A DNA stretch of 64,000 bases from Ectothiorhodospiraceae bacterium BW-2 (GTDB lineage: Bacteria; Pseudomonadota; Gammaproteobacteria; Thiohalomonadales; Thiohalomonadaceae): positions 310,001 through 374,000 of the forward strand of contig CP032507.1 of NCBI GenBank assembly GCA_008375315.1. Direction: 5' to 3'. Below are positions 1 through 64,000 of the stretch, piece by piece. The notes below the pieces were generated by a model. The model was not told the origin of the DNA and did not search any database. It saw only the letters and a program-made list of their open reading frames with translations. Position numbers and translations under genes: made by a program. The number at the start of each line of letters is the position of its first letter. The first letter of the stretch is position 1.

Positions 1-1
1 A

Positions 2-262
2 ATTGAAGCAAATGAATACACGATGTTAACCTCGCGCCAAAGATTTATCAGCTATCTTATCGAACTCCAGCAACAGCAGCAAAACTTAACCATTCACCTC
101 CCCGCTTCACGCCAAACCATCGCCTCACACCTATATATGAAACCCGAGACACTATCGCGTACCATGCTGCAGCTTAATCGAGATGGGCTGATTGAATGCA
201 ACCAACAATATTTAAAAATCATTGACTTACATAAACTTCAGCAGGCAAAAATAGTGGTATAG
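2..262 (+). CDS. Crp/Fnr-family regulator, C-terminal part (cut by window edge)
   Basis: The reading frame is already open at the left edge of the window, so only the C-terminal part of the protein is present. It contains a winged helix-turn-helix of the Crp/Fnr type: a segment that reads roughly 'SRQTIASHLYMKPETLSRTMLQL' in sense matches the recognition-helix region of Fnr/Dnr proteins (the ETLSR core is typical). The cyclic-nucleotide-like sensor domain must lie upstream. It resembles the complete regulator at 12785-13471 in its HTH. Given its position beside molybdenum-cofactor and nitric-oxide genes, a role in oxygen or nitrogen-oxide control is an inference. Confidence 0.8.
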   Translation: MEANEYTMLTSRQRFISYLIELQQQQQNLTIHLPASRQTIASHLYMKPETLSRTMLQLNRDGLIECNQQYLKIIDLHKLQQAKIVV

Positions 263-368
263 CTCCTGTTAAGATGCTTGACACAACCGCCCCCTCAGGC
301 CAAAATCGCCACAGCATAGACACCTTCTAAACCACGACCCATCGTAGATAGCTACTGTAAAATTGACC

Positions 369-1328
369 ATGATTCAAGTCCAACCAGACGACTTTAACCC
401 AGGTGAGCTGATCGCCCAGCTACACCAGAGCCGCCCCAACATCGGCGCCGTGACCTCATTTCTCGGCTTAGTACGCGACATGGCCGAACAACCATTGACC
501 GGTTTTACCCTCGAACACTACCCCGGTATGACCGAAAAGAGGCTACAGGCCATCGAAAATGAGGCGCGATTACGCTGGAATATAGAGGAGGTGCTAGTCG
601 TTCACCGTTATGGCGAGCTAAAACCGGCTGACAGAATTGTGCTGGTCGCCGTCGCCTCAGCCCACCGATGTGAGGCCTTTGCCGCCTGTGAATTTATTAT
701 AGACTACCTCAAAACTCAGGCACCGTTTTGGAAAAAAGAGTCCACCGCTGCTAAGTCACACTGGGTAGAGGCCAAGCAGAGCGATGAGAGGGCCGCGACA
801 AGATGGCAGACTAAGCGCAATGAGTTCAACCTACCGCTGCTGGCCATTAGTGGCGAGAGCGGCGTCGGTAAAACCACCCTACTAGAGCGACTGATTCCCA
901 CATTACAGCACAGCGGGGTTCGGGTTGGCGTCATAAAACATAGCCACCACCATTTTGAGATTGATCAACCGGGTAAAGATAGCTACCGGCTGCGCCAAGC
1001 CGGAGCTAAACAGGTAATTTTGGCCGCAGATCATAAACTCGCGATGATGTTAGAGCCGCACGAAGCGCTAACCCTATCCCAATTGCCGCACCATTTTCAT
1101 CAGCAAGAGCTCGATCTTATTCTAGTCGAAGGTTTTAAGCAGGAGACGATACCCAAAATCTGGCTGCTACGAGAGCCCTATCTGCCCGATCCGCTCCAAC
1201 CTGATCCAAACTGCATCGCTATCGCCACTGATCGCCCCGATCTTGATACTCAAGGCTTACCCCGACTCGACCTTAATCAGATCGATCAAGTCGCCCACTT
1301 TATTCAGCAACAGATAGGCACCGTATGA
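369..1328 (+). CDS. MoaE-MobB fusion: molybdopterin synthase large subunit fused to MobB GTPase
   Basis: Residues about 1-150 are MoaE, the large subunit of molybdopterin synthase, which with MoaD-thiocarboxylate adds sulfur to precursor Z. The typical APFWKKE segment with the active-site lysine is present, as is the AHR...AF.AC.F.IDYLK block. Residues about 155-319 are MobB, a GTP-binding adaptor for molybdenum-cofactor guanylation, with a P-loop (GESGVGKTT) and the switch region around '[20 protein letters not shown]'. These are normally separate genes. The ATG at 369 is preferred to the in-frame TTG at 363, though neither has a strong ribosome-binding site. The stop overlaps the moaC start by 4 bases (ATGA), so the two genes are translationally coupled. 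Confidence 0.9.
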
Positions 1329-1810
1329 CCCCCCCCTTTTTTTTGAGTCACTTTAACGCCGCCGGTGAAGCGCACATGGTTGATGTCTCTAACAAAGCCG
1401 CCACCGATAGACGCGCCGTCGCAGCCGGTACCATCTTTATGCAGCCACCAACCCTACAACTCATTATCGAGCAGGGACATAAAAAGGGTGATGTGCTCGG
1501 CACCGCCCGCCTAGCGGGCATTATGGGGGCGAAAAAGTGTGCTGATCTGATTCCGCTCTGCCATCCACTCCCTTTAACCCACCTCGCAATTGAGCTCACC
1601 CCGAATCGAGAACGCCATGCAGTAGAGTGCACCGCTACCGCGGCTACCAACGGTCAAACCGGTGTCGAGATGGAGGCGCTTACCGCCGTACAGATTACCC
1701 TGCTGACCATCTACGATATGTGTAAGGCGGTCGATAAAGGGATGGTAATGGGGGAGATCCGACTTATGGAAAAGTTGGGCGGTAAGTCTGGACAGTGGCA
1801 GCGGCCATAG
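1325..1810 (+). CDS. moaC: Cyclic pyranopterin monophosphate synthase MoaC
   Basis: MoaC converts the MoaA product (3',8-cyclo-GTP) into cyclic pyranopterin monophosphate, the first pterin intermediate of molybdenum-cofactor synthesis in the cytoplasm. Family motifs are clear: MVDVSNK near the N-terminus, '[12 protein letters not shown]', '[10 protein letters not shown]' and the '[11 protein letters not shown]' segment with the catalytic lysine/aspartate region. The length (161 aa) is normal. It starts inside the stop codon of the MoaE-MobB gene. No moaA or moaD is seen in this window. Confidence 0.95.
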
Positions 1811-2070
1811 AACGATTCATCATGCTTACGATCTCTATTCCTCGCTGTGAGGAGGCTGACAAATAACGAAACGATGGACAAGGCCGTAGATATTGACCAG
1901 CAATTCAGAGTCACCGCCAAACCAGCATCACTACATAGCCTTGCTTTCTTGGCGACAATACCCCCCCTCTTCTCAACATTTCCTTGTTGAAAAGTCAACT
2001 ATTTCAAATTGTACAGCGGTGTTGAGTGAGCTTGTCTCCAGTGTGTAATGAGGGTTATCCCGAATTTCGG
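1811..2070. other. Intergenic stretch with a solo repeat end
   Basis: No convincing gene is seen here. Bases 1865-1884 (AACGAAACGATGGACAAGGCC-like) match one terminal inverted repeat of the insertion sequence at 52734-54601, so a short non-autonomous relative probably ended here. The missing 3' part of the truncated nnrS gene on the other side of the IS4-type element is not present, so the insertion was accompanied by a deletion. Confidence 0.5.
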
Positions 2071-3586
2071 AGCGGGGATCTCCATCGTCTTTTAATTGAT
2101 GAGTCGAATCTGGCAGGGGCGCCCGGTGAGTTGGGCTAATTTCGTTACCGACAGTTTTCGTTCAGTCATAACGGCAATCATCTTTCCCCAGATGCGCTTT
2201 AAGGTCATCTTCCCCTGCATAACACTTTGAAATGTCTTGCTAAATACCAGTAACTGATTGATGATGTGAGCTATTTGCAAGCACTGGTAGTAATTCTTGG
2301 TCGCCAGATAACTCACCCGTGAAAATTTGTGCTCTAATGCATATCCATGATTTTTTTGGGTATTAAAGCCTTCGTTCTCTATTTTCCAGCGTAAGCGTCC
2401 GGTACGGCTCAATTCCGGTGCCGTATTCCAGTTGATGGGATAGGAGCTAATGTGAACGAACCGATTTTCAATTATCTGCCCCTCTTTGTCGGTGGTTGTC
2501 TCTATGCATTCCAGCCAGTGTAGTTTCACGCCATGATAGTCAATATCGTTAATCCATGTATAGTTTTGCTCAATGACATTATCCTGTTGCCGTAGAATGA
2601 TTTTTCGTTGATTGCCGGATGTTAACTGGCACAAGGATTTAACCTCTTCCCAAACAGATGGCAGATTGCCATCCTTGAAGGTGACTATCCAGCCCCAACC
2701 ATACTCTGAGCAAATTTCGAAGAATCCCTGATAAGGATAGAGTCCATCGGCAACCAGACAGATGGGTAGACGCGGAAACGCCGATTTCAACTTTTTTGCT
2801 AGGCGTTTGAATGCCTTACGCTCACAATCCTGTTTGTCATAGTTGCCCTCTTCGGGGTTTTCCAGCCACTCTGTGGCAATGGAGATGGCGAAGCCGTTAG
2901 CGGTAATCAGTTTGGCCTCTAAAACCATGTTATGCCAGCTACTTTTACCGCTGCTGTAGTCTTTGTGCAGCGCCTGTTCATGGGGACACTCTGTAAAACT
3001 ATGAATCCCGCTCGCATCCACCGCAATGACAAACCATTCACCAAACAGCCGTTGATTGTGGAATATCTTCTTTTTCAACAGCGCCCTAACCATGGATTGA
3101 GTCAGTTTTTGCAGTTGATCCTCCGTGAGTTGTCGCATGACATTATCGACGGTATCCATAATGAGGTAGCGGCATTTTGAACAACCGCTGGTAGTTTTTG
3201 CGAAAGCGTTTCTCTTCGCGCAGATTATTCATTTCATTACGAGAACCGGCTTTAAAGAGAAACATGGCAATGCAGGCCGTAATAAGAGCCGCCAAATCAT
3301 AATTAGTAGATGTCCGGCACTCATCCAGCTCTCTCATCTGCTCAAAGAGAGCAGGAAAGAAGTGTGTGATGGTCAGGTGGAGTTGATAGACGACATCTTT
3401 GCGCTGTAATTTACGTTTATTCCGATTCTTTTTTTAGACCGGACGGATTGGTTCGAAGCTGATTTTCGTGCAGTTGACATGCGGTTACCTCTCAAAATTG
3501 GAGATATATGGGCTATTTTTGCTGGAAAAAATAATTTTTTTGCCAATGTAAGTTTATGAAGTTAGTCGGTTATGGAGCTGCCCCTG
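2071..3586 (-). mobile_element. Decayed IS4-type insertion sequence
   Basis: The element is defined by a broken DDE transposase gene (2092-3480) and imperfect inverted ends. On the left the plus strand reads GGAGCGGGGATCTCCAT; on the right the minus strand reads CAGGGGCAGCTCCAT. Boundaries are approximate to a few bases. The right end lies inside the nnrS gene, which is truncated by it: the last residues of the nnrS frame are encoded by the element's end. Confidence 0.7.
2092..3480 (-). pseudogene. IS4-type transposase, broken by two frameshifts
   Basis: The gene reads from an ATG at 3480. A first break is at the T7 run 3429-3435 (A7 on the coding strand), where one base must be gained or lost to reach the downstream frame (RKDVVYQLHLTITHFFPALFEQMRELDEC...). 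A second break is near 3155: after KMPLPH the frame must shift one base to continue as MDTVDNVMRQL. The remaining 355 codons contain the DDE core: AVDASGIHSF (first D), LVADGLYPYQGFF (second D) and the RWKIENEGFNTQK block that matches the R...E......K signature of IS4-type enzymes. Two separate lesions make activity unlikely unless frameshifting is programmed. Confidence 0.85.
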
Positions 3587-4346
3587 AATTGCTGATATTG
3601 ACACCCAATTGGATGACAATGAACTGAAACAATACGCAGCAAGTTACCCGCAGGAGTAACATCGCGACCATAGAGCCGATATCGACTGTGCGATAGTTTT
3701 TCGGTTTAAAGCCATTATCAAGACCCCGTTCGATAAAAAAGGGGCCAACTCGCCGTAACATTAACAGTAGTAGCGACAGAATCAGATAGAGAGCGCTATA
3801 GAGACCCCATATTTCGCCATCGGCAACCACCCCCGCAATACCTAACCAGAAGAGGAGCTCCGAGACCCCGATCAGCAGCAGTTTTAACACAATAGATAAC
3901 TGCGACCACTGCCTCACCTTAACCACAGGCCAAGCGACCGCCGCCACCAACCCGAACAGAAACAGTAGCTGAATCGCCATTAGCCAAATCCAAGGAGTGA
4001 TATCGCTAAGCAGCATAACCAGCCGCGCCAAGAACCATAGAGCTACAAAAAGCGCCAAAAGAGGGCCACGAATGGTCTGCACTCCCGTCCAGTTCTTAAC
4101 CGCCGTTAGCAGAAAACCGGCCACCACTGCCATGGTATAACCATAGATCATCTCGTGGGCGTGCCACTGCCAACTCGGCATAGCTAACAGGTTCAGTGGT
4201 AGATGGTGTGAGTAGTTTAATAACCAAATCACCATCGCCACCGCACCAAATAACCCCGCCCCTAAAAAAAAGGGGCGAAAGCCGAGGTTAAACAGGGCAA
4301 AGTGCTGTTGATCCACTGGTTCTAAATTTAACCCTACCACAGCCAT
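3570..4346 (-). pseudogene. nnrS: NnrS family membrane protein, 3' truncated by IS
   Basis: NnrS is a haem- and copper-containing membrane protein linked to NO metabolism and relief of nitrosative stress. The N-terminus is characteristic: FNLGFRPFFLGAG followed by hydrophobic spans and the WHAHEMIYGYTMAVVAGFLLTAVKNWTG block with conserved histidines. The family is usually about 400 residues. Here the protein stops after 258 residues, the last ones (GAAP) coming from the end of the inserted element. Start at 4346 has a GAGAGG ribosome-binding site. It begins 4 bases after mobA in the same operon. Confidence 0.85.
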
Positions 4347-4350
4347 GAAG

Positions 4351-4935
4351 CTACCTCTCGTTAGTTAGAAAATCGCCAGTACACTCCATGCTAGCTCGCG
4401 CCCACTCAGCGGGGGTATTGGTATTGAGCAGCGTCTCAGGGGCGGTAGCCTGAAGATACCGCAGGGGAAATTGGGCTAAAAAATTGCGCACCGACAGCGA
4501 TCTCCGCTGAATTAACGCCCGATGTAACGGCTCAACCATCTCGATCGGCTGGTAGAGAAACAGCGGCAGCGGATGGCCATCGTAGCAGCATGAGCTGGCA
4601 TGGGCCATACCACTATCGACTAGACAGGAGAGGGTCTCGGGCACTAGCCAAGGGAGATCAACCGGCACCACCAGCAGCGGCAGAGTAGCGCGATAGTGAC
4701 GCAAGAGCGAGTAGATCCCCCCTAGCGGGCCGCTATCGACAAAGCTATCGGCAATGTATCCCGACTCCCCGCTATTACGGGAGATCAACACCTCACCGGC
4801 TCCTGCCTCCTGCAATAGACGCTGCGTCCGCTGTAGTAGCGTCTCACCATTGCGAGTTAATAGCGCCTTATCTTGACCCATGCGGGAAGATCGGCCTCCA
4901 GCTAAAATTGCACCATGAAAGCTAGGATTAGCCAT
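4351..4935 (-). CDS. mobA: Molybdenum cofactor guanylyltransferase MobA
   Basis: MobA transfers GMP from GTP to molybdopterin to make the guanine dinucleotide cofactor used by nitrate reductase and other DMSO-reductase-family enzymes. The nucleotide-binding N-terminus is typical ([18 protein letters not shown]), as is the VPVDLPWL metal-binding region. The length of 194 aa is normal. It overlaps the end of the chemoreceptor gene by 8 bases and is followed at 4 bases by nnrS, so the three are co-transcribed. With the MobB domain encoded at 369-1328, both guanylation proteins are present in the window. Confidence 0.93.
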
Positions 4936-6913
4936 TGCGTACCTGAAAACGAGAGACCAGTTGCGACAGATCGTTAAACTGCTCTTTCATCGTTTGGCTC
5001 ACCGAAGAGAGCTGCTCGACCATTGCCGCGTTCTGTTGCACCGCACTATCCATCTGCACCACTGCTGTATTGACCTGCTCAATTCCCTGCGACTGTTCCT
5101 TACTAGCTGCGGAGATATCCTGTATCAGATCACTCATCTGCCTCACCTCGGTCACAATCTGCTTTAATGAGCCACCCGATTTATCCACCAGCTCAACGCC
5201 CCGCTCTACCTTCGCCAGACTATCGGTTATTAGCTGTTTAATCTCTTTTGCGGCTGTTGCGCTACGCTGCGCTAGATTGCGAACCTCTGCCGCTACCACA
5301 GCAAAACCGCGCCCCTGCTCACCCGCTCTAGCGGCTTCGACGGCAGCATTGAGGGCGAGTAGATTGGTTTGAAAAGCGATTTCGTCGATAGTCGTAATAA
5401 TGGCGGCAATCTGCTTACTAGAGTTCTGGATCTGCTGCATTGCATCAACGGTATCCTGCACAACGCAGCCCCCCTCCTCGGCTAATGAGCGAGCCGACTG
5501 CGCCACCTCAGTCGCTCGGTTTGCATTAGCGGCATTTTGACGCACGACAGAAGTCAACTCTTCCATACTTGAGGCGGTCTGCTGTAGCGATGCTGCCTGC
5601 TGTTCAGTACGGGAGGAGAGATCGTCGTTACCGCTACTAATCTCATTCACTAACTGCCCCATTGCTGACGATGACTGTTTCACAGCACTGATAATCGACT
5701 CAATTTTATCGGCAAAACGGTTAAAGGCACCACCGAGTAACGCTATCTCGTCTCGCCCATACAGGGTAAAGCGGCGGGTTAAGTCGCCCTCGCCCTTAGC
5801 GATATCATCTAAAAACTGATAACTCTCAGTCAGTGCGTTACGAATCGAGCGGCCAATTAGCCACCCTAAAAGGCTCACTACCGTCACTATCAGGACAATG
5901 AGTACGAGCGTGAACACCATACGATTCAACGACTCATGCTCAATCGTTACCGCTAGCTGTATTAGCTGCTCTGCTTGCCAATCCTCCAGCTTTTTATATA
6001 AATTTATCATGTCCGTTATAGTGGCAAACCAGAGCGAGGGGGCGATACCGTAGCCTCTCTGCTGCTGAGTAAGAGCTCGATTAGCCTCCCCTTCCCACCC
6101 CTCTTTCGTCGGAGCGCTCAAAATAAGCTGCTCCATCTGAGCGACTTTGGCCAGGATAGGCTGCTGCGTTAACGCCAGATAGCGCTGCTTTAATTCAGAG
6201 GGGGCGAGCTGATTAAAACGGGCGAGTAGGGTCTGCTGTTGCTGCATCAATTCGACTAACTGTATTAGCTCCTCAACACGAACGCTATCTCGCTCAAATA
6301 GCCCACTTAGTAACGCCCGCTCTAATCCAAGGCGATCTTTAGTCTGCAAAAAGAGGGCATAGGCACTAGCACTACGACTATAGTGACCATGGTTAGTCTG
6401 ATTCCCCTTTTCGCTAATGATTTGCAAAAATTGGCGAATAGTCTGCGTATAGCGCTCCACGATCTCTCCTCTCTGCCCCTCTGATGCTGCATCATCGACA
6501 CGGCTACGAAGTCGCGACAACGATTCTAACTGCTGCAACAGGGGGGAGGTATCGATCGCAAAATAGCGCCATAGGGAGTCATGCTGTTGCTGCCGCAACA
6601 TCTGCTCTAGTTTAGCGATATCGGTATCACTCTGTTGCCGCTGGGCGATTAGCTGCTGCTGTTGTTGTGCGGTGTTAGAGGAGAGAAGAGCGGCCGAAAG
6701 CCCCCGCTCTAGCTGTAGTTGATGCACCATATCGCCGATGGCAACAGAGAACTCGGCCATCTGCTGTAGATAGTCCACATCGCGATAGTTATCCCAAGAG
6801 TTCGATAGGGTTGTTCCACCATAATAGAGTATCGCCAAGAGAGGAGCCGCCATTAGCAACAACAACTTTTGCCCTATTCTTAACTGCACTAAAAAACGCT
6901 CAAACATCTTCAT
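4928..6913 (-). CDS. Methyl-accepting chemotaxis protein with NIT (nitrate/nitrite-sensing) domain
   Basis: The protein has an N-terminal membrane span (residues about 14-32), a periplasmic helical region of about 290 residues with the LQLERGLSA motif and repeated QQ-rich helices typical of the NIT domain, and a second span near residue 335-358. A HAMP region (ending near 'GEGDLTRRF') and a cytoplasmic signalling hairpin follow, with the highly conserved [26 protein letters not shown] tip (positions about 530-560). NIT domains are proposed to sense nitrate or nitrite. ATG 6913 is preferred to GTG 6931 because it has an AGAGG site about 9 bases upstream. Position in the hemerythrin-to-nnrS operon suggests taxis toward nitrogen oxides. 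Confidence 0.9.
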
Positions 6914-6957
6914 CGGGTAGCCTCTTGTCACTATATATGACTATGTTGCATGTTAAT

Positions 6958-8265
6958 CTAACGGTGCTCTGCAGACTCTAAAGTCACCAGCTTAAGCTGA
7001 CGATCCACCTGCATAAAGGTACGAATGGCGGCATATTGCTGCCCACTCCAGCCAATCCAAAACAGCAACCACACTCCGCCCAAAATTAGGGCGGCGCTAT
7101 CGGCATAGCCATTCAGTAACAGGATAGCGGGTACCATCCCATACCAGAGATAGAGTAGCCACTGTGCCGAACGCTCGGAAACAAACTGTCGCATATTAGG
7201 AATTTTAACCCGAGTCGTCTGTTGCCAGAGCGCTAACTGACGGTTATGCAGGTGCAGCCAACAGAGAAAAGGGATGATTTTATAGAGCATTCCCACCATT
7301 AACGGCAGCAAGACAGCACCCACCCATAGTAGCGCTATCGTCAGGGAGTAGTAGTTAAATAACTGCGCTATCCAAGGGTGCAACAGCCCCATTAGAGAGA
7401 TAAGTAGCAACACCACCACCCCAGAGCGCCACCAACTCACAGTCACATCAGCCACCTTACGCATTCGGTGCTGCTGTAGCCATAGAGTCACTACGCTAAA
7501 CAGTGCTAACCACGCCAGCGCAACATAACGCAGATCATCGATAAAGAGCCCTCCCCACAGTAGCACAATCCACAGCGGCACCATAACGACTCTAAATCGG
7601 CGCGGGTAGGGGGGCGTGGTCTGAAACATCGGTACTAGCTGTAGCGCCACCGCGACCACTACACCGATAAACCACCCCCCTACCGCAACGATAATATGGC
7701 TCTGCCGTAGTATCTCATAGTAACCGAGCTGAGTTAGCCAGCCACTACGGGCCAATATTAGCCAAATCCCGAAACCGACCAGTGTGACCACAAAGGGTAG
7801 CAGTAGCGCTAAGCCGTGCAGCGTCTCGCGCAGATAGCGGCGAGCTTGCCAGAGCGCAGCCGCCACGACCAAGATAAACAACAGATGAGCTAACAGAAGC
7901 AGCAGTGCCGCGCTAAGCAGCAGCCGCGACTCTCCTAGGTAGAGTCCGGTGCTCAGTAGCAGCGTTCCTACTACCAGCCCCCCATGAACTAGCCGCGCCA
8001 CCCACAGCGACTGCCATAGTGCTACTCCACCCAGAACCGGCACTAACTGCTGGATAGCGCCGATAAAGATCATCTGTAACACCCCCAACGCCACTAGATG
8101 GACTAGCGCTAGCGCTTCGGGGGAGAGGGGAGCGGCAAGAATGGTCTCATAGTGCCAGAGCCACCACCCTCCGGCAAGCAGGGCAAACAGTGGCGCAGTC
8201 ATAAAGTAGCGCAGCGGCACCCCTAGGGGGGGAGTCTGCTCCAGCGTCAACCCACCTAGATTCAT
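6958..8265 (-). CDS. Polytopic membrane protein, NnrS / haem-copper-oxidase subunit I-like
   Basis: About 12 hydrophobic segments are visible over 435 residues, with histidines inside or at the ends of several spans (LVHLVALGVLQMIFIGAIQQLVPVLGG, ILRQSHIIVAVGGWF). The early 'HL..LG......GA..Q..P' block resembles NnrS-like and haem-copper-oxidase-like proteins often found with denitrification genes. I cannot assign a precise family. Its start overlaps the DUF2249 stop by 4 bases (ATGA), so it is translationally coupled to the hemerythrin/DUF2249 pair. A role in NO handling is inferred only from context. Confidence 0.7.
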   Translation of the reverse strand: MNLGGLTLEQTPPLGVPLRYFMTAPLFALLAGGWWLWHYETILAAPLSPEALALVHLVALGVLQMIFIGAIQQLVPVLGGVALWQSLWVARLVHGGLVVGTLLLSTGLYLGESRLLLSAALLLLLAHLLFILVVAAALWQARRYLRETLHGLALLLPFVVTLVGFGIWLILARSGWLTQLGYYEILRQSHIIVAVGGWFIGVVVAVALQLVPMFQTTPPYPRRFRVVMVPLWIVLLWGGLFIDDLRYVALAWLALFSVVTLWLQQHRMRKVADVTVSWWRSGVVVLLLISLMGLLHPWIAQLFNYYSLTIALLWVGAVLLPLMVGMLYKIIPFLCWLHLHNRQLALWQQTTRVKIPNMRQFVSERSAQWLLYLWYGMVPAILLLNGYADSAALILGGVWLLFWIGWSGQQYAAIRTFMQVDRQLKLVTLESAEHR

Positions 8266-8474
8266 GCGCTACGCCAGATAGTCAACTTCACCGGATGCGA
8301 GACTCCGGTTTCACAACGCCAGCTAAAACCGTGCTGTTCGAGCGTAGGATAGAGCAAAACCGGCTCCATACGGTGATAGACCACCAAGCTCTCCCCTACG
8401 GTAAGCTGCTCTAGTGCCGCCCTAATCTGCATCATCGGTTCACACGGCTCTAGCTCACTAACATCTAGCTCCAT
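8262..8474 (-). CDS. DUF2249 domain protein
   Basis: This 70-residue protein has the SirA/TusA-like DUF2249 fold signature. It opens with LDVSELEPCEPMMQI, where the E-P-C-E-P element matches the TusA-type start; it has 'LTVGESLVVYHRMEPVLLYPTLEQHGFSW' in the middle and a short C-terminal strand. DUF2249 proteins commonly accompany hemerythrins and NO-reductase clusters, but the biochemical role is unknown. It overlaps the hemerythrin stop by one base and the next gene by four. Confidence 0.85.
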   Translation of the reverse strand: MELDVSELEPCEPMMQIRAALEQLTVGESLVVYHRMEPVLLYPTLEQHGFSWRCETGVSHPVKLTIWRSA

Positions 8475-8881
8475 TACGCCACCTCAAGCGATATCCCAAA
8501 ACGATCAGCCATCGGGTAGAGAATCGACTCCTCTTTGCCGTTGTGTTGCTGTAGCAGAACCAGCACCGTTTCGATCTCCCCTAGCGCCGCCTCCCTCGCC
8601 TGTGCGGCGATAAGGGTGGTCACCTCTGTCAATAGCTCTCGTAACTGCTGATGCTCGTGGCGCATCACCGCCGTCGGCCCCATCGGTGAGCCGATCTGCG
8701 CCTCTAGCTTCGGAAAAAGTTGCAGCTCCTCTAGCTGAAAATGGCGTTCGGTCTCGGCCATAAAACGACTCCATGCCGCCGAAGCCTCTGACCACTGCTG
8801 TTTGGTTATCGCTACCTCTGTTGCCGAAAGTTCGCTGTCGCAGCGTTGATGCTGCGTTGATAGTTGCTGAAAAATCGTCAT
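8474..8881 (-). CDS. Hemerythrin HHE domain protein
   Basis: A 135-residue four-helix HHE-type protein with a likely di-iron site. Candidate ligands visible are H10 in the STQHQRCD segment, H47 and E51-52 in ERHFQLEEL, H75-E76 in MRHEHQQL, and H114 and E117-118 in QQHNGKEES. Such proteins bind O2 or NO or protect/repair iron centres. ATG 8881 has a strong AGGAGAG ribosome-binding site. It is the first gene of the minus-strand operon that runs to nnrS and shares its upstream region, with the FNR-type box, with norC. Confidence 0.88.
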   Translation of the reverse strand: MTIFQQLSTQHQRCDSELSATEVAITKQQWSEASAAWSRFMAETERHFQLEELQLFPKLEAQIGSPMGPTAVMRHEHQQLRELLTEVTTLIAAQAREAALGEIETVLVLLQQHNGKEESILYPMADRFGISLEVA

Positions 8882-8937
8882 AACACTCTCCTAACTACAG
8901 TTACAAAGGAGAGTAACCGATCGATAGCGGTGCATCC

Positions 8938-8951
8938 TTGATCTATATCAA
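8938..8951. promoter_or_regulatory. Perfect FNR/DNR-type box
   Basis: The palindrome TTGATCTATATCAA matches the TTGAT-N4-ATCAA consensus bound by Fnr, Anr, Dnr and NnrR proteins. It lies between the divergent hemerythrin operon (start 8881) and norC (start 9013), about 60 bases from each start. The Dnr-type regulator encoded at 12785-13471 is the obvious candidate ligand, but this is inference. Confidence 0.85.
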
Positions 8952-9012
8952 GGCGCATTCTCTCTCCACCCCTTACCCTTCGCTCCCTTTTTTTATCGAC
9001 AGGAGCTTAGCT

Positions 9013-10841
<1,829 letters not shown>

Positions 10842-10865
10842 AGCTGACACTTCTATTTCGGGGCG

Positions 10866-11801
10866 ATGAGTACGCTACGCAGAGCAACCCAAACCGGCTT
10901 CTTCGCCCTCTTTATCGCCGCCCCACCGCTCGATCTGCTACGGATCGATCTGCTGGCGGGGCATCTGATTCTATTCGGGGAGCCGTGGCACCTTGGCATC
11001 TCTGCTGATAGCTCGCCTGCTGCACTAGCACTCACTATCGCGCTCTACTTTCTGTTACCGCTGCTAGGCTTTGTGGTGACCGGCATCGTGATCGCTTGGC
11101 GTTATGGCCGACTCTATTGTGGCTGGCTCTGCCCCCACTACAGCGTGGTCGAACTGATTAACGCCCTGTTGCGCCGAGCTATCGGCAGACTATCTATCTG
11201 GGATAGAGCCCCCCTTCCCGAACAGCAGTGTGATGGTAGCGCTATCACACCCCAGCCGAGATTTAAACTCATCACGGTGCTTGTGGCCTTGTCGATGGCG
11301 GCACTGTGGGCGGTGGTGCTGCTCACCTACCTGCTCCCGCCCTCACTCATCTATGCTAACCTGCTGACACTCGATTTTAGCGCCAATCAGTGGCGCTTTT
11401 TGGCAGTCGCCACGATCCTCTTTACCATCGACTTTCTCTTGGCCCGCCACCTCTTCTGCCGTTTTGGTTGCGCGGTTGGGGTGGCACAGAGCCTAATCTG
11501 GATGGGTAATCGGCGTGCGCTGGTGGTCGGTTTTGATAGCCGCCGCGCTAAACTGTGCCAAACATGCGATAACTCCTGCGAGCACGCCTGCCCAATGCGA
11601 CTTAAGCCGCGCACCATTAAGCGGGCGATGTTTACCTGTACGCAGTGTCGCCGCTGTATTGAGAGCTGTGAGAAGGTGCAGCAGCAGAGTGGAGAGGCTA
11701 GCCTGCTACAGTGGGTCACTGCTGCCGATGCTGAACAGGTTGCCCGCCTTGCGCCACGGCTACAGCCGCCCCCCCCACACCGACAGGAGTCCAATAAATG
11801 A
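10866..11801 (+). CDS. Membrane 4Fe-4S protein of the nor cluster (NapH/CcoG-like)
   Basis: Hydrophobic segments carry a CGWLCPH motif (about residues 83-89), like the CGWxCP element of NapH, NosR and CcoG. Further spans and an FCRFGCAVG motif follow. Two cysteine-rich clusters lie at the C-terminus: CQTCDNSCEHACP and CTQCRRCIESCEK, each suited to a [4Fe-4S] centre. The protein is likely a membrane electron-transfer or metal-centre assembly factor. It sits between norB and norQ and overlaps norQ by 4 bases, implying a role in NO reductase assembly or supply; this is inference. Confidence 0.85.
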   Translation: MSTLRRATQTGFFALFIAAPPLDLLRIDLLAGHLILFGEPWHLGISADSSPAALALTIALYFLLPLLGFVVTGIVIAWRYGRLYCGWLCPHYSVVELINALLRRAIGRLSIWDRAPLPEQQCDGSAITPQPRFKLITVLVALSMAALWAVVLLTYLLPPSLIYANLLTLDFSANQWRFLAVATILFTIDFLLARHLFCRFGCAVGVAQSLIWMGNRRALVVGFDSRRAKLCQTCDNSCEHACPMRLKPRTIKRAMFTCTQCRRCIESCEKVQQQSGEASLLQWVTAADAEQVARLAPRLQPPPPHRQESNK

Positions 11802-12577
11802 CCCAAGCCTATCTACCCCAAGGGGAGGAGCTTATCCTGTTTGAGTACGCCTATCGCCGTCAACTGCCCCTGCTTATTAAGGGGCCTACCGGCTGCGGTA
11901 AAACTCGACTCGTTGAATATATGGCGGCAACATTACAGCGACCGCTCTACACCGTCGCCTGCCATGATGATCTCACCACCGCCGATCTGGTAGGCCGCCA
12001 TCTGATTGGTGACCACGGTACCTACTGGAGCGATGGCCCACTCACCCGTGCGGTACGCGAAGGGGCAATCTGCTATCTCGATGAGATAGTCGAGGCGCGA
12101 AAAGATACCACTGTCGTGCTCCATCCGCTCTCCGATCACCGCCGCCTGCTACCTCTGGAGCGAACCGGTGAGCTGTTACAGGCCCCTAAAGAGTTTATGC
12201 TGGTGATCTCCTACAATCCTGGCTACCAAAATCTGCTCAAAGGGCTAAAACCTTCGACTCGACAGCGCTTTGTGGCACTCAAGGTGAGCTACCCTGAACC
12301 GAAGCATGAACAGCAGATTGTCATTAATGAGACGGCCATCTCGGTAGAGTGGGCGAAAAAATTGGTCGATATCGCCACCGCGCTACGAACGCTCACCGAA
12401 CACGATCTGGAGGAGTCGGCCTCGACCCGCCTGCTAGTCTATACCGCCAGCCTGATTCAAGCCGGACTCGATCCCGTGACTGCCTGTCAGGCAGCGCTGA
12501 TTGAACCGTTAAGTGATGATGAAGAGACCGTTGAGGCGTTAATGGAAGTGGTAACGACCCATATTGGCAAGCTCTAA
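11798..12577 (+). CDS. norQ: NorQ/CbbQ-type AAA+ ATPase
   Basis: A MoxR-type AAA+ ATPase needed to activate NO reductase together with NorD. The P-loop is KGPTGCGKTRL near residue 27-37, Walker B is AICYLDEI near 84-91, and sensor/arginine elements lie in 'MLVISYNPGYQNLLKGLKPSTRQRF'. Length 259 is normal. Its start overlaps the upstream iron-sulfur gene and its stop is one base from the next start, so it sits in a tightly coupled operon. Confidence 0.93.
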   Translation: MTQAYLPQGEELILFEYAYRRQLPLLIKGPTGCGKTRLVEYMAATLQRPLYTVACHDDLTTADLVGRHLIGDHGTYWSDGPLTRAVREGAICYLDEIVEARKDTTVVLHPLSDHRRLLPLERTGELLQAPKEFMLVISYNPGYQNLLKGLKPSTRQRFVALKVSYPEPKHEQQIVINETAISVEWAKKLVDIATALRTLTEHDLEESASTRLLVYTASLIQAGLDPVTACQAALIEPLSDDEETVEALMEVVTTHIGKL

Positions 12578-12578
12578 T

Positions 12579-12788
12579 ATGTTCACCCTGACGCAGATTC
12601 AAACGCCTCTACTGCCACTACGATCGCTCCATCCGGGTTATTTTGCCATGGTCATGGCCTCAGGTATTATCGCGGTCGGCTTCGAGGGGATAGCACAGCC
12701 ACAGCTCGCACAACTCTTTACTCTATTTGGGATAGGGGTATTATCGGGGCTACTCTATCACCCGCATCACAAGAGCAGCAGAACATGA
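12579..12788 (+). CDS. Short membrane protein resembling the N-terminus of TehA/SLAC1 (TDT) transporters
   Basis: Only 69 residues. The segment LHPGYFAMVMASGIIAVGFEG matches the first membrane span of the tellurite-resistance/dicarboxylate transporter family (typically FFAxVMATGIVS), and a second hydrophobic stretch follows before a basic tail. The family is normally over 300 residues, so this is a truncated relic or a remnant turned small membrane protein. It starts one base after norQ and its stop overlaps the dnr start by 4 bases, so translation through it may still matter for dnr expression. Confidence 0.6.
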   Translation: MFTLTQIQTPLLPLRSLHPGYFAMVMASGIIAVGFEGIAQPQLAQLFTLFGIGVLSGLLYHPHHKSSRT

Positions 12789-13471
12789 TCTTACCTACAG
12801 AGAGACAACAACAACTCATCCGCCAGCTACCGCTATTCCAGTCGCTGACATCAGTGCAGTTTGCTCAACTCATGGCACAAACCCACTGCCACAGCTTAAA
12901 AGGGGGAGAGCTGCTGTTTCAGCAAGGAGATCCCTTTAAGGCTCTGTTTGTGACCTTGGAGGGGGATATTAAACTATTTCAGCTCATGGCAAATGGCGAT
13001 GAGAAGATTGTCGATATCGTCAGCAGCGGCCACACTTTTGCAGAAGCGATCCTCTTTTTTCGCGCCCGCCGCTATCCACTCAATGCTATCGCTCTAAAAA
13101 GTACGGTGGTCGCAGCCATACCCGCCCTCCTCTATGAGCAGATTTTACGCTCATCAGTCGATCTCTGTTTTGAGTTAATGGGCAAAATGAGCCAACGCAT
13201 CCACTGGTTAATGGGAGAGATTGAGCAGTTGACCCTCCATGATGCCACCTCGCGCCTAATCAACTGGCTACTCGATCACGCTACGAATGCGCCTAATACG
13301 ACAGTTGAATTAACACTGCCCAAACAGGTGATCGCCTCACGACTATCGATTCAACCCGAAACCCTCTCCCGCATCTTAAAACGGCTCGCACAGCAGGGCT
13401 ACTTGCAGCTGCATGAGAATCGTATCGATCTGCTCAATATCGAAGCGCTTAGGGCGCACACTCAAGGATAG
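12785..13471 (+). CDS. dnr: Crp/Fnr-family nitrogen-oxide regulator (Dnr/NnrR type)
   Basis: The 228-residue protein has a cyclic-nucleotide-binding-like sensor domain (GGELLFQQGDPFKALFVTLEGDIKLF), a long dimer helix and a C-terminal winged helix (PKQVIASRLSIQPETLSRILKRL). There is no N-terminal cysteine cluster of the Fnr type, so it is more like Dnr/NnrR proteins, which respond to NO through haem. Its place inside the nor operon and the FNR-type box upstream of norC suggest autoregulation of NO-response genes. Confidence 0.88.
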   Translation: MILPTERQQQLIRQLPLFQSLTSVQFAQLMAQTHCHSLKGGELLFQQGDPFKALFVTLEGDIKLFQLMANGDEKIVDIVSSGHTFAEAILFFRARRYPLNAIALKSTVVAAIPALLYEQILRSSVDLCFELMGKMSQRIHWLMGEIEQLTLHDATSRLINWLLDHATNAPNTTVELTLPKQVIASRLSIQPETLSRILKRLAQQGYLQLHENRIDLLNIEALRAHTQG

Positions 13472-13481
13472 ACCCATCGCC

Positions 13482-15179
13482 ATGGAGGAGTTAGTCGGCA
13501 AACAGTGGCACCACTGGATCACAAGGTTGGCCGATCCTCATCGCCATGCTGCCGTCGAGCTATCGACACAACACTACTCGTTGACACTGCTGCTACGAGC
13601 ACTCTCCGGCCAGAGCGAGGTGGTGATTCGCCCGGCGCTTAAACGGGTGAATCGACAGCAGCGGAGCTGGCTACAGCGCCTTGCCGGTAACCGAACCTTC
13701 ACCACTCCCGCTTGGCGTGATGCCGATACCCTCTATCTACCCACAACCCTCGCTCTGTTTGACGATAGCCGGCTCAATCGGGAGCACTATCTCTGGCTGA
13801 CCGCCCTTGGTAGCCTTAATAGCAGTCGAGAGGCGCTACTGCAACGCTATCCGGCACTACAACCGCGCTGGCAACGACTTATTCAAGCCTGGCAGCGCCT
13901 CTATGGCGAGCAGCCACCCCTGCCGCTGCAACTAGCGATAGCAGAGCGTTCGCCGCCTCCCTCCCCGACTCCTGAAGATCCCGCCGCTCTAGCCGACAAT
14001 AGCCCTCCAGAAGATGAGGGCAATCATTCGCAACAGAGTCCGCAGCGCCATCGCGCCGAGCGAGCCGAACTCCCCCAACAACGAGGCAGTATGCTCGCCT
14101 TTCGGCTAGAGAGCCTCTTTAGTTGGACCGAATTTCTGCCACTTAATCGCGCCCATGACGAGAGCCCCAACCCCGACGCCGCCCGCACCGCTGAAGATAT
14201 GGAACAGCTCCACCTGCAACGAAGTCGCAGTCGGCTATCGCACCGTATTCGGCTCGATTTTGATCTCCCGGCAACCGAGTATGATGATCTCCCTTTAGGG
14301 GATGGAATCCCCCTCCCCGAGTGGGACTATCGCCACCAACAGCTTCGGGCTAACTACTGCAAGTTACAAATAGTCACCGCCAGAGAAGAGAGCTCGGCTC
14401 CGCTCCCCTCCCGTCTGCATCCATTAGCACGGCAGCTACGAAAACAGATGGCCGTGGTAGAGACTCTGCCGCAGTGGCGCAACCGCCAAGAGGAGGGGAG
14501 TGAGATCGATATTGAGGAGTATATCGACTATCAGAGCCAACCACAGCGCCTCACCTTGCCGGCTATCTATCGCCAACCTCACCCCCGTCAGCGCCAAATC
14601 GCCACGCTACTGCTCGCCGATCTCTCGCTCTCGACCGATAGCTGCGCCAATAATAACACCCGAGTCATTGATATTATCCAAGATGCGCTGCTGCTATTTG
14701 GAGAGACACTACACCACTTAGGCGACTCGTTTGCCCTCTACGGCTTCTCATCTATCCATCGCCAACAGGTGCGCTATAACCATCTTAAAGCGTTTAATGA
14801 ACGCTACGATGATCGGGTTCGTGGGCGCATTTTGGCGACTAAACCGGGCTACTACACCCGCATGGGTGCGGCGATTCGCTACGCCACCAAACAACTTCAA
14901 AGCCAAATAGCTGAGGAGCGGTTGCTACTGCTATTAACCGATGGTAAACCGAACGATCTTGACCATTATGAGGGGCGCTATGGCCTAGAAGATACTCGTC
15001 ACGCCATCGTAGAGGCCAAACGACAAGGTGTCCGCCCCTTCTGTATCACTATCGACCAACGCGCCGAAGCCTATCTGCCCCACCTCTTTGGTCAACAGGG
15101 GTGGGTGTGGGTACGACAGGTAGAAGATCTCCCCAAAAAATTGTCTCAGTGGTACGGCAATCTTACCCGACGCCATTAA
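13482..15179 (+). CDS. norD: NorD, von Willebrand factor A protein for NO reductase activation
   Basis: NorD works with NorQ in maturation of NO reductase. The C-terminal third is a VWA domain with the MIDAS motif DLSLSTDS, a 'TRMGAAIRYATKQL' segment and 'LLLLTDGKPNDLDHYEGRYGLEDTR', all typical of NorD. The middle is acidic and proline-rich. ATG 13482 follows the dnr stop by 10 bases and is preferred over the longer in-frame start that lies inside dnr. Length about 565 residues is usual. Confidence 0.93.
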   Translation: MEELVGKQWHHWITRLADPHRHAAVELSTQHYSLTLLLRALSGQSEVVIRPALKRVNRQQRSWLQRLAGNRTFTTPAWRDADTLYLPTTLALFDDSRLNREHYLWLTALGSLNSSREALLQRYPALQPRWQRLIQAWQRLYGEQPPLPLQLAIAERSPPPSPTPEDPAALADNSPPEDEGNHSQQSPQRHRAERAELPQQRGSMLAFRLESLFSWTEFLPLNRAHDESPNPDAARTAEDMEQLHLQRSRSRLSHRIRLDFDLPATEYDDLPLGDGIPLPEWDYRHQQLRANYCKLQIVTAREESSAPLPSRLHPLARQLRKQMAVVETLPQWRNRQEEGSEIDIEEYIDYQSQPQRLTLPAIYRQPHPRQRQIATLLLADLSLSTDSCANNNTRVIDIIQDALLLFGETLHHLGDSFALYGFSSIHRQQVRYNHLKAFNERYDDRVRGRILATKPGYYTRMGAAIRYATKQLQSQIAEERLLLLLTDGKPNDLDHYEGRYGLEDTRHAIVEAKRQGVRPFCITIDQRAEAYLPHLFGQQGWVWVRQVEDLPKKLSQWYGNLTRRH

Positions 15180-15208
15180 TCAATAGCCCCAACAATAAGG
15201 CATCCTAA

Positions 15209-17593
15209 TTATCTATTATGCAAAACAAAGTAGTCTAAAATAAATCGTAAAAAATCTGTCTTAGAAGGCATCTCATCTAACGCATCCATAGCCCGAAAAT
15301 AGTGCCTATATAGCTCGATCTTGGCGTTCTCTACCCCCAAAACGGTAACAAAGGTGGCGTTTCTGTTTCGTTTGTCCATCTCTATCGGCTTACCCATCTT
15401 GTCCGGATCACCTTGCTCATCCAAAATATCATCACGAATTTGGAACGCTATCCCTGCATGTCTAGCAAACACTTTAAGTTTATCGACCCTCTCGTCCGTT
15501 GCCTCTTTCAGTACTGCGGGCATCATTAACGACGCCTCGATCGCTAAACCAGTTTTATAAAAAGATAAATTCTCTAGCTGCTCCAGTGTCAACCTCTCCT
15601 CTTTAGAGCTTAAATCCATATACTGTCCTTTGCACATAGCCTCAACAATCTCGGCACTATATTTTATAAGTCTATTGATTATTGTCGCATCGAACCCAGA
15701 GAGTGAAGCCTGCTCTTCAACTGCCTTTAATATGATAAAAACACCAGTCAACTCAGCCAAAGATTCACTTCCATATTTAACATGCAACGCAGCCCTTCCC
15801 CTTCTCTTTTCCGCATTGTCTTGAGTCGGTTTATCATCAAAAATAAGCGAAGAGGTATGCATATATTCTATAGATTTAAACAGAGGGATTAACAGCTCCT
15901 GTTTGATACCAAACATATCAACACCGGCGATATAGGCTAACATAGGCCGAAGCCGCTTACCCCCTGACCCTAAGCTATAATTTGCTGCTTCCACCAAAGT
16001 CTCATCTAGGCCGCTATGCCTTTGCTGTTGTTCAATTTTTAAATTTTTATTTATAAAATTTCCGATTCTCTTCAGCTCTTCCGAATAGATAGCGGCATCG
16101 GTTTTTTTATTATAAAAATAGTCGGTTATTTGCACGCTTATCAGCTTATCAAACCAATAGATATTGGGTGATGTTAAGGTGATTTTTTTTATCAATGAGT
16201 TAAAGCTATTTGAACGGGTTTTAAACACATCCATAAACGCATGATAACCACGCAAACCTTTTTGAGAGCAGAGGCTTTTATGGGCATTAATTGTCCGTTC
16301 TAAAATTAATTTTTTGGCTATTGGCTCCTCTTTATACACAACATAGATCAAGGTAAAGACAACACTCCAATATATCTCATAGGGATTCACCAAATCGGCT
16401 CTTTTTTTGTAGTGCTTCAGGTAGTAGGTGTATGGGGTAACCACTCCCTGCAATAGATCACTGTCGATATCCTTAATGTCATCATTAAATTGGTTATATA
16501 TTCCGTAATAGAACATATTATCATCAAAATCACTATCGCCGCCGCCACCTAATACGGAGCGAGCCATTAGTCTTGACGAGGCGGACTTTAAGATAAGGGG
16601 GATAAAAATATCTTCATTTGAGTAAGTTGTATTAGTTATAATTTTAGCTCTATCCAACTCTTGTGAGTTAAAGAAAAGATAGGCTTTTTGGTAAAAATCT
16701 TTAATATTTGAATCGAATTGATGGTTTTTTATCGTCTGAAACGCCTCTTTCAGCTCCTGATAGACAAAATAGATAAAATCACCATTTTCCCCACCTAACG
16801 GCTGCAATACAGGGACTCCCTGTTCAACTAAAGTGGTACGAATCATATCTGAAAACATCAATTTCTCCTCAGCGGTTAGCACCGAGGAGTGATCTAAAAT
16901 ATCGTCAATAAATGGATAGGTTAAGCCGTAAGCGTACCCTAAGCGTACAGCCTTCGCATATCGCCTCCCCCTCTCCTCTTTCGTCAATGTTTTTGGCGCA
17001 GTATCGATCGCTATCATCACCACACCCGCCACAATTTTAACCAACTTTCTCAGCGCCTGTTCAGATGAGAGCTGTGGTGGGATATTATTTTGAATCAGCT
17101 GAAGTTTTTCGATCAACCATACCAACGCAGATTCTGCATTATATTCGCACGACTTTTTAAACAATAGCGACAAAAAACTCTTTTTTGGTGCCGAGTTTTG
17201 CAATATAGAGCGAACTATTTTATCTTCTAGTTTACCAACTATCTGCTCTATGTCAGATTGCACCTCCTGTTTAGAGAGATCTTTTCCTAAATCTCTTAAA
17301 AAGATATAACCAATGGATCTATCTAAATAGTTATGGAGCTGCTTCTTCCCGTCAAGATAATTCAAAAAAGCTTTTGCATCCGACATAGGGGGAGCGTTGC
17401 TATATACTTTATCCACCCAATATCCAACAATATTAGCGACCCCAGAAGGGGGTGATTTTAATCTCTTATAATCAGCCTCAAGCTGTAATAAAAAACTCGC
17501 TGAATTCAAGTTACTTATTAGCTGTTGGTAATATTTTTTTGCCCTATTTTGATATAAATGATAGCTATTTTCTGCCTCTTCAAATTTATTCAC
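15209..17593 (-). CDS. Double-domain class I isoprenoid synthase: unknown terpene-synthase-like half plus polyprenyl synthetase
   Basis: The C-terminal 270 residues are a trans-polyprenyl diphosphate synthase: GGKRLRP (544-550), first aspartate-rich motif DDKPTQDN (586-593) followed by RRG, KTG (680-682), and second motif FQIRDDILDEQGD (717-729). The N-terminal 500 residues show no clear family but contain two acidic motifs of the class I type, FIDDILDHSS (228-237) and QFNDDIKDID (368-377), suggesting a second helical isoprenoid-synthase fold in the same chain. Polyprenyl synthases are usually about 300 residues. The gene is AT-rich and lysine/asparagine-rich compared with its neighbours, which suggests horizontal gain. 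It converges on norD and is 64 bases from the creatininase gene. Confidence 0.85.
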   Translation of the reverse strand: MNKFEEAENSYHLYQNRAKKYYQQLISNLNSASFLLQLEADYKRLKSPPSGVANIVGYWVDKVYSNAPPMSDAKAFLNYLDGKKQLHNYLDRSIGYIFLRDLGKDLSKQEVQSDIEQIVGKLEDKIVRSILQNSAPKKSFLSLLFKKSCEYNAESALVWLIEKLQLIQNNIPPQLSSEQALRKLVKIVAGVVMIAIDTAPKTLTKEERGRRYAKAVRLGYAYGLTYPFIDDILDHSSVLTAEEKLMFSDMIRTTLVEQGVPVLQPLGGENGDFIYFVYQELKEAFQTIKNHQFDSNIKDFYQKAYLFFNSQELDRAKIITNTTYSNEDIFIPLILKSASSRLMARSVLGGGGDSDFDDNMFYYGIYNQFNDDIKDIDSDLLQGVVTPYTYYLKHYKKRADLVNPYEIYWSVVFTLIYVVYKEEPIAKKLILERTINAHKSLCSQKGLRGYHAFMDVFKTRSNSFNSLIKKITLTSPNIYWFDKLISVQITDYFYNKKTDAAIYSEELKRIGNFINKNLKIEQQQRHSGLDETLVEAANYSLGSGGKRLRPMLAYIAGVDMFGIKQELLIPLFKSIEYMHTSSLIFDDKPTQDNAEKRRGRAALHVKYGSESLAELTGVFIILKAVEEQASLSGFDATIINRLIKYSAEIVEAMCKGQYMDLSSKEERLTLEQLENLSFYKTGLAIEASLMMPAVLKEATDERVDKLKVFARHAGIAFQIRDDILDEQGDPDKMGKPIEMDKRNRNATFVTVLGVENAKIELYRHYFRAMDALDEMPSKTDFLRFILDYFVLHNR

Positions 17594-17657
17594 TTAAAAA
17601 CCTTTAACAAAAATGTCTAATGCAGAAGAGTCAGAGATAACACACTAGATTAGATTG

Positions 17658-18389
17658 TTAACGATTTTGATCCAATAGCCGCAAAAAATCTTCCACCGCC
17701 GCCGCCAATAGTGCTCTACCGTGTTCAATAGAGGCTAACGCTGAATTCGCCCCGATCCGGCCATCGGGATATTGGCGTCGAAAGTCGTGGCTGTCTCTAA
17801 AGTGGCCGACTGTCGCCTGAATGGGAGCGAGGGGTATCGATTTAACTGTCTCGGGGTAGGCTAGATAGGTTAACGAGATCTCGGAAGGGGTCGCATGCAT
17901 CCCCTCTTCAAGCCCAAACTCCCGTTTTGAGATCGCCCTAACGCCGCTCCCTTCATACCAGTTCCACAGTCGCAGATAGAGTGTTGAGGGAGAGTCGGTA
18001 AGACTCGCTGCGGCATAAATGTCAGCAAAAGCGCTATTGATAGTGGCCACATTGCCGCCGTGGCCGTTAATGAAATAGATCCGAGTCAAGCCGTGGTGGC
18101 GACATGAGTCGATAATATCTTTTAGCAGCGCCATTAAAGTGGTCGGTTTAAGCGAGAGCGTACCGGGAAAAGCTAAATGGTGCTGCGACATTCCAAAAGC
18201 GATAGTTGGCCCCACCACTATCCCAGTGCGTGCGGATATCTGATCAGCAATCACCTCCGGGCAGATGGCATCGGTACCGATCAGCCCCATCGGTCCATGC
18301 TGTTCGGTAGCGCCGATTGGCACTATCAGCTCTTGCCGCTGTTGCAGATAGGCTTCCACCTCTGGCCAAGTTAGTTGTGCCAATCTCAT
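17658..18389 (-). CDS. Creatininase family amidohydrolase
   Basis: Members hydrolyse cyclic or linear amides (creatinine, formamidopyrimidine, mycofactocin precursors). Metal-ligand motifs are present: IVPIGATEQHGPMGLIGTDA, HHLAFPGTLSL, and FINGHGGNVATINSAF. The length of 243 residues is normal. The ATG at 18389 overlaps the stop of the upstream gene (ATGA) and is preferred to the longer TTG start. The actual substrate is unknown; there is no mycofactocin gene nearby. Confidence 0.88.
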   Translation of the reverse strand: MRLAQLTWPEVEAYLQQRQELIVPIGATEQHGPMGLIGTDAICPEVIADQISARTGIVVGPTIAFGMSQHHLAFPGTLSLKPTTLMALLKDIIDSCRHHGLTRIYFINGHGGNVATINSAFADIYAAASLTDSPSTLYLRLWNWYEGSGVRAISKREFGLEEGMHATPSEISLTYLAYPETVKSIPLAPIQATVGHFRDSHDFRRQYPDGRIGANSALASIEHGRALLAAAVEDFLRLLDQNR

Positions 18390-18766
18390 CTTAACTGTGA
18401 TAACCCCTCGACCCAATCATCCATAAATAGCTCAATTGATTCGATAAAATCTGGATCATGCTCCGTGCGGTTAATGGTTGTGTGAATAGTTAGCTGTGCC
18501 GGTGCTGTTGTCACCGTCCAAGCTAGCGCATTCGGGCAAGTCGGTAAGGTAAAGCGAACTCCGCCGTTAATCTCCTCTCGCCGAACTTTAAACTGGCCCC
18601 AAAGAGAGTAGATCTCCCCCTCTTCACCGCTATTTTGTAGCACTTGGCCGATGGAGGCGCAAAGCGTCGGCAAGGCGGCTATCGTCAGAGCTGCCTGAAG
18701 CCCTGAGGGGGGAAGAGGGGTATCGAGGCGCCGAAAAAATTCCACTACTGACTCCGATGACATACC
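18386..18766 (-). CDS. Hypothetical protein upstream of creatininase
   Basis: A protein of about 126 residues from the ATG at 18766, with an alternating strand/helix pattern and no membrane segment. I do not recognise the family. It has 'LWGQFKVRREEINGGVRFTLPTCPNALAWT' in the middle and an acidic C-terminus. A longer version starting at 18937 would overlap the small basic protein gene in another frame and is rejected. It sits between that gene and the creatininase gene, coupled to the latter by an ATGA overlap. Confidence 0.65.
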   Translation of the reverse strand, partial: GMSSESVVEFFRRLDTPLPPSGLQAALTIAALPTLCASIGQVLQNSGEEGEIYSLWGQFKVRREEINGGVRFTLPTCPNALAWTVTTAPAQLTIHTTINRTEHDPDFIESIELFMDDWVEGLSQLR

Positions 18767-18782
18767 GATCCGGAAGTTTTGA

Positions 18783-18974
18783 TCAAACCGGCAGCCGCTG
18801 ACAATGGGCTGCTCGATCCACCCATCGGGTGGCGGATGGAGCAGCCCACTCCCGACGCAGGCCCATCTTCTCTTTACGGCGCTTAGCCTTATTGGTTTTA
18901 TCGTGTACGCCCCCTTTACGCAGCAGTGGTGCGTCATAAAGTGGATTACGCCTCTTTGGTGGAGGGGATTTCAT
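18783..18974 (-). CDS. Small basic protein
   Basis: A 63-residue, strongly basic protein (KRRNPLYDAPLLRKGGVHDK, KAKRRKEKMGLRREW) with no membrane span; the composition suggests nucleic-acid or ribosome binding. Short proteins with an 'NP..D.PLLRKGGVH.K' core occur in other gammaproteobacteria to my recollection, but I cannot name the family. ATG 18974 has an AAGGAG site 6 bases upstream, one of the best ribosome-binding sites in the window, which supports it as a real gene. First in the creatininase operon. Confidence 0.65.
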   Translation of the reverse strand: MKSPPPKRRNPLYDAPLLRKGGVHDKTNKAKRRKEKMGLRREWAAPSATRWVDRAAHCQRLPV

Positions 18975-19084
18975 GGCCATCTCCTTAAGTGGTGTTAATG
19001 AATTGGCCCTTAGTTTAGTCTATGATGGTAATATACTGCAATAACTATCTACCATCGTTACCCAAATATGACGGCCTTATCACT

Positions 19085-19258
19085 ATGTTAGACAACTCTC
19101 TCTCGCAAACTAAGCAGAGTGTAATCGCGATAACTCAACCGGCGCAAGCCGCCGATGGTCAGTTCGTGCGTCTCAAAAAGCCCCCTCTCTATCTACAGGG
19201 AAGGGCACTCATGGCAGAGCAGTGCCATCAACGGCTCGCCATAATGGTGCTACGGTAA
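19085..19258 (+). CDS. Possible small protein upstream of the gate-domain gene
   Basis: A 57-codon frame that ends 6 bases before the next start. It has no clear ribosome-binding site and no recognisable family. It is listed only because its stop is placed as if coupled to the following gene; it may equally be leader sequence. Confidence 0.25.
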   Translation: MLDNSLSQTKQSVIAITQPAQAADGQFVRLKKPPLYLQGRALMAEQCHQRLAIMVLR

Positions 19259-19264
19259 CAAGCG

Positions 19265-20218
19265 ATGTGGCTATATCTACACTCTACTTTTGTAAAATCC
19301 TTTAACCTTAGTTTGACACTATTCAAACTGATGATTCCAATTATTATTATTATGAAAATATTGGAACAGATGGGAGTGGTCAATCTCCTCTCTGAGCTAT
19401 TAGCACCGATAATGGAGTTAGTTGGCCTACCTGGAACAATGGGATTAGTATGGGCGACAGCTCTTATGACCAATCTGTATGGCGGTATCGTTGTCTATGC
19501 GACTCTAGCGCCTGAGACACCTATGACAGTGGCACAAGTCACTCTTATCAGCGCGATGATGCTCATTGCTCACGCCCTGCCGTTAGAGGCCAGAATTGCG
19601 CAAAAGGCAGGGGTCAGTTTTACACTTACCGTCCTCTTAAGAGTGAGCATGGCGATTTTTTTTGCAGCTATCTTTAACCAAATTTATCTATTTGGAGAGT
19701 GGTTACAGCAACCGAGTGAGCTACTCTGGTCACCCGATGAGATTGACCCCTCACTTAGCGAGTGGGCTATGAATCAGGTGATAGGTCTTGGATTGATTAT
19801 CTGTATTGTATTTAGCTTAGTCTTTTTTCTTGATCTGCTAAAAAAACTAGGCATCATACAGTGGTTTAATCGACAATTACGGCCGCTACTCCATCTGCTA
19901 GGTATTGGTCGCGAGGCAGAAACGATTACCCTCATAGGTCTAACTTTGGGAATCTCTTATGGCGGTGCCTTACTGATACAAGAGGCAGAGGCGGGTGAGA
20001 TTAAACCGCATGATATTCTATTCTCAATTTCTTTATTGGGATTATCACACAGTTTAATTGAGGATACGCTACTTATGATGCTAATCGGTGCCCATCTGTC
20101 AGCTATTTTGGTCGGGCGCATTCTCTTTAGTGTATCGATTATTTTTATCATGGTTAAAATCGTTAATATTATTCCAGATAGAATAGTCCACCGTTATCTA
20201 GTTAGATCGGTCTCTTAA
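19265..20218 (+). CDS. Nucleoside-recognition (Gate) domain membrane protein
   Basis: A 317-residue membrane protein with two copies of a Gate-type unit. Each has a hydrophobic hairpin with a conserved polar/glycine segment: 'ATALMTNLYGGIVVYATL' in the first half, 'GLTLGISYGGALLIQEA' in the second. The domain is related to the core of concentrative nucleoside transporters and to spore-maturation and FeoB gate regions; the substrate is unknown. It is transcribed divergently from the creatininase operon and followed by a short repeat element. Confidence 0.8.
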   Translation: MWLYLHSTFVKSFNLSLTLFKLMIPIIIIMKILEQMGVVNLLSELLAPIMELVGLPGTMGLVWATALMTNLYGGIVVYATLAPETPMTVAQVTLISAMMLIAHALPLEARIAQKAGVSFTLTVLLRVSMAIFFAAIFNQIYLFGEWLQQPSELLWSPDEIDPSLSEWAMNQVIGLGLIICIVFSLVFFLDLLKKLGIIQWFNRQLRPLLHLLGIGREAETITLIGLTLGISYGGALLIQEAEAGEIKPHDILFSISLLGLSHSLIEDTLLMMLIGAHLSAILVGRILFSVSIIFIMVKIVNIIPDRIVHRYLVRSVS

Positions 20219-20225
20219 CTCATTG

Positions 20226-20369
20226 GGCCTTGTTCATCGTTTCGCCATTTTTTGCCCCCACCCCAACCCTCCCCCGCTAGGGGAGGGAGCTAATAGCCCC
20301 CCCAGCAGGGGGAGGTTGGAGGGGGGAATGATAGAAACCGCAAGCCTGGACGAAACGGTGAACAAAGCC
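20226..20369. repeat. Short non-autonomous element (144 bp) with ends like the 52.7-kb IS
   Basis: Left end GGCCTTGTTCATCGTTTCG and right end (read outward) CGAAACGGTGAACAAAGCC form inverted ends nearly identical to those of the insertion sequence at 52734-54601. The interior is rich in C and G runs that fold back (CCCTCCCCCGCTAGGGGAGGG). No coding capacity. It is probably a MITE mobilised by that transposase. Confidence 0.8.
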
Positions 20370-20375
20370 GTTACG

Positions 20376-20415
20376 ACTAATGATTAATCTGCTATCATGA
20401 CGAATCATCATTAGT
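20376..20415. promoter_or_regulatory. Imperfect inverted repeat upstream of the DUF4395 gene
   Basis: Arms ACTAATGATT and AATCATCATTAGT face each other around a short AT-rich centre, 30 bases upstream of the DUF4395 start. It may be an operator or part of the promoter. No protein binder can be named. Confidence 0.4.
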
Positions 20416-20444
20416 TTAACTTTTTACTCAAGAGGATAGAGACG

Positions 20445-21212
20445 ATGGCCTTTGGTGAACAGGTAGCCGGTTACGATCAGCCAGTTTTAAACGAACGCGA
20501 GGTCCGTGCCGGTGCCGGAATCCTCTTTTTTATCTCGATGGTGGTCTTCTGGGGAGCGTGGTATGCCGATCTGATGCTGCCGGCGCAGATGATGATTATT
20601 GCATTTTTTATCGATTTTGTGCTTCGGGTGGTAACTCCGCGCTACGCACCGACTCTAATCCTCGGTCGTTTAGTGGTGGCGCATCAGACACCTGAGTACA
20701 CCGCAGCAGCACCGAAGCGCTTTGCATGGTGGATCGGCCTCGGGTTAGCGGCCTTTATGCTGGTGACAATGATCTTCATGCAGCAGATGAGCTTTCTAAA
20801 TTTTGCGGTTTGTGGCATCTGTATCGCACTGCTGTTTATGGAGTCATCATTTGGTATCTGCCTCGGCTGCCTATTCTACAATCGAGTGCTAAAACGCGAG
20901 ATAACCCTCTGCGCCGGTGGTGTGTGTGAGGTGCGACAGCGGCAACCAATCCAACAGGTGACAATCCCCCAGTGGCTCATGCTAATCGCCTTTGGTATTG
21001 CGTTAACGGCAATCACCCAAGTGATGAGCGATCCCCACCGACACCCTATGCAACACAACGGTGCTAACCATGAGTTTATGCAGCAGCTGCGTGGACAAGG
21101 AGGTGACCAAGAGAAGAGTGATGCGGTGAGTGATGAGCTCTCTAATCCGTCGCTAGCCGCGCCGGTGGAGCAAGAACAGCCGCTGCCCCACCCCCACCAC
21201 TCCCACCATTAG
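20445..21212 (+). CDS. DUF4395 family membrane protein
   Basis: Four hydrophobic spans in the first 160 residues, with 'FIDFVLRVVTPRYAPTLILGR' and the family hallmark 'ESSFGICLGCLFYNRVL' (two cysteines near the membrane). A further span follows at about residues 178-195. The C-terminal 60 residues are hydrophilic and end in a histidine-rich tail (PHPHHSHH) that could bind metal. DUF4395 proteins often occur with rhodanese or thiosulfate-related genes; none is seen here. Start has the site AAGAGGATAGAGACG. Confidence 0.8.
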   Translation: MAFGEQVAGYDQPVLNEREVRAGAGILFFISMVVFWGAWYADLMLPAQMMIIAFFIDFVLRVVTPRYAPTLILGRLVVAHQTPEYTAAAPKRFAWWIGLGLAAFMLVTMIFMQQMSFLNFAVCGICIALLFMESSFGICLGCLFYNRVLKREITLCAGGVCEVRQRQPIQQVTIPQWLMLIAFGIALTAITQVMSDPHRHPMQHNGANHEFMQQLRGQGGDQEKSDAVSDELSNPSLAAPVEQEQPLPHPHHSHH

Positions 21213-21310
21213 AATCTCAAGGGCCCCCTTCTCTGGTAATAGTCGGAAAAACTCTCTCTGTCGGGTTCTATAGAGTTAAGAGGTTTTAATTTTTCCGTCT
21301 CTGTTTAAAA

Positions 21311-21748
21311 TTATAGCCCATTTTTCGTCATTGAAAATAATTTCAATAAAGCGACCATCAACCAAGCTGGAGCCCTCCCCGCCCGCACCATTGCCAAATT
21401 GACACTCTGACCGGTCGCATCAAACAGCTCTGCCACCCCCCTCCCGTAGCGGTCAGTATCATGGCGTTTCAGGGTAACTTCAGTGCCAATAATCCCCCGC
21501 AAGTGATCCCGACTCTGTTTGCCCCACGGTTTCTGCCCCATTTCGGGGGTGTCAATGCAGTAGAAGCGGGTTTTGATCGTCTCGCCGTTGCAGTTCAGGG
21601 GGGTGGTGTCGCCATCATAGACCGATTTCACGCGGCACGATTGAGGCGCTGTGGCCGGTAACAGTAGCGAGCAGGTGTTGAGCCACGGGGCGATGAGACC
21701 AGTTAGGGCAACAAGCCAGAAAAGGGTCAGACGGGAGCGGTTTGCCAT
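21311..21748 (-). CDS. Thermonuclease (SNase)-like exported nuclease, C-terminus altered
   Basis: An N-terminal signal-like hydrophobic segment (residues about 8-32) is followed by a staphylococcal-nuclease core: RVKSVYDGDTTPLNC, KTRFYCIDTPEMGQKPWGKQSRDHL and HDTDRYGRGVAELF, keeping the catalytic arginine/glutamate residues of the family. The usual continuation after NLAMVRAG (a Y-rich helix) is missing. Instead the frame runs into unrelated sequence, so the last 20 residues are probably the result of a deletion. The nuclease may be impaired. Confidence 0.75.
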   Translation of the reverse strand: MANRSRLTLFWLVALTGLIAPWLNTCSLLLPATAPQSCRVKSVYDGDTTPLNCNGETIKTRFYCIDTPEMGQKPWGKQSRDHLRGIIGTEVTLKRHDTDRYGRGVAELFDATGQSVNLAMVRAGRAPAWLMVALLKLFSMTKNGL

Positions 21749-21775
21749 TGAGATAGCTCTAAACCACTTACTGTG

Positions 21776-22096
21776 TCATGCAAGCGGGCGTTGTCGGATA
21801 TGGGTTCGGTCAACAGTGGTAAATTTCCCTTCCAATACCGCCGGCTCTTGCGGGGTTTGCGGCGCAAAACGCAAATAGACAACACCGGCAGGCTGTGGCA
21901 GGCGGTAACGAAATACCAATTCACCATAATCCCGATCAAAGGTGACAATAACTCTTTGCTCCCGGTGCGCCAAAGCCATCACTTCTTCATCACGACTGCC
22001 CGGCGAGTGCTCTTTAATCGCCAAGACATCGTGTCCCGCTGCCTTAAGTTCGCGGATGGTCGTCAGGGGGATGTTTTCGTTTAACAACCAGCGCAT
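21776..22096 (-). CDS. DUF5615 PIN-like toxin
   Basis: A 106-residue PIN-like protein: MRWLLNENIP (first acidic position), LKAAGHDVLAIKEHSPGSRDEEVMALAHREQRVIVTFDRDYGEL and a beta-strand tail. DUF5615 proteins are ribonuclease-type toxins paired with DUF433 antitoxins. The upstream DUF433 frame overlaps its start by one base, the usual pairing, but that antitoxin has lost its own start (see next entry). Confidence 0.85.
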   Translation of the reverse strand: MRWLLNENIPLTTIRELKAAGHDVLAIKEHSPGSRDEEVMALAHREQRVIVTFDRDYGELVFRYRLPQPAGVVYLRFAPQTPQEPAVLEGKFTTVDRTHIRQRPLA

Positions 22097-22299
22097 CAGG
22101 CAGCCGTTTGGGTGATGTAGATGGTCTCTTCGCGTAAAATTTCAGCGCTAAAGGCAAACACGGCTAACAGCGTCTGATGGTTCAGTTGGGGGTAGTTATC
22201 AAGAATTTGTTCTTCTGTCCAACCGGCTGCAAACAGGCTCAGTAAGAAATCGACCGATAGCCGGGTTCCTTTGACAATGGGCTTGCCCGCTAAATCGCC
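22096..22299 (-). pseudogene. DUF433 antitoxin, N-terminus lost
   Basis: The frame GKPIVKGTRLSVDFLLSLFAAGWTEEQILDNYPQL is the DUF433 core, ending TGA overlapping the toxin ATG. Upstream, the frame is closed by a TGA at 22300 with no ATG, GTG or TTG start between. The missing first residues (usually about 12) have been replaced by an unrelated coiled-coil fragment in another frame. Expression would need frameshifting or a non-standard start. Confidence 0.8.
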
Positions 22300-22442
22300 T
22301 CAACCGCGCCTCTGACGGCGGTTAACTCCTCGCCCATCACCACCACGCTGCCGCTCATGCTATCGACGGCGCGGCTCATCTGGCTGACGGTGGTGGTCAT
22401 GGTCTCAATCGAGCGGGTAATTGCGGCCATATTGTGCTGCAT
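22290..22442 (-). other. Short helical fragment of unknown origin
   Basis: A 50-codon open stretch, methionine-, serine- and threonine-rich and predicted helical (TRSIETMTTTVSQMSRAVDSM). It overlaps both the end of the ADP-ribosylglycohydrolase frame and the headless antitoxin. It looks like a piece of a larger coiled-coil protein left at a recombination junction. Confidence 0.4.
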
Positions 22443-23274
22443 TGCGGGTCGGTACAGCCTCTAAGCCATATACCGCACCCAAAAGTGCACCACAAATAGC
22501 CGCATTAGTATCGGTGTCGCCACCCTGCATAACCGTGTCGATAATCCCCTCTTCCAAAGAGGGCGCACTGAGCAGCTGCCATAATGCATTGTGCCACGCT
22601 ATCATGACCCATCCCATATGACTTTGATAATCCTGAACCGGTATCCGGGCCGCCTTTTCGGTGACCTCTGTCACCTCTGCGGGCAAATCCCACTGCCGTG
22701 CCCAACGAGTAATCTGCTCATAGAGATCAGCACCAGTTGAACCCGATTCAATAGCTGTAGCAATAGCCGCCACATAGAGCTGATTTATGGCAACACAGTT
22801 AGCATGGGGGTGAGTTAGCGCTGCATCGGCAGCCGCCCAGGCACAACGCTGGGTTAAGGGGGTACCTACTGCAACAATGCCAAGAGGAGAAGCTCGCATA
22901 AGCGCTCCGTTCGCCTGACTATCGTGGTTAGGATCACCTGTCAGGGCACGAACAGTTGTGAAGCCGATGTCAAAAGGCTGACTTTGGTACCATCTTTGGT
23001 AGTGAGTCATCGCCCCTGCAGCAGCGTAGTTTGACTCCTCTAGCAGGGAGTTTACTAAAGCTAACGCCATCTCTGAATCATCAGTCGGTTGACCGGCAAG
23101 GGTATTCCATGTCCCCCCATCGACTAACTCCCGAATCCCCTGCGGATAAGCGTTAGCGATCGTTGCAGCGGTTTGAAATTCAACCAAACTGCCGAGCGAG
23201 TCTCCGGCTAATTGGCCTAACCAGGCCCCCTGAGCCCGTTTAAAAATATGTTCGGATAGTGGAGTTGATCTCAT
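22405..23274 (-). CDS. ADP-ribosylglycohydrolase family protein, C-terminus probably replaced
   Basis: Members remove ADP-ribose from proteins, nucleic acids or small molecules using two metal ions. The motifs are present: GAWLGQLAGDSLGSLVEF, QPTDDSEMAL (first metal aspartates) and MQGGDTDTNAAICGALLGAVYG (second). ATG 23274 follows AAGGAC and is preferred to a longer start. After 'GLEAVP' the reading frame enters the helical fragment at 22290-22442, so the native end is lost. The catalytic residues remain. Confidence 0.85.
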   Translation of the reverse strand: MRSTPLSEHIFKRAQGAWLGQLAGDSLGSLVEFQTAATIANAYPQGIRELVDGGTWNTLAGQPTDDSEMALALVNSLLEESNYAAAGAMTHYQRWYQSQPFDIGFTTVRALTGDPNHDSQANGALMRASPLGIVAVGTPLTQRCAWAAADAALTHPHANCVAINQLYVAAIATAIESGSTGADLYEQITRWARQWDLPAEVTEVTEKAARIPVQDYQSHMGWVMIAWHNALWQLLSAPSLEEGIIDTVMQGGDTDTNAAICGALLGAVYGLEAVPTRNAAQYGRNYPLD

Positions 23275-23510
23275 GCTGTTTGTCCTTAGTTTTACAGGCC
23301 CATCAATTTTCAATACCGTATCGTCTATCAAGTACTGGAAGAAGATAAAGTTATCAAAATAATACGTCTTTGGACGCACTATAAATAAGCATAAGTCAAA
23401 TTAACCCGGACGCTTCGCTGTCGCTCAGCGCCGGTTATTTGCAGTGTTAACAACTCAATAATTCCACTCGCATCACTATAAGAGGATAGCAGTAATAGAC
23501 AATTTCATCG

Positions 23511-24725
23511 TTAAGTCAATCTCTTAAATGTTCGTAATGCTGTTTTTTGCTCCTCTATCCATTTTTGCACAAAATCATAGCTCTCCCGGGTTGGCTCTGC
23601 ATTAAACCGGCACTTCATCTGTCCGATGACTATCTTCCTGCGGGTTAAATCTAGCTCCAGCGTAGCGCGCTGCGGCGACAGAACCTGATAGATATAGCTC
23701 TGCCCCTGCTGTACCCGAACGCTATAGCTACCAACACAGTGGTGCATCACTCGCCCCTCCTCCAGTAGCTCAAAATAGTTCGTAACAGGCCGAATCTTCT
23801 CTGTGCCGGCAATAGGGGGGGGTGGAAAGTTAATCTGCTTGTGCAAAGTCGCCATCTTTTGGTTGTAGTGGCGCACAATCTCGTCATGCAGGGCAATTAA
23901 CTGTTCACTATGTTTTAGCCGGTAGAGTTGCCGCTCCCATATCTCTATCTCCAGCTCTTGTGCCATTCGTACCGCATCGCGCCAGAGAGTCCCAATCCGT
24001 CCCAGCTCCCGTTTTAGCAATATAGTTCGGTCAGCCACTGCGGTCTCGCGGCAACTCCCTCGTAAATGCTGTCTCCAACGCGGATTAAGCGCTTCACAGT
24101 GAAACAGATAGCTCTCAGTGGTCGCGTCAATATCGGTTTGGTGCCGCATAGACTCGCTTTCAGGGTGGTTTAACAGCCGCATAATTTGGTTAATCTCTGT
24201 TTGATCGCCCGCTTGAATGGTCATCTTTTTTAGCAGTTTGACCGCCGATTTCGGGCGCTGTTGCACCCATGGGGCGCATTTTCCGGCTAACAGCTGCAGC
24301 AGCAGTTGGTGCTGTTTTTGGCCTAAATCCCGCTTAATGACATCGGCAAGATCACCCGCTGCCATAGCTACCTGCACCCCCCATAACCAAAACAGCACCG
24401 GATTGTCAACGCATAGCTGTGCCGCAAACGGATGCAGCGCGGTCAGGCGAATCAGTCGATATTGGTGATTGCGAACAGGAGAGATCACCTTACGGATCGG
24501 TTCAGGAATAGTCTGTTGCAGCTTGCCCAACGGTGTCTCAGGCGAGACGGCAGGCCAGAGAATCTTTTTGTTGGGTAAATCGGATAGTCGCATCTCACTG
24601 CCGTCAACCCTTTGGCCTATGACGCTAAATCCCTCTTGCCAGCTGCTAAAGTGCAGTGTCAGCGAATCAAATTCAAACGAAAATTCCCCTTGATCAAGGC
24701 GCTGCTCTGTTCTCACGGGCGTCAT
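23511..24725 (-). CDS. PcfJ-like protein
   Basis: The C-terminal third has the PcfJ signature: 'ELLEEGRVMHHCVGSYSVRVQQGQSYIYQVLSPQRATLEL', including the MHHCVGSY core, followed by 'IGQMKCRFNAEPT'. The first 280 residues are a helical region without a recognised domain. PcfJ was named from a conjugative plasmid (pCF10), but chromosomal homologues have no established function. It is the last gene of a close-packed operon with micro-ORFs, a pseudo-FtsZ and a GGCT fusion. Confidence 0.8.
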   Translation of the reverse strand: MTPVRTEQRLDQGEFSFEFDSLTLHFSSWQEGFSVIGQRVDGSEMRLSDLPNKKILWPAVSPETPLGKLQQTIPEPIRKVISPVRNHQYRLIRLTALHPFAAQLCVDNPVLFWLWGVQVAMAAGDLADVIKRDLGQKQHQLLLQLLAGKCAPWVQQRPKSAVKLLKKMTIQAGDQTEINQIMRLLNHPESESMRHQTDIDATTESYLFHCEALNPRWRQHLRGSCRETAVADRTILLKRELGRIGTLWRDAVRMAQELEIEIWERQLYRLKHSEQLIALHDEIVRHYNQKMATLHKQINFPPPPIAGTEKIRPVTNYFELLEEGRVMHHCVGSYSVRVQQGQSYIYQVLSPQRATLELDLTRRKIVIGQMKCRFNAEPTRESYDFVQKWIEEQKTALRTFKRLT

Positions 24726-24731
24726 ATACGG

Positions 24732-24833
24732 CTACAGCCGTGGAGCCTGATATTGGGTCATAAACTGGTCGACAATGGGCTGTAGTTTCTCATCCAAATA
24801 ACCGCGAGCCCGGCTGGCAATAGCATGTAACAT
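24732..24833 (-). CDS. 33-residue micro-protein upstream of the PcfJ-like gene
   Basis: The frame from ATG 24833 to TAG 24732 encodes 33 residues (starts MLHAIASRARGYLDEKL). It has a strong ribosome-binding site (GGAGAGG, 4 bases upstream) and lies 6 bases before the PcfJ-like start, so it is probably translated. It is predicted amphipathic helix. No family is recognised. Confidence 0.55.
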   Translation of the reverse strand: MLHAIASRARGYLDEKLQPIVDQFMTQYQAPRL

Positions 24834-24924
24834 CGCACCTCTCCTATTAGTCCAAGCCTGATTCTGTTGCAGAGCGTAGAAATTCAGTCATCCAGCGGTT
24901 CGTCTCCTCCTCGTGTGGTGATAA

Positions 24925-25767
24925 CTACAGACCCTTACCCCCATGTCCGACTGTCATTGTGACACGCAGCGAATCTGCCGCCATCGACTCATCAACCAGT
25001 GCACCGATTACCCAAGTGGCCTCATCTCTAAACCAATCAGTCATAATATCGCCGACCTCATTAAACAGCTGCACTCCAACCTCCTTGGGTGTGATAAGAG
25101 TGATAGCAACACCCTCGGCCTCAGTCAGATCATACTCCATTGCCTGAATCATCTGTTCAATCTGTTGCGTGGTTTTCGTGGCCAGATTATCGCCACCGGC
25201 CATGCCGAAGCAGGTCACACCGACTGCAATATACTCCATGATGATTCGGATATCGGCAAAATCGATGCAGATAAAGCCGGGCTTGGTAATGAGTTCAACC
25301 ATCCCTTTAATGCTCCAGTAGAGGATCTCCTGTGGTCGGGTCATAATCGCTAGATTGTCCGAGCTGAGTTTCCGATATACAGGAATGACCGATTGCACAG
25401 ATTCAGGGAGTTTGGCGTACACTGTGGCAAATTGTGCCGGATTATCGACCAGCAGATAGAGGCAGCTGATCGCAGCGTATTTGAGTGCCTTTTCGGTTCG
25501 CTGCTCAATATTGGCTATCTCTTCAACCGTTGAGACGATAATCAGCGCGTCCGGTGGCTCCACTTCGGCTTCACTCGCCCCCAACCGGGGTGCCAACACG
25601 GTGTTACCGATAGTGATCGCTTCACTAAATTCGGTCTCAGCCACGAGGCGTTCAAAACCGAAAATACCCCGCTCAATCACGGCATCGACCATCGTCTCAC
25701 TCTGCTCTCCGGCGGCAATAATATTTAACCACGCCTTTTTCGGTGTCACTTCTGCTAAGGGAAACAT
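24925..25767 (-). CDS. FtsZ-like protein lacking the GTP-binding loops (pseudo-FtsZ)
   Basis: The C-terminal half aligns clearly with FtsZ: GMVELITKPGFICIDFADIRIIM (T7-loop region, residues 155-177, keeping the two catalytic aspartates), then 'GVAITLITPKEVGVQLFNEV' and 'ATWVIGALVDESMAADSLRVTMT'. The N-terminal half keeps the layout of the GTPase domain (LNIIAAGEQSETMVDAVIERGIFGFERLVAET), but loop 1 lacks the GGGGGN element and the tubulin signature GGGTGTG is absent near residues 78-88. So it probably cannot bind GTP but could still present a T7 face to a real FtsZ. The TAG at 24925-24927 is followed in frame by 25 codons to TAA 24847, including NRWMTEFLRSATESG, which resembles the FtsZ C-terminal peptide (IPAFLRKQ). 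Confidence 0.8.
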   Translation of the reverse strand: MFPLAEVTPKKAWLNIIAAGEQSETMVDAVIERGIFGFERLVAETEFSEAITIGNTVLAPRLGASEAEVEPPDALIIVSTVEEIANIEQRTEKALKYAAISCLYLLVDNPAQFATVYAKLPESVQSVIPVYRKLSSDNLAIMTRPQEILYWSIKGMVELITKPGFICIDFADIRIIMEYIAVGVTCFGMAGGDNLATKTTQQIEQMIQAMEYDLTEAEGVAITLITPKEVGVQLFNEVGDIMTDWFRDEATWVIGALVDESMAADSLRVTMTVGHGGKGL

Positions 25768-25783
25768 ACGCTTTGGCCTCTAT

Positions 25784-25876
25784 TCACTCGCTGTCTGAAA
25801 ATTGGTTCAACTCATCCACCCTCTGCTCCAGTTGGGCAATATCCTCTCTGACTAACTCCCGCGCACGGGTTAGCAT
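25784..25876 (-). CDS. 30-residue micro-protein upstream of pseudo-FtsZ
   Basis: ATG 25876 to TGA 25784 encodes an acidic amphipathic helix (RARELVREDIAQLEQRVDEL). It sits 11 bases after the GGCT-fusion stop and 16 bases before the pseudo-FtsZ start, with a GGGGAG site upstream. The spacing pattern supports translation. It has a heptad-like arrangement and might bind a partner by coiled coil; that is inference. Confidence 0.5.
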   Translation of the reverse strand: MLTRARELVREDIAQLEQRVDELNQFSDSE

Positions 25877-25887
25877 CACACACTCCC

Positions 25888-26685
25888 CTACAGTTGATGA
25901 TAGCGATAGCCGGCTTCAATGTGACCCCGATAAGCCGGTGTGGGTTCAGCCCCTTCAATCAATTGTTCCGGTTGAGCGATATAGACCTGTGCAAACTCAA
26001 TGGCCGGATTTTCGCTGTAAAACGGCAGAGCAATGCGCCGGTAGTGGTTGGGAACCCCTTCATACCCATCCAGAGTGGCCATCTGCTCCCGGCTTAACCG
26101 GTAGGCCACCGCCGGACACCGTTTATTCGCGTCATGGCCGATATTGGCGTAACAATTGCCGGACGAATGGCTGGCTGCTTTATTAAAACGCAGTGTAAAT
26201 CCGGGCAGCACTCCCGCCTGCCACTCAGTAACCGTGCCAACCCGATCCATTAGTCGATTAGGATCGAGATTGGAGCCATAGGCGACCACCCATTGCTCAT
26301 CGCTCTGCTGTTCCAACAGATAGCGGCGGTAATCGCCACACCCGATTGCGGTTTTCCCCGCAACCGAACAGTTGTAGCGATACAGCTCAACCGTGTGAAT
26401 GGATCCGTCAGCCAACAGCGTCGCTTCAGTTTGCTGACGCAGATAGTGCGAGCTGGCAGGGTGTGTCGGGTTAACCCCCTCAATCTGATCCAGTTGTTGC
26501 AGAGTCGCCTCATTGACTCGATAGATTTCACCGACAATGGATTGCTGACCGGCTAACAGACCGGGAAAGTAGCCTAAATCGAATAACTCGCCGTTAACTG
26601 TCGCCAGACCGAGGTAGTCGCCCGTCTTGAGAGCCGAGTGTAAATTCAAACCGCGTAGTAGCGTGCCATAGACAAATATCACCAT
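25888..26685 (-). CDS. Tandem gamma-glutamylcyclotransferase-like (GGCT/AIG2) fusion
   Basis: Two GGCT-type barrels are fused. The N-terminal one (residues about 1-115) opens with VIFVYGTLLRGLNLHSAL and has GEIYRVNEATLQQLDQIEG. The second (about 128-265) opens with VVAYGSNLDPNRLMDRVG and has 'CPAVAYRLSREQMATLDGYEG', where the conserved acidic residue of the family is kept. Single domains are the norm. Members cleave gamma-glutamyl peptides with 5-oxoproline release, but many have unknown substrates. ATG 26685 has AGGAG 6 bases upstream and is preferred to ATG 26703. Confidence 0.82.
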   Translation of the reverse strand: MVIFVYGTLLRGLNLHSALKTGDYLGLATVNGELFDLGYFPGLLAGQQSIVGEIYRVNEATLQQLDQIEGVNPTHPASSHYLRQQTEATLLADGSIHTVELYRYNCSVAGKTAIGCGDYRRYLLEQQSDEQWVVAYGSNLDPNRLMDRVGTVTEWQAGVLPGFTLRFNKAASHSSGNCYANIGHDANKRCPAVAYRLSREQMATLDGYEGVPNHYRRIALPFYSENPAIEFAQVYIAQPEQLIEGAEPTPAYRGHIEAGYRYHQL

Positions 26686-26708
26686 TCTCTTCTCCTCATT
26701 CATCGTAG

Positions 26709-26930
26709 TTATAGCGCTGCCGTAAAGCCAATCGACTGTAGTTTCGGTCCCGGTTTAACGGCGCACTCCTTTTTCAGCCCCTGATAAAGAACTTCGTTAG
26801 TCGAGCAGATGAAAATGCTGTCAAACTGCTCCTCATCCAGTAGCAGCACCGCCTCGTCCTGCTCTGCCTGTTGAAACATCTGCGCGATGGCCTGTTCGCT
26901 CTCGCCGACATAGTAACCCCTGCTCCAGTG
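26709..26930 (-). pseudogene. Relic of an AAA+ ATPase with internal deletions
   Basis: Reading toward lower coordinates the frame shows YYVGESEQAIAQMFQQAEQ, then the Walker B VLLLDE, then directly EQFDSIFICSTN (sensor 1), then LKKECAVKPG...IGF, the usual C-terminus of this AAA type. The stretches between these landmarks (about 40 and 60 residues in relatives) and the whole P-loop region are missing. Its stop is 23 bases upstream of the GGCT-fusion start, so it was probably the first gene of the same operon. Confidence 0.7.
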
Positions 26931-27179
26931 TGGAGTCCGAGCTGTTTAGCACTGGGGGTGACCTTATCGGAAGTGTTGTTCATTTTCATAAATAAGGACA
27001 TTATCGCTCTCCTGTTGGCTCTGGCAATGGTGGGAGTATAGCCGGTTATGCGCCAGAAAAAAGAGTTCAGCCAACGCTATAAGACACTATTTGTCGCATT
27101 GTGTTACAGTAAGCGCAACAATCCGGCTTGCGGCTGATAAACTTTTTAAACGACCATCTCTTCCGGTAATCCACGGCGT

Positions 27180-27208
27180 GTAGGGGCGGGTTTCAAACCC
27201 GCCCCTAC
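27180..27208. repeat. GC-rich hairpin repeat
   Basis: GTAGGGGCGGGTTT and AAACCCGCCCCTAC pair around one C (29 bases). A near-identical copy is at 52569-52597, and the end of a third (CCTACGAAACC) at about 61846. There is no T-run after it, so it is a dispersed repeat rather than a terminator. Confidence 0.75.
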
Positions 27209-27217
27209 GAAACCCGG

Positions 27218-27329
27218 GTCTTGTTCATCGTCTCGTCACCCTCATGAGGCATGATTCCCTCGCCTTCCCTCTCCGCCACTCCTAGTGGGAAGGGGGTGGA
27301 GGGGAGCTGACGAAGAGATGAACAAGGCC
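27218..27329. repeat. Short non-autonomous element with IS-like inverted ends
   Basis: About 112 bp, with ends matching the TIR of the 52.7-kb insertion sequence in 17-19 positions, and an interior containing ACCCTCATGAGGCATGA and CCTCGCCTTCCCTCTCC. Closely similar interiors occur at 52610-52727 and 61858-61940. Confidence 0.75.
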
Positions 27330-27361
27330 AACCCCCTCTTGTTATCCCCTACAATTAAACC

Positions 27362-28060
27362 ATGAGCAACGCATCTCCCCTCCCCTTGTCACCCCAGCGC
27401 CGATGCCAATGGCATCGCCTGTTCGGGCTGAGGGTACAAGAGCCATTTCACGATAGCCCCTACCGAGTTGAGGTAGAGATCGATGTCGCCAAGGTGCCAC
27501 AATTTCTCGATGTGGTAGTGGAGCAGTGTGAGGCGAGAGATTGGGCGGGAGCCAATACGCTACCCGATGGGTTGCAGCCGTTGCGTCCCCACAACCTGAT
27601 TACCTTTAAATCGCACCATGAATCGCTCAGCGACTGGTCGGTCAAAGAGTTAGTCGGCTACTATGTCAGCTACCGCAAACAGCTCAGCGAAAGTGGCAAA
27701 CGCCCACCCTAGTCCGATTTCGGACTCTATGCGGTCAGCCACCACTACCCGCAGAATCTGTCGGCTTATCTCAGTGCAGGCAATAAGCCGGGGCTCTACC
27801 GCCTTAGCTGGGGCAGTGATACAATCACACTCATTGTTCTGACTCAAATCGCTACCGAACCGCATAACGATTTGTGGCATCTCTTTAGCCACCAAGCCGA
27901 GCGGGTTCGGCAGGCGAGCCAGCGTTATCGCCAACATCGTAGCGAAATCGCCTATGGCGTGATACAGCAGTTATTGGAAATCTACAGCGAGGAGGAGCCT
28001 GAGATGGCCTATACCCTAGAACAGTTTACTAGCGAACAATTTAAGCGAAGAGGATTTGCA
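27362..28060 (+). pseudogene. Conserved hypothetical protein interrupted by an in-frame TAG and truncated
   Basis: The first part (116 codons) has 'PYRVEVEIDVAKVPQFLDVVV' and 'HNLITFKSHHESLSDWSVKELVGYYVSYRKQLS'. After TAG 27710-27712 the same frame continues with homologous sequence (SDFGLYAVSHHYPQNLSAYL, 'LWHLFSHQAERVRQA', 'MAYTLEQFTSEQFKRR') before running into unrelated DNA near 28055. I recognise the family from cyanobacteria and Thiotrichales, where it is about 230 residues and unnamed. One short relic of the same family lies at 38393-38440. Confidence 0.65.
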
Positions 28061-28128
28061 GACACTGCTCTAGCGGTTGCAACAGAGAAAGCAGGAGAAT
28101 ATCCAAAAGCACTAAGGGGGAGAATGGG

Positions 28129-28326
28129 AGCGAACATCCCAAACGAACCGTCATTTTTGTCGGTGATTTTATCGACCAAGGTCCGAGTCAGCAGGAAGTT
28201 ATCCATATCGTCAAGCCGATGGTCGAAGCAGGCCACGCGCTGGCCATTATGGGTAACCATGGGTTTAACGCCCTCGCCTAGCACACTTTTGATGAGCAGC
28301 ATGACGATTTCCTCCGTCCCCATTAG
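28129..28326 (+). pseudogene. Metallophosphoesterase fragment
   Basis: The frame reads RTVIFVGDFIDQGPSQQEV (metal-binding GD...D), then HALAIMGNHGFNALA, corresponding to the GNHE motif with the glutamate replaced by glycine. TAG at 28279 is followed in frame by HTFDEQHDDFLRPH, which also fits the family, and then another TAG. Both ends of the gene are missing. It is joined directly to the truncated gene upstream and overlaps the start of the acylphosphatase gene. Confidence 0.7.
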
Positions 28327-28531
28327 CGGTAAAGTACAGGGCGTCTGGTTCCGCGAATCTACCCGTCACCAGGCACTCCAGTTAGCTATTGATGGCTCGG
28401 TCCGTAATCTTCCTGACGGTACAGTAGAGGTTATCGCCTATGGCAGCGAAACCACTCTGCAACAATTAGGGCGGTGGTTATTTCAATGTCCTCCCTTAGC
28501 CCGGGTAGCTCATGTCCTTGCCACCTCCTAG
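28292..28531 (+). CDS. acyP: Acylphosphatase
   Basis: A small enzyme (79 residues) that hydrolyses carboxyl-phosphate bonds. The active-site loop is clear, GKVQGVWFRESTRHQALQL (catalytic arginine), as are 'GSVRNLPDGTVEVIAYG' (catalytic asparagine) and 'QLGRWLFQCPPLARVAHV'. Its start lies inside the metallophosphoesterase relic; an alternative ATG is at 28301. Its end overlaps the lipoprotein gene by 20 bases. Confidence 0.85.
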   Translation: MSSMTISSVPISGKVQGVWFRESTRHQALQLAIDGSVRNLPDGTVEVIAYGSETTLQQLGRWLFQCPPLARVAHVLATS

Positions 28532-28988
28532 CAGAATCAGCCTGAAACCACTATTAACAGTTTGTGCCATATTTGGCTTAATAGCTATGACCACAGGCTG
28601 TAGCGAAGATGATATCATCGACTGTATCGACTTTGACGGACCTGAATTTAATCCAACCGAGCTATCTTCGGCAGAGCTCTATCAGCCCTATCTACAGCGG
28701 ATTGATGTGGCGATCGCAAACGAGCCCTACGACAACCTCTTCAACTACTCACTTAAATTTAGCGGTGAGTTACCAGCAGGCATCACTCTAAAATGGGGCG
28801 ATAATCAGCAATCAGTGACTTTAGAGGGCATTCCAACCCGCACCGGCCTGTTTGAATTTGAATTGGCGGTAAAAGTGAGCGATCCAAGCTATGACAATGG
28901 TATAGTCTATCAGCAAACAGAGGGAGAAGTTCAGGATAACCTCTGCTACGATAGCGAGAAAATTAACTATCAGTTTCAAGTGATTTAA
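28512..28988 (+). CDS. Putative lipoprotein with Ig-like domain
   Basis: A signal peptide with lipobox (hydrophobic stretch ending IAMTTGC, cysteine about residue 30) indicates a lipid-anchored envelope protein. The rest (about 128 residues) is acidic, with 'FNYSLKFSGELPAGITLKW' and 'LEGIPTRTGLFEFELAVKVSD', the pattern of a putative Ig (cadherin-like) fold in which 'LP.G..L....G...G.P...G.Y.F...V.D' recurs. The role is unknown. The start overlaps acyP. Confidence 0.7.
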   Translation: MSLPPPSRISLKPLLTVCAIFGLIAMTTGCSEDDIIDCIDFDGPEFNPTELSSAELYQPYLQRIDVAIANEPYDNLFNYSLKFSGELPAGITLKWGDNQQSVTLEGIPTRTGLFEFELAVKVSDPSYDNGIVYQQTEGEVQDNLCYDSEKINYQFQVI

Positions 28989-29082
28989 AAAATTGTTATA
29001 ATTCAAAATGATGACAAGGCGGTTAATGATCGCCATTAATGACCTGTAGGATAATTTTAATCACTGGATATTCATTGAAAAA

Positions 29083-29658
29083 GTGAATGAAACTATTCGA
29101 CATGATCCAAAAAAATGGCGCAATAACCTTGAAGAACTAGGAATGGAATATTACGAGGACGATGAAGAGCCAATGAAACATGACCTAACGCTACAAAATG
29201 AGACCAAAGAGTATCTGACAGCCTACTTTAACGGGCACATTGCCTATAATTCCGATATGCTCGAAGCGATGCGGCACGATATCTACAGGAATATTGCTAA
29301 ATTTGATTTCTACGAACAATATCTTATCGCTGGTAATCCTCGGATTCTCCACTTAATCCTAGAAGGCTTAGCAGCGCGGCCTGATAGCCCTCTTTTATTG
29401 GAATTACTGCTTTTTTTTCATCAATTCCACCCTATTTTACCACAGCTGATTGGGTGCTATACACAAGCTTTTTTACAGAATAATGATGACGAAGATCTCT
29501 TTGAGATGGCTCTGGATTTTATCGAGGCTACAGCCGAAAATGGTTATGATGCTATGGCACAACTCAGAGTACTTTTTGCCAATAATACTAATAAACTACA
29601 ATTACTTGATGAAGTCGAATTGCAAATTCAACAATCACGGGAAACAGCCTGGTTTTAA
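29083..29658 (+). CDS. Hypothetical helical protein
   Basis: A 191-residue acidic, mostly helical, cytoplasmic protein beginning with GTG 29083; an ATG at 29142 is an alternative. No family recognised. Helical pairs such as 'GNPRILHLILEGLAARPDSPLLLELLLFFHQFHPILPQLIGCY' give a HEAT- or TPR-like look. AT-rich relative to the chromosome core. Confidence 0.5.
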   Translation: MNETIRHDPKKWRNNLEELGMEYYEDDEEPMKHDLTLQNETKEYLTAYFNGHIAYNSDMLEAMRHDIYRNIAKFDFYEQYLIAGNPRILHLILEGLAARPDSPLLLELLLFFHQFHPILPQLIGCYTQAFLQNNDDEDLFEMALDFIEATAENGYDAMAQLRVLFANNTNKLQLLDEVELQIQQSRETAWF

Positions 29659-29737
29659 CGAATACATAATCAGGAAATAGGTTAACCCGCCTTTAGCAGG
29701 CCACCGATTTTTATCACACCAAGTCCCTCCCTTGATG

Positions 29738-30031
29738 TTATCGAACCTGATTACCTATATACAAGCGCCTCTCAACGCGTGACTTACAGATTTTTGTCCA
29801 AGGAGGTAACCTAAAGCCATCGCACTCTCTTAGCATTTCACAGTGAGTTTGACCCATAATGACTTTTTGCAAGCAAAGTTGCTGTAACTCATCACAATCA
29901 TGGCTTTCTATCCGCCGCTCTAACTGAGGAATAAATATATTTTTTAGCAGCATTAATACAACTGCTAACAGGAGCGGTAATACTAAATGTTGCACAACCC
30001 ACGCAAATAGACGACTAATCAAATTAAACAT
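29738..30031 (-). CDS. Hypothetical membrane protein
   Basis: A 97-residue protein with one strong membrane span (residues about 8-28, LFAWVVQHLVLPLLLAVVLML) and a soluble part with five cysteines (CDELQQLC, CEMLREC, and one near the C-terminus). Function unknown. It lies upstream of nothing obvious; the next minus-strand gene (ybjQ-like) is transcribed from 30419. Confidence 0.45.
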   Translation of the reverse strand: MFNLISRLFAWVVQHLVLPLLLAVVLMLLKNIFIPQLERRIESHDCDELQQLCLQKVIMGQTHCEMLRECDGFRLPPWTKICKSRVERRLYIGNQVR

Positions 30032-30098
30032 TTAAGCTTGAATAATAAATGTATTAGATTAATAAGTCATAGCCATTTCCTCTAAATATAACCGCCGC

Positions 30099-30419
30099 CT
30101 ACCTAACTGCCGTTCCATAGAGGATTAGCTCTGCCGCACCATGAGTCACCTGAGTGGTACTAAAGCGGATCCCAATCACCGCCTTAGCGCCCATCTGTTC
30201 CGCTTTGTCTATCAGTTTACGCTCCGCCGCCTCCATCGCCTCATCGACTAAGGTGGTATAGCCGGTTAACTCCCCTCCCACAGTCCAATTTTTGATATTA
30301 GCCAACATATCACCGACTAGCGAGCGGCTATAGCAGAACGATACCGCAACTAATCCGAGCACCTCTTGACAATCGATTGGCATCGACTCAATCGATAACA
30401 CTCTTACTGTCGATTGCAT
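30099..30419 (-). CDS. YbjQ/UPF0145 family protein
   Basis: A 106-residue protein of the YbjQ family: 'IDCQEVLGLVAVSFCYSRSLVGDMLANIKNWTVGGELTGYTTLVDEAMEAAERKLIDKAEQMGAKAVIGIRF'. The family forms pentameric beta-sandwich discs and is of unknown function. The usual motif 'G...A...G.R.ll....gGe...y' is largely kept. It follows the large exported protein gene by 16 bases and may be co-transcribed. Confidence 0.8.
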   Translation of the reverse strand: MQSTVRVLSIESMPIDCQEVLGLVAVSFCYSRSLVGDMLANIKNWTVGGELTGYTTLVDEAMEAAERKLIDKAEQMGAKAVIGIRFSTTQVTHGAAELILYGTAVR

Positions 30420-30435
30420 ACTTTATACCCTCCGG

Positions 30436-32841
30436 TTACTTTAGCTTTTTAGGATCAGTTGAAGCAGTCTCATCACTACTGACACTATAATCTACCGTAT
30501 CAATAGCACGAGTCTGAAACCCTGCCGATGGCGATACCGCCGGCACAGGTTTGCTAGCGGCTTTAGCCCCTCTTCCACGACGCGCCCAGAGAAAACTTCG
30601 GTAGGTCAAAGCCGTGATAATAATGAATACCACTAACAAAATAAGTTTCGGTACCCATTGATGAATCAATCGAACCAACCATTTCGGTGCCCACTCATAC
30701 TCTGTGGCAAACTGGACTAAATCGGCATCTCTTAGCTCATCGTAACTATACCCCTGTTGAACTAACGCAATGGCTGCGGTGGCTAGTTTACGCGCAGCCT
30801 CACCCGCGATCGGATCGGGATAGTAGTAGCGATAGAGCGCTACCCCCTCTCGACCTAGTTGTTGATAGAGAGAGAGAAGCTGTGGATCCCGATGCAGCTG
30901 TTGAACTAGCTGCTCTTGTGTTCCCCCCTGCTGCCGCTCTTCAGCCACATAGCGTTGCAACGCACTAACCGTGCCCTCTTCCCGCAGCAATTGATGAAGC
31001 TTGGCATAATTTAAGCTTTCCAACAGCTGTAAGGTAAACTCCGGCTCTGTCCGATAGAGCGACATCAATTTATCGACTAGTGGGGTATCAATCCCATTGA
31101 CCAGCTCGGTTACACTCCACTGCTGTACAACCGCTTTAATCACTTCGCACCCCCCTTCATTGCAACGCTGCTGTAGCTGTGGTAACAGTGCCGGTTGCGA
31201 TAGCAGTGGCATTAGTTTAGCCTGATTGATACCCGACTGGTGCAGTAGCCGCACTGCCTCTTCATGCTGCGATAGTGTTTCAAAACGGGTCACACTCCAT
31301 CCACGATCTTGCAGATCTAGCTCAAGCCTTATCGCCAGACTAAAACCCTTTTTCGCGGTTAATGAGGCGTGTTGCAGTTGATGTTGTCGAAACTGTTGCA
31401 GCGTATTGGGTAACGATCGCTTCGCCTCAATCAGCCAAGCAGTCGGCTCAATCCCCATCACAAAAGAGCTCTCAAGTAACAGGGCTCCATGCTGCTCATA
31501 CAGCGGCCAAAACTGATCCCGATATTGGCTAACCACTTTACCAATAAACTGCGATGGCGCACCGGTAGGAAGCTGCGTCATAAGGTGCTGCATCTGCTGT
31601 GGTGCTAAGTAGCGCATCGCCTCAATCCCAAACTGCTGCCCCATAGCCACAATATCTTTAGCGATATGCTCCATTAAATCCCCGGCTTCGAGTCGCGCGT
31701 TAATGTAGCTATTAATACAGGGGTTAACCAAAACCAACTCCGGTAGCGTTAATAGCTGATTAATCTCATCACTTACTTGATGCTGTACCCGATTCAAACC
31801 GTTAAACACTATACTGTATGCACTATTTTGATCGTTGTGATCATTGGTAAAGTCGATGAAGGTTGCCGGAGCTAGGTTGGCGCGATAGACCTGCATAAAC
31901 CCTTCACGCAACTCCTGCTCCATGCCCTCTTTAGCGTGTGCAGCACTCCAGGCATCTCCGGCAATGAGCACCCACCCTAAAATAGGAATCATCTTTGAGG
32001 CCACGCCCCCGACAACTTTACCGGCCACAGAGCGGACAATAACACGCTGCATGGTGCGGTTCATGGCCAAAATAATGGCACCAACCATCGCGTTTCCGAT
32101 GTCAGGTATATCCCCTTGAGATAGCTCAGAACTATTTCTGATATCGTTAAGCTGTTGCTGTTTGCTCACATTTAAGGTTGCCAGATAAATCGTTTCCGGT
32201 TGTAGTGAGGGAAAATAGTCGTTGGTCAGGGCAGCAATCTCATTAGCTAAGCGCTCGGTCTCCTCATCGCGTAAACGCTGGACTTCTGGTCCGAACTGGC
32301 GCACCTGCTGCTCAATAAACTGAGTCTGTAGTGGCTTAATTTTATCAATAGCTTTCTCAGAAAAGTTATCAATAATGACTGTTAGCTTTTCATTAATCTC
32401 TTCATCCTCTAAATCACAGTTCTTAAACCAGCACTTTACCGTGTTTTTTACGGTTCCCCAAAATGTATCCATCTTTGCTGAGATAACATCCATGCTACTC
32501 TGTTCAATTGTGATTTGGTTTAATTCAGACTCCAACTCAGAATAGAAGTCATTAAACTGCTGCTGCACCTCTGGCTGAAACCAGTAGCGTTCAAACTTGG
32601 CCACGATTCGTGTCTCATAGCCACTCATATCTAACTGAAACAGTTTGTCTCTTAACTCATTGCGTTTAAGACGGGAAGCACTAAGCAAATCAGCTAACTG
32701 CGAGCCGCTAAGCGGTTCAACATCTTTCACCATACAATTTTTCGAATTAGACGGTGGTGTATCAGATGGCTCTAATGTATCGGCGTAACTGCTGTTTATT
32801 AATAAAAACAACCCCAAAAATAACAGCAACTGATATTTCAT
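30436..32841 (-). CDS. Large exported protein with C-terminal membrane anchor, unknown function
   Basis: ATG 32841 (GGAG 8 bases upstream) gives a classical signal peptide (MKYQLLLFLGLFLLINSSYA). About 700 helical, glutamine-rich residues follow with a small hydrophobic patch around 'AMVGAIILAMNRTMQRVIV' and a glycine-rich 'GKVVGGVASKMIPILGWVLIAGDAWSA'. A single membrane span lies near the C-terminus (KLILLVVFIIITALTYRSFL) before a basic cytoplasmic tail. I do not recognise the family. The upstream extension to 32922 is rejected because the signal peptide and ribosome-binding site fit 32841. Confidence 0.65.
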   Translation of the reverse strand: MKYQLLLFLGLFLLINSSYADTLEPSDTPPSNSKNCMVKDVEPLSGSQLADLLSASRLKRNELRDKLFQLDMSGYETRIVAKFERYWFQPEVQQQFNDFYSELESELNQITIEQSSMDVISAKMDTFWGTVKNTVKCWFKNCDLEDEEINEKLTVIIDNFSEKAIDKIKPLQTQFIEQQVRQFGPEVQRLRDEETERLANEIAALTNDYFPSLQPETIYLATLNVSKQQQLNDIRNSSELSQGDIPDIGNAMVGAIILAMNRTMQRVIVRSVAGKVVGGVASKMIPILGWVLIAGDAWSAAHAKEGMEQELREGFMQVYRANLAPATFIDFTNDHNDQNSAYSIVFNGLNRVQHQVSDEINQLLTLPELVLVNPCINSYINARLEAGDLMEHIAKDIVAMGQQFGIEAMRYLAPQQMQHLMTQLPTGAPSQFIGKVVSQYRDQFWPLYEQHGALLLESSFVMGIEPTAWLIEAKRSLPNTLQQFRQHQLQHASLTAKKGFSLAIRLELDLQDRGWSVTRFETLSQHEEAVRLLHQSGINQAKLMPLLSQPALLPQLQQRCNEGGCEVIKAVVQQWSVTELVNGIDTPLVDKLMSLYRTEPEFTLQLLESLNYAKLHQLLREEGTVSALQRYVAEERQQGGTQEQLVQQLHRDPQLLSLYQQLGREGVALYRYYYPDPIAGEAARKLATAAIALVQQGYSYDELRDADLVQFATEYEWAPKWLVRLIHQWVPKLILLVVFIIITALTYRSFLWARRGRGAKAASKPVPAVSPSAGFQTRAIDTVDYSVSSDETASTDPKKLK

Positions 32842-33077
32842 GACACACACTCCAAAGTTGAATAAAATTAACAATTTTACTTTCATTCTTTTAGTGAACA
32901 CTGTAACGACCCACAAAATCAAAGGGCACTACAGCCGAAATGACCCGCTCTGACAAAGAGGTTCTTTTTCAATTCACTTGCTAGCAGTCTGGGACGGAAA
33001 GGAGAAAAACAGAGGGTATCTCCCTGCGGTAAAATGTGACAATTTGCCGTCATCGCACGCAACCGAAAGGAGTACCC

Positions 33078-33330
33078 ATGTCGCGTATTGTGCCCAATAT
33101 CACTACTCTTGAGCAACACCATCAGCAACTTCAGGCCGATCTGGAGCGTTATCGTCCGGATGACTGCCCGCACTGTGGCAAAACACAACTGCTGAAAAAC
33201 CGGTTTCAGTGGTGACTGGAGTCTCTCGGAGTCGGACTGTTAACTGGAGAGCCGGGGGGTGGGCAAAACCGCTTGGCTACGCCATCTCACCGAAGGACTG
33301 AATCCTCACAGTTATCAGCTCTTCGGGAGG
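33078..33330 (+). pseudogene. Relic of a transposition module: zinc-ribbon fragment joined to ATPase P-loop fragment
   Basis: From ATG 33078 (AAAGGAG upstream) 45 codons encode 'RYRPDDCPHCGKTQLLKN', the N-terminal zinc ribbon seen in some transposases, then TGA. The following DNA reads LESLGVGLLTGEPG and, one base shifted, VGKTAWLRHLTEGLNPHSYQLF, a P-loop ATPase of the ExeA/TniB type. The matching C-terminus of that ATPase lies at 35000-35143 on the other side of the ISKra4 element, so the element inserted into an already decayed gene. Confidence 0.65.
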
Positions 33331-33391
33331 GATCCCCCGCCGGGCCGCCCGTTTATTGAAAAGAGTGCAACCCGCCTCGCGCGCCCGCCTC

Positions 33392-34942
33392 TCAAGCCAG
33401 TAACCTGTCATGGTAAACTGTCTCATCATTGGCAGCCGCTATTTTGGCCGGGAGAACGGGAAAGCGCTTCTGCTGCTCCCGCTGAATATAGAAAGGGATA
33501 AAGTCGTCCCATAACCCGCTGGCATGAACCGAACGCAATGCGAGCACGGCATTGGCACCATCCATAGTCCAACGCATTCCGGACTGCTCCATGCGATCTT
33601 TGACGACACTGCGGCAAGCCCCTTCAATTACGCCTGAGGCAATCGGGTAACCCTTCTCTAAATATTCGTTGTATTTCATACGGTTTTCGTTCGCCGTAAA
33701 GTAGTTAAAAATTTTCTCCAACTTATCCCTATCCGCTTTTATCAGCCCATTGCGCGAGGCGATATACTTCAATGACCGGAGCACGACCGGTAATTCACCC
33801 GACAAAATGCGTAGCAACTGCTTTTGATACAGCGCTGAAGCCTGTGGGCTTTTTTTAGGATGGATAAGGTGAACAGCCTCCCATAAGTAGCCATTAACAT
33901 GCATAATATCGAGGATTTCCACGATATTGAACGCTTTATGCGGCAAATAGTCCTCACCCGCTTCCCACAGTGACGGTTGCCCATCGCACAGCAGAATCGT
34001 CGGTTTTTCTCCGTCAGGATTGCGGGTGACAAGCTCCCCTTTAAGCCATTGGTATCCCTCCTTCGTTTGGCCATGCGTGGTACCGGCCTCATTGCGCTGC
34101 AAAATGGCCCGGACACGTTTAAAGCAGGGTTTGGGACGAGAGGGAAAATCGTCCTTAGGCAATCGCTCCCCCATCAGGATACTGCACATCTGCTTGGGGG
34201 TACGGATATAAGGGTCAACGCTATAAACGGCCGTTACTAAAGCCATTTTTTTCTCCCCTTTACGCTTATCAGACTCCTTGCCTTTGGTCGATTTGGGGAG
34301 GCCTGGCTGCTCCTCTCTCCTCATCGCAACGCCTTTATGATCGGCCTGTAAGACGAATAACTCGGCTTCTTTCTCCGCTAAAGGCGGTGAGAGCGTGTTC
34401 ATGAACTCAGGAGCCGCCTCACTCATCTGTAAACAGCTGCGCTCCAGGCTATTCACTGACTGAGATAGATGGAATATTTTTTTGATAATCTCTGCCACTT
34501 TATTATATGGCTCCCCCTGAACGAACGACTGATCCCAGTTCTGTAATAGATAGGAGAAGACGCTTTCAGGCAGCTGCAGTTGGTGGTCGAGCGGGATAAA
34601 TTCGATTTTCTGACCCGCCCGGGTTCCGTAAACCACCCGCGAAATGGTGAACCGGCCAAAAATTGAGCAGTACTGGCGTGTGTGTTCAGTCGGCAGCCGG
34701 TTCAGCTCAGTTCCATCTGCCATCTCAAGAGTACTGCCTTGATCTCCATTACCCATCCTCGCAATGTGACATGCCATTGCCTGACGACCCATTTCCAGTA
34801 AGGCATCCAAAATATTCTGCTCCGTCTCGTGCAGCGGTTCCCCGTTCTCTTGCGCTGAATTTAGACAGGTTTTCAGTGCGGCGGGAAGATTATCAATATC
34901 TGAAGGATTGATTTCAATAGGATTTTCTGTCATCTTGGTCAT
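33392..34942 (-). mobile_element. ISKra4-family transposase gene
   Basis: A complete 516-residue transposase. Diagnostic segments: 'LFVLQADHKGVAMRREEQPG' (catalytic aspartate region), 'LLCDGQPSLWEAGEDY', 'ILDIMHVNGYLWEAVHL' and the C-terminal 'KGYPIASGVIEGACRSVVKDRMEQSGMRWT', which is the ISKra4 hallmark. Start at 34942. The ends of the element are not obvious; flanking DNA belongs to the ATPase relic. Confidence 0.85.
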
Positions 34943-34999
34943 CTGGGCTCTACCTTTTACGCTTTATTTACTCAGTACCTTAAGCTTGATTGGTATGAG

Positions 35000-35143
35000 C
35001 CCTTTTTTCAAGGGGTATCCGCTTTGGGGGCGCGGAAGGCGGGTTGCACTCTATTGAAAACCTCGTTAAATCTGGCAGCGGAAAAAGGGATGAATCATCT
35101 ACCCGATGAGTTAATCCAGGCCGCTATTGAGGAGTTGCGTTAG
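35000..35143 (+). pseudogene. C-terminal fragment of the disrupted ATPase
   Basis: The frame PFFQGVSALGARKAGCTLL... ends with HLPDELIQAAIEELR and TAG, the usual C-terminus of ExeA/TniB-like transposition ATPases. Together with the P-loop fragment at 33216-33330 it flanks the ISKra4 element. Confidence 0.6.
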
Positions 35144-35154
35144 GGGCAATCTAG

Positions 35155-35220
35155 CGTTATCCACAATTCGCTCCCCTGGAGACCCTTATATATCGTAAGG
35201 GGAGCGGGTTGTGGGTAACG
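35155..35220. repeat. Long inverted repeat with DnaA-box-like arms
   Basis: Arms of about 23 bases, CGTTATCCACAA...CTCCCCT and AGGGGAG...TTGTGGGTAACG, pair with three to four mismatches around a 19-base loop. Each outer arm contains TTATCCACA or TTACCCACA. There is no replication gene nearby, so this is more likely the end of a mobile element or a hairpin recombination site. Confidence 0.55.
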
Positions 35221-35325
35221 CGGCCAACCACAAATAGAGCGGGACGAGTCTGTGATGGATTTGTCCCGTTTTGTTTTGGGGTGAGGTGTGCTCTGTTTTA
35301 GCGTGGGACTTTGCTTCTGTCTCAT

Positions 35326-35445
35326 CTAAAAAAGGGCGGGACAAATCTCCTTGGAGAGTGTGGGACGGTACAGGCGTTCATGATAGCGGACAGTTTCGAA
35401 ATTGACGTCGGTGGCTTTGGCTAACTGACCAATGGTATATGTCAT
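35326..35445 (-). pseudogene. MerR N-terminal fragment
   Basis: From ATG 35445 the frame reads MTYTIGQLAKATDVNFETVRYHERLYRP, the DNA-binding helix-turn-helix of a MerR-type (mercury) regulator, then runs into unrelated sequence and TAG. With the Tn3-type transposase relic at 36228-37041 it suggests an old Tn21-like mercury-resistance transposon. Confidence 0.7.
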
Positions 35446-35467
35446 GACTACCGAGCAACGCGAACCA

Positions 35468-35830
35468 TCATGCCGCCAGGCTCAAATGTGCATCAATGAC
35501 ATCCCAGGGAGCCTGCAAGGTGCCGGATTCCGTCCGCTCCAACAAACCCGCTTCCTCCAGGGCGCGAGTATCGGCATGGACATTCTTGTAGTCACGCGCC
35601 AATGTGGTCGCAAGCGCCCGCACACTCATCGACCCCTGTTGGCGGAGCGTTCTCAGCACCTCCAGACGCCGTGGGGTAATCACTGCCAGAAGCATCGAGA
35701 GGTCTTCGAAATTCAGGTGGACCTCTATATCGATTTTCTCGCCACTTTCCGCCCGCTGCCAGGCATCCACGAAGCGATCAAACCCTTTTTCAGGGCTCTC
35801 TATACCAATATGGATATGCTGTTTAGTCAT
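35468..35830 (-). CDS. HTH antitoxin of a DUF6516 toxin-antitoxin pair
   Basis: A 120-residue protein from ATG 35830: an N-terminal part (GFDRFVDAWQRAESGE, then 'HLNFEDLSMLLAVITPRRLEVL') and a winged helix-turn-helix (RQQGSMSVRALATTLARDYKNVHADTRALEEAGLLER). This is the regulator normally placed just after a DUF6516 toxin. The antitoxin would repress its own promoter and neutralise the toxin. The upstream toxin frame, if read through its TAG, ends 8 bases inside this start. Confidence 0.8.
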   Translation of the reverse strand: MTKQHIHIGIESPEKGFDRFVDAWQRAESGEKIDIEVHLNFEDLSMLLAVITPRRLEVLRTLRQQGSMSVRALATTLARDYKNVHADTRALEEAGLLERTESGTLQAPWDVIDAHLSLAA

Positions 35831-36128
35831 GTTGTTCACCTCGAGTTCGTTCGATGTCGGCTTTAAAGTCGGCGATGAGTTGTTGTACGGAGATCTAGGT
35901 ATAATCCTCTTCGCGCTCTTGTCCTCCAGTTCCTCCGTAATGCCTGTGATCCCCTTTGCCGCGCTCATTGTCGTAGCGAACCAGACAGCGACCGGACTGG
36001 CCGTAATAGAGCCGGTATTTCAATCCGTGTGGTCGCTCCGCGTCGGGAGCCGGTAATCGCCAAATCACCATTTCGCGGATGGCACCGTCCCCGTAGACAT
36101 ACTTGTCCTTAAAGAGTAATTCTGCTTT
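35823..36128 (-). pseudogene. DUF6516 toxin with in-frame TAG
   Basis: From ATG 36128: 'KAELLFKDKYVYGDGAIREMVIWRLPAP', 'HGLKYRLYYGQSGRCLVRYDNERGKGDHRHYGG', the DUF6516 core, then TAG at 35895-35897. The same frame continues ISVQQLIADFKADIERTRGE and ends TAA 35823, overlapping the antitoxin start as in intact pairs. So the gene is complete apart from one nonsense codon that removes the last 24 residues. Confidence 0.78.
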
Positions 36129-36151
36129 CATATGGCAAATAATACCATATG
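36129..36151. promoter_or_regulatory. Palindromic operator-like site at the toxin start
   Basis: CATATGG-N9-CCATATG is a perfect inverted repeat directly abutting the toxin start codon (36126-36128 on the minus strand). Position and symmetry fit autoregulation by the HTH antitoxin; this is inference. Confidence 0.55.
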
Positions 36152-36227
36152 GCGTATGCATGCGATAGTGATGTATAGTATCGATTTCTCTGGAATGCAT
36201 TCGATGTTATAAAAATCAAAAATAACC

Positions 36228-37041
36228 ATGACTGCCTTACACGAAACTGCCTATCCGAGGTTAAAATCACAGCCGACGCCAGAGGATCTGGTGACTGTCT
36301 ACACGCCAAACGACGAAGAGCTTGAGCTGGTTCGATCCCAGACTCGCCAGCCCACCGCTCGCCTGGGGTTCATGGTGTTGCTAAAAACCTTTCAGCGCCT
36401 GGGCTATTTTGTTCCCATTGCTGAAGTGCCGGAGGCAATCCTGAATCATTTGATGGCGTGCCTAGAACTTAAAAGCCAAGCCGTTCCCCTTGATAATTAC
36501 GATACTTCCGGCACCCGTCAGCGGCATCTCAAGTTGATCCGTGACTTCCTGGGCATTACCCCGGTTAGCGATATCACCCTTGAGTTTCTCAAGTCTATAT
36601 TGCGCGAGGCGGCCACCACTAAAGACGAGATCCCCGATATTATCAACATGGGCCTGGAGTCGATGGCAAAGGCCCGGTACGAACTGCCAGCATTCGGCAC
36701 GTTCGTGCGCGAAGCAAAAGCGGCGCGAGCACAGGTCAATCGTGAGCTATTCGAGAATGTCTATCATGACTTGTCTGAAGGCGCTAAAACCCGGATTCGA
36801 GAAGTTCTGACACCCACCACGAAGTAACCTAGGACCCACGCAAACCTCCCGTTCCATTGAGGGCATTAACCGACGACAGATTGCATGGTTGAACCTACGG
36901 CATCCGACGGAGGAGAAGATTGATGAGGCGATTACCAAAGTAATTAACGCCTACAACCGTTTTTCGCTACCGAAGATCTGGGGTACAGGCAAGACGGCGT
37001 CAGCCGATGGAACCAAATGGGATCTCATTGAGTTTAATTAA
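36228..37041 (+). pseudogene. Tn3-family transposase relic (DUF4158 start, internal deletion, truncated end)
   Basis: Codons 1-199 encode the N-terminal domain of Tn3-type transposases (TPEDLVTVYTPNDEELELV, LGFMVLLKTFQRLGYF, IRDFLGI). After TAA 36825 the DNA reads SIEGINRRQIAWLNLRHPTEEK and then jumps to 'FSLPKIWGTGKTASADGTKWDL', part of the catalytic region hundreds of residues downstream in relatives. It then stops. Hence a large internal deletion and loss of the end. Confidence 0.82.
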
Positions 37042-37115
37042 GATTTGAGATAGCCGGTAGGCCAGTGTGTCGTGATTTTTGAACGCCATTATCTACTCCT
37101 GCCAGTCAAAATGCG

Positions 37116-37430
37116 TTATCCGCTATATTGACACAGTGGAATGACAGGAGGTGTCGTTGACAGCGATAACTCAGCATTGCGCAACGCCAATAGGTAAAGC
37201 AGCACTCTGGCACGACTAGCTCCGACATAGAGCCATTCGGCATGGCGAGCCGCCTGGCGGGTTATTCCGGCCAAAATGACCACATCGGCCTCCAGTTCGC
37301 CATGAGGCGTTAAGCGTCGCCACTCAATGGTGTGGTAATAACGCCACGGTTTAGGTAGCTGCTGTAACGCCTGCCACACCCTCTGCTCTGCCCAGTCCCC
37401 TATAGTGATAGGATCTGCGTCATATTGCAT
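37116..37430 (-). pseudogene. NERD-UvrD-type helicase collapsed by internal deletion
   Basis: The 104-residue open frame starts with a NERD (nuclease-related) domain beginning: ITIGDWAEQRVWQALQQL, 'WRYYHTIEWRRLTPHGELEADVVIL'. It then passes without a stop into 'HAEWLYVGASRARVLLYLLA', which is the last motif of UvrD/Rep-like helicases. In relatives several hundred residues separate the two. The frame is still open across the junction, so a mini-protein may be made. Confidence 0.65.
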
Positions 37431-37963
37431 AAACGGCCCCTTGTTATTGAGATGTAACCGGCTAAAAGTAGTGTATCATCGGCACTAACACTGATAGTAT
37501 GGAACAGTCCGTTCCATACCATAGCTCCCTCTTAGCAGCAACAGAGGCGGATACCGTAGCAGATATTCGTGATTAAATTGTTGCTTCTTTCAACCGTGAC
37601 CATGGCTGAAAAAGTAACATGGGCCATTAAAATAGTCAATAAATAACTTATGTCGTAAGCTATTTGGTGTCCATAAAACCAATATTAACCACGCACAACT
37701 AGGTAACCTAAAAAGGCATCATTCTCCTCAGGTTTAATGGGGAGAGACTATTGTCTGGTAATCCGCTGTTTTTGGATATTGGAGAGTGGCGTAGCTAGCT
37801 GTGTTCTTTCTTGTTTTAACGAAATTCAGCAGCAGTCTCTGCCAAAGCGTCTAGTTCTCGATGCCGTGTGTTCGCGATTTTGAATCTGACAGGTCGGAGT
37901 CTATTCGGGACTGCGGTTTTAGGTTATAATTAACCCATCGTCCACTCTATAAAGGTAAATATC
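37431..37963. other. 533-base gene-poor stretch
   Basis: No coding region or RNA gene is recognised. It contains one perfect inverted repeat, TATGGAAC-AGTCC-GTTCCATA at 37498-37518, of unknown role, and an AT-rich run ending in TATAATTAA at 37926-37934 that may be the TerB promoter. Confidence 0.5.
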
Positions 37964-38371
37964 GTGTTTGTATCTCAATTGACCATGCATGAAAAACAGT
38001 CACTCATGCAGTTATTACTGCATATGGCGATTGTTGACGGTAAGCTGCAATCTTCAGAGCTCGATTATCTCGCCGGCTTCGCCGAAGATAACGGTATTCA
38101 GTTTACCCCCGATATCGAGCCTGATGCCGAGAGCGTATATAAAGGACTTACCCGCTACAGTGCCAAGATAATCGTGTTGCAGGAGATTATTAAGTTATCT
38201 GTGGTGGACAATGTTTACAGTGACGAGGAACGCCATTCCGCACTCCAAATCGCTCAACGGATGGGGCTAACTAAAGAGGTTTTTGAGGAGGTTGAATCTT
38301 GGATTATCGAAGGTCGCCAATGGTTGCTGCGTGGAATTGAACTGTTATGTGAACCATCCACACCCGAATAA
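37964..38371 (+). CDS. TerB-like protein
   Basis: A 135-residue all-helical protein of the tellurite-resistance TerB fold: LMQLLLHMAIVDGKLQSSELDYL with the acidic DGK..  SSE motif, and a second 'VVDNVYSDEERHSALQIAQRMGL' with the matching acidic pair. These acidic patches bind divalent metals. Start is GTG 37964 with an AAAGGTAAA site. It stands alone here, with no other ter genes. Confidence 0.78.
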   Translation: MFVSQLTMHEKQSLMQLLLHMAIVDGKLQSSELDYLAGFAEDNGIQFTPDIEPDAESVYKGLTRYSAKIIVLQEIIKLSVVDNVYSDEERHSALQIAQRMGLTKEVFEEVESWIIEGRQWLLRGIELLCEPSTPE

Positions 38372-38487
38372 CAGAAAAATAAAAGGGGTCAGATGTGAAT
38401 GACTGGTCAATTAAAGAGCTGATAGGTTACGCGGCTGATTTATGAACCTATAATGTAGCGTATTCCCTAAATAGATTCTGAAGAACC

Positions 38488-38625
38488 ATGATCCAAATTG
38501 AATTCACTGAAGAGCAGATAAACGAACTGGAGTATGAGCGTTACCATTACCCCGATCCACATATTCAAAGACGAATGGAGGCGCTTTTTCTAAAAAGTCA
38601 GGGCAAGAGCCATAAAGAAATATAA
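38488..38625 (+). pseudogene. IS630-type transposase N-terminal fragment
   Basis: ATG 38488 begins 45 codons (IQIEFTEEQINELEYERYHY, RRMEALFLKSQGKSHKEI) matching the first helix-turn-helix of IS630-type transposases, then stops at TAA. No catalytic part is present. Confidence 0.7.
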
Positions 38626-38761
38626 TAATCGGCATTAACCTGAGCAAAAACCGCAGGCAAATGTTACGTAAGTTGCCCGCTATCAAAGTGTTGTAGTACC
38701 TCCACCTTTGTACTTCCGGTCAAGGGCGGTTTTTGCCAGGTTATGCCTAAAAGGAAATATC

Positions 38762-39307
38762 GTGAAAGTAACCGAAAACATCTGGCATGAATACCAATCA
38801 AGATTGGCGGCTTTCATTAGAAGTAAAGTTGCTGAAGATGCGGTGGACGATCTTCTACAGGATGTTTTTATAAAAATCCATTTACGCATTGATTCCCTCA
38901 AAGACGACACAAAACTAGAAAGTTGGCTATATCAGATAACACGAAATGCAATAACTGATTATTACCGTACCAGGCGAATATCGGAAGAGCTTCCTGAATG
39001 GCTGGAACAGCCTCAACCAGAAGAAGAGGAAATCATCATAAAAGAGTTGTCAGCTTGTCTTGAGCCTATGGTAAAAGAGTTACCAGATAAATATCGCAAT
39101 GCTATTCAACTATCCGAAATAGACAATAGAACTCAAAAAGAGGTGGCAGAACTGGAAGGAATTTCATTGTCAGGTGCAAAATCAAGAGTTCAAAGAGGCC
39201 GGGCATTGCTTAAAACCATGCTAAATGACTGTTGCCAATTTGAAATCAATCACAAGAATCAGGTTATTTCGTATGATAAAAAAGAAAGGGACTGTAAATC
39301 TTGCTAG
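38762..39307 (+). CDS. sigZ: SigZ-type RNA polymerase sigma factor
   Basis: An ECF-like sigma-70 factor. Region 2 is WHEYQSRLAAFIRSKVAEDAVDDLLQDVFIKIHLRID, followed by LESWLYQITRNAITDYYR; region 4 is LPDKYRNAIQLSEIDNRTQKEVAELEGISLSGAKSRVQRGRALLK. The C-terminus has cysteines (CCQFEIN, CKSC), as in SigZ proteins, which often precede arsenite methyltransferase genes, as here. GTG 38762 with AAGGA upstream is preferred to the longer ATG start at 38708. Confidence 0.85.
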   Translation: MKVTENIWHEYQSRLAAFIRSKVAEDAVDDLLQDVFIKIHLRIDSLKDDTKLESWLYQITRNAITDYYRTRRISEELPEWLEQPQPEEEEIIIKELSACLEPMVKELPDKYRNAIQLSEIDNRTQKEVAELEGISLSGAKSRVQRGRALLKTMLNDCCQFEINHKNQVISYDKKERDCKSC

Positions 39308-39386
39308 AAAATCTGCGTCCTTTTCTCGGCGCCTCCGTCTATAGGGGTGACATCACTTTTTTTAACCTCTATACAGGAGAACGAAC

Positions 39387-40519
39387 ATGACTCAACTAGC
39401 AAATGACAACATCCGCAAGGCAGTGCGTGAACAGTATGGCAAAGTTGCGGAATCTGGGAATTCAGGTTGCGGGTGTTCAGCAACCTCATGCTGTGATGAA
39501 TCAGGCTCAGATGCAAAAGGAATTTCAATGGAGCTTGGTTATTCGAATTCAGATGTAAATCAGGTACCTGAAGGTGCCAATATGGGCTTAGGTTGTGGCA
39601 ATCCCAAGGCAATTGCCTCATTGCAACCAGGTGAGACCGTCCTTGATTTAGGTAGCGGTGGTGGATTTGACGCTTTTCTTGCCGTTCAAGAAGTTGGAGA
39701 GTCTGGTATGGTAATAGGCGTTGATATGACCCCAGAAATGGTGAGTAAGGCGAGAGCCAATACCGAAAAGGCTAGGTACGCTAATGTAGATTTTCGTTTG
39801 GGGGAAATTGAAAACCTGCCGGTGGCTGATGATGTTATTGATGTTATCATCTCTAATTGCGTCATTAATCTCTCGCCTGAAAAGACCAAGGTGTTCCAAG
39901 AGCAAAAAACAGTTCTTGATTTTTTATTTATTTGTCATTAGAATTTTCCACCGTAGATAGGTTATCTACAAGCGCGAAAGTTTTGCGTGCCATGGTTAGA
40001 GTCGAAGTCGAATCGCAAGGTTGTTCTCTGTTCAGGATGAACGTCGAGGCAATTTTTATGGCGCAAGCTGGGTTTCGATGGCTGAAACTGCCCATGTTGC
40101 CGGTGTTGACCGGCCATCCGGTTGGGACTGCTCAACCAGGACTCCAGTTGCTCGCCCGCAAGGGTGTTATCAACGGAGAGCGAATTACCAAAAACCGCCA
40201 TGAGCAACTTTGCTTAGGTTTTTAGGAACAGTCATACCGTGTGTTGAAGCCAGGTGGTCGGTTGGCAATATCAGATGTTGTCGCCACCGCCGAGCTACCA
40301 GAAAAACTGAAGAGCGACATGACCTTATTCACGGGGTGCATGTCAGGAGCATCGACAATCACAGAGATTGAAATAATGCTCAAAGATGCTGGATTTGAAG
40401 CGATAGTCATAAAGCCAAAAGATGAAAGCAGGGAATTTATCCGACATTGGTTGCCTGATAGCAAGATGGAGGATTATATTGTTGCCGCAACTATTGAAGC
40501 CATCAAGCCAAAGGCATAA
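39387..40519 (+). pseudogene. arsM: Arsenite methyltransferase ArsM split by an insertion of about 320 bases
   Basis: ArsM methylates As(III) using S-adenosylmethionine. The 5' part (39387-39902) has the cysteine region GCGCSATSCC, 'EGANMGLGCGNPKAIASLQPGETVLDLGSGGGFDAFLAV' (SAM site), 'GVDMTPEMVSKAR' and 'VIDVIISNCVINLSPEKTKVFQE'. The 3' part resumes at about 40227 with YRVLKPGGRLAISDVVATAELP and ends ATIEAIKPKA. The DNA between is not coding for this family. Removing it restores the expected FQE-(x)-YRVLKPGG junction. Confidence 0.85.
39903..40226. mobile_element. Short insertion in arsM
   Basis: About 324 bases, bounded on the left after TTCCAAGAG and on the right before TCATACCGTGTG. Ends are weakly inverted (AACAGTTCTTGA and CTGTTCCTAAA). 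It contains no gene of its own and is probably a non-autonomous element. The exact edges and target duplication could not be fixed by eye. Confidence 0.6.
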
Positions 40520-40527
40520 TAATCGCG

Positions 40528-40632
40528 TCAACTCGGGCCATTAAAAGCTGGCTTGAGGCCGACAAGCCCACCTTGCGACTAGAGCATGTGCTGCGGGTCA
40601 TTGATGCACTAGAAGGGGAAGTTCGGTTGTAA
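40528..40632 (+). pseudogene. HipB-like HTH antitoxin, C-terminal fragment
   Basis: The frame RAIKSWLEADKPTLRLEHVLRVIDALEGEVRL and TAA is the C-terminal half of a HipB-type helix-turn-helix antitoxin. No start and no HipA partner are present. Confidence 0.6.
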
Positions 40633-40797
40633 GGTTACGCCGGAGCAGCAGGTGGTCGATTTGGAGATTATCGATCCCTACCAAATTCCGCTGCTAAAGG
40701 GGATGAAGTGCAGCGCGGTTCGTTAGAGAAGTCGCATCGTGACGGGGTGAAAGAGGGCATGGCTCAGGCATTGCAGCAGTTAATCCGCCGAAAAGAC
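40633..40797 (+). pseudogene. RPN/PD-(D/E)XK-type transposase relic with internal deletion
   Basis: The stretch VVDLEIIDPYQIPLLKGMK is a core segment of RPN-type putative transposases, and shortly after, in another frame, come LEKSHRDGVKEGMAQALQQLIRR, the typical repetitive C-terminus. Most of the gene is missing. Confidence 0.55.
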
Positions 40798-40822
40798 TCA
40801 AACAGCCCCTTTTCCGAGTCAC

Positions 40823-41905
40823 TTAAGGCAGTTCAGTTGCCGGACCAATATGGAGCGTACGGCGCACCTGTTCGTTACGAAAGCCAAGAAAACTGGCGCG
40901 GCGCACGCCGGGTACCACCACCACATCATAGAGCTCTGTCACCACGCCCGAGATATGGAGCCAGTGCTCAATATGGCCGGTATCCAGATTGACTACATAG
41001 AGACCACACCTCGCCTCCACATCTTTCTGTTTCAGCCTCTCATCCAGCGGCAGGCCACTAAAGGTGCGGTTATGGCGCGGCTTAGAGAGGCCGACCACCG
41101 CCCAGTTATCGATAAACGACAGCCCGCGCAGATAGCCGGGCAGAAACACCTTCGGCTCAAATTCACCGCTATCCAGATTCACGGTGCCTAGCTCGCCAGT
41201 GCCTGAGTTCGCCACCCAGAGCTGATCACGATACCAGCGCGGCGAGTGGGGCATCGACAGGCCACGGCAGATGACCTCATTACGAGCAACATCGATCACC
41301 ACTCCGCCATCGCTGCGGTGTTCACGCCAGCCATCGACCACATCACTCTCACTCACAGCGGTAACATAGGCCACCTTACCCTCGCGCATGGCCAGACCGT
41401 TAAGATGGCAGCGATCTTCCGGAGCCAAATCGCTCAAAAACGGCGGCTGCCACATCGGCGCAAAGCTGTGGTGCGCATCGGTAGTGGCAATACAGCCAAA
41501 CAGGGTATTAATAAATAGCGGCTCTCCTCGGCTATCGAGATTTAGATCGTGAATATCGATATCACCGGTCACATAGCCCGCCTGTGGAATATACTGCCGG
41601 TCAAACCCCTCAACTTGCTGCCCCGGTGGTAGCGAATTAACAAAGCGGTAGAGGGTATAGAGGGTGCTGAGCCAAATCTGATCGCCATCGACATAGAGCC
41701 CCATAGGCCGGTCAAAGGTTCGCTCAAACACCGCCATCTCGCCGGCGGGATTGGTACCAATAAAGAAGAGCTTACCACTCTGGTAAGTGGTAAAAGCGAG
41801 TGAACTGCCACGCTCTGCCAGCCAGCTAGGAAACTGGCGTGAGGAGAAGAGTTCAAACCGAGGGGTCCCCTCCCCTGCTGCCACTGTTTGGCTGTTTTCA
41901 TCCAC
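40823..41905 (-). CDS. TIGR03032/DUF4915 family beta-propeller-like protein
   Basis: A 360-residue protein of the TIGR03032 family, found beside type I secretion and RTX-adhesin systems. It is strand-rich with repeated patterns such as 'LFFIGTNPAGEMAVFERTFDRPMGLYVDGDQIWLSTLYTLYRF', 'HLNGLAMREGKVAYVTAVSESD' and 'MPHSPRWYRDQLWVANSGTGELGTV'. The family's role is unknown. It follows the HlyD gene on the same strand by about 107 bases. Confidence 0.85.
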   Translation of the reverse strand: MDENSQTVAAGEGTPRFELFSSRQFPSWLAERGSSLAFTTYQSGKLFFIGTNPAGEMAVFERTFDRPMGLYVDGDQIWLSTLYTLYRFVNSLPPGQQVEGFDRQYIPQAGYVTGDIDIHDLNLDSRGEPLFINTLFGCIATTDAHHSFAPMWQPPFLSDLAPEDRCHLNGLAMREGKVAYVTAVSESDVVDGWREHRSDGGVVIDVARNEVICRGLSMPHSPRWYRDQLWVANSGTGELGTVNLDSGEFEPKVFLPGYLRGLSFIDNWAVVGLSKPRHNRTFSGLPLDERLKQKDVEARCGLYVVNLDTGHIEHWLHISGVVTELYDVVVVPGVRRASFLGFRNEQVRRTLHIGPATELP

Positions 41906-42012
41906 ATTAATATACCCTTGGGTTAATCTTTATAAAAATCTATTCGTTAATCTGTTTTAAAGGCAGATGATGCGAGGAACATAACTGAGGATTGATGGTA
42001 CGCTGTCGCAAT

Positions 42013-43227
42013 CTACCGCTCCCCGAACGACTGGCTCAAAGTTTTACGAATCGGCTTTAGCAGCACATCAATCAGGCTGCGCTCACCGGTACGAATATCG
42101 ACCTGAGCTGTCATACCGGGGGTGAGCATCAGCACACGGCCAATGGTCGTGGTTACCTGACTACTGGCTGTCTGTAGATGGACCCGATAGTAGATCTCCT
42201 CACCGTTAGCCCCCTTCTCCTTCAAAGTATCGGCACTAACATAGACCACCTCCGCCACCACACCGCCGTAGATGGTATAGTCAAACGGATCGAGCCGCAG
42301 CGTCGCACTCAGCCCCGGTGCAATACGGGCAATATCGGCCGGGCTGACTTTAGCTTCAATCAGTAGCTTATCATCGACCGGCACAATCTCCATCAACGCA
42401 TCACCGCTACGAAGCACCCCGCCTACGGTAGTAATCGCAATATTTTTGACAATACCACTTAATGGCGTAATCAGCGTACTATCTTCCAACTGCTGCCGCC
42501 GCTGGGTCAGAATCTGCTCGTTTTGTGCCATCTCATCTTCAATTTTGGCCAGCTCACTACTCACCTCTTCAAAGAAACGGTTACGGCGGTTAATCGGCTT
42601 CGCTTCGGCCTCATTCAGCGCCCGTTCGGCCCGAATCACCTCGCTGCGGTTACTGTCGCCACGCTGCTCTAACTGGCGGATGAGCTTTAGCTCCTCTTTT
42701 GCTAAAGCGACCGCCTCACTCATATTGGCCAGTTCGGTCTTTAAACCGTCACGACGCTGCACAAACAGTGCCGTCTCCAGCTCGGTCAGTTCGCTATAGT
42801 GTTCGGTTAAGCCCGCCGGAAAGCTGAGCCGCCGCTGACCGGTCACCTCCGCTTTCAGCCGTGCTGCTTTCGCCTGTAGTGCCGCTAACCGCGCCTCGAT
42901 CTCTTTAACTGCGGCACCAATGCGGGTCTCATCGAGCCGGGCAACCACCTGCCCCGCTTCCACCCGATCTCCCTCCCGTACTGGCAGCTCACGCAACACC
43001 CCGCCATCGACCGCTTGAATCACCTGAGTGCGACTACTGGCAATCACCTCCCCCTGTCCGCGTGCCACCTCGTCGATCATAAAGCGATTGGCCCAGTAAA
43101 CGGCAGCGATAAGTGCCGTCAATAAAAGCAGTATCAGTCGTGAGTGGTGGTGATCAGCATAGCGCTCCAGCCGCTCGGCCCGTTTACGGTTGCGTACCTC
43201 TTCATCATCAAATAGCTCAGACCACAT
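42013..43227 (-). CDS. HlyD-family periplasmic adaptor of a type I secretion system
   Basis: A membrane-fusion protein linking the inner-membrane ABC transporter to TolC. It has a short cytoplasmic N-terminus, one membrane span (residues about 32-50), a biotinyl-lipoyl half-motif ('GVLRELPVREGDRVEAGQVVARLDETRIGA'), a long coiled-coil hairpin (residues about 110-250) and the second half ('DSTLITPLSGIVKNIAITTVGGVLRSGDALMEIVP'). The C-terminus 'RVLMLTPGMTAQVDIRTGERSLIDVLLKPI' is typical. Its start overlaps the ABC gene end by 11 bases. Confidence 0.93.
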   Translation of the reverse strand: MWSELFDDEEVRNRKRAERLERYADHHHSRLILLLLTALIAAVYWANRFMIDEVARGQGEVIASSRTQVIQAVDGGVLRELPVREGDRVEAGQVVARLDETRIGAAVKEIEARLAALQAKAARLKAEVTGQRRLSFPAGLTEHYSELTELETALFVQRRDGLKTELANMSEAVALAKEELKLIRQLEQRGDSNRSEVIRAERALNEAEAKPINRRNRFFEEVSSELAKIEDEMAQNEQILTQRRQQLEDSTLITPLSGIVKNIAITTVGGVLRSGDALMEIVPVDDKLLIEAKVSPADIARIAPGLSATLRLDPFDYTIYGGVVAEVVYVSADTLKEKGANGEEIYYRVHLQTASSQVTTTIGRVLMLTPGMTAQVDIRTGERSLIDVLLKPIRKTLSQSFGER

Positions 43228-45421
43228 GGTTCACCCCTCCTGCGAATACCGCCCCCCTTTGCGGTGCGACACGCTGTGTCTGTAGCTGCTGTAGAATCTG
43301 TTGTGGCGTGCCATCTTGCACCACCTTGCCCTGCTGAATCACGATAGCCCGATTGGCCACGGTCGCGGCAATCACCGGACGGTGGGTGGCAAACAGCACT
43401 ATATCCTCCTCACGCAGATAGTGGCTCAAAACCGCTAAAGCGTTGCGTTCGCTATCACTATCGAGTGAAGCGGTCGGCTCATCCATCAGCCAGATTCGGG
43501 GACGCGCCATAATCAGCCGCGCCAGTGCCACCAACTGACGCTGACCACCGGAGAGGCCATCGCCCCCCTCGCTAATCTCCAGCTCCATACTCTGCGGATT
43601 ATCGGCAGCAATGCGATCCACCCCCAGCGCATGGCACACCTCCAGAAAGCGGTTATCATCAACCGCGCCCGATAGTGCCAGATTGCTACGCAGTGTCCCC
43701 TTAAACAGATGCACTGTCTGTGGCAGATAGCCGACAAAGTTATTCACCAGTTGCGGCTCCATCTGCCACATATCGCCTTCACCTAATGTCACCCGCCCCT
43801 CGGTTGGACGGTAGAGACCGGCCAGCAGCTTCAGCAGGGTCGATTTACCCCCCCCTACCGATCCGATCAGCATCACCCGATCGCCCGCTTTAAACTGTAG
43901 CTGTTCGATATCGACCTGTTTCACCGGCGAGTTAGGGTAGCTAAAACGCACCCGATCCAGCGCTATTTGGGTGGGTGGCTGATCCGGCGTCAGTAGTCTC
44001 TGCCCCGGCTGCCGCTCCGACTCTATTTTCAGTAGTTGATTGACCATCTGTAGTGCCTGAGTCACGGAGTGCCAGTGGCTTAGCTGCTGAATCCCCTGCG
44101 CCACTGGGGCGATGACCCGTCCGCCTAAAATGGAGCAGGCGATCAAACCGCCCATGGTCAGGCTGCCCGCCTCAATCAGGGTCACCCCGACCACCACCGC
44201 ACTAACATAGGCCGAAGTCGCCAAAGTACTGGTGGTCACCGTCGCAAAGTTACTAATCGACTTTTGGCGCAAATGATAGTGCGCCACGGTTTCGGTCAGC
44301 TGATGCCACTGCTCATTAAAGCGCCAACCGGCGTTATTGGCGCGAATCGTTTCGGCACCGCGCAGAGTATCGACCAGCATCCCCTGTCGTTCATGAATGC
44401 GCTGTAGCTGCTGCTGAAACAGCCGCCGCAGCCGGATTTGGGTGATAAACCCGATAAGGATCGCCAGCGGCAGCAGAAGCAGATAGACCCAAGCGATATT
44501 GCCGCCAATGGTGGCGATAAGGGCGATAAACAGTAGCGCAAACGGCATATCGATAAGTACGAAAATAACCCCAGAGGAGAAGAATTGGCGCACGCTGTCG
44601 AGCCCCCCGACCTGCGAGGCGACCACACCGGTCGATTTCGGTTGCAGATCGATGCGCAGCCGCAGCAGATGGTCAAACACCTGCGCACTCACACTGCGAT
44701 CGGCGCGACTAGCGACACTATCGAGTACCCGCGCCCGGTAGGTCTTTAATAACCAGTCGAGCCCGACCACCCCCGCCATGCCCGCCACCAGTGTCCACAG
44801 GGTGGCATAGGCGAGGGTCGGCACCACTCGATCGTAAACCTGCATCGCAAACAGCGAGGTGGAGACCGCCAGCAGGTTAATCACCAATGTCGCAATCATA
44901 ATATCGCGCAGCCAGCCGGTTTTGGCAAACAGTGCCCGCCACACCATACGGGCGGCGATATTACGGCTAGAGAAGAGCGCCGTCTCCGCCTCCGGCTGCT
45001 GCACCCGCAGCCACAGCACCACCGCCTCATCCAACGCTGCATCAGCGGGGGTTATCGTCTCCCCCTCAGCGGTTATAAAACGCGGGGTCTCCTCTCCCGC
45101 TGCAACCAATAACCACTGGCCATCGAGCCAGAGCAGTACCGGCAGCTTACGCTGATCAAAGCGGCGCCAAAGTAGCTGTGCCGGCTGTACACCACGCAGT
45201 TTAAGCTGTTTAATCAGGCCATTTAGCCGTTGCAGAAGTGGGGTTTCAGCCGGAAGCGTCTGCTCAATCTGCGCCACTGCACGACGCCAAGCCCCTCGGC
45301 TCACGCTAATTTTAAGCAGGGCAAAGAGCTGCTGTAGTAACTCAGCTGGCGGCGGTGGCAGAGGCGCGTTCGGGGTGGTTTCACTCAAAATCACTACCCG
45401 CCATAACCGAATCAAACTCAC
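43217..45421 (-). CDS. Type I secretion ABC transporter (peptidase-like N-terminus, permease, ATPase)
   Basis: The 734-residue protein has a degenerate C39-like N-terminal domain (about 1-150), a six-span permease region (about 165-450), and an ATPase domain with Walker A (GSVGGGKSTLLKLL), signature LSGGQRQLVALARL and Walker B RIWLMDEPTASLD. The length and arrangement are of the LssB/LapB type that exports very large adhesins. GTG 45421 is given; another GTG at 45394 would shorten the overlap with the TolC gene to 14 bases. Confidence 0.93.
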   Translation of the reverse strand: MSLIRLWRVVILSETTPNAPLPPPPAELLQQLFALLKISVSRGAWRRAVAQIEQTLPAETPLLQRLNGLIKQLKLRGVQPAQLLWRRFDQRKLPVLLWLDGQWLLVAAGEETPRFITAEGETITPADAALDEAVVLWLRVQQPEAETALFSSRNIAARMVWRALFAKTGWLRDIMIATLVINLLAVSTSLFAMQVYDRVVPTLAYATLWTLVAGMAGVVGLDWLLKTYRARVLDSVASRADRSVSAQVFDHLLRLRIDLQPKSTGVVASQVGGLDSVRQFFSSGVIFVLIDMPFALLFIALIATIGGNIAWVYLLLLPLAILIGFITQIRLRRLFQQQLQRIHERQGMLVDTLRGAETIRANNAGWRFNEQWHQLTETVAHYHLRQKSISNFATVTTSTLATSAYVSAVVVGVTLIEAGSLTMGGLIACSILGGRVIAPVAQGIQQLSHWHSVTQALQMVNQLLKIESERQPGQRLLTPDQPPTQIALDRVRFSYPNSPVKQVDIEQLQFKAGDRVMLIGSVGGGKSTLLKLLAGLYRPTEGRVTLGEGDMWQMEPQLVNNFVGYLPQTVHLFKGTLRSNLALSGAVDDNRFLEVCHALGVDRIAADNPQSMELEISEGGDGLSGGQRQLVALARLIMARPRIWLMDEPTASLDSDSERNALAVLSHYLREEDIVLFATHRPVIAATVANRAIVIQQGKVVQDGTPQQILQQLQTQRVAPQRGAVFAGGVNHVV

Positions 45422-46700
45422 CCGCTAACACCATGAGTGTGACGGTGGCATTGAGCCACTCACTCCCGGCTTGGGCCAGCTTTAGCTGCTGTTCATTCAC
45501 TTCGCGCTGCATATTAAGCAGCTCCAACCACGACTTTTTACCAAAACGATACTGACGCTGATAGGAGTCGAGCGTCTGCTGTAGCGCCTGTACCGACTGT
45601 TGATAACCTGTCACCAACTGCTGTTGCTGGGCTTGAGTGGCTAACAGATGTTGCACTTTGCGTTGCAGCTCATTACGGCTCACCTCCCAGTCGTACAGAC
45701 GCGCCTGCCGCCGCGCCTCAGCCGCTGCAATTTTGCCCCGGGCGCTCAGTCCGAGTCCGTCCAGGCTCCCCTCCACCCTTAGCAGCGCTTGCGTGTCGTA
45801 GTCGCTGCTCTCGGTTAGATGCTGTACCGCCTGTAGCGACAGCGTCGGATAGCGGGCGACCCGCTCGCGCTCAATGCTCTGCGTTGCGAGCTGCTGCTGC
45901 TGCTCTTTATAGGCTAACAGCGCGCTACGCGCTAGGATTGCGTTTAACAACTGCGCCTCATCGTGGCGTTCTAACCCTGCTACACTCACCGGTAGGGTGC
46001 TATCAACAGCTATCTGAGTCAGGGAGATGAGCTCATTTTCGGCTAACCGCAGCTCCCCCTGCAGCTGACTCAGATGACTTTGGGCATCAATAATGCGTGA
46101 TTGGGCTAATACCACATCGGCCTCACTCGCCATCTGCCCCTGTTGACGACTAACAATCTGCTCATAGAGCTGCTGATGGGCGACAATATTGGCTTCGCTC
46201 AGAGTAATGCGTTGCCTGATTCCGGTAATATCGAGATAGGCGGTCGCAGTCTGCTCCAGTAGCTGCTGCCAGATTCGCACCTTATCGGCCTGTTGCACGC
46301 GTTGATCTTGTTGAGCATAACGAATACTACTGTCGATCTTATCAAACGCCCACAGCGGTTGGGTCAGCTGCAGTGCACCGAGCGAATCGCCACTATCATC
46401 AACCCCCGCCTGCACCATCGCGGTCGGGTAGCGTGCGGCTTTTGCCGAGGCGACCTCCGCCTCAGCAGCAGCGATCTCTGCCGTCTTACCCCGTAGTGCC
46501 GGATGGTGGGTTAGTGTCATGAGCATGGCCTGTTTCAGCCCCTCTAGTGACGCGACAGTCATCTCGGCAGGGAGGTGAGCTGTCTGAGCTGTGTTCTCTT
46601 CTGCTACTACAACGGTCGCACTATCATCCTGTAGCGCTGCGTTAATCTGTAGCGAAATAAGCAGCAGGCTTAACAACAACTGATATCTTTTTTTCAGCAT
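45381..46700 (-). CDS. TolC-family outer-membrane channel of the type I system
   Basis: A signal peptide (MLKKRYQLLLSLLLISLQINA) precedes two repeats of an outer-membrane efflux domain, rich in alanine, glutamine and leucine with long helices: 'ALRGKTAEIAAAEAEVASAKAARYPTAMVQAG' and 'QSIERERVARYPTLSLQAVQ'. ATG 46700 has an AGGAG site and is preferred to TTG 46703. The gene leads the operon TolC-ABC-HlyD-TIGR03032. No adhesin substrate is found in the window. Confidence 0.9.
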   Translation of the reverse strand: MLKKRYQLLLSLLLISLQINAALQDDSATVVVAEENTAQTAHLPAEMTVASLEGLKQAMLMTLTHHPALRGKTAEIAAAEAEVASAKAARYPTAMVQAGVDDSGDSLGALQLTQPLWAFDKIDSSIRYAQQDQRVQQADKVRIWQQLLEQTATAYLDITGIRQRITLSEANIVAHQQLYEQIVSRQQGQMASEADVVLAQSRIIDAQSHLSQLQGELRLAENELISLTQIAVDSTLPVSVAGLERHDEAQLLNAILARSALLAYKEQQQQLATQSIERERVARYPTLSLQAVQHLTESSDYDTQALLRVEGSLDGLGLSARGKIAAAEARRQARLYDWEVSRNELQRKVQHLLATQAQQQQLVTGYQQSVQALQQTLDSYQRQYRFGKKSWLELLNMQREVNEQQLKLAQAGSEWLNATVTLMVLAGEFDSVMAGSDFE

Positions 46701-46703
46701 CAA

Positions 46704-47129
46704 TAACTGCTCCTAAAAACCTAGTCAAAATGGCTCATAGCAGTTTCCAGGCAATTCGTTCTCTCGATTCATCTATGGTTATAACTGCTTGTTGCATAAT
46801 ATCACCTCCTCTAATCTGGCTGGGGTATCTGTTATTGCTACTGCTCACTACAGGTCATGGAGAATACCATCATCTCAGCATAACAACAAAAGGGAATGTC
46901 CGGAAGGTATCTCGCTAACCCGTGATCCGACCTATAATGACAAACCCGTCTAGCGGCAGATCGAGACCAGCTACATCAGCTACACACTACAGCGGATAAC
47001 GAAAAGTGGCAGCGCCCCGGTATGGTGCGCTGGCTGCATCGACAGGCAGGATTTGAGCCTCTTCAGGTTAACGAGGGAGCGCAGATCTTTGTTCGCAGGT
47101 TTGGACTCTCTTTCACCAGCCCGCTAGTG
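46704..47129. other. 426-base gap between the TolC and sulfotransferase genes
   Basis: A plus-strand stretch at about 46999-47134 reads 'EKWQRPGMVRWLHRQAGFEPLQVNEGAQIFVRRFGLSF' without a convincing start and may be a gene remnant of unknown kind. Nothing else is recognised. This gap should contain the promoter of the TolC operon. Confidence 0.4.
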
Positions 47130-49826
47130 CTATAACGCCGAAGCTGTTAACTGATCCAAATCGGGTAACGGTGCTTCGTTCTCATCGTCCGGTTTGTGCT
47201 CACGACGCAACGCTTCGGCTCTGTCATGATTACCATTTAGCCCCAATGCCTGAATCAAGTCCTGCCGCCAGTTGCGATTCCATGGGCACTTTTCCAGCCC
47301 CTTTTCCATCATCACAACGCCTTCAGTCAAATGGCCTTTGCGGACATAGATTAACCCGACCATAAAGTTGGCTGCCGCATGCTCTGGCAGGTGGTGCAGT
47401 ACCTTTTTAAACTCATATTCGGCTTCATCGAGTTGATCGTCTTTATACAGCGCAATGCCGTCGGTAAAGATGCCGGGCGTTGGTAGCGTCACCATATCGG
47501 TGATCGGTTCCCAGTCGATTTTGGCATTGGTGCCTTTAATCAATGGCGCTAGATGATCCTGATAGCGCATCCATTTGGCTTTGGAGGTTTGGTAGATCGG
47601 CTGGCGTACCTGCCACACCGATGCTGTTTTCACCGGCCGATCTAACTGGTTAAAGTGAAGCACTTGCGGCTGCCACTCAACGCCGATGTAGTCTAGCATC
47701 TGTCGCGCTGCCGCTTCGGTATCTTCCACCACCGCTTCGTAGTGAATGTCTAAAATCTCATCACCAAAAATCTGTCGCCAGTGGTGCATGAGTAAATTGT
47801 GATCCGCCAGCTGCTGCCCAATCCACTCCATATCGTAGGCAAAGCCCATCCCACCATGTTTGGCCTGATAGTCGGTAAAGTAGTTAGAGAGGGCAATATC
47901 GCGCGGATCACGCCGCACTGAGATAATTTTAGCCTCCGGCAAGAGAAACTTAATTAGGCCGACATTCTCAAAGTTGTGCGGCAGCTTATCGACAATATGT
48001 TTCGCTTCGGGTTTGTCATTGGCGGCCAGCTGTTTTAGCTCTGTCATTATCCCTTCGGCAATGCCGTTAACCACATAGGGGGTCAGATCATCGATACAGT
48101 CGGGATACTCCCGCCCCGAACCGATATGGCGCTCCCAGCGATTGAGACCCTGAATCCGCTGCGGAATGATACCCAGCTCGCCGGCACCAAATATCTGGCT
48201 GTGGCTGGCGAGGATCTGCTCTACCAGTGTGGTGCCGGATCGCGGCATACCCAGCACAAACACCGGCAGGCTCTTATCCTCACCGCGGTAACCACACTCT
48301 TTGCGATGTTCAAACAGTGCTTTGGGAAAGGCGTGTCGAATACGCGCACAGCGTTGGCGATGCGCTTTGGGATCGTACTTAAGAAACTTACGGCTGGCAG
48401 CATTGGCTTGATTGACTAATGCCATCGCCTGATCATACTCTTCGCGTTTTTCACGGGCACTGGCGAGCTGAAACAGAATCCCGCTGCGCACGGAGCCTTC
48501 TAGGGTGGGACGGTGCGCCAGTTTTTCCATGCGGTCGAGTACCGCCGGATCATCCGGTAGCTGGCGGGCATTCATCAGTGAGGCGACCCCTTTGGCGGGG
48601 TCAATCTCTTTTATCCGCTCAAACAGGGCAATGGCTTCATCAATCCGCCCCCGTTGCAGCTGCTGTTGCCCCAGCCCCTGCAACGCCGGCAGAAACCAGC
48701 TATTCTCCTCCAGTATTTGGTTAAACAGGGTTTCGGCGGTATCGTAGTGCTGCGCATCACTCTCGACCTGTGCCAGCGCGTTTTTCGCTTGCAGGGTCAG
48801 TTGACGAATGAGTGCTGCCGGCGTCTCCTCACCCTCACTCAGCTGCTGTACCAGCTCCGTTGCTTTTTCCGCCGACTGTCGCGCCAGTTGATCAAACTGG
48901 TGCAGCGCCGCCTGTGACAAGCGGATATGCAGTGATATTTGATCGGTGAGCGGTTGTTGATTTTTACGCACCAGTTGTAAACTGCGACGCAACAGTTGCA
49001 CCGCCTGACCACTGCGACCCTGTATTTGTGCCAACTCTGCCAGTTGACCGAGCAGTTCAGGGTTATCGGGGAGCCCTTTTAGTGCTTCGCGCAGGGCGTT
49101 TTCGGCGTCGGCGTGGCGATCGCCGTTAGCTAGTACCGTAGCAAAGCCAACCACAACGTTAACCCACTGCGCCTCGGCCATTATTGACTGCTGTTCGGTT
49201 AACCACGCCTCCGCTGCGGCTAACTGATTAGTGGCGACCCATAGCTCTAGCTGCAAGCCGTTAAGTTGATCGCGCAACAGTTGCGCCACCGGCTGTGACA
49301 GAGTACCGGTTTGACTCTGTAGCTGCTGGCGGCTGTTCGCCAGTGCCAGCTCTGCCGCCGGATAGTGTTGTAGCTGCATTTCGATGCGTGTCAAGGCAGT
49401 CCAGATCGGGATTCGGTGCGGCTGTAGCTCCACCGAACGGTAGTAGTGCTGCAGTGCCTGCTCTAAATCACCCTGCTGCCAGTGGCAAAATGCCAGTCGT
49501 GCCAGTGCCAGCGCATGATCTGGGTTAGTAGCAATAACCCGTTGTAACAGGGCGGTCGCCTTTTGAATCCGACCGGTCAGCAGCCAGGCACCGGCCAGAT
49601 CGACCTCTTCCTCTAAGTCAGGCTGATAGTCGCTAGCCGCCAGTTGGCTCAATGCCTTCTCCGCCAGTTGTCGCTGCCCTAGCTGAGCATGGGCAAAGGC
49701 GATGAGTGGCAGTAACGCGTGTTGCTGATGCTGTGCAAACGCGACTTTGGCCTCAGTCAGCAAGAGTTCAAACTGTTGTTGATCCGCCAGTTGGCGGTAG
49801 TGGTTGAGATTAGATAAAACTTGCAT
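47130..49826 (-). CDS. TPR-repeat sulfotransferase
   Basis: The N-terminal 430 residues consist of tetratricopeptide-type helical repeats (for example 'ALALARLAFCHWQQGDLEQALQHYYRSVELQP'). Residues about 510-770 are a PAPS-dependent sulfotransferase domain with the 5'-phosphosulfate loop FVLGMPRSGTTLVEQILASH and the 3'-phosphate region KIISVRRDPRDIALSNYF. A C-terminal TPR pair follows. Similar TPR-sulfotransferases accompany type I secretion clusters and may modify the exported protein or a glycan; that is inference. Transcribed in the same direction as, and upstream of, the TolC operon. Confidence 0.88.
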   Translation of the reverse strand: MQVLSNLNHYRQLADQQQFELLLTEAKVAFAQHQQHALLPLIAFAHAQLGQRQLAEKALSQLAASDYQPDLEEEVDLAGAWLLTGRIQKATALLQRVIATNPDHALALARLAFCHWQQGDLEQALQHYYRSVELQPHRIPIWTALTRIEMQLQHYPAAELALANSRQQLQSQTGTLSQPVAQLLRDQLNGLQLELWVATNQLAAAEAWLTEQQSIMAEAQWVNVVVGFATVLANGDRHADAENALREALKGLPDNPELLGQLAELAQIQGRSGQAVQLLRRSLQLVRKNQQPLTDQISLHIRLSQAALHQFDQLARQSAEKATELVQQLSEGEETPAALIRQLTLQAKNALAQVESDAQHYDTAETLFNQILEENSWFLPALQGLGQQQLQRGRIDEAIALFERIKEIDPAKGVASLMNARQLPDDPAVLDRMEKLAHRPTLEGSVRSGILFQLASAREKREEYDQAMALVNQANAASRKFLKYDPKAHRQRCARIRHAFPKALFEHRKECGYRGEDKSLPVFVLGMPRSGTTLVEQILASHSQIFGAGELGIIPQRIQGLNRWERHIGSGREYPDCIDDLTPYVVNGIAEGIMTELKQLAANDKPEAKHIVDKLPHNFENVGLIKFLLPEAKIISVRRDPRDIALSNYFTDYQAKHGGMGFAYDMEWIGQQLADHNLLMHHWRQIFGDEILDIHYEAVVEDTEAAARQMLDYIGVEWQPQVLHFNQLDRPVKTASVWQVRQPIYQTSKAKWMRYQDHLAPLIKGTNAKIDWEPITDMVTLPTPGIFTDGIALYKDDQLDEAEYEFKKVLHHLPEHAAANFMVGLIYVRKGHLTEGVVMMEKGLEKCPWNRNWRQDLIQALGLNGNHDRAEALRREHKPDDENEAPLPDLDQLTASAL

Positions 49827-49936
49827 CGGCGACTCTGTAGTGATTTTTCATTGCACCAAAAAAATTGGCGTTGTGCAATTAGCAGGTGACCGGAGTATGG
49901 TTGCCAACCTCTGATAACCGCTACTGCATAACGGCT

Positions 49937-50248
49937 CTACTCCTCTCCTGCCCCCTTTTTCATCTTTTTACCGGCGGCGGCACGCTCTTTACGCACCTGT
50001 TTTGGATCGGCAATTAACGGGCGGTAGATTTCGATTCGATCTCTGTCTCTTAAAATCTGATCCAGCGTGGTCGCTTTACTGAAGATACCGATCTTATTCT
50101 GCTGTAGGTCAATGTCAGGATGGCGCTGTAGCACTCCCGACTGGTGAATCGCCGCCTCAACGGTAGTGCCCTGCTCGACCTCCAGCGTCAGTAGTGACTG
50201 CTGCTGTGCTAACGCATAGACCACCTCAACTTGTAACATCTGTGTCAT
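49937..50248 (-). CDS. rnfH: RnfH family protein
   Basis: A 103-residue ubiquitin-fold (ThiS/MoaD-like) protein: 'LQVEVVYALAQQQSLLTLEVEQGTTVEAAIHQSGVL', then 'NKIGIFSKATTLDQILRDRDRIEIYRPLIADPKQVRKERA', which is the RnfH signature end. It usually pairs with ratA, as here. The function is unknown despite the name. Confidence 0.9.
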   Translation of the reverse strand: MTQMLQVEVVYALAQQQSLLTLEVEQGTTVEAAIHQSGVLQRHPDIDLQQNKIGIFSKATTLDQILRDRDRIEIYRPLIADPKQVRKERAAAGKKMKKGAGEE

Positions 50249-50250
50249 AG

Positions 50251-50596
50251 TTAATTTTTATCCTCTGCGGTATAGATTTGGGCAGCGCGTTTCACAAAAG
50301 CATCCACCAGCGTATGACAGATAGGGTTAAACACCGGCCCGAGCGCCATTGAGATAAGACGATTCGCAAACTCAAACTCAATATCGAGTAGAATTTGACA
50401 CCCCTGCTGCGGTAGCGCGATAAAGCACCAGTGGCCATCGAGGTGCTTAAATGGCCCCTTCACCAGTCGCATTCTGATTTCACTCTCCTCAACTAGCTGC
50501 TGACTAACGAGCTGTCGCTGCAACCCCCAACCGGCATAGAGCAGCAGCAGCATCGCACCAAACGGTAGCATAATGTTGGAGCGATTAACAGCTCAT
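50251..50596 (-). pseudogene. RatA/COQ10-type START protein, frameshifted and internally deleted
   Basis: From ATG 50596 one extra base must be skipped to read AVNRSNIMLPFGAM, the usual N-terminus (V.RSALVPFSAEQM in relatives). The frame then goes straight to 'YAGWGLQRQLVSQQLVEESEIRMRLVKGPFKHLDGHWCF' and a normal C-terminus. About 50 residues containing the conserved YP.FLPWC region are missing. A shorter 106-codon frame is open from 50571 but lacks the N-terminal half of the fold. Confidence 0.75.
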
Positions 50597-50742
50597 GCAG
50601 CTGACTCACTCAAGGAAGGTCTCCCCCTGCCAACTGACCCAGCCACTGCTAGCGGGATTAAACGACAAAATCGTCAGCAGGTTGCATAAGCGGATACGCT
50701 GCTCTCATACGCTATTACTTTAGTATGGCAAGTTTTTCATCA

Positions 50743-51717
50743 TCATAAGGGGGCTAAGCGATACCCCCCCAACCCAAATGAGGTCTGGCCCCCGATGTGG
50801 AGCCACTGCCCTAAATGGAGTAACTCATACCAAGGCCCTAGCTCCCCCCGTAGTTCGATCTCTCCCATCATGCCACCTAGGTTCATCCGCCGCTGTTGGC
50901 GGTTAGAGTAGCGACACCAGTCGTAATGTTGTAAGTGGGTGACAGTCTCGATCTTTGCCATCTCCTCCCGCACGGGAAAGGAGGGTTCGAGCGTGGGGGA
51001 GGTGCCATAGAGCTGACACAAAAGCCAGTAGCGCCGTAAAAGGGTGGTTAAGAGCCTCTCGGCACTCAACTCTTGCCCCTGAACTCGGCCATCGATCTTA
51101 ATCCGTAGCGGCGTCAATAGCGACAGCCTTCCCCCTTCACTACGATAACGCTCGTTATCGGGTCTCATGGCACTTAACGGCGGCTCCGGTTTATCGAGAG
51201 TGATCATCCCCTCGCTAGGGGCAAATAGGGTCACTCCCTCCTCCTCAAGCGCCTCGGCTAGGTAGCTGACCCGAACCAGCTCACCTACAACTCGTTGTGG
51301 GGTGATTCCGCGCTGAAATGCCCGCTGCCACGCGAAGATAAGTAGCGATAGCTGTTTTATCGCTGCCTGGCCAATGAGTACCATGTTGAAGCAGAGCGAC
51401 TCCCCCGGCTGCAGATAACGCATTCCAGGGAGTGGCGCTTCGATGACATAGGGGGGCGGAATGTTACCAAAACGCCCGCTCCAGCTCTTTTGTGTGGCTA
51501 GATTAGCGATAGGTTGAAAAATGTGCGGGTAGGGGCAGCCCTGTTGTAACAGACACCCGTCGCACTCTGCTTCACGAGTCATGCAGCTAATCTGCCTCAG
51601 CGCATGGCCGAAGCTCCCTCTGAGCATTGAGCCGCCATACCAATTAAGTTGCAAGGGGGCGTTAAATTGGATCTCAAAACGGTATCGGGCTACTGGTAGG
51701 GTCTCAGGATGGCTCAT
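50743..51717 (-). CDS. cas6: Cas6-type CRISPR RNA endonuclease (RAMP), orphan
   Basis: The 324-residue protein has the organisation of the larger Cas6 type: an N-terminal RRM-like part with LRGSFGHALRQISCMTREAECDGCLLQQGCPYPHIF (a cysteine knuckle), and a C-terminal RRM-like part ending in the glycine-rich loop HIGGQTSFGLGGYRL. Cas6 cuts CRISPR transcripts within the repeats. No array and no other cas gene is found in the window, so it acts in trans or is a leftover. Start at 51717. Confidence 0.82.
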   Translation of the reverse strand: MSHPETLPVARYRFEIQFNAPLQLNWYGGSMLRGSFGHALRQISCMTREAECDGCLLQQGCPYPHIFQPIANLATQKSWSGRFGNIPPPYVIEAPLPGMRYLQPGESLCFNMVLIGQAAIKQLSLLIFAWQRAFQRGITPQRVVGELVRVSYLAEALEEEGVTLFAPSEGMITLDKPEPPLSAMRPDNERYRSEGGRLSLLTPLRIKIDGRVQGQELSAERLLTTLLRRYWLLCQLYGTSPTLEPSFPVREEMAKIETVTHLQHYDWCRYSNRQQRRMNLGGMMGEIELRGELGPWYELLHLGQWLHIGGQTSFGLGGYRLAPL

Positions 51718-51920
51718 ACTTTTTGCTGTCTCTGTTTAGCTATTGCGGTTAACGGGAAGCCATCCTACCATTGAGAGCCTCTATTAGCTATTGTCACAAG
51801 GTTGTGATGCTCTGCTCTGTCACCTAAGAGGTATAGAGAGTGGCCCTTGATTATGGAAGTGGAAGTGGAAGTGGAAGGCGAAAAAGCAAGCGTAACCGAC
51901 TAAAAGAGAGAGGTATCAGG

Positions 51921-52268
51921 TCATTTTTTATGCGTTAGTATTGATCGATTGTTAGCCTCTTCCGACTTGGCCGCTTCAACTTCTATCTCTACCTCTAAGC
52001 ACTCTTTTTCTCTATCTCGCATTTTATGCTCTTGCCACCACTTTTGAAGTTGTGGTGATGTGTAAATTAGCATCTGATGCCGCTCTAAAACTTGCATCGC
52101 TTCACATAAAAGTGAAGATATTTCGCTATTGTGGCATTGATTGTCAATGGGTTGTTGTTGGGTAGGATCATCGTTGACTCTTTGAATATTAGACAAATAG
52201 TGCTCCCGTTGCTGCTGCATTCGTTTTATCAACCTCTCCTCATTCTCATCACTCCAACGGCATGGCAT
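51921..52268 (-). CDS. Hypothetical protein downstream of a G14 tract
   Basis: A 115-residue, highly charged, helical protein (RWSDENEERLIKRMQQQREHYL, 'KECLEVEIEVEAAKSEEANN') with no membrane span or known family. It starts at ATG 52268; the G14 tract lies 73 bases upstream and may affect its expression. Confidence 0.45.
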   Translation of the reverse strand: MPCRWSDENEERLIKRMQQQREHYLSNIQRVNDDPTQQQPIDNQCHNSEISSLLCEAMQVLERHQMLIYTSPQLQKWWQEHKMRDREKECLEVEIEVEAAKSEEANNRSILTHKK

Positions 52269-52340
52269 ATCTATTTCCCTCTCTATATAGCTGTATGTCG
52301 TTAATAATATTTAAATCAAAGTTGTATTTCGATGTAACGC

Positions 52341-52354
52341 GGGGGGGGGGGGGG
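52341..52354. repeat. Homopolymeric G tract (14 G)
   Basis: Fourteen consecutive G on the plus strand, in the likely promoter region of the minus-strand gene ending at 51921. Such tracts change length by slipped-strand pairing and can switch promoters. Confidence 0.8.
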
Positions 52355-52568
52355 AGATTGTTGCTATCTCATTTTCTAGTGAAGAGAGTTAGGGTTGGAC
52401 AAACTCACAAAGAAGAGATACGAGGGTAATTAGCTATTACGATAGACATAAATAAGGCCTTGTTCATCGTCTCGTTACCCTTGCGATTTCTATTATGCCC
52501 CTCCAACCAAGCGTGATTCAAACCGTGCTTTTTAGACCACCATTTCCACTTCCGGTAATCCACGGCGT

Positions 52569-52597
52569 GTAGGGGCGGGTTTCAAGCCCGCCCCTAC
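52569..52597. repeat. GC-rich hairpin repeat, second copy
   Basis: GTAGGGGCGGGTTT paired with AAGCCCGCCCCTAC; the same unit as at 27180-27208, including the flanking CCACGGC on the left and GAAACCC on the right. Confidence 0.75.
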
Positions 52598-52609
52598 GAA
52601 ACCCAGATA

Positions 52610-52727
52610 TTGTTCATCGTCTCGTCACCCTCATGAGGCATGACTCCCTCGCCTTCTCTCTCCACCTCCCCTAGCGGGGCAGCGGGAGGAGGGTTGGAGG
52701 GGGGCTGACAAAGGGATGAATAAGGCC
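52610..52727. repeat. Short non-autonomous element, second copy of the 27.2-kb type
   Basis: Left end TTGTTCATCGTCTCGTCA and right end TGACAAAGGGATGAATAAGGCC. The interior matches 27218-27329 (CCCTCATGAGGCATGACTCC). It ends 6 bases before the complete IS. Confidence 0.75.
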
Positions 52728-52733
52728 ATAAAT

Positions 52734-54601
52734 GGCCTTGTTCATCGTTTCGTCAGGGACAGCCACAAACCGGCAGCTTGCCCAATTTTACAAGAGACAT
52801 GACACATACACTCATGAGGCGTAAAATCTGTTGACGAAAACCATTTATCGCCACAAAAGAGGAAGTGTCATGTCAGAAGCAAGTGTAACTGAATCGGTCG
52901 CAAATCCCAAGCAGAAACCGCGCCGTAGCCGTATAGACATTGCCCAACTGTTAGAGCAATACGAGCAAATGACTCAGGAGCTGAGTGAAGCCGACATTGC
53001 ACAGCACTTGGACATTCCTCGCACCACACTGCGTCACTGGCGTCAGCGCAAAGAGTCGCTGCCTTGCTCACCGGTGGTGGCTGACTTTTTTGAGCACCCG
53101 GATGGAATTGCGTTTCTGCATCGATTGATTATTACACTTCACTTTGTGCTGAGTTATCAACCGCATGGTCTGCGGGGCGTGATGCAAATGATTCAGCTCA
53201 GTGGACTAGATATTTTTGTGGCTAACTCACTGGGGGCTCAGCAAGCCGTTGCCCAGCCAATTGAACAGAAAATCCTTAGCTATGGAGCCGAGCAACGCGA
53301 ACAGGCCGTTGCCCACCGCAGCCAAACGCCGGTAAAGCCTATCAGTTTGATCGAAGATGAGACCTTTCATCCTGACATTTGCTTAGTGGCGATGGAAGCG
53401 GTGAGCGGCTATATCCTTGTGGAGCAATATGCAGCAGATCGTAGCGCCGATACCTGGAATAAGGCGGTAGATGAGTCGATTAACGAGCTGACTATGAAGG
53501 TTATTCAATCGACCAGTGATGAAGCCAAAGGCCTCATCAGCCATGCCAAACATTACGAGGCCAATCACAGTCCCGATCTTTTTCACCTACTCCACGAAAT
53601 AGCCAAAACACTTTTTCGGCGTTTTTCACAAAAATATAGCGAATGCCAGACAGAACTCGATAGTGCTCAGACAAGAGTCAACTCTTGGGAAGACCGGATA
53701 GAGAGGCAACAGACTGAGCAGAGAGGCCCCGGCAGACCCGCTAACCATCAACCCAAACTGGAGCAGGCTCAAGCCGTTCTTGATAAAAAACAACGCGCTT
53801 TCGAGCAAATCGCCCGCGACTATCAGCAAGCCAAAGATGAGCTCAACGGCATCAGTTCAGACTACCATTTAGTCGACTTGCAAAAAGGCACAGGGTTACC
53901 GCCAGAAGAGCGCATCGACTTAATTCGACAGCGCATGGAACGGCTAAAATCGTTAGTCTATCGCTATGGTTTAGGCGATAAAGTGATCGCCTCTATTGAG
54001 AAGGCTGAGCGCCTACTCCCGGCAATGCAACAGACGCTTTGCTTTGTGACTGAGACGATGAATACCCGACTGAAGGAACTCGATCTCAACGAGGAGATAA
54101 CAGATGCTATTCATGATCAGCTTATTCCGGCGCTCTACCTTCAACGGGTAGCTCAGAGAATGACCACCGCAGAAAAAGCCCAACCGATCGCCGCTACCAG
54201 TCAGGCGTTGCTCGAACCCTTACGCCAATCCGAACACCCCATTATGTCACTACCTGAGCAAGAAAGGGCACAAATTGACGCCGTAGCCAATGAGTGCGCT
54301 GACCTGTTCCAGCGCTCCAGCTCTGCCGTGGAAGGGCGCAATGGCCACTTGGCGCTTTGGCATCACCCTTTGCACCGACTCAGCGATGAGAGGCTCTCTG
54401 CACTAACTATCGTACACAACTATCATAACGCAGCAGGAAATGACACTCCGGCACAACGCTTGTTTCAGCGGCCGCATGACAGTCTATTTGCTTACCTGCT
54501 CAATCAGGTTGATCTACCTCGGCGCCCCGCACAAAAAAGAGTAAAGCCGGACTCTAAGCCTGTGCTAGCGATGGCGGCCTGACGAAACGATGAACAAGGC
54601 C
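52734..54601 (+). mobile_element. Complete insertion sequence with perfect 23-bp inverted ends
   Basis: The left end begins GGCCTTGTTCATCGTTTCG and continues TCAG. The right end (54579-54601) is its exact reverse complement. The 1,868-bp element carries a single transposase gene. No direct target duplication is obvious (left flank ATAAAT, right flank AGCACA). Short elements with related ends lie at 20226, 27218, 52456, 52610, 61858 and, as a solo end, 1865. Confidence 0.88.
52870..54582 (+). CDS. Transposase of the DUF6399-containing family
   Basis: From ATG 52870 (GAGGAAG upstream) a 570-residue protein: an N-terminal helix-turn-helix (LSEADIAQHLDIPRTTLRHWRQRK), 'FFEHPDGIAFLHRLIITLHFVLSYQPHGLRGVMQMIQLSGLDIFV', an acidic 'ISLIEDETFHPDICLVAMEAVSGYILVEQYAADRSADTW', a central coiled coil, and the C-terminal 'RSSSAVEGRNGHLALWHHPLHRLSDERLSALTIVHNYH' (DUF6399-like). 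Acidic residues in these blocks could form a DDE-type site. The family occurs in cyanobacteria and Thiotrichales and is not placed in a classical IS family as far as I know. The upstream TTG start is rejected. Confidence 0.8.
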   Translation: MSEASVTESVANPKQKPRRSRIDIAQLLEQYEQMTQELSEADIAQHLDIPRTTLRHWRQRKESLPCSPVVADFFEHPDGIAFLHRLIITLHFVLSYQPHGLRGVMQMIQLSGLDIFVANSLGAQQAVAQPIEQKILSYGAEQREQAVAHRSQTPVKPISLIEDETFHPDICLVAMEAVSGYILVEQYAADRSADTWNKAVDESINELTMKVIQSTSDEAKGLISHAKHYEANHSPDLFHLLHEIAKTLFRRFSQKYSECQTELDSAQTRVNSWEDRIERQQTEQRGPGRPANHQPKLEQAQAVLDKKQRAFEQIARDYQQAKDELNGISSDYHLVDLQKGTGLPPEERIDLIRQRMERLKSLVYRYGLGDKVIASIEKAERLLPAMQQTLCFVTETMNTRLKELDLNEEITDAIHDQLIPALYLQRVAQRMTTAEKAQPIAATSQALLEPLRQSEHPIMSLPEQERAQIDAVANECADLFQRSSSAVEGRNGHLALWHHPLHRLSDERLSALTIVHNYHNAAGNDTPAQRLFQRPHDSLFAYLLNQVDLPRRPAQKRVKPDSKPVLAMAA

Positions 54602-54712
54602 AGCACAATGGCTCATGGCGTTTTGTCGGTCATTCGTTCTCCGTTGATAGAGAGATTAACAGATGAGCACCTATAAAAGCACGGTTTGAATCCCCCCTCT
54701 TTAGCCCAGCGG

Positions 54713-54740
54713 TTGCCGATTCAGATAAACGGTATATAAT
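54713..54740 (+). promoter_or_regulatory. Repeated sigma-70-like promoter (copy 1 of 5)
   Basis: TTGCCG and TATAAT separated by exactly 16 bases, 40 bases before the start codon. Copies occur upstream of each paralogue: 55428-55455, 59382-59409, 60094-60121 and 60971-60998, all with the same 16-base spacing. The leader also repeats, with AAAGAGGAT as the ribosome-binding site. Confidence 0.75.
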
Positions 54741-54780
54741 TGGCCAATAGCCGCTATTACCCCAAAGAGGATACCCACGC

Positions 54781-55332
54781 ATGACTACCGTTGCCGAAGA
54801 TAGAGAGCTGATTAAAGAGGTGGTTATGGAGACGATTCAACACTCCCCCCAGCCCCTCTTTCAGGCCCCCTCGCTCACCGCAGCCAACTATGATCACAAA
54901 TACGAAATAGAGATTCGGGAACGGATTGTGCGCGTCGAGGAGAAGCTATCGCGACAACAGGAGCTGATGCAACTCGGTTTTGAACAGATGGAGAAACGCT
55001 TTGAGCAGATGGAGAAACGCTTTGAGCAGATGGAGAAGCGCTTTGAGCAGATGCAAAAGACAATGGATGAGCGCTTTAAGCAGATAGACCAGCGCTTTGA
55101 GCAGATGCAAAAGACAATGGATGAGCGCTTTGAGGCGATGCAGTTACAGATGGATAAACGCTTCGAAGCAATGCAAAAGGCGATGAATGAGCGCTTTGAG
55201 CAGATGGACAAGCGCTTTGAGCGAGCCGACCAGCGCTTTACCGAACTCTCCAAGCGGATTGACCGGTTTATGTTTTGGTCGATGGGATTAACGGCAGCGG
55301 CGATGTTTATCGTCTATCGCCTCACCGCCTGA
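54781..55332 (+). CDS. Tail-anchored modular coiled-coil protein, paralogue 1
   Basis: 183 residues. The conserved N-terminal head (about 64 residues, with TVAEDRELIKEV, 'PSLTAANYDHKYEIEIRERIVRVEEKLSRQQELMQLGF') is followed by a core of 6 heptads (EQMEKRF type) and 4 eleven-residue units (EQMQKTMDERF, EAMQLQMDKRF, EAMQKAMNERF). Then come TELSKRIDRF and a C-terminal membrane span (MFWSMGLTAAAMFIVYRLTA). The layout predicts a cytoplasmic coiled-coil rod anchored by its C-terminus. It differs from the others by KQIDQRF and a second codon change (VVMET). This shortest copy is nearest the IS. Function unknown. Confidence 0.85.
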   Translation: MTTVAEDRELIKEVVMETIQHSPQPLFQAPSLTAANYDHKYEIEIRERIVRVEEKLSRQQELMQLGFEQMEKRFEQMEKRFEQMEKRFEQMQKTMDERFKQIDQRFEQMQKTMDERFEAMQLQMDKRFEAMQKAMNERFEQMDKRFERADQRFTELSKRIDRFMFWSMGLTAAAMFIVYRLTA

Positions 55333-55495
55333 AACGGTTAGACCCTATAACCCATTCAGCCTCCTTAGACGATTCCACAACGGTTATTAAACCCCTATTG
55401 AGCCTCCCCCCCTCTTTAGTCCAGCGGTTGCCGATTCAGATAAACGGTATATAATTAGCCAATAGCCGCTATTACCCCAAAGAGGATACCCACGC

Positions 55496-56161
55496 ATGAC
55501 TACCGTTGCCGAAGATAGAGAGCTGATTAAAGAGGTGATTATGGAGATGATGCAACACTCCCCCCAGCCCCTCTTTCAGGCCCCCTCGCTCACCGCAGCC
55601 AACTATGATCACAAATACGAAATAGAGATTCGGGAACGGATTGTGCGCGTCGAGGAGAAGCTATCGCGACAACAGGAGCTGATGCAACTCGGTTTTGAAC
55701 AGATGGAGAAGCGCTTTGAGCAGATGGAGAAACGCTTTGAGCAGATAGACAAGCGCTTTGAGCAGATAGACAAGCGCTTTGAGCAGATGGAGAAACGCTT
55801 TGAGCAGATGGAGAAACGCTTTGAGCAGATGGAGAAACGCTTTGAGCAGATAGACAAGCGCTTTGAGCAGATGGACAAGCGCTTTGAGCAGATGGACAAG
55901 CGCTTTGAGCAGATGCAAAAGACAATGGATGAGCGCTTTGAGGCGATGCAGTTACAGATGGATAAACGCTTCGAAGCAATGCAAAAGGCGATGGATGAGC
56001 GCTTTGCACAAGTTGACAAGCGATTTGAACAGATGGACAAGCGCTTTGAGCGAGCCGACCAGCGCTTTACCGAACTCTCCAAGCGGATTGACCGGTTTAT
56101 GTTTTGGTCGATGGGATTAACGGCGGCGGCGATGTTTATCGTCTATCGCCTCACCGCCTGA
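55496..56161 (+). CDS. Tail-anchored modular coiled-coil protein, paralogue 2
   Basis: 221 residues with the same head and tail. The core has 13 heptads and only 3 eleven-residue units (ten heptads, three 11-mers, then AQVDKRF, EQMDKRF, ERADQRF). It is the most heptad-rich member. Head differs from copy 1 at two or three residues (IIMEMM). Downstream, the array is interrupted by two minus-strand genes. Confidence 0.85.
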   Translation: MTTVAEDRELIKEVIMEMMQHSPQPLFQAPSLTAANYDHKYEIEIRERIVRVEEKLSRQQELMQLGFEQMEKRFEQMEKRFEQIDKRFEQIDKRFEQMEKRFEQMEKRFEQMEKRFEQIDKRFEQMDKRFEQMDKRFEQMQKTMDERFEAMQLQMDKRFEAMQKAMDERFAQVDKRFEQMDKRFERADQRFTELSKRIDRFMFWSMGLTAAAMFIVYRLTA

Positions 56162-56285
56162 AACGGTTAGGCCTTATCAGCGCACGGGACGGAACGGGCA
56201 GGAACAATTAACAGTAGCGAGACAGCGATGTTCACAATTTAGAGAGCTATGCGGCGGGAAGGCTCTAAAAAATAAAAAAACAAAA

Positions 56286-58751
56286 TCACTGTCCGCTACG
56301 AACCAGCCGCACACCGTAAGAGTTGGAACGGTTGTAGTAGGGGGAGCCGCCATAGCCGAAAAAGACATTCCAGGCACCGTCACTATTGCCGGCAAAGGCC
56401 GAAGCCGACCAGACATTCGAGCTTGGCGTATCAGGAAAAGCTTGCAGATTAATGGTTGGGCGTTGATAGTCGCCATCACATCCGTCTTGATTTTCCATTC
56501 CGGCAAAGGGGTAGCGACTGCCATCGCCCATTCCGTCATCGGTTTCTCCGCTTGAGCAGTAAACTAGCGAGTTTAGCTCCTCAATGGTTGGCAAGCGCCA
56601 GTCGGTGTGGCCGGCAAATTTGACCGCCGAGGCCCACGGTTCAGACCTTCCTCCAAAAAACCCTTTTCCCATATTGTTAGCATCCTTCCACCCAAATTCC
56701 CCAGCTTCACCCCTACAGCCACTGCCACTCCAATGCTGACCGACAAGACAGCGCTGCCACATTAGTTTAGTAACCACATCGGTCACAGTGCCATCGCCAT
56801 TATCACGGTAGCGGTTATCTATCAGAGCGCTCTTTGTTGCCTCCGGCACCACCTCAGCCGCTGTTTTTGCCGCTGCTGCTGTCAATGATGCTACCGTTGC
56901 CTCTGCCCTTGCCTTAGCCTTAGCTTCTGCCTCTGCTCTTGCCGCTGCTCTCGCCCTAGCTTCTTCTGCCTCTGCTCTCGCCTTAGCCGCTGCTCTTGCC
57001 TCAATCTCTGCTTTTGTCTCCTGTTTTACCAGCACAGCCCTCAGGGTCTCTCGCTCGCCGCGACCTAGGGTCACCTGCTGTTGCCAGTCGCTATAGCCGG
57101 GCTTGGTCACTTTGATGGTATAGCTCCCTGGGGTGAGTGGATGGGCGTGGCGGCCGGTTGGGCCGACTGCTCTACTCTCTATCCAGACAGTATCACCGCT
57201 GACATTACTGCGCACGGTTAAGTAGGCCTGCGCAACCTTGGGTGGTGCGACAGGAGCCGGCGGCGCAACGGCGGCCTGTGGCGTCTGCACCCGTTGAGTC
57301 GTTGCCGCCTGCTTAAAGCGTTGGCGAATCTCATCGCTCATCCGAAACCGACTCACCACCGTAACCCCAAAAGTATCGGCGACATTGTCAGTCGGGGTCA
57401 GGTAGAGCCAAAAGCGTTCCAACTCGCGGGTAACCGGAGTATCTTTATGGCGCTCGTAGTTAGTCAAAATGCCATTTTCAATCATGGTCAGCTCCATAAT
57501 TCGCTCATCGCGGGTATAGCTGCTCTCCAGTTGCGCCAGTACGCCGAGCGCCTGAGTGGCGATGTCGTGGTAGGGTTGAGTCCCCTCTAAACGAACGGTG
57601 GTGTCGCGATAGAAGAGTTGCTGCTCTTTAATCTGCATAATATTGTCTTTAAGGGCGGCAATCTGTTCATCAATCGCCGTGGTAGCGGTACCAATACACG
57701 CCTCAGGTGAGGTGGCGCAGCGCTGGTCGTTTTGTTGCAAAATCCGCTGTAGGGTGGCGCGTTTAGCGGCAATCTCCTGCTCTAAGGTGGCAATGCGCTG
57801 GTCAACCTGCTGTAGTTTGCGCTGAGTCTCGCTCAGCACCTGTTGGTCGCTGGTACGCTGGTTGTTGTTTTGTAACTCAATGGTACGCAGCGCCTGCTCG
57901 CGCACCGCTTTCACCGCTTCGATGCGGGGGGCGTCGGCACCCTGTTGTTGTAGCTGCTGCTCCCAATCATCGGCGGCAATATTAACCACTTTGGCACCGC
58001 TACCGCTAGCACTGGTGGCGCTGTCGGGTTTGCCCTGTAGCGGGGTCACGGCAACCTTAACTAGGTAGTAGAGCTTACGGGCGGCAGTTACCGTTTCGGC
58101 CAAGAAGGTGTGGTCGATAGTCATCGTGCCACTGAGACGGCTGGTGATGCGGTCTTTTAGGGTCGTCTGGTGGTTGGTGGTGGTGATGTCGGTCACTGAG
58201 CGGATGAAGATACCGTTTAGATCAGCGCTAGCCTGAGGGGTAATCGCCTGTTGCGCCTGTTGAATGAGGTCGTTTTTGCGCGGAATGAAGCCTTGATAGG
58301 GGAGTATCGCCATGTAGAGCCCACGGTAGCTGGTAGATTGGAGCTGTTTATCAAGCTCCGCTTCGATATCGGTTCGGCTCTGGCGATTGGCCGCTATCTG
58401 TTGGCCTATCTTCTCTATATCGCTGTTTTGTAGCAGATTCTGCTTCTGCTGCACTAGGGCGTTTATCTGTGCGGTCAGTTCGCTAATATGGGCATCAACA
58501 CTCGCCTGACAGCGGCTAAGGCTCTGTTTTATCACCGTTAGCTGCTCGCGAGTCACCCCCTCGGTGCTCTCAATACGCTGCGCCATCTTGTTAGTATCCC
58601 GTTCGGCGGCACTAAAGTTCAAACGGTGGTTTAAGGAGCAGGTCTCTAGGGTAGTGGTGGCGCTTTGGGTGATAGTTACAGGTAATAACAATAGCAGCAG
58701 TGACAGTGGCAATAACCGTAGTAGCAGCCGGGGCAGGGGTAGGGGTAGCAT
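56286..58751 (-). CDS. Exported protein with coiled coil, PEGA domain and DUF1566 (Lcl) C-terminus
   Basis: An arginine/leucine signal peptide (first 31 residues) precedes a long helical region with coiled coil (about 110-430). A PEGA-type beta domain follows (residues about 510-590; 'AYLTVRSNVSGDTVWIESRAVGPTGRHAHPLTPGSYTIKVTKPGYSDWQQQVTLGRGE'), then an alanine/glutamate/arginine helix (about 595-640). The C-terminal DUF1566 domain carries 'YRDNGDGTVTDVVTKLMWQRC', 'HTDWRLPTIEELNSLV', 'VWSASAFAGNSDGAWNVFFGYGGSPYYNRSNSYGVRLVRSG'. PEGA/DUF1566 proteins are surface or envelope proteins of unknown role. It lies head-to-tail downstream of the small secreted protein gene. Confidence 0.85.
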   Translation of the reverse strand: MLPLPLPRLLLRLLPLSLLLLLLPVTITQSATTTLETCSLNHRLNFSAAERDTNKMAQRIESTEGVTREQLTVIKQSLSRCQASVDAHISELTAQINALVQQKQNLLQNSDIEKIGQQIAANRQSRTDIEAELDKQLQSTSYRGLYMAILPYQGFIPRKNDLIQQAQQAITPQASADLNGIFIRSVTDITTTNHQTTLKDRITSRLSGTMTIDHTFLAETVTAARKLYYLVKVAVTPLQGKPDSATSASGSGAKVVNIAADDWEQQLQQQGADAPRIEAVKAVREQALRTIELQNNNQRTSDQQVLSETQRKLQQVDQRIATLEQEIAAKRATLQRILQQNDQRCATSPEACIGTATTAIDEQIAALKDNIMQIKEQQLFYRDTTVRLEGTQPYHDIATQALGVLAQLESSYTRDERIMELTMIENGILTNYERHKDTPVTRELERFWLYLTPTDNVADTFGVTVVSRFRMSDEIRQRFKQAATTQRVQTPQAAVAPPAPVAPPKVAQAYLTVRSNVSGDTVWIESRAVGPTGRHAHPLTPGSYTIKVTKPGYSDWQQQVTLGRGERETLRAVLVKQETKAEIEARAAAKARAEAEEARARAAARAEAEAKAKARAEATVASLTAAAAKTAAEVVPEATKSALIDNRYRDNGDGTVTDVVTKLMWQRCLVGQHWSGSGCRGEAGEFGWKDANNMGKGFFGGRSEPWASAVKFAGHTDWRLPTIEELNSLVYCSSGETDDGMGDGSRYPFAGMENQDGCDGDYQRPTINLQAFPDTPSSNVWSASAFAGNSDGAWNVFFGYGGSPYYNRSNSYGVRLVRSGQ

Positions 58752-58787
58752 CTCTCTATCTCTCCTCTCTTATCCTCTACAATGAGG

Positions 58788-59264
58788 TCAAAGTGATTGG
58801 TCACTGAGCGGTGGTAACTGCGCGAAAAGGCGTTGCGTCATCTGCTCAACTTGCTGCTGTTGTAGCACAACCCAAACACATATCTGCTTTTGGCTTCGGT
58901 CTCGCCACTTGGCCGCTACGCGGCTACCACGAAGCAGGGCGCTGGTCTCAATTTGAATATGATCTTTAACGGCCCGTTTGATAGTGGAGTTGTTCGGGCT
59001 ACCGGTGGCGGTGAGCATCTGTTCAAAGCTCGTCTCAACTTGTACCGCCAACGATTGAGCCAGCTCACGACGGGCATAGGTTAACGCCATCTGTTCGGCC
59101 ATGGCCGCCGTGGGGGCCTGCTGCTCATTAACGCAGGAGGAGGCACCGTTGTAATGGGTGTCATAGTTTGGTTCGCTCACCCAGCGCGGCTCGGCGATGA
59201 CGACCACTGGAGTTGTCAGGAGTGTCGCCACCAAGGCGATATGGGTTACTACGGCTGTTTTCAT
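58788..59264 (-). CDS. Small secreted LPP20-like protein
   Basis: ATG 59264 (AGAGGG upstream) gives a signal peptide (MKTAVVTHIALVATLLTTPVVVIA) and a mature part of about 130 residues with 'AEQMALTYARRELAQSLAVQVETSFEQML', resembling the LPP20-type repeat in which a helix 'A...AR..LA..L.V.V' recurs. It lacks a lipobox cysteine. It is 37 bases upstream of the PEGA/DUF1566 gene on the same strand, so the two are co-transcribed. Confidence 0.7.
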   Translation of the reverse strand: MKTAVVTHIALVATLLTTPVVVIAEPRWVSEPNYDTHYNGASSCVNEQQAPTAAMAEQMALTYARRELAQSLAVQVETSFEQMLTATGSPNNSTIKRAVKDHIQIETSALLRGSRVAAKWRDRSQKQICVWVVLQQQQVEQMTQRLFAQLPPLSDQSL

Positions 59265-59449
59265 AAAAATGACCCTCTTGTTTAGTACGCTTTCGGCATT
59301 ATAACCCATTCAGCCTCCTTAGACGATTCCACAACGGTTATTAAACCCCTATTGAGCCTCCCCCCCTCTTTAGTCCAGCGGTTGCCGATTCAGATAAACG
59401 GTATATAATTAGCCAATAGCCGCTATTACCCCAAAGAGGATACCCACGC

Positions 59450-60085
59450 ATGACTACCGTTGCCGAAGATAGAGAGCTGATTAAAGAGGTGATTATGGAG
59501 ATGATGCAACACTCCCCCCAGCCCCTCTTTCAGATCCCCTCGCTCACCGCAGCCAACTATGATCACAAATACGAAATAGAGATTCGGGAACGGATTGTGC
59601 GCGTCGAGGAGAAGCTATCACGACAACAGGAGCTGATGCAACTCGGTTTTGAACAGATGGAGAAGCGCTTTGAGCAGATGGAGAAACGCTTTGAGCAGAT
59701 AGACAAGCGCTTTGAACAGATGGAGAAGCGCTTTGAGCAGATAGACAAGCGCTTTGAGCAGATGGACAAGCGCTTTGAGCAGATGGACAAGCGCTTTGAG
59801 CAGATGCAAAAGACAATGGATGAGCGCTTTGAGGCGATGCAGTTACAGATGGATAAACGCTTCGAAGCCATGCAAAAGGCGATGGATGAACGCTTTGCAC
59901 AAGTTGACAAGCGCTTTGAGCAGATGCAAAAGACAATGGATGAGCGCTTTGAGCAGATGGACAAGCGCTTTGAACGAGCCGACCAGCGCTTTACCGAACT
60001 CTCCAAGCGGATTGACCGGTTTATGTTTTGGTCGATGGGATTAACGGCAGCGGCGATGTTTATCGTCTATCGCCTCACCGCCTGA
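59450..60085 (+). CDS. Tail-anchored modular coiled-coil protein, paralogue 3
   Basis: 211 residues with conserved head and tail. The core has 10 heptads and 4 eleven-residue units, one of them (EQMQKTMDERF) placed between AQVDKRF and the final EQMDKRF. Here the head reads PLFQIPS instead of PLFQAPS as in copies 1 and 2; copies 4 and 5 share this. Its stop is only 8 bases before the -35 element of paralogue 4. Confidence 0.85.
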   Translation: MTTVAEDRELIKEVIMEMMQHSPQPLFQIPSLTAANYDHKYEIEIRERIVRVEEKLSRQQELMQLGFEQMEKRFEQMEKRFEQIDKRFEQMEKRFEQIDKRFEQMDKRFEQMDKRFEQMQKTMDERFEAMQLQMDKRFEAMQKAMDERFAQVDKRFEQMQKTMDERFEQMDKRFERADQRFTELSKRIDRFMFWSMGLTAAAMFIVYRLTA

Positions 60086-60162
60086 ACCAGCGGTTGCCGA
60101 TTCAGATAAACGGTATATAATTTAGCCAATAGCCGCTATTACCCCAAAGAGGATACCCACGC

Positions 60163-60876
60163 ATGACTACCGTTGCCGAAGATAGAGAGCTGATTAAAGA
60201 GGTGATTATGGAGATGATGCAACACTCCCCCCAGCCCCTCTTTCAGATCCCCTCGCTCACCGCAGCCAACTATGATCACAAATACGAAATGGAGATTCGG
60301 GAACGGATTGTGCGCGTCGAGGAGAAGCTGTCGCGACAACAGGAGCTGATGCAACTCGGTTTTGAACAGATGGAGAAGCGCTTTGAGCAGATAGACAAGC
60401 GCTTTGAGCAGATGCAAAAGACAATGGATGAGCGCTTTGAGGCGATGCAGTTACAGATGGATAAACGCTTCGAGGCAATGCAAAAGGCGATGGATGAGCG
60501 CTTTGAGCAGATGGACAAGCGCTTTGAGCAGATGGACAAGCGCTTTGAGCAGATGGACAAGCGCTTTGAGCAGATGCAAAAGACAATGGACAAGCGCTTT
60601 GAGCAGATGCAAAAGACAATGGATGAGCGCTTTGAGCAGATGGACAAGCGCTTTGAGCAGATGCAAAAGACAATGGATGAGCGCTTTGAGCAGATGGAGA
60701 AGCGCTTTGAGCAGATGCAAAAGACAATGGATGAGCGATTTGAACAGATGGACAAGCGCTTTGAGCGAGCCGACCAGCGCTTTACCGAACTCTCCAAGCG
60801 GATTGACCGGTTTATGTTTTGGTCGATGGGATTAACGGTAGCAGCGATGTTTATCGTCTATCGCCTCACCGCCTGA
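60163..60876 (+). CDS. Tail-anchored modular coiled-coil protein, paralogue 4
   Basis: 237 residues; 9 heptads and 7 eleven-residue units, with an alternating pattern (EQMDKRF, EQMQKTMDERF) toward the end. The head has one substitution (KYEMEIRERI) and the tail one (GLTVAAMFIV). The leader upstream lacks the long repeated block (AACCCATTCAGCC...) present before copies 2, 3 and 5, having only the promoter and ribosome-binding site. Confidence 0.85.
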   Translation: MTTVAEDRELIKEVIMEMMQHSPQPLFQIPSLTAANYDHKYEMEIRERIVRVEEKLSRQQELMQLGFEQMEKRFEQIDKRFEQMQKTMDERFEAMQLQMDKRFEAMQKAMDERFEQMDKRFEQMDKRFEQMDKRFEQMQKTMDKRFEQMQKTMDERFEQMDKRFEQMQKTMDERFEQMEKRFEQMQKTMDERFEQMDKRFERADQRFTELSKRIDRFMFWSMGLTVAAMFIVYRLTA

Positions 60877-61038
60877 AACGGTTAGACCCTATAACCCATT
60901 CAGCCTCCTTAGACGATTCCACAACGGTTATTGAACCCCTATTGAGCCTCCCCCCTCTTTAGTCCAGCGGTTGCCGATTCAGATAAACGATATATAATTA
61001 GCCAATAGCCGCTATTACCCCAAAGAGGATACCCACGC

Positions 61039-61827
61039 ATGACTACCGTTGCCGAAGATAGAGAGCTGATTAAAGAGGTGATTATGGAGATGATGCAACA
61101 CTCCCCCCAGCCCCTCTTTCAGATCCCCTCGCTCACCGCAGCCAACTATGATCACAAATACGAAATAGAGATTCGGGAACGGATTGTGCGCGTCGAGGAG
61201 AAGCTATCGCGACAACAGGAGCTGATGCAACTCGGTTTTGAACAGATGGAGAAACGCTTTGAGCAGATAGACAAGCGCTTTGAGCAGATAGACAAGCGCT
61301 TTGAGCAGATGGAGAAACGCTTTGAGCAGATAGACAAGCGCTTTGAGCAGATGCAAAAGACAATGGATGAGCGCTTTGAGCAGATGGACAAGCGCTTTGA
61401 GCAGATGCAAAAGACAATGGATAAGCGCTTTGAGCAGATGCAAAAGACAATGGATGAGCGCTTTGAGCAGATGGACAAGCGCTTTGAGCAGATGCAAAAG
61501 ACAATGGATGAGCGCTTTGAGCAGATGCAAAAGACAATGGATGAGCGCTTTGAGCAGATGGACAAGCGCTTTGAGCAGATGCAAAAGACAATGGATGAGC
61601 GCTTTGAGGCGATGCAGTTACAGATGGATAAACGCTTCGAAGCAATGCAAAAGGCGATGGATGAGCGCTTTGCACAAGTTGACAAGCGATTTGAACAGAT
61701 GGACAAGCGCTTTGAGCGAGCCGACCAGCGCTTTACCGAACTCTCCAAGCGGATTGACCGGTTTATGTTTTGGTCGATGGGATTAACGGCAGCGGCGATG
61801 TTTATCGTCTATCGCCTCACCGCCTGA
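61039..61827 (+). CDS. Tail-anchored modular coiled-coil protein, paralogue 5
   Basis: The longest copy, 262 residues, with 11 heptads and 8 eleven-residue units. Head and tail are identical to copy 3. Length differences among all five are explained exactly by whole 7- or 11-residue units. It is followed by a truncated copy of the short IS-related repeat. Confidence 0.85.
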   Translation: MTTVAEDRELIKEVIMEMMQHSPQPLFQIPSLTAANYDHKYEIEIRERIVRVEEKLSRQQELMQLGFEQMEKRFEQIDKRFEQIDKRFEQMEKRFEQIDKRFEQMQKTMDERFEQMDKRFEQMQKTMDKRFEQMQKTMDERFEQMDKRFEQMQKTMDERFEQMQKTMDERFEQMDKRFEQMQKTMDERFEAMQLQMDKRFEAMQKAMDERFAQVDKRFEQMDKRFERADQRFTELSKRIDRFMFWSMGLTAAAMFIVYRLTA

Positions 61828-61857
61828 AACGGTTAGACCTTACCTACGAAACCTGGG

Positions 61858-61940
61858 CATTGTTCATCGTCTCCTCACCCTCATGAGGCATGACTCCCTC
61901 GCCTTCCCTCTCCGCCTCCCCCAGCGGGGGAGTTGGAGGG
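61858..61940. repeat. Truncated short element, third copy of the 27.2-kb type
   Basis: CATTGTTCATCGTCTCC followed by the same interior (ACCCTCATGAGGCATGACTCC, CCTCGCCTTCCCTCTCC). The right end with GAACAAGGCC is missing. It is preceded by the end of the GC-rich hairpin unit (CCTACGAAACC). Confidence 0.65.
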
Positions 61941-62017
61941 GAACCATATCGCGTAACAAGAAAAAATAAAAAATTCCGTATAAACGGGTCTTTGGTTATG
62001 GCTAGCGATAGGGAGTG

Positions 62018-63529
62018 TTAAGCGTGTTTCATGTGCGGAAATAGCAGCACATCGCGAATCGATGGCGAATCGGTTAATAGCATCACTAACCGATCAATCC
62101 CGATCCCCTCCCCGGCCGTCGGCGGTAGGCCATACTCTAGTGCGGTGATATAGTCGGCATCGAAGTGCATCGCCTCCTCATCACCCGCCTCCTTCTCCTC
62201 TACCTGCTGTTTAAAGCGACTGGCCTGATCTTCAGGATCATTTAACTCAGAGAAACCGTTGGCAATTTCACGCCCACCGACAAAAAACTCAAAGCGATCG
62301 GTCACAAAAGGATCGCTATCGCTGCGCCGCGCTAACGGGGAGACCTCGGTCGGATAGGCGGTAATAAAGGTCGGCTGCTGCAGACGGTGCTCCACACTCT
62401 TCTCAAAAATCTCAATCTGCACCTTGCCCAAACCGTAGTAGGGCTGCAACACAATCCCCAACTGTTGCGCCACTTGACGCGCTGTCGTCTCATTTTGTAG
62501 CTGCGTTAAACTCAAAGCGGGATTAAAGTGCAGAATCGACTCTAGCACTGTCATGCGACTAAAGGGCTGACCAAAGTCGTAGCGCTCCCCCTGATACTCG
62601 ATCGTGGTGGTGCCAAGTAGCGCTTGGGTCAACTCTCGTAGCATCGTCTCGGTTAAATCCATCAAATCGTGGTAATCGGCATAGGCCTGATAGAACTCAA
62701 TCATAGTAAATTCGGGATTATGGCGCGACGATAGCCCCTCATTGCGAAAATTACGATTAATCTCATAGACCCGCTCAAAACCGCCGACCACCAGCCGTTT
62801 TAGATAGAGCTCTGGGGCGATACGCAGATAGAGATCGATATCAAGGGCGTTATGGTGGGTAATAAACGGCCTAGCTGTCGCCCCGCCGGGAATCATCTGC
62901 ATCATCGGCGTTTCGACCTCCAAAAAGTCGCGCCGGTTCATAAAATCGCGGATAAACTGCACAATTTTCGAGCGCAGAGTAAAGGTGCGCCGACTCTCTT
63001 CGCTCGCAATCAGATCAAGGTAGCGCTGGCGATAGCGAGTCTCCTGATCACTTAGACCATGAAACTTCTCCGGTAGCGGTCGCAGCGATTTGGTCAGTAA
63101 CTCAACTTTCGCTACCCGTAGCGATAGCTCCCCCTTACCGGTACGAAACAGCTCCCCAACCGCACCGACAATATCGCCAATATCCCAGTGCTTAAAGGCA
63201 TCGTTATAGAACGCCTCCCCCACCGCCTCGCGCTGAATGTAGAGCTGTAGCGAACCGCTCATATCTTGCACGGTCAGAAAACTCGCCTTGCCCATAATCC
63301 GTTTGGCCATCATGCGCCCGGCCACCCGACACTCGACGGCAGCCTCCGTCAGCTGCTGCTTATCATACGACTCATAGCGCTGTTGTAACTCTTTTGCGTA
63401 GCTATCGCGCCGAAACTGGTTCGGAAAAGCGACCGGCTGCTGCTGTCGCAGTCGCTGCAACTTCTCTCGCCGCTCGGCAATTAGTCGATTCTCATCCTGA
63501 CTCTCGTTAGGGGGGGTCGCGTCACTCAT
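62018..63529 (-). CDS. lysS: Lysyl-tRNA synthetase, class II
   Basis: The enzyme charges tRNA-Lys. Its N-terminal anticodon-binding OB fold is visible ([29 protein letters not shown]). Class II motifs are all present: motif 1 around '[21 protein letters not shown]', motif 2 '[31 protein letters not shown]' and motif 3 '[26 protein letters not shown]'. The length of 503 is normal. Confidence 0.97.
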
Positions 63530-63745
63530 CGGTGCCTTCGCTCCTTATGTCTAAACATCTAAAGAGCGCCATTGTCGCTATCCCCCCCCAATTTGACAAG
63601 GGTTAGTGCAACTAAAATGGACTAAAAACGGCTCTAACTCTTGAGTTTAGCGCCTATTGCGTCCACCATAGCGCCTTTCGGGGCCACGGAGTCTCAACTC
63701 AGGCCCAACCTAACCGCCCCTTAACTTTTTTTAGGAGAATCGACT

Positions 63746-64000
63746 ATGTTAAAACCGCTTGTAGCCCTAACAACCCTCACCGCCCTACTAGCGACCCCCC
63801 CCCTTGCGCTAGCCGACGGCGATCAGCACCCTGCCATTAAATATCGTCAAGCCTCTATGGCGCTCATTGTCGCTAATGTTAAACCGATGGGCGATATGTT
63901 AAAAAATAAGATTCCTTGGAATGAGGCGCAGTTTCGTCAATATGCTAGCGATCTCGCCGCTGTCGCCTCCATCAATCAGCTACGCGGTTACCCCGATGAG
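63746..64000 (+). CDS. Cytochrome c' (N-terminal part, cut by window edge)
   Basis: A signal peptide (LKPLVALTTLTALLATPPLALA) is followed by 'HPAIKYRQASMALIVANVKPMGDML', the first helix of cytochrome c', with the conserved Y/M-R...M pattern. Cytochrome c' is a periplasmic four-helix haem protein that binds NO, consistent with the nor genes at the other end of the window. The CxxCH haem motif should lie beyond the right edge. ATG 63746 has TTAGGAG 7 bases upstream. Confidence 0.85.
   Translation, partial: MLKPLVALTTLTALLATPPLALADGDQHPAIKYRQASMALIVANVKPMGDMLKNKIPWNEAQFRQYASDLAAVASINQLRGYPDE

Follow-up and report, generated by a model that had tools for sequence, protein, structure and literature searches.

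In the 64,000-nt window analysed from Ectothiorhodospiraceae bacterium BW-2, a single intact ORF of 280 aa was found which, on the evidence of its sequence, is a genuine, full-length and highly diverged paralogue of the cell division protein FtsZ. The protein (pseudo-FtsZ) has lost the loops of the nucleotide pocket and retained the T7 aspartates and the C-terminal domain, and a normal ftsZ is present elsewhere in the same genome (G000:C1:1647202). Our preferred reading, put forward tentatively, is that pseudo-FtsZ could be an accessory, one-faced subunit which caps or poisons Z-ring polymers via its T7/C-terminal face.

Homology of pseudo-FtsZ to FtsZ

The relationship to FtsZ claimed in a preliminary description of this DNA was found to be stronger than claimed. 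PDB FtsZ entries matched residues 145-272 (E about 1e-14), the C-terminal half scored 87 bits against FtsZ, and the C-terminal domain, described earlier as kept, was recognised by Pfam FtsZ_C (PF12327) at 4e-6, barely over the gathering score. The first 47 residues aligned with FtsZ without gaps and in start-to-start register. This fit was equalled by 0 of 200,000 shuffles and 0 of 7,065 real 47-mers, and every other register scored negative. Homology therefore ran along the whole FtsZ core (N-terminal 47 residues and C-terminal half) and beyond the C-terminal domain alone, and the ungapped N-terminal part indicated a whole FtsZ minus its pocket rather than a stray domain. Against the NCBIfam equivalog TIGR00065 the protein scored 59 bits, below the cut-off of 295. 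The tree was unable to place pseudo-FtsZ because its end branch was too long (more than 6 changes per site, with odd composition). The motif FNEVGDI, too short for proof, is common to pseudo-FtsZ and host FtsZ and hints at a duplication within the lineage. A match to DDR swiveling (0.05) was weak and was taken as chance.

When modelled from an alignment with FtsZ rows, the protein was FtsZ-like and matched FtsZ structures at low confidence (pLDDT 61), and with the N-terminal half left unaligned the model failed (pLDDT 54). Neither model was taken as proof of the fold, since the former is partly circular and the latter fails.

The residues lost and kept were unevenly distributed. The T3 and T4 loops were deleted, including the T4 signature GGGTGTG, and the T1 glycines were replaced in register (GVGGGGGNA to AAGEQSETM), in agreement with the loss of GGGTGTG and the loop 1 glycines described earlier. 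Near-invariant FtsZ residues were left at 1 of 12 positions in S1-T1 and 2 of 12 in T4. From S1 to T6, 12 of 60 were retained, versus 27 of 50 in H7, T7 and the C-terminal strands (Fisher p=3e-4, calculated on residues, which are not independent). H7, H10 and the C-terminal domain were retained, with the T7 motif and H10 among the best-retained parts, and H8-H9 were poorly retained (4/21). Both aspartates of the T7 loop (NxDxxD), earlier said to be kept, were indeed present (D169 and D172), but the asparagine of the motif (Asn207) had become Cys167. The protein ends right after the last core strand, without a linker or the conserved C-terminal tail peptide for FtsA/ZipA, which host FtsZ keeps as LDIPAFLRRQAD. 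Loss of the tail, poor retention of H8-H9, the extreme divergence, and an operon with non-division genes would fit a reuse of the FtsZ fold outside division, with pseudo-FtsZ serving the PcfJ-like or GGCT protein, for instance, as scaffold or regulatory partner. We consider this somewhat unlikely, in that the T7 motif and H10, which are among the best-retained parts, would not be needed by a mere scaffold.

In a simulation of substitution alone, no more than 0.05% of such ORFs stayed open at about 37% identity, and a frame of 280 codons free of stops and frameshifts is thus not expected under drift at such divergence. Codon use of the FtsZ-like gene was that of native genes.

Locus layout and neighbouring genes

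Six genes or candidate genes lie on the minus strand in the order AAA+ relic, double GGCT/AIG2, 30-31 aa ORF, FtsZ-like, 33-aa ORF and PcfJ-like (Table 1), and the ORF coordinates bore out the order and single strand of the preliminary description. Intergenic gaps were 5-16 nt, except that the FtsZ-like gene and the 33-aa ORF are ~91 nt apart, a space in which the possible 14-aa ORF sits. The stop of the 33-aa ORF is 6 nt upstream of the PcfJ start, and translational coupling of the two is possible. Significant relatives of the tiny ORFs were sought in the same genome and none was found. The count of promoter-like matches in the region was not clearly above chance.

Table 1. Features of the pseudo-FtsZ locus, with positions numbered in the window
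Feature	Position	Strand	Basis
ADP-ribosylglycohydrolase, DraG fold	22405..23379	-	Pfam 2e-57
PcfJ-like protein, 404 aa	23511..24725	-	Pfam PF14284 2e-15
Tiny ORF, 33 aa, with AGGAGAGG site	24732..24833	-	putative coding
Possible 14-aa ORF MTEFLRSATESGLD, preceded by GAGGAGGAG	24847..24891	-	putative coding
FtsZ paralogue, 280 aa	24925..25767	-	Pfam FtsZ_C, PDB matches, alignments
Tiny ORF, 30-31 aa, probably helical, good ribosome site	25784..25879	-	putative coding
Double gamma-glutamyl-cyclotransferase-like (GGACT/AIG2) protein, 271 aa	25888..26703	-	Pfam GGACT 1e-28
Two-domain AAA+ ATPase relic	about 26712..27001	-	blocks matching intact 701-aa paralogue
Promoter-like match TTGCCA-16-GATAAT, 10/12	27000..27027	-	region's best, ahead of AAA+ relic

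The AAA+ gene had been called decayed, and comparison with an intact 701-aa paralogue in the same genome (G000:C1:3681-5786) agreed. Its blocks correspond to residues 527-555, 582-594 and 674-701 plus a weakly matching N-terminal piece, and nearly all of residues ~27 to 527 and two more internal blocks are missing. Judged by these matches, the gene is a deletion relic, and its loss suggests that the locus may be partly defunct. The paralogue is of the classical AAA type, with a bpMoxR score under the cut-off.

To our knowledge, PcfJ-like proteins have no assigned role. Their partners recurred: the PcfJ gene is overlapped by an ADP-ribosylglycohydrolase gene in a genome of the same family (G012) and by a gene for an AAA+ protein resembling the locus relic in a myxobacterium, and defence-type genes adjoin several PcfJ relatives. 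A two-domain relative of the GGCT protein (46% identical) was present in another family genome (G015), with no FtsZ-like gene beside it. The ADP-ribosylglycohydrolase of the window is intact, with TDDSE and GGDTDT motifs retained, and lies downstream of PcfJ on the same strand, its likely start (23274) being about 236 nt past PcfJ. It may belong to the locus and is likely a functional neighbour. Compared to NCBIfam models, it matched DRAG (1e-36) and Tri1 (1e-19, 70 bits), both under cut-off, and the G012 enzyme matched the core of the Tri1 model with 312 bits, beginning at model position 66. Tri1 is also defined by an N-terminal occluding extension, and both enzymes scored below the 490 bits set for the Tri1 equivalog (NF041672).

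Given the pairing of PcfJ with ADP-ribosylglycohydrolase and with AAA+, and the defence genes nearby, a role as decoy or in immunity competes seriously with the inhibition or sensing of division first proposed. Pseudo-FtsZ would soak up FtsZ-directed toxins or phage inhibitors at its C-terminal/T7 face, and the ADP-ribosylglycohydrolase would strip ADP-ribose from FtsZ. The retained domain is the binding target of SulA, MciZ and MinC-N (PMC5624674), and the Tre1/Tri1 system, as far as PMC7827354 recounts it from Ting et al. 2018, also unites an ADP-ribosylglycohydrolase with FtsZ biology: Tri1 gives immunity against Tre1, a toxin which ADP-ribosylates FtsZ at Arg174, by taking the ADP-ribose off again. 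However, no toxin gene was recognised at the locus, both enzymes were under the Tri1 cut-off, and that system is not known to include a pseudo-FtsZ. Arg174 is a Lys in host FtsZ, with the segment shortened in pseudo-FtsZ. Moreover, no attacker is known, the enzyme of the window may be a separate unit given its distance from PcfJ, and the catalytic aspartates would not be needed by a decoy. This role was considered unlikely.

Searches for orthologues and comparison with known systems

Searches of 20 family, 369 class and 398 phylum genomes, and a scan for a sequence pattern across ~85,000 species, yielded no orthologue of pseudo-FtsZ, and protein searches of genome contigs, viral contigs, order genomes, plasmids and phages gave ordinary FtsZ only, which were also the only homologues with normal GTP-binding loops. 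A 281-aa match in G019 was rejected as an orthologue, being a contig-end fragment of normal FtsZ. FtsZ-like genes were absent beside PcfJ relatives at 79 loci and in further scans, where PcfJ was mostly alone, and beside AAA+ relatives on plasmids, whose neighbours were WYL, DUF2779, macro-domain, Sir2 and BREX. The same gene order, or an operon with an intact AAA+ gene, was sought in other genomes as the preliminary description had suggested, and neither was found; intact AAA+ relatives lay in other neighbourhoods. With no orthologue in the searched genomes, the AAA+ gene deleted, and a second PcfJ copy in the BW-2 genome broken, pseudo-FtsZ might be a decaying duplicate, a pseudogene open by luck in a locus breaking down, with the tiny ORFs as leftovers. 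We hold this to be very unlikely, considering the open frame, the native codon use, and retention concentrated on one face.

Compared to cell division FtsZ (TIGR00065, PF12327), pseudo-FtsZ is collinear from the first residue and shares H7, the T7 aspartates, H10 and the C-terminal strands, but lacks T1, T3, T4, the T7 asparagine, the linker and the tail, and its gene is outside the division cluster. FtsZl1 and FtsZl2 (Makarova and Koonin 2010, PMC2875224) are likewise divergent members of the superfamily, with FtsZl1 in operons with non-division genes. They carry the GGGTG(S/T)G loop, which pseudo-FtsZ lacks, and FtsZl1 lacks the ordinary C-terminal domain, which pseudo-FtsZ has. FtsZl1 is marked by a coiled coil and FtsZl2 by a long C-terminal region (PMC2875224), and pseudo-FtsZ falls in neither group. 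In vWA-MoxR (VMAP ternary) systems (Kaur et al. 2020, PMC7159879), division-protein homologues, rarely FtsZ/tubulin, are effectors in AAA+-bearing conflict loci. Many of these are inactive and a decoy role has been proposed for them, in line with the decoy reading above. However, those systems hold MoxR AAA+, vWA and VMAP in one operon, none of which was recognised by Pfam scans of the locus genes, and the AAA+ relative is of another, classical type, with just a relic left at the locus.

Proposed one-faced subunit and its significance

In FtsZ polymers the T7 loop of one subunit enters the GTP pocket of its neighbour, and both mutant subunits and MciZ have been described as end-caps (PMC5624674). 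In the capping model, the face that pseudo-FtsZ retains is that of the minus end (H7, T7 with its two catalytic aspartates, H10 and the C-terminal strands), whereas the nucleotide pocket of the plus end is gone, as is the tail that serves as membrane anchor. Pseudo-FtsZ would bind through T7 either to an FtsZ monomer or to a filament, at the end where GTP is exposed. No subunit could then join onto it, and Z-ring polymers would therefore be capped or poisoned while the operon is on. The GGCT, PcfJ-like and ADP-ribosylglycohydrolase neighbours would set when pseudo-FtsZ is made or active, in what may be a conflict-type locus that has since had its AAA+ gene deleted. We infer that pseudo-FtsZ is expressed, binds and caps FtsZ, and is tied to the function of its neighbours. 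The outcome, blocked protofilament ends, may be common to SulA, MciZ and CbtA (PMC5624674), which have unrelated folds, whereas pseudo-FtsZ would be the subunit itself in a defective form.

Capping is favoured by the uneven retention, the homology of the N-terminal part, and the open frame with native codon use. Points against it are the change of T7 Asn207 to Cys, the poor retention of H8-H9, and the low-confidence models. Also against it, no orthologue in the searched genomes shows the retention pattern under selection, and AAA+ has been lost. The broader proposal, that a nucleotide-free FtsZ is a dominant Z-ring end-cap or decoy in a previously undescribed AAA+/GGCT/PcfJ/ADP-ribosylglycohydrolase conflict operon, is doubtful.

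Known regulators of FtsZ mostly have unrelated folds, and which end of the FtsZ filament grows is disputed. If the proposal is true, a natural FtsZ subunit with a single working face would be a tool for the question of filament-end growth, and would show a cytoskeletal gene becoming its own inhibitor or shield. PcfJ-like proteins, whose genes have ADP-ribosylglycohydrolase, AAA+ and defence genes as recurrent neighbours, would gain a function open to testing, and division would be under the control of a broken version of its own polymer.

FtsZ descent and residue retention of the 280-aa ORF

Against a profile of 26 FtsZ sequences, residues 142-273 of the 280-aa FtsZ-like ORF scored 85-87 bits, and its C-terminal half matched solved FtsZ structures at ~1e-14. 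The N-terminal half alone reached an unconvincing 4 bits in an ordinary profile search, with 10 of 2000 shuffles scoring as high. The first 47 residues fitted FtsZ ungapped only in the register where the start codons coincide; no comparable fit arose among 200,000 shuffles, in another register, or among 7,065 real 47-mers taken from the remaining proteins of the window. Because of this start-to-start fit, the ORF is, judged from its sequence, a whole FtsZ by descent. Supplied with FtsZ rows, AlphaFold2 arranged the elements in an FtsZ-like order at low confidence (pLDDT 61, pTM 0.50), and Foldseek returned FtsZ as the best matches to this weak model. With rows for the C-terminal half only, the N-terminal half was unfolded in a likewise weak model (pLDDT 54).

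The preliminary description held that the GGGTGTG signature and the loop 1 glycines had been lost and the T7 aspartates kept, and the alignment agreed on each point. In aligned register the T1 glycines of FtsZ (GVGGGGGNA) were replaced by AAGEQSETM, the T4 signature GGGTGTG was absent, with deletions required over T3 and T4, and the T7 loop read ICIDFADIR, its asparagine replaced by cysteine. Near-invariant FtsZ residues were kept at 12 of 60 positions in S1-T1, T2, T3, T4, T5 and T6 versus 27 of 50 in H7, T7 and the C-terminal strands (Fisher p=3e-4, the residues not being independent, the regions picked from known FtsZ anatomy and H8-H9 excluded). H8-H9 was poorly kept (4/21), and the C-terminal linker and tail were missing.

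With the N-terminal half as query, neither the 20 family genomes nor the 369 class genomes yielded an orthologue; the whole protein found none in 398 phylum genomes, where the best matches (66-71 bits) were ordinary FtsZ. Pattern scans, able to reach only close relatives, likewise found none in ~85,000 species genomes or in viral contigs. Within the limits of these searches the ORF is an orphan. A tree gave no placement; an FNEVGDI motif shared with the host FtsZ hints at an origin within the lineage. Decay of an FtsZ duplicate is highly improbable, in that drift to this divergence should leave many stops: simulated drift at 37% identity left a mean of >7 in the ORF, frameshifts not yet counted. 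Codon use and position-specific GC resembled those of native genes, and we take the ORF as a gene once under selection. The host carries a normal ftsZ, flanked by ftsA-like and lpxC-like frames, and its division is therefore presumably independent of the ORF.

Layout of the locus and relatives of its genes

The source genome is a single contig of 4.07 Mb. The gene order described previously was recovered on the minus strand: AAA+ relic, double GGCT, 30-31 aa ORF, FtsZ-like ORF, 33-aa ORF and PcfJ-like gene, the named domains being backed by Pfam and NCBIfam. Intergenic gaps were 5-16 nt, except for ~91 nt around a possible 14-aa ORF. Comparison with an intact 701-aa paralogue bore out the decay of the AAA+ gene, of which only blocks 527-555, 582-594 and 674-701 remain, perhaps together with a short piece of the N terminus.

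Features of the window and of compared loci (G000:C1, source contig; L036 and L044, source-genome loci; L056, Myxococcales contig; L177, PcfJ locus of family genome G012)
Feature	Position	Strand	Remark
Whole window	G000:C1:310001-374000
FtsZ-like ORF	window 24925-25767	-	280 aa
Possible 14-aa ORF		-	between FtsZ-like and 33-aa ORFs
ADP-ribosylglycohydrolase		-	likely start ~236 nt downstream of PcfJ; same strand as operon
Imperfect inverted repeat AACCGGCGCTGAGCGACAGCGAAGCGTCCGGGTT	window 23403-23436		between PcfJ and ADP-ribosylglycohydrolase; single copy in window
Staphylococcal-nuclease-type and DUF5615 PIN-like ORFs	window 21311-22096		adjoin ADP-ribosylglycohydrolase
ISKra4-type transposase	window 33392-34942
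828-aa protein	window 30436-32922		no match in Pfam, NCBIfam, PHROG
DUF4915, HlyD-family, ABC exporter, outer-membrane efflux and TPR-sulfotransferase proteins	window 40823-49826	one strand	resembles a type I secretion locus
Intact AAA+ ATPase, phrog_10401 type	G000:C1:3681-5786		701 aa; adjoins tyrosine-type phage integrase (L044, G000:C1:3681-6940)
Second PcfJ-like copy	G000:C1:258018-259136 (L036:8018-9136)		broken by one TGA and one TAG
DRT2-type defence reverse transcriptase	L036:6669-8012		directly adjoins broken PcfJ copy
PcfJ and ADP-ribosylglycohydrolase	L177:1601-4128		PcfJ start overlaps hydrolase end
PcfJ-like gene and two-domain AAA+ ATPase	L056:9194-12657		PcfJ-like gene overlaps AAA+ start

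Related PcfJ-like genes were uncommon, occurring in 4 of 369 class genomes (the source counted) and in 2 of 20 family genomes. In G012 a HIRAN-domain gene preceded the PcfJ/ADP-ribosylglycohydrolase pair and AbiE-like genes followed it, the latter called by eye from similarity to the Pfam-matched AbiEii of locus L047; the two partners are possibly a conserved pair. The Myxococcales AAA+ was 44% identical to the intact paralogue. Further PcfJ-like genes adjoined AbiE, GmrSD and restriction genes. All these PcfJ contexts are few cases, counted without a background rate. Plasmid relatives of the AAA+ adjoined WYL, macro-domain, Sir2, BREX and DUF2779 genes. From these neighbours we read the locus as conflict-type.

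Candidate roles of the FtsZ-like protein

In FtsZ filaments the T7 loop of one subunit reaches into the GTP pocket of its neighbour and sets off hydrolysis, T7 marking the minus end and the pocket the plus end; end-capping has been described for mutant FtsZ subunits and MciZ (PMC5624674). A subunit with T7 and no pocket could bind the exposed nucleotide end and block further extension. The pattern of loss and retention, read from sequence, fits this proposal of the preliminary description, and the protein may tentatively be regarded as a cap or poison of FtsZ. The same pattern also fits a decoy drawing off FtsZ-directed agents, because the retained domain is the one bound by SulA, MciZ and MinC-N (PMC5624674), and a decoy function has been put forward for inactive copies of enzymes in conflict systems, among whose effectors FtsZ/tubulin members occur rarely (PMC7159879). 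An immunity role gains weight from the ADP-ribosylglycohydrolase partner, since Tri1 reverses ADP-ribosylation of FtsZ (PMC7827354). However, the Arg174 that Tre1 modifies corresponds to Lys in the host FtsZ, and its segment is shortened in the FtsZ-like ORF; against the Tri1 model the G012 hydrolase matched the core at 312 bits, below the cut-off of 490. We consider the decoy unlikely, and reuse of the fold without FtsZ binding rather doubtful.

Earlier publications mention degenerate FtsZ paralogues and FtsZ-like effectors (PMC2875224, PMC7159879), and a literature search of partial coverage found no FtsZ-like/PcfJ operon. If capping were shown, the FtsZ-like protein would represent a new mode of FtsZ control.
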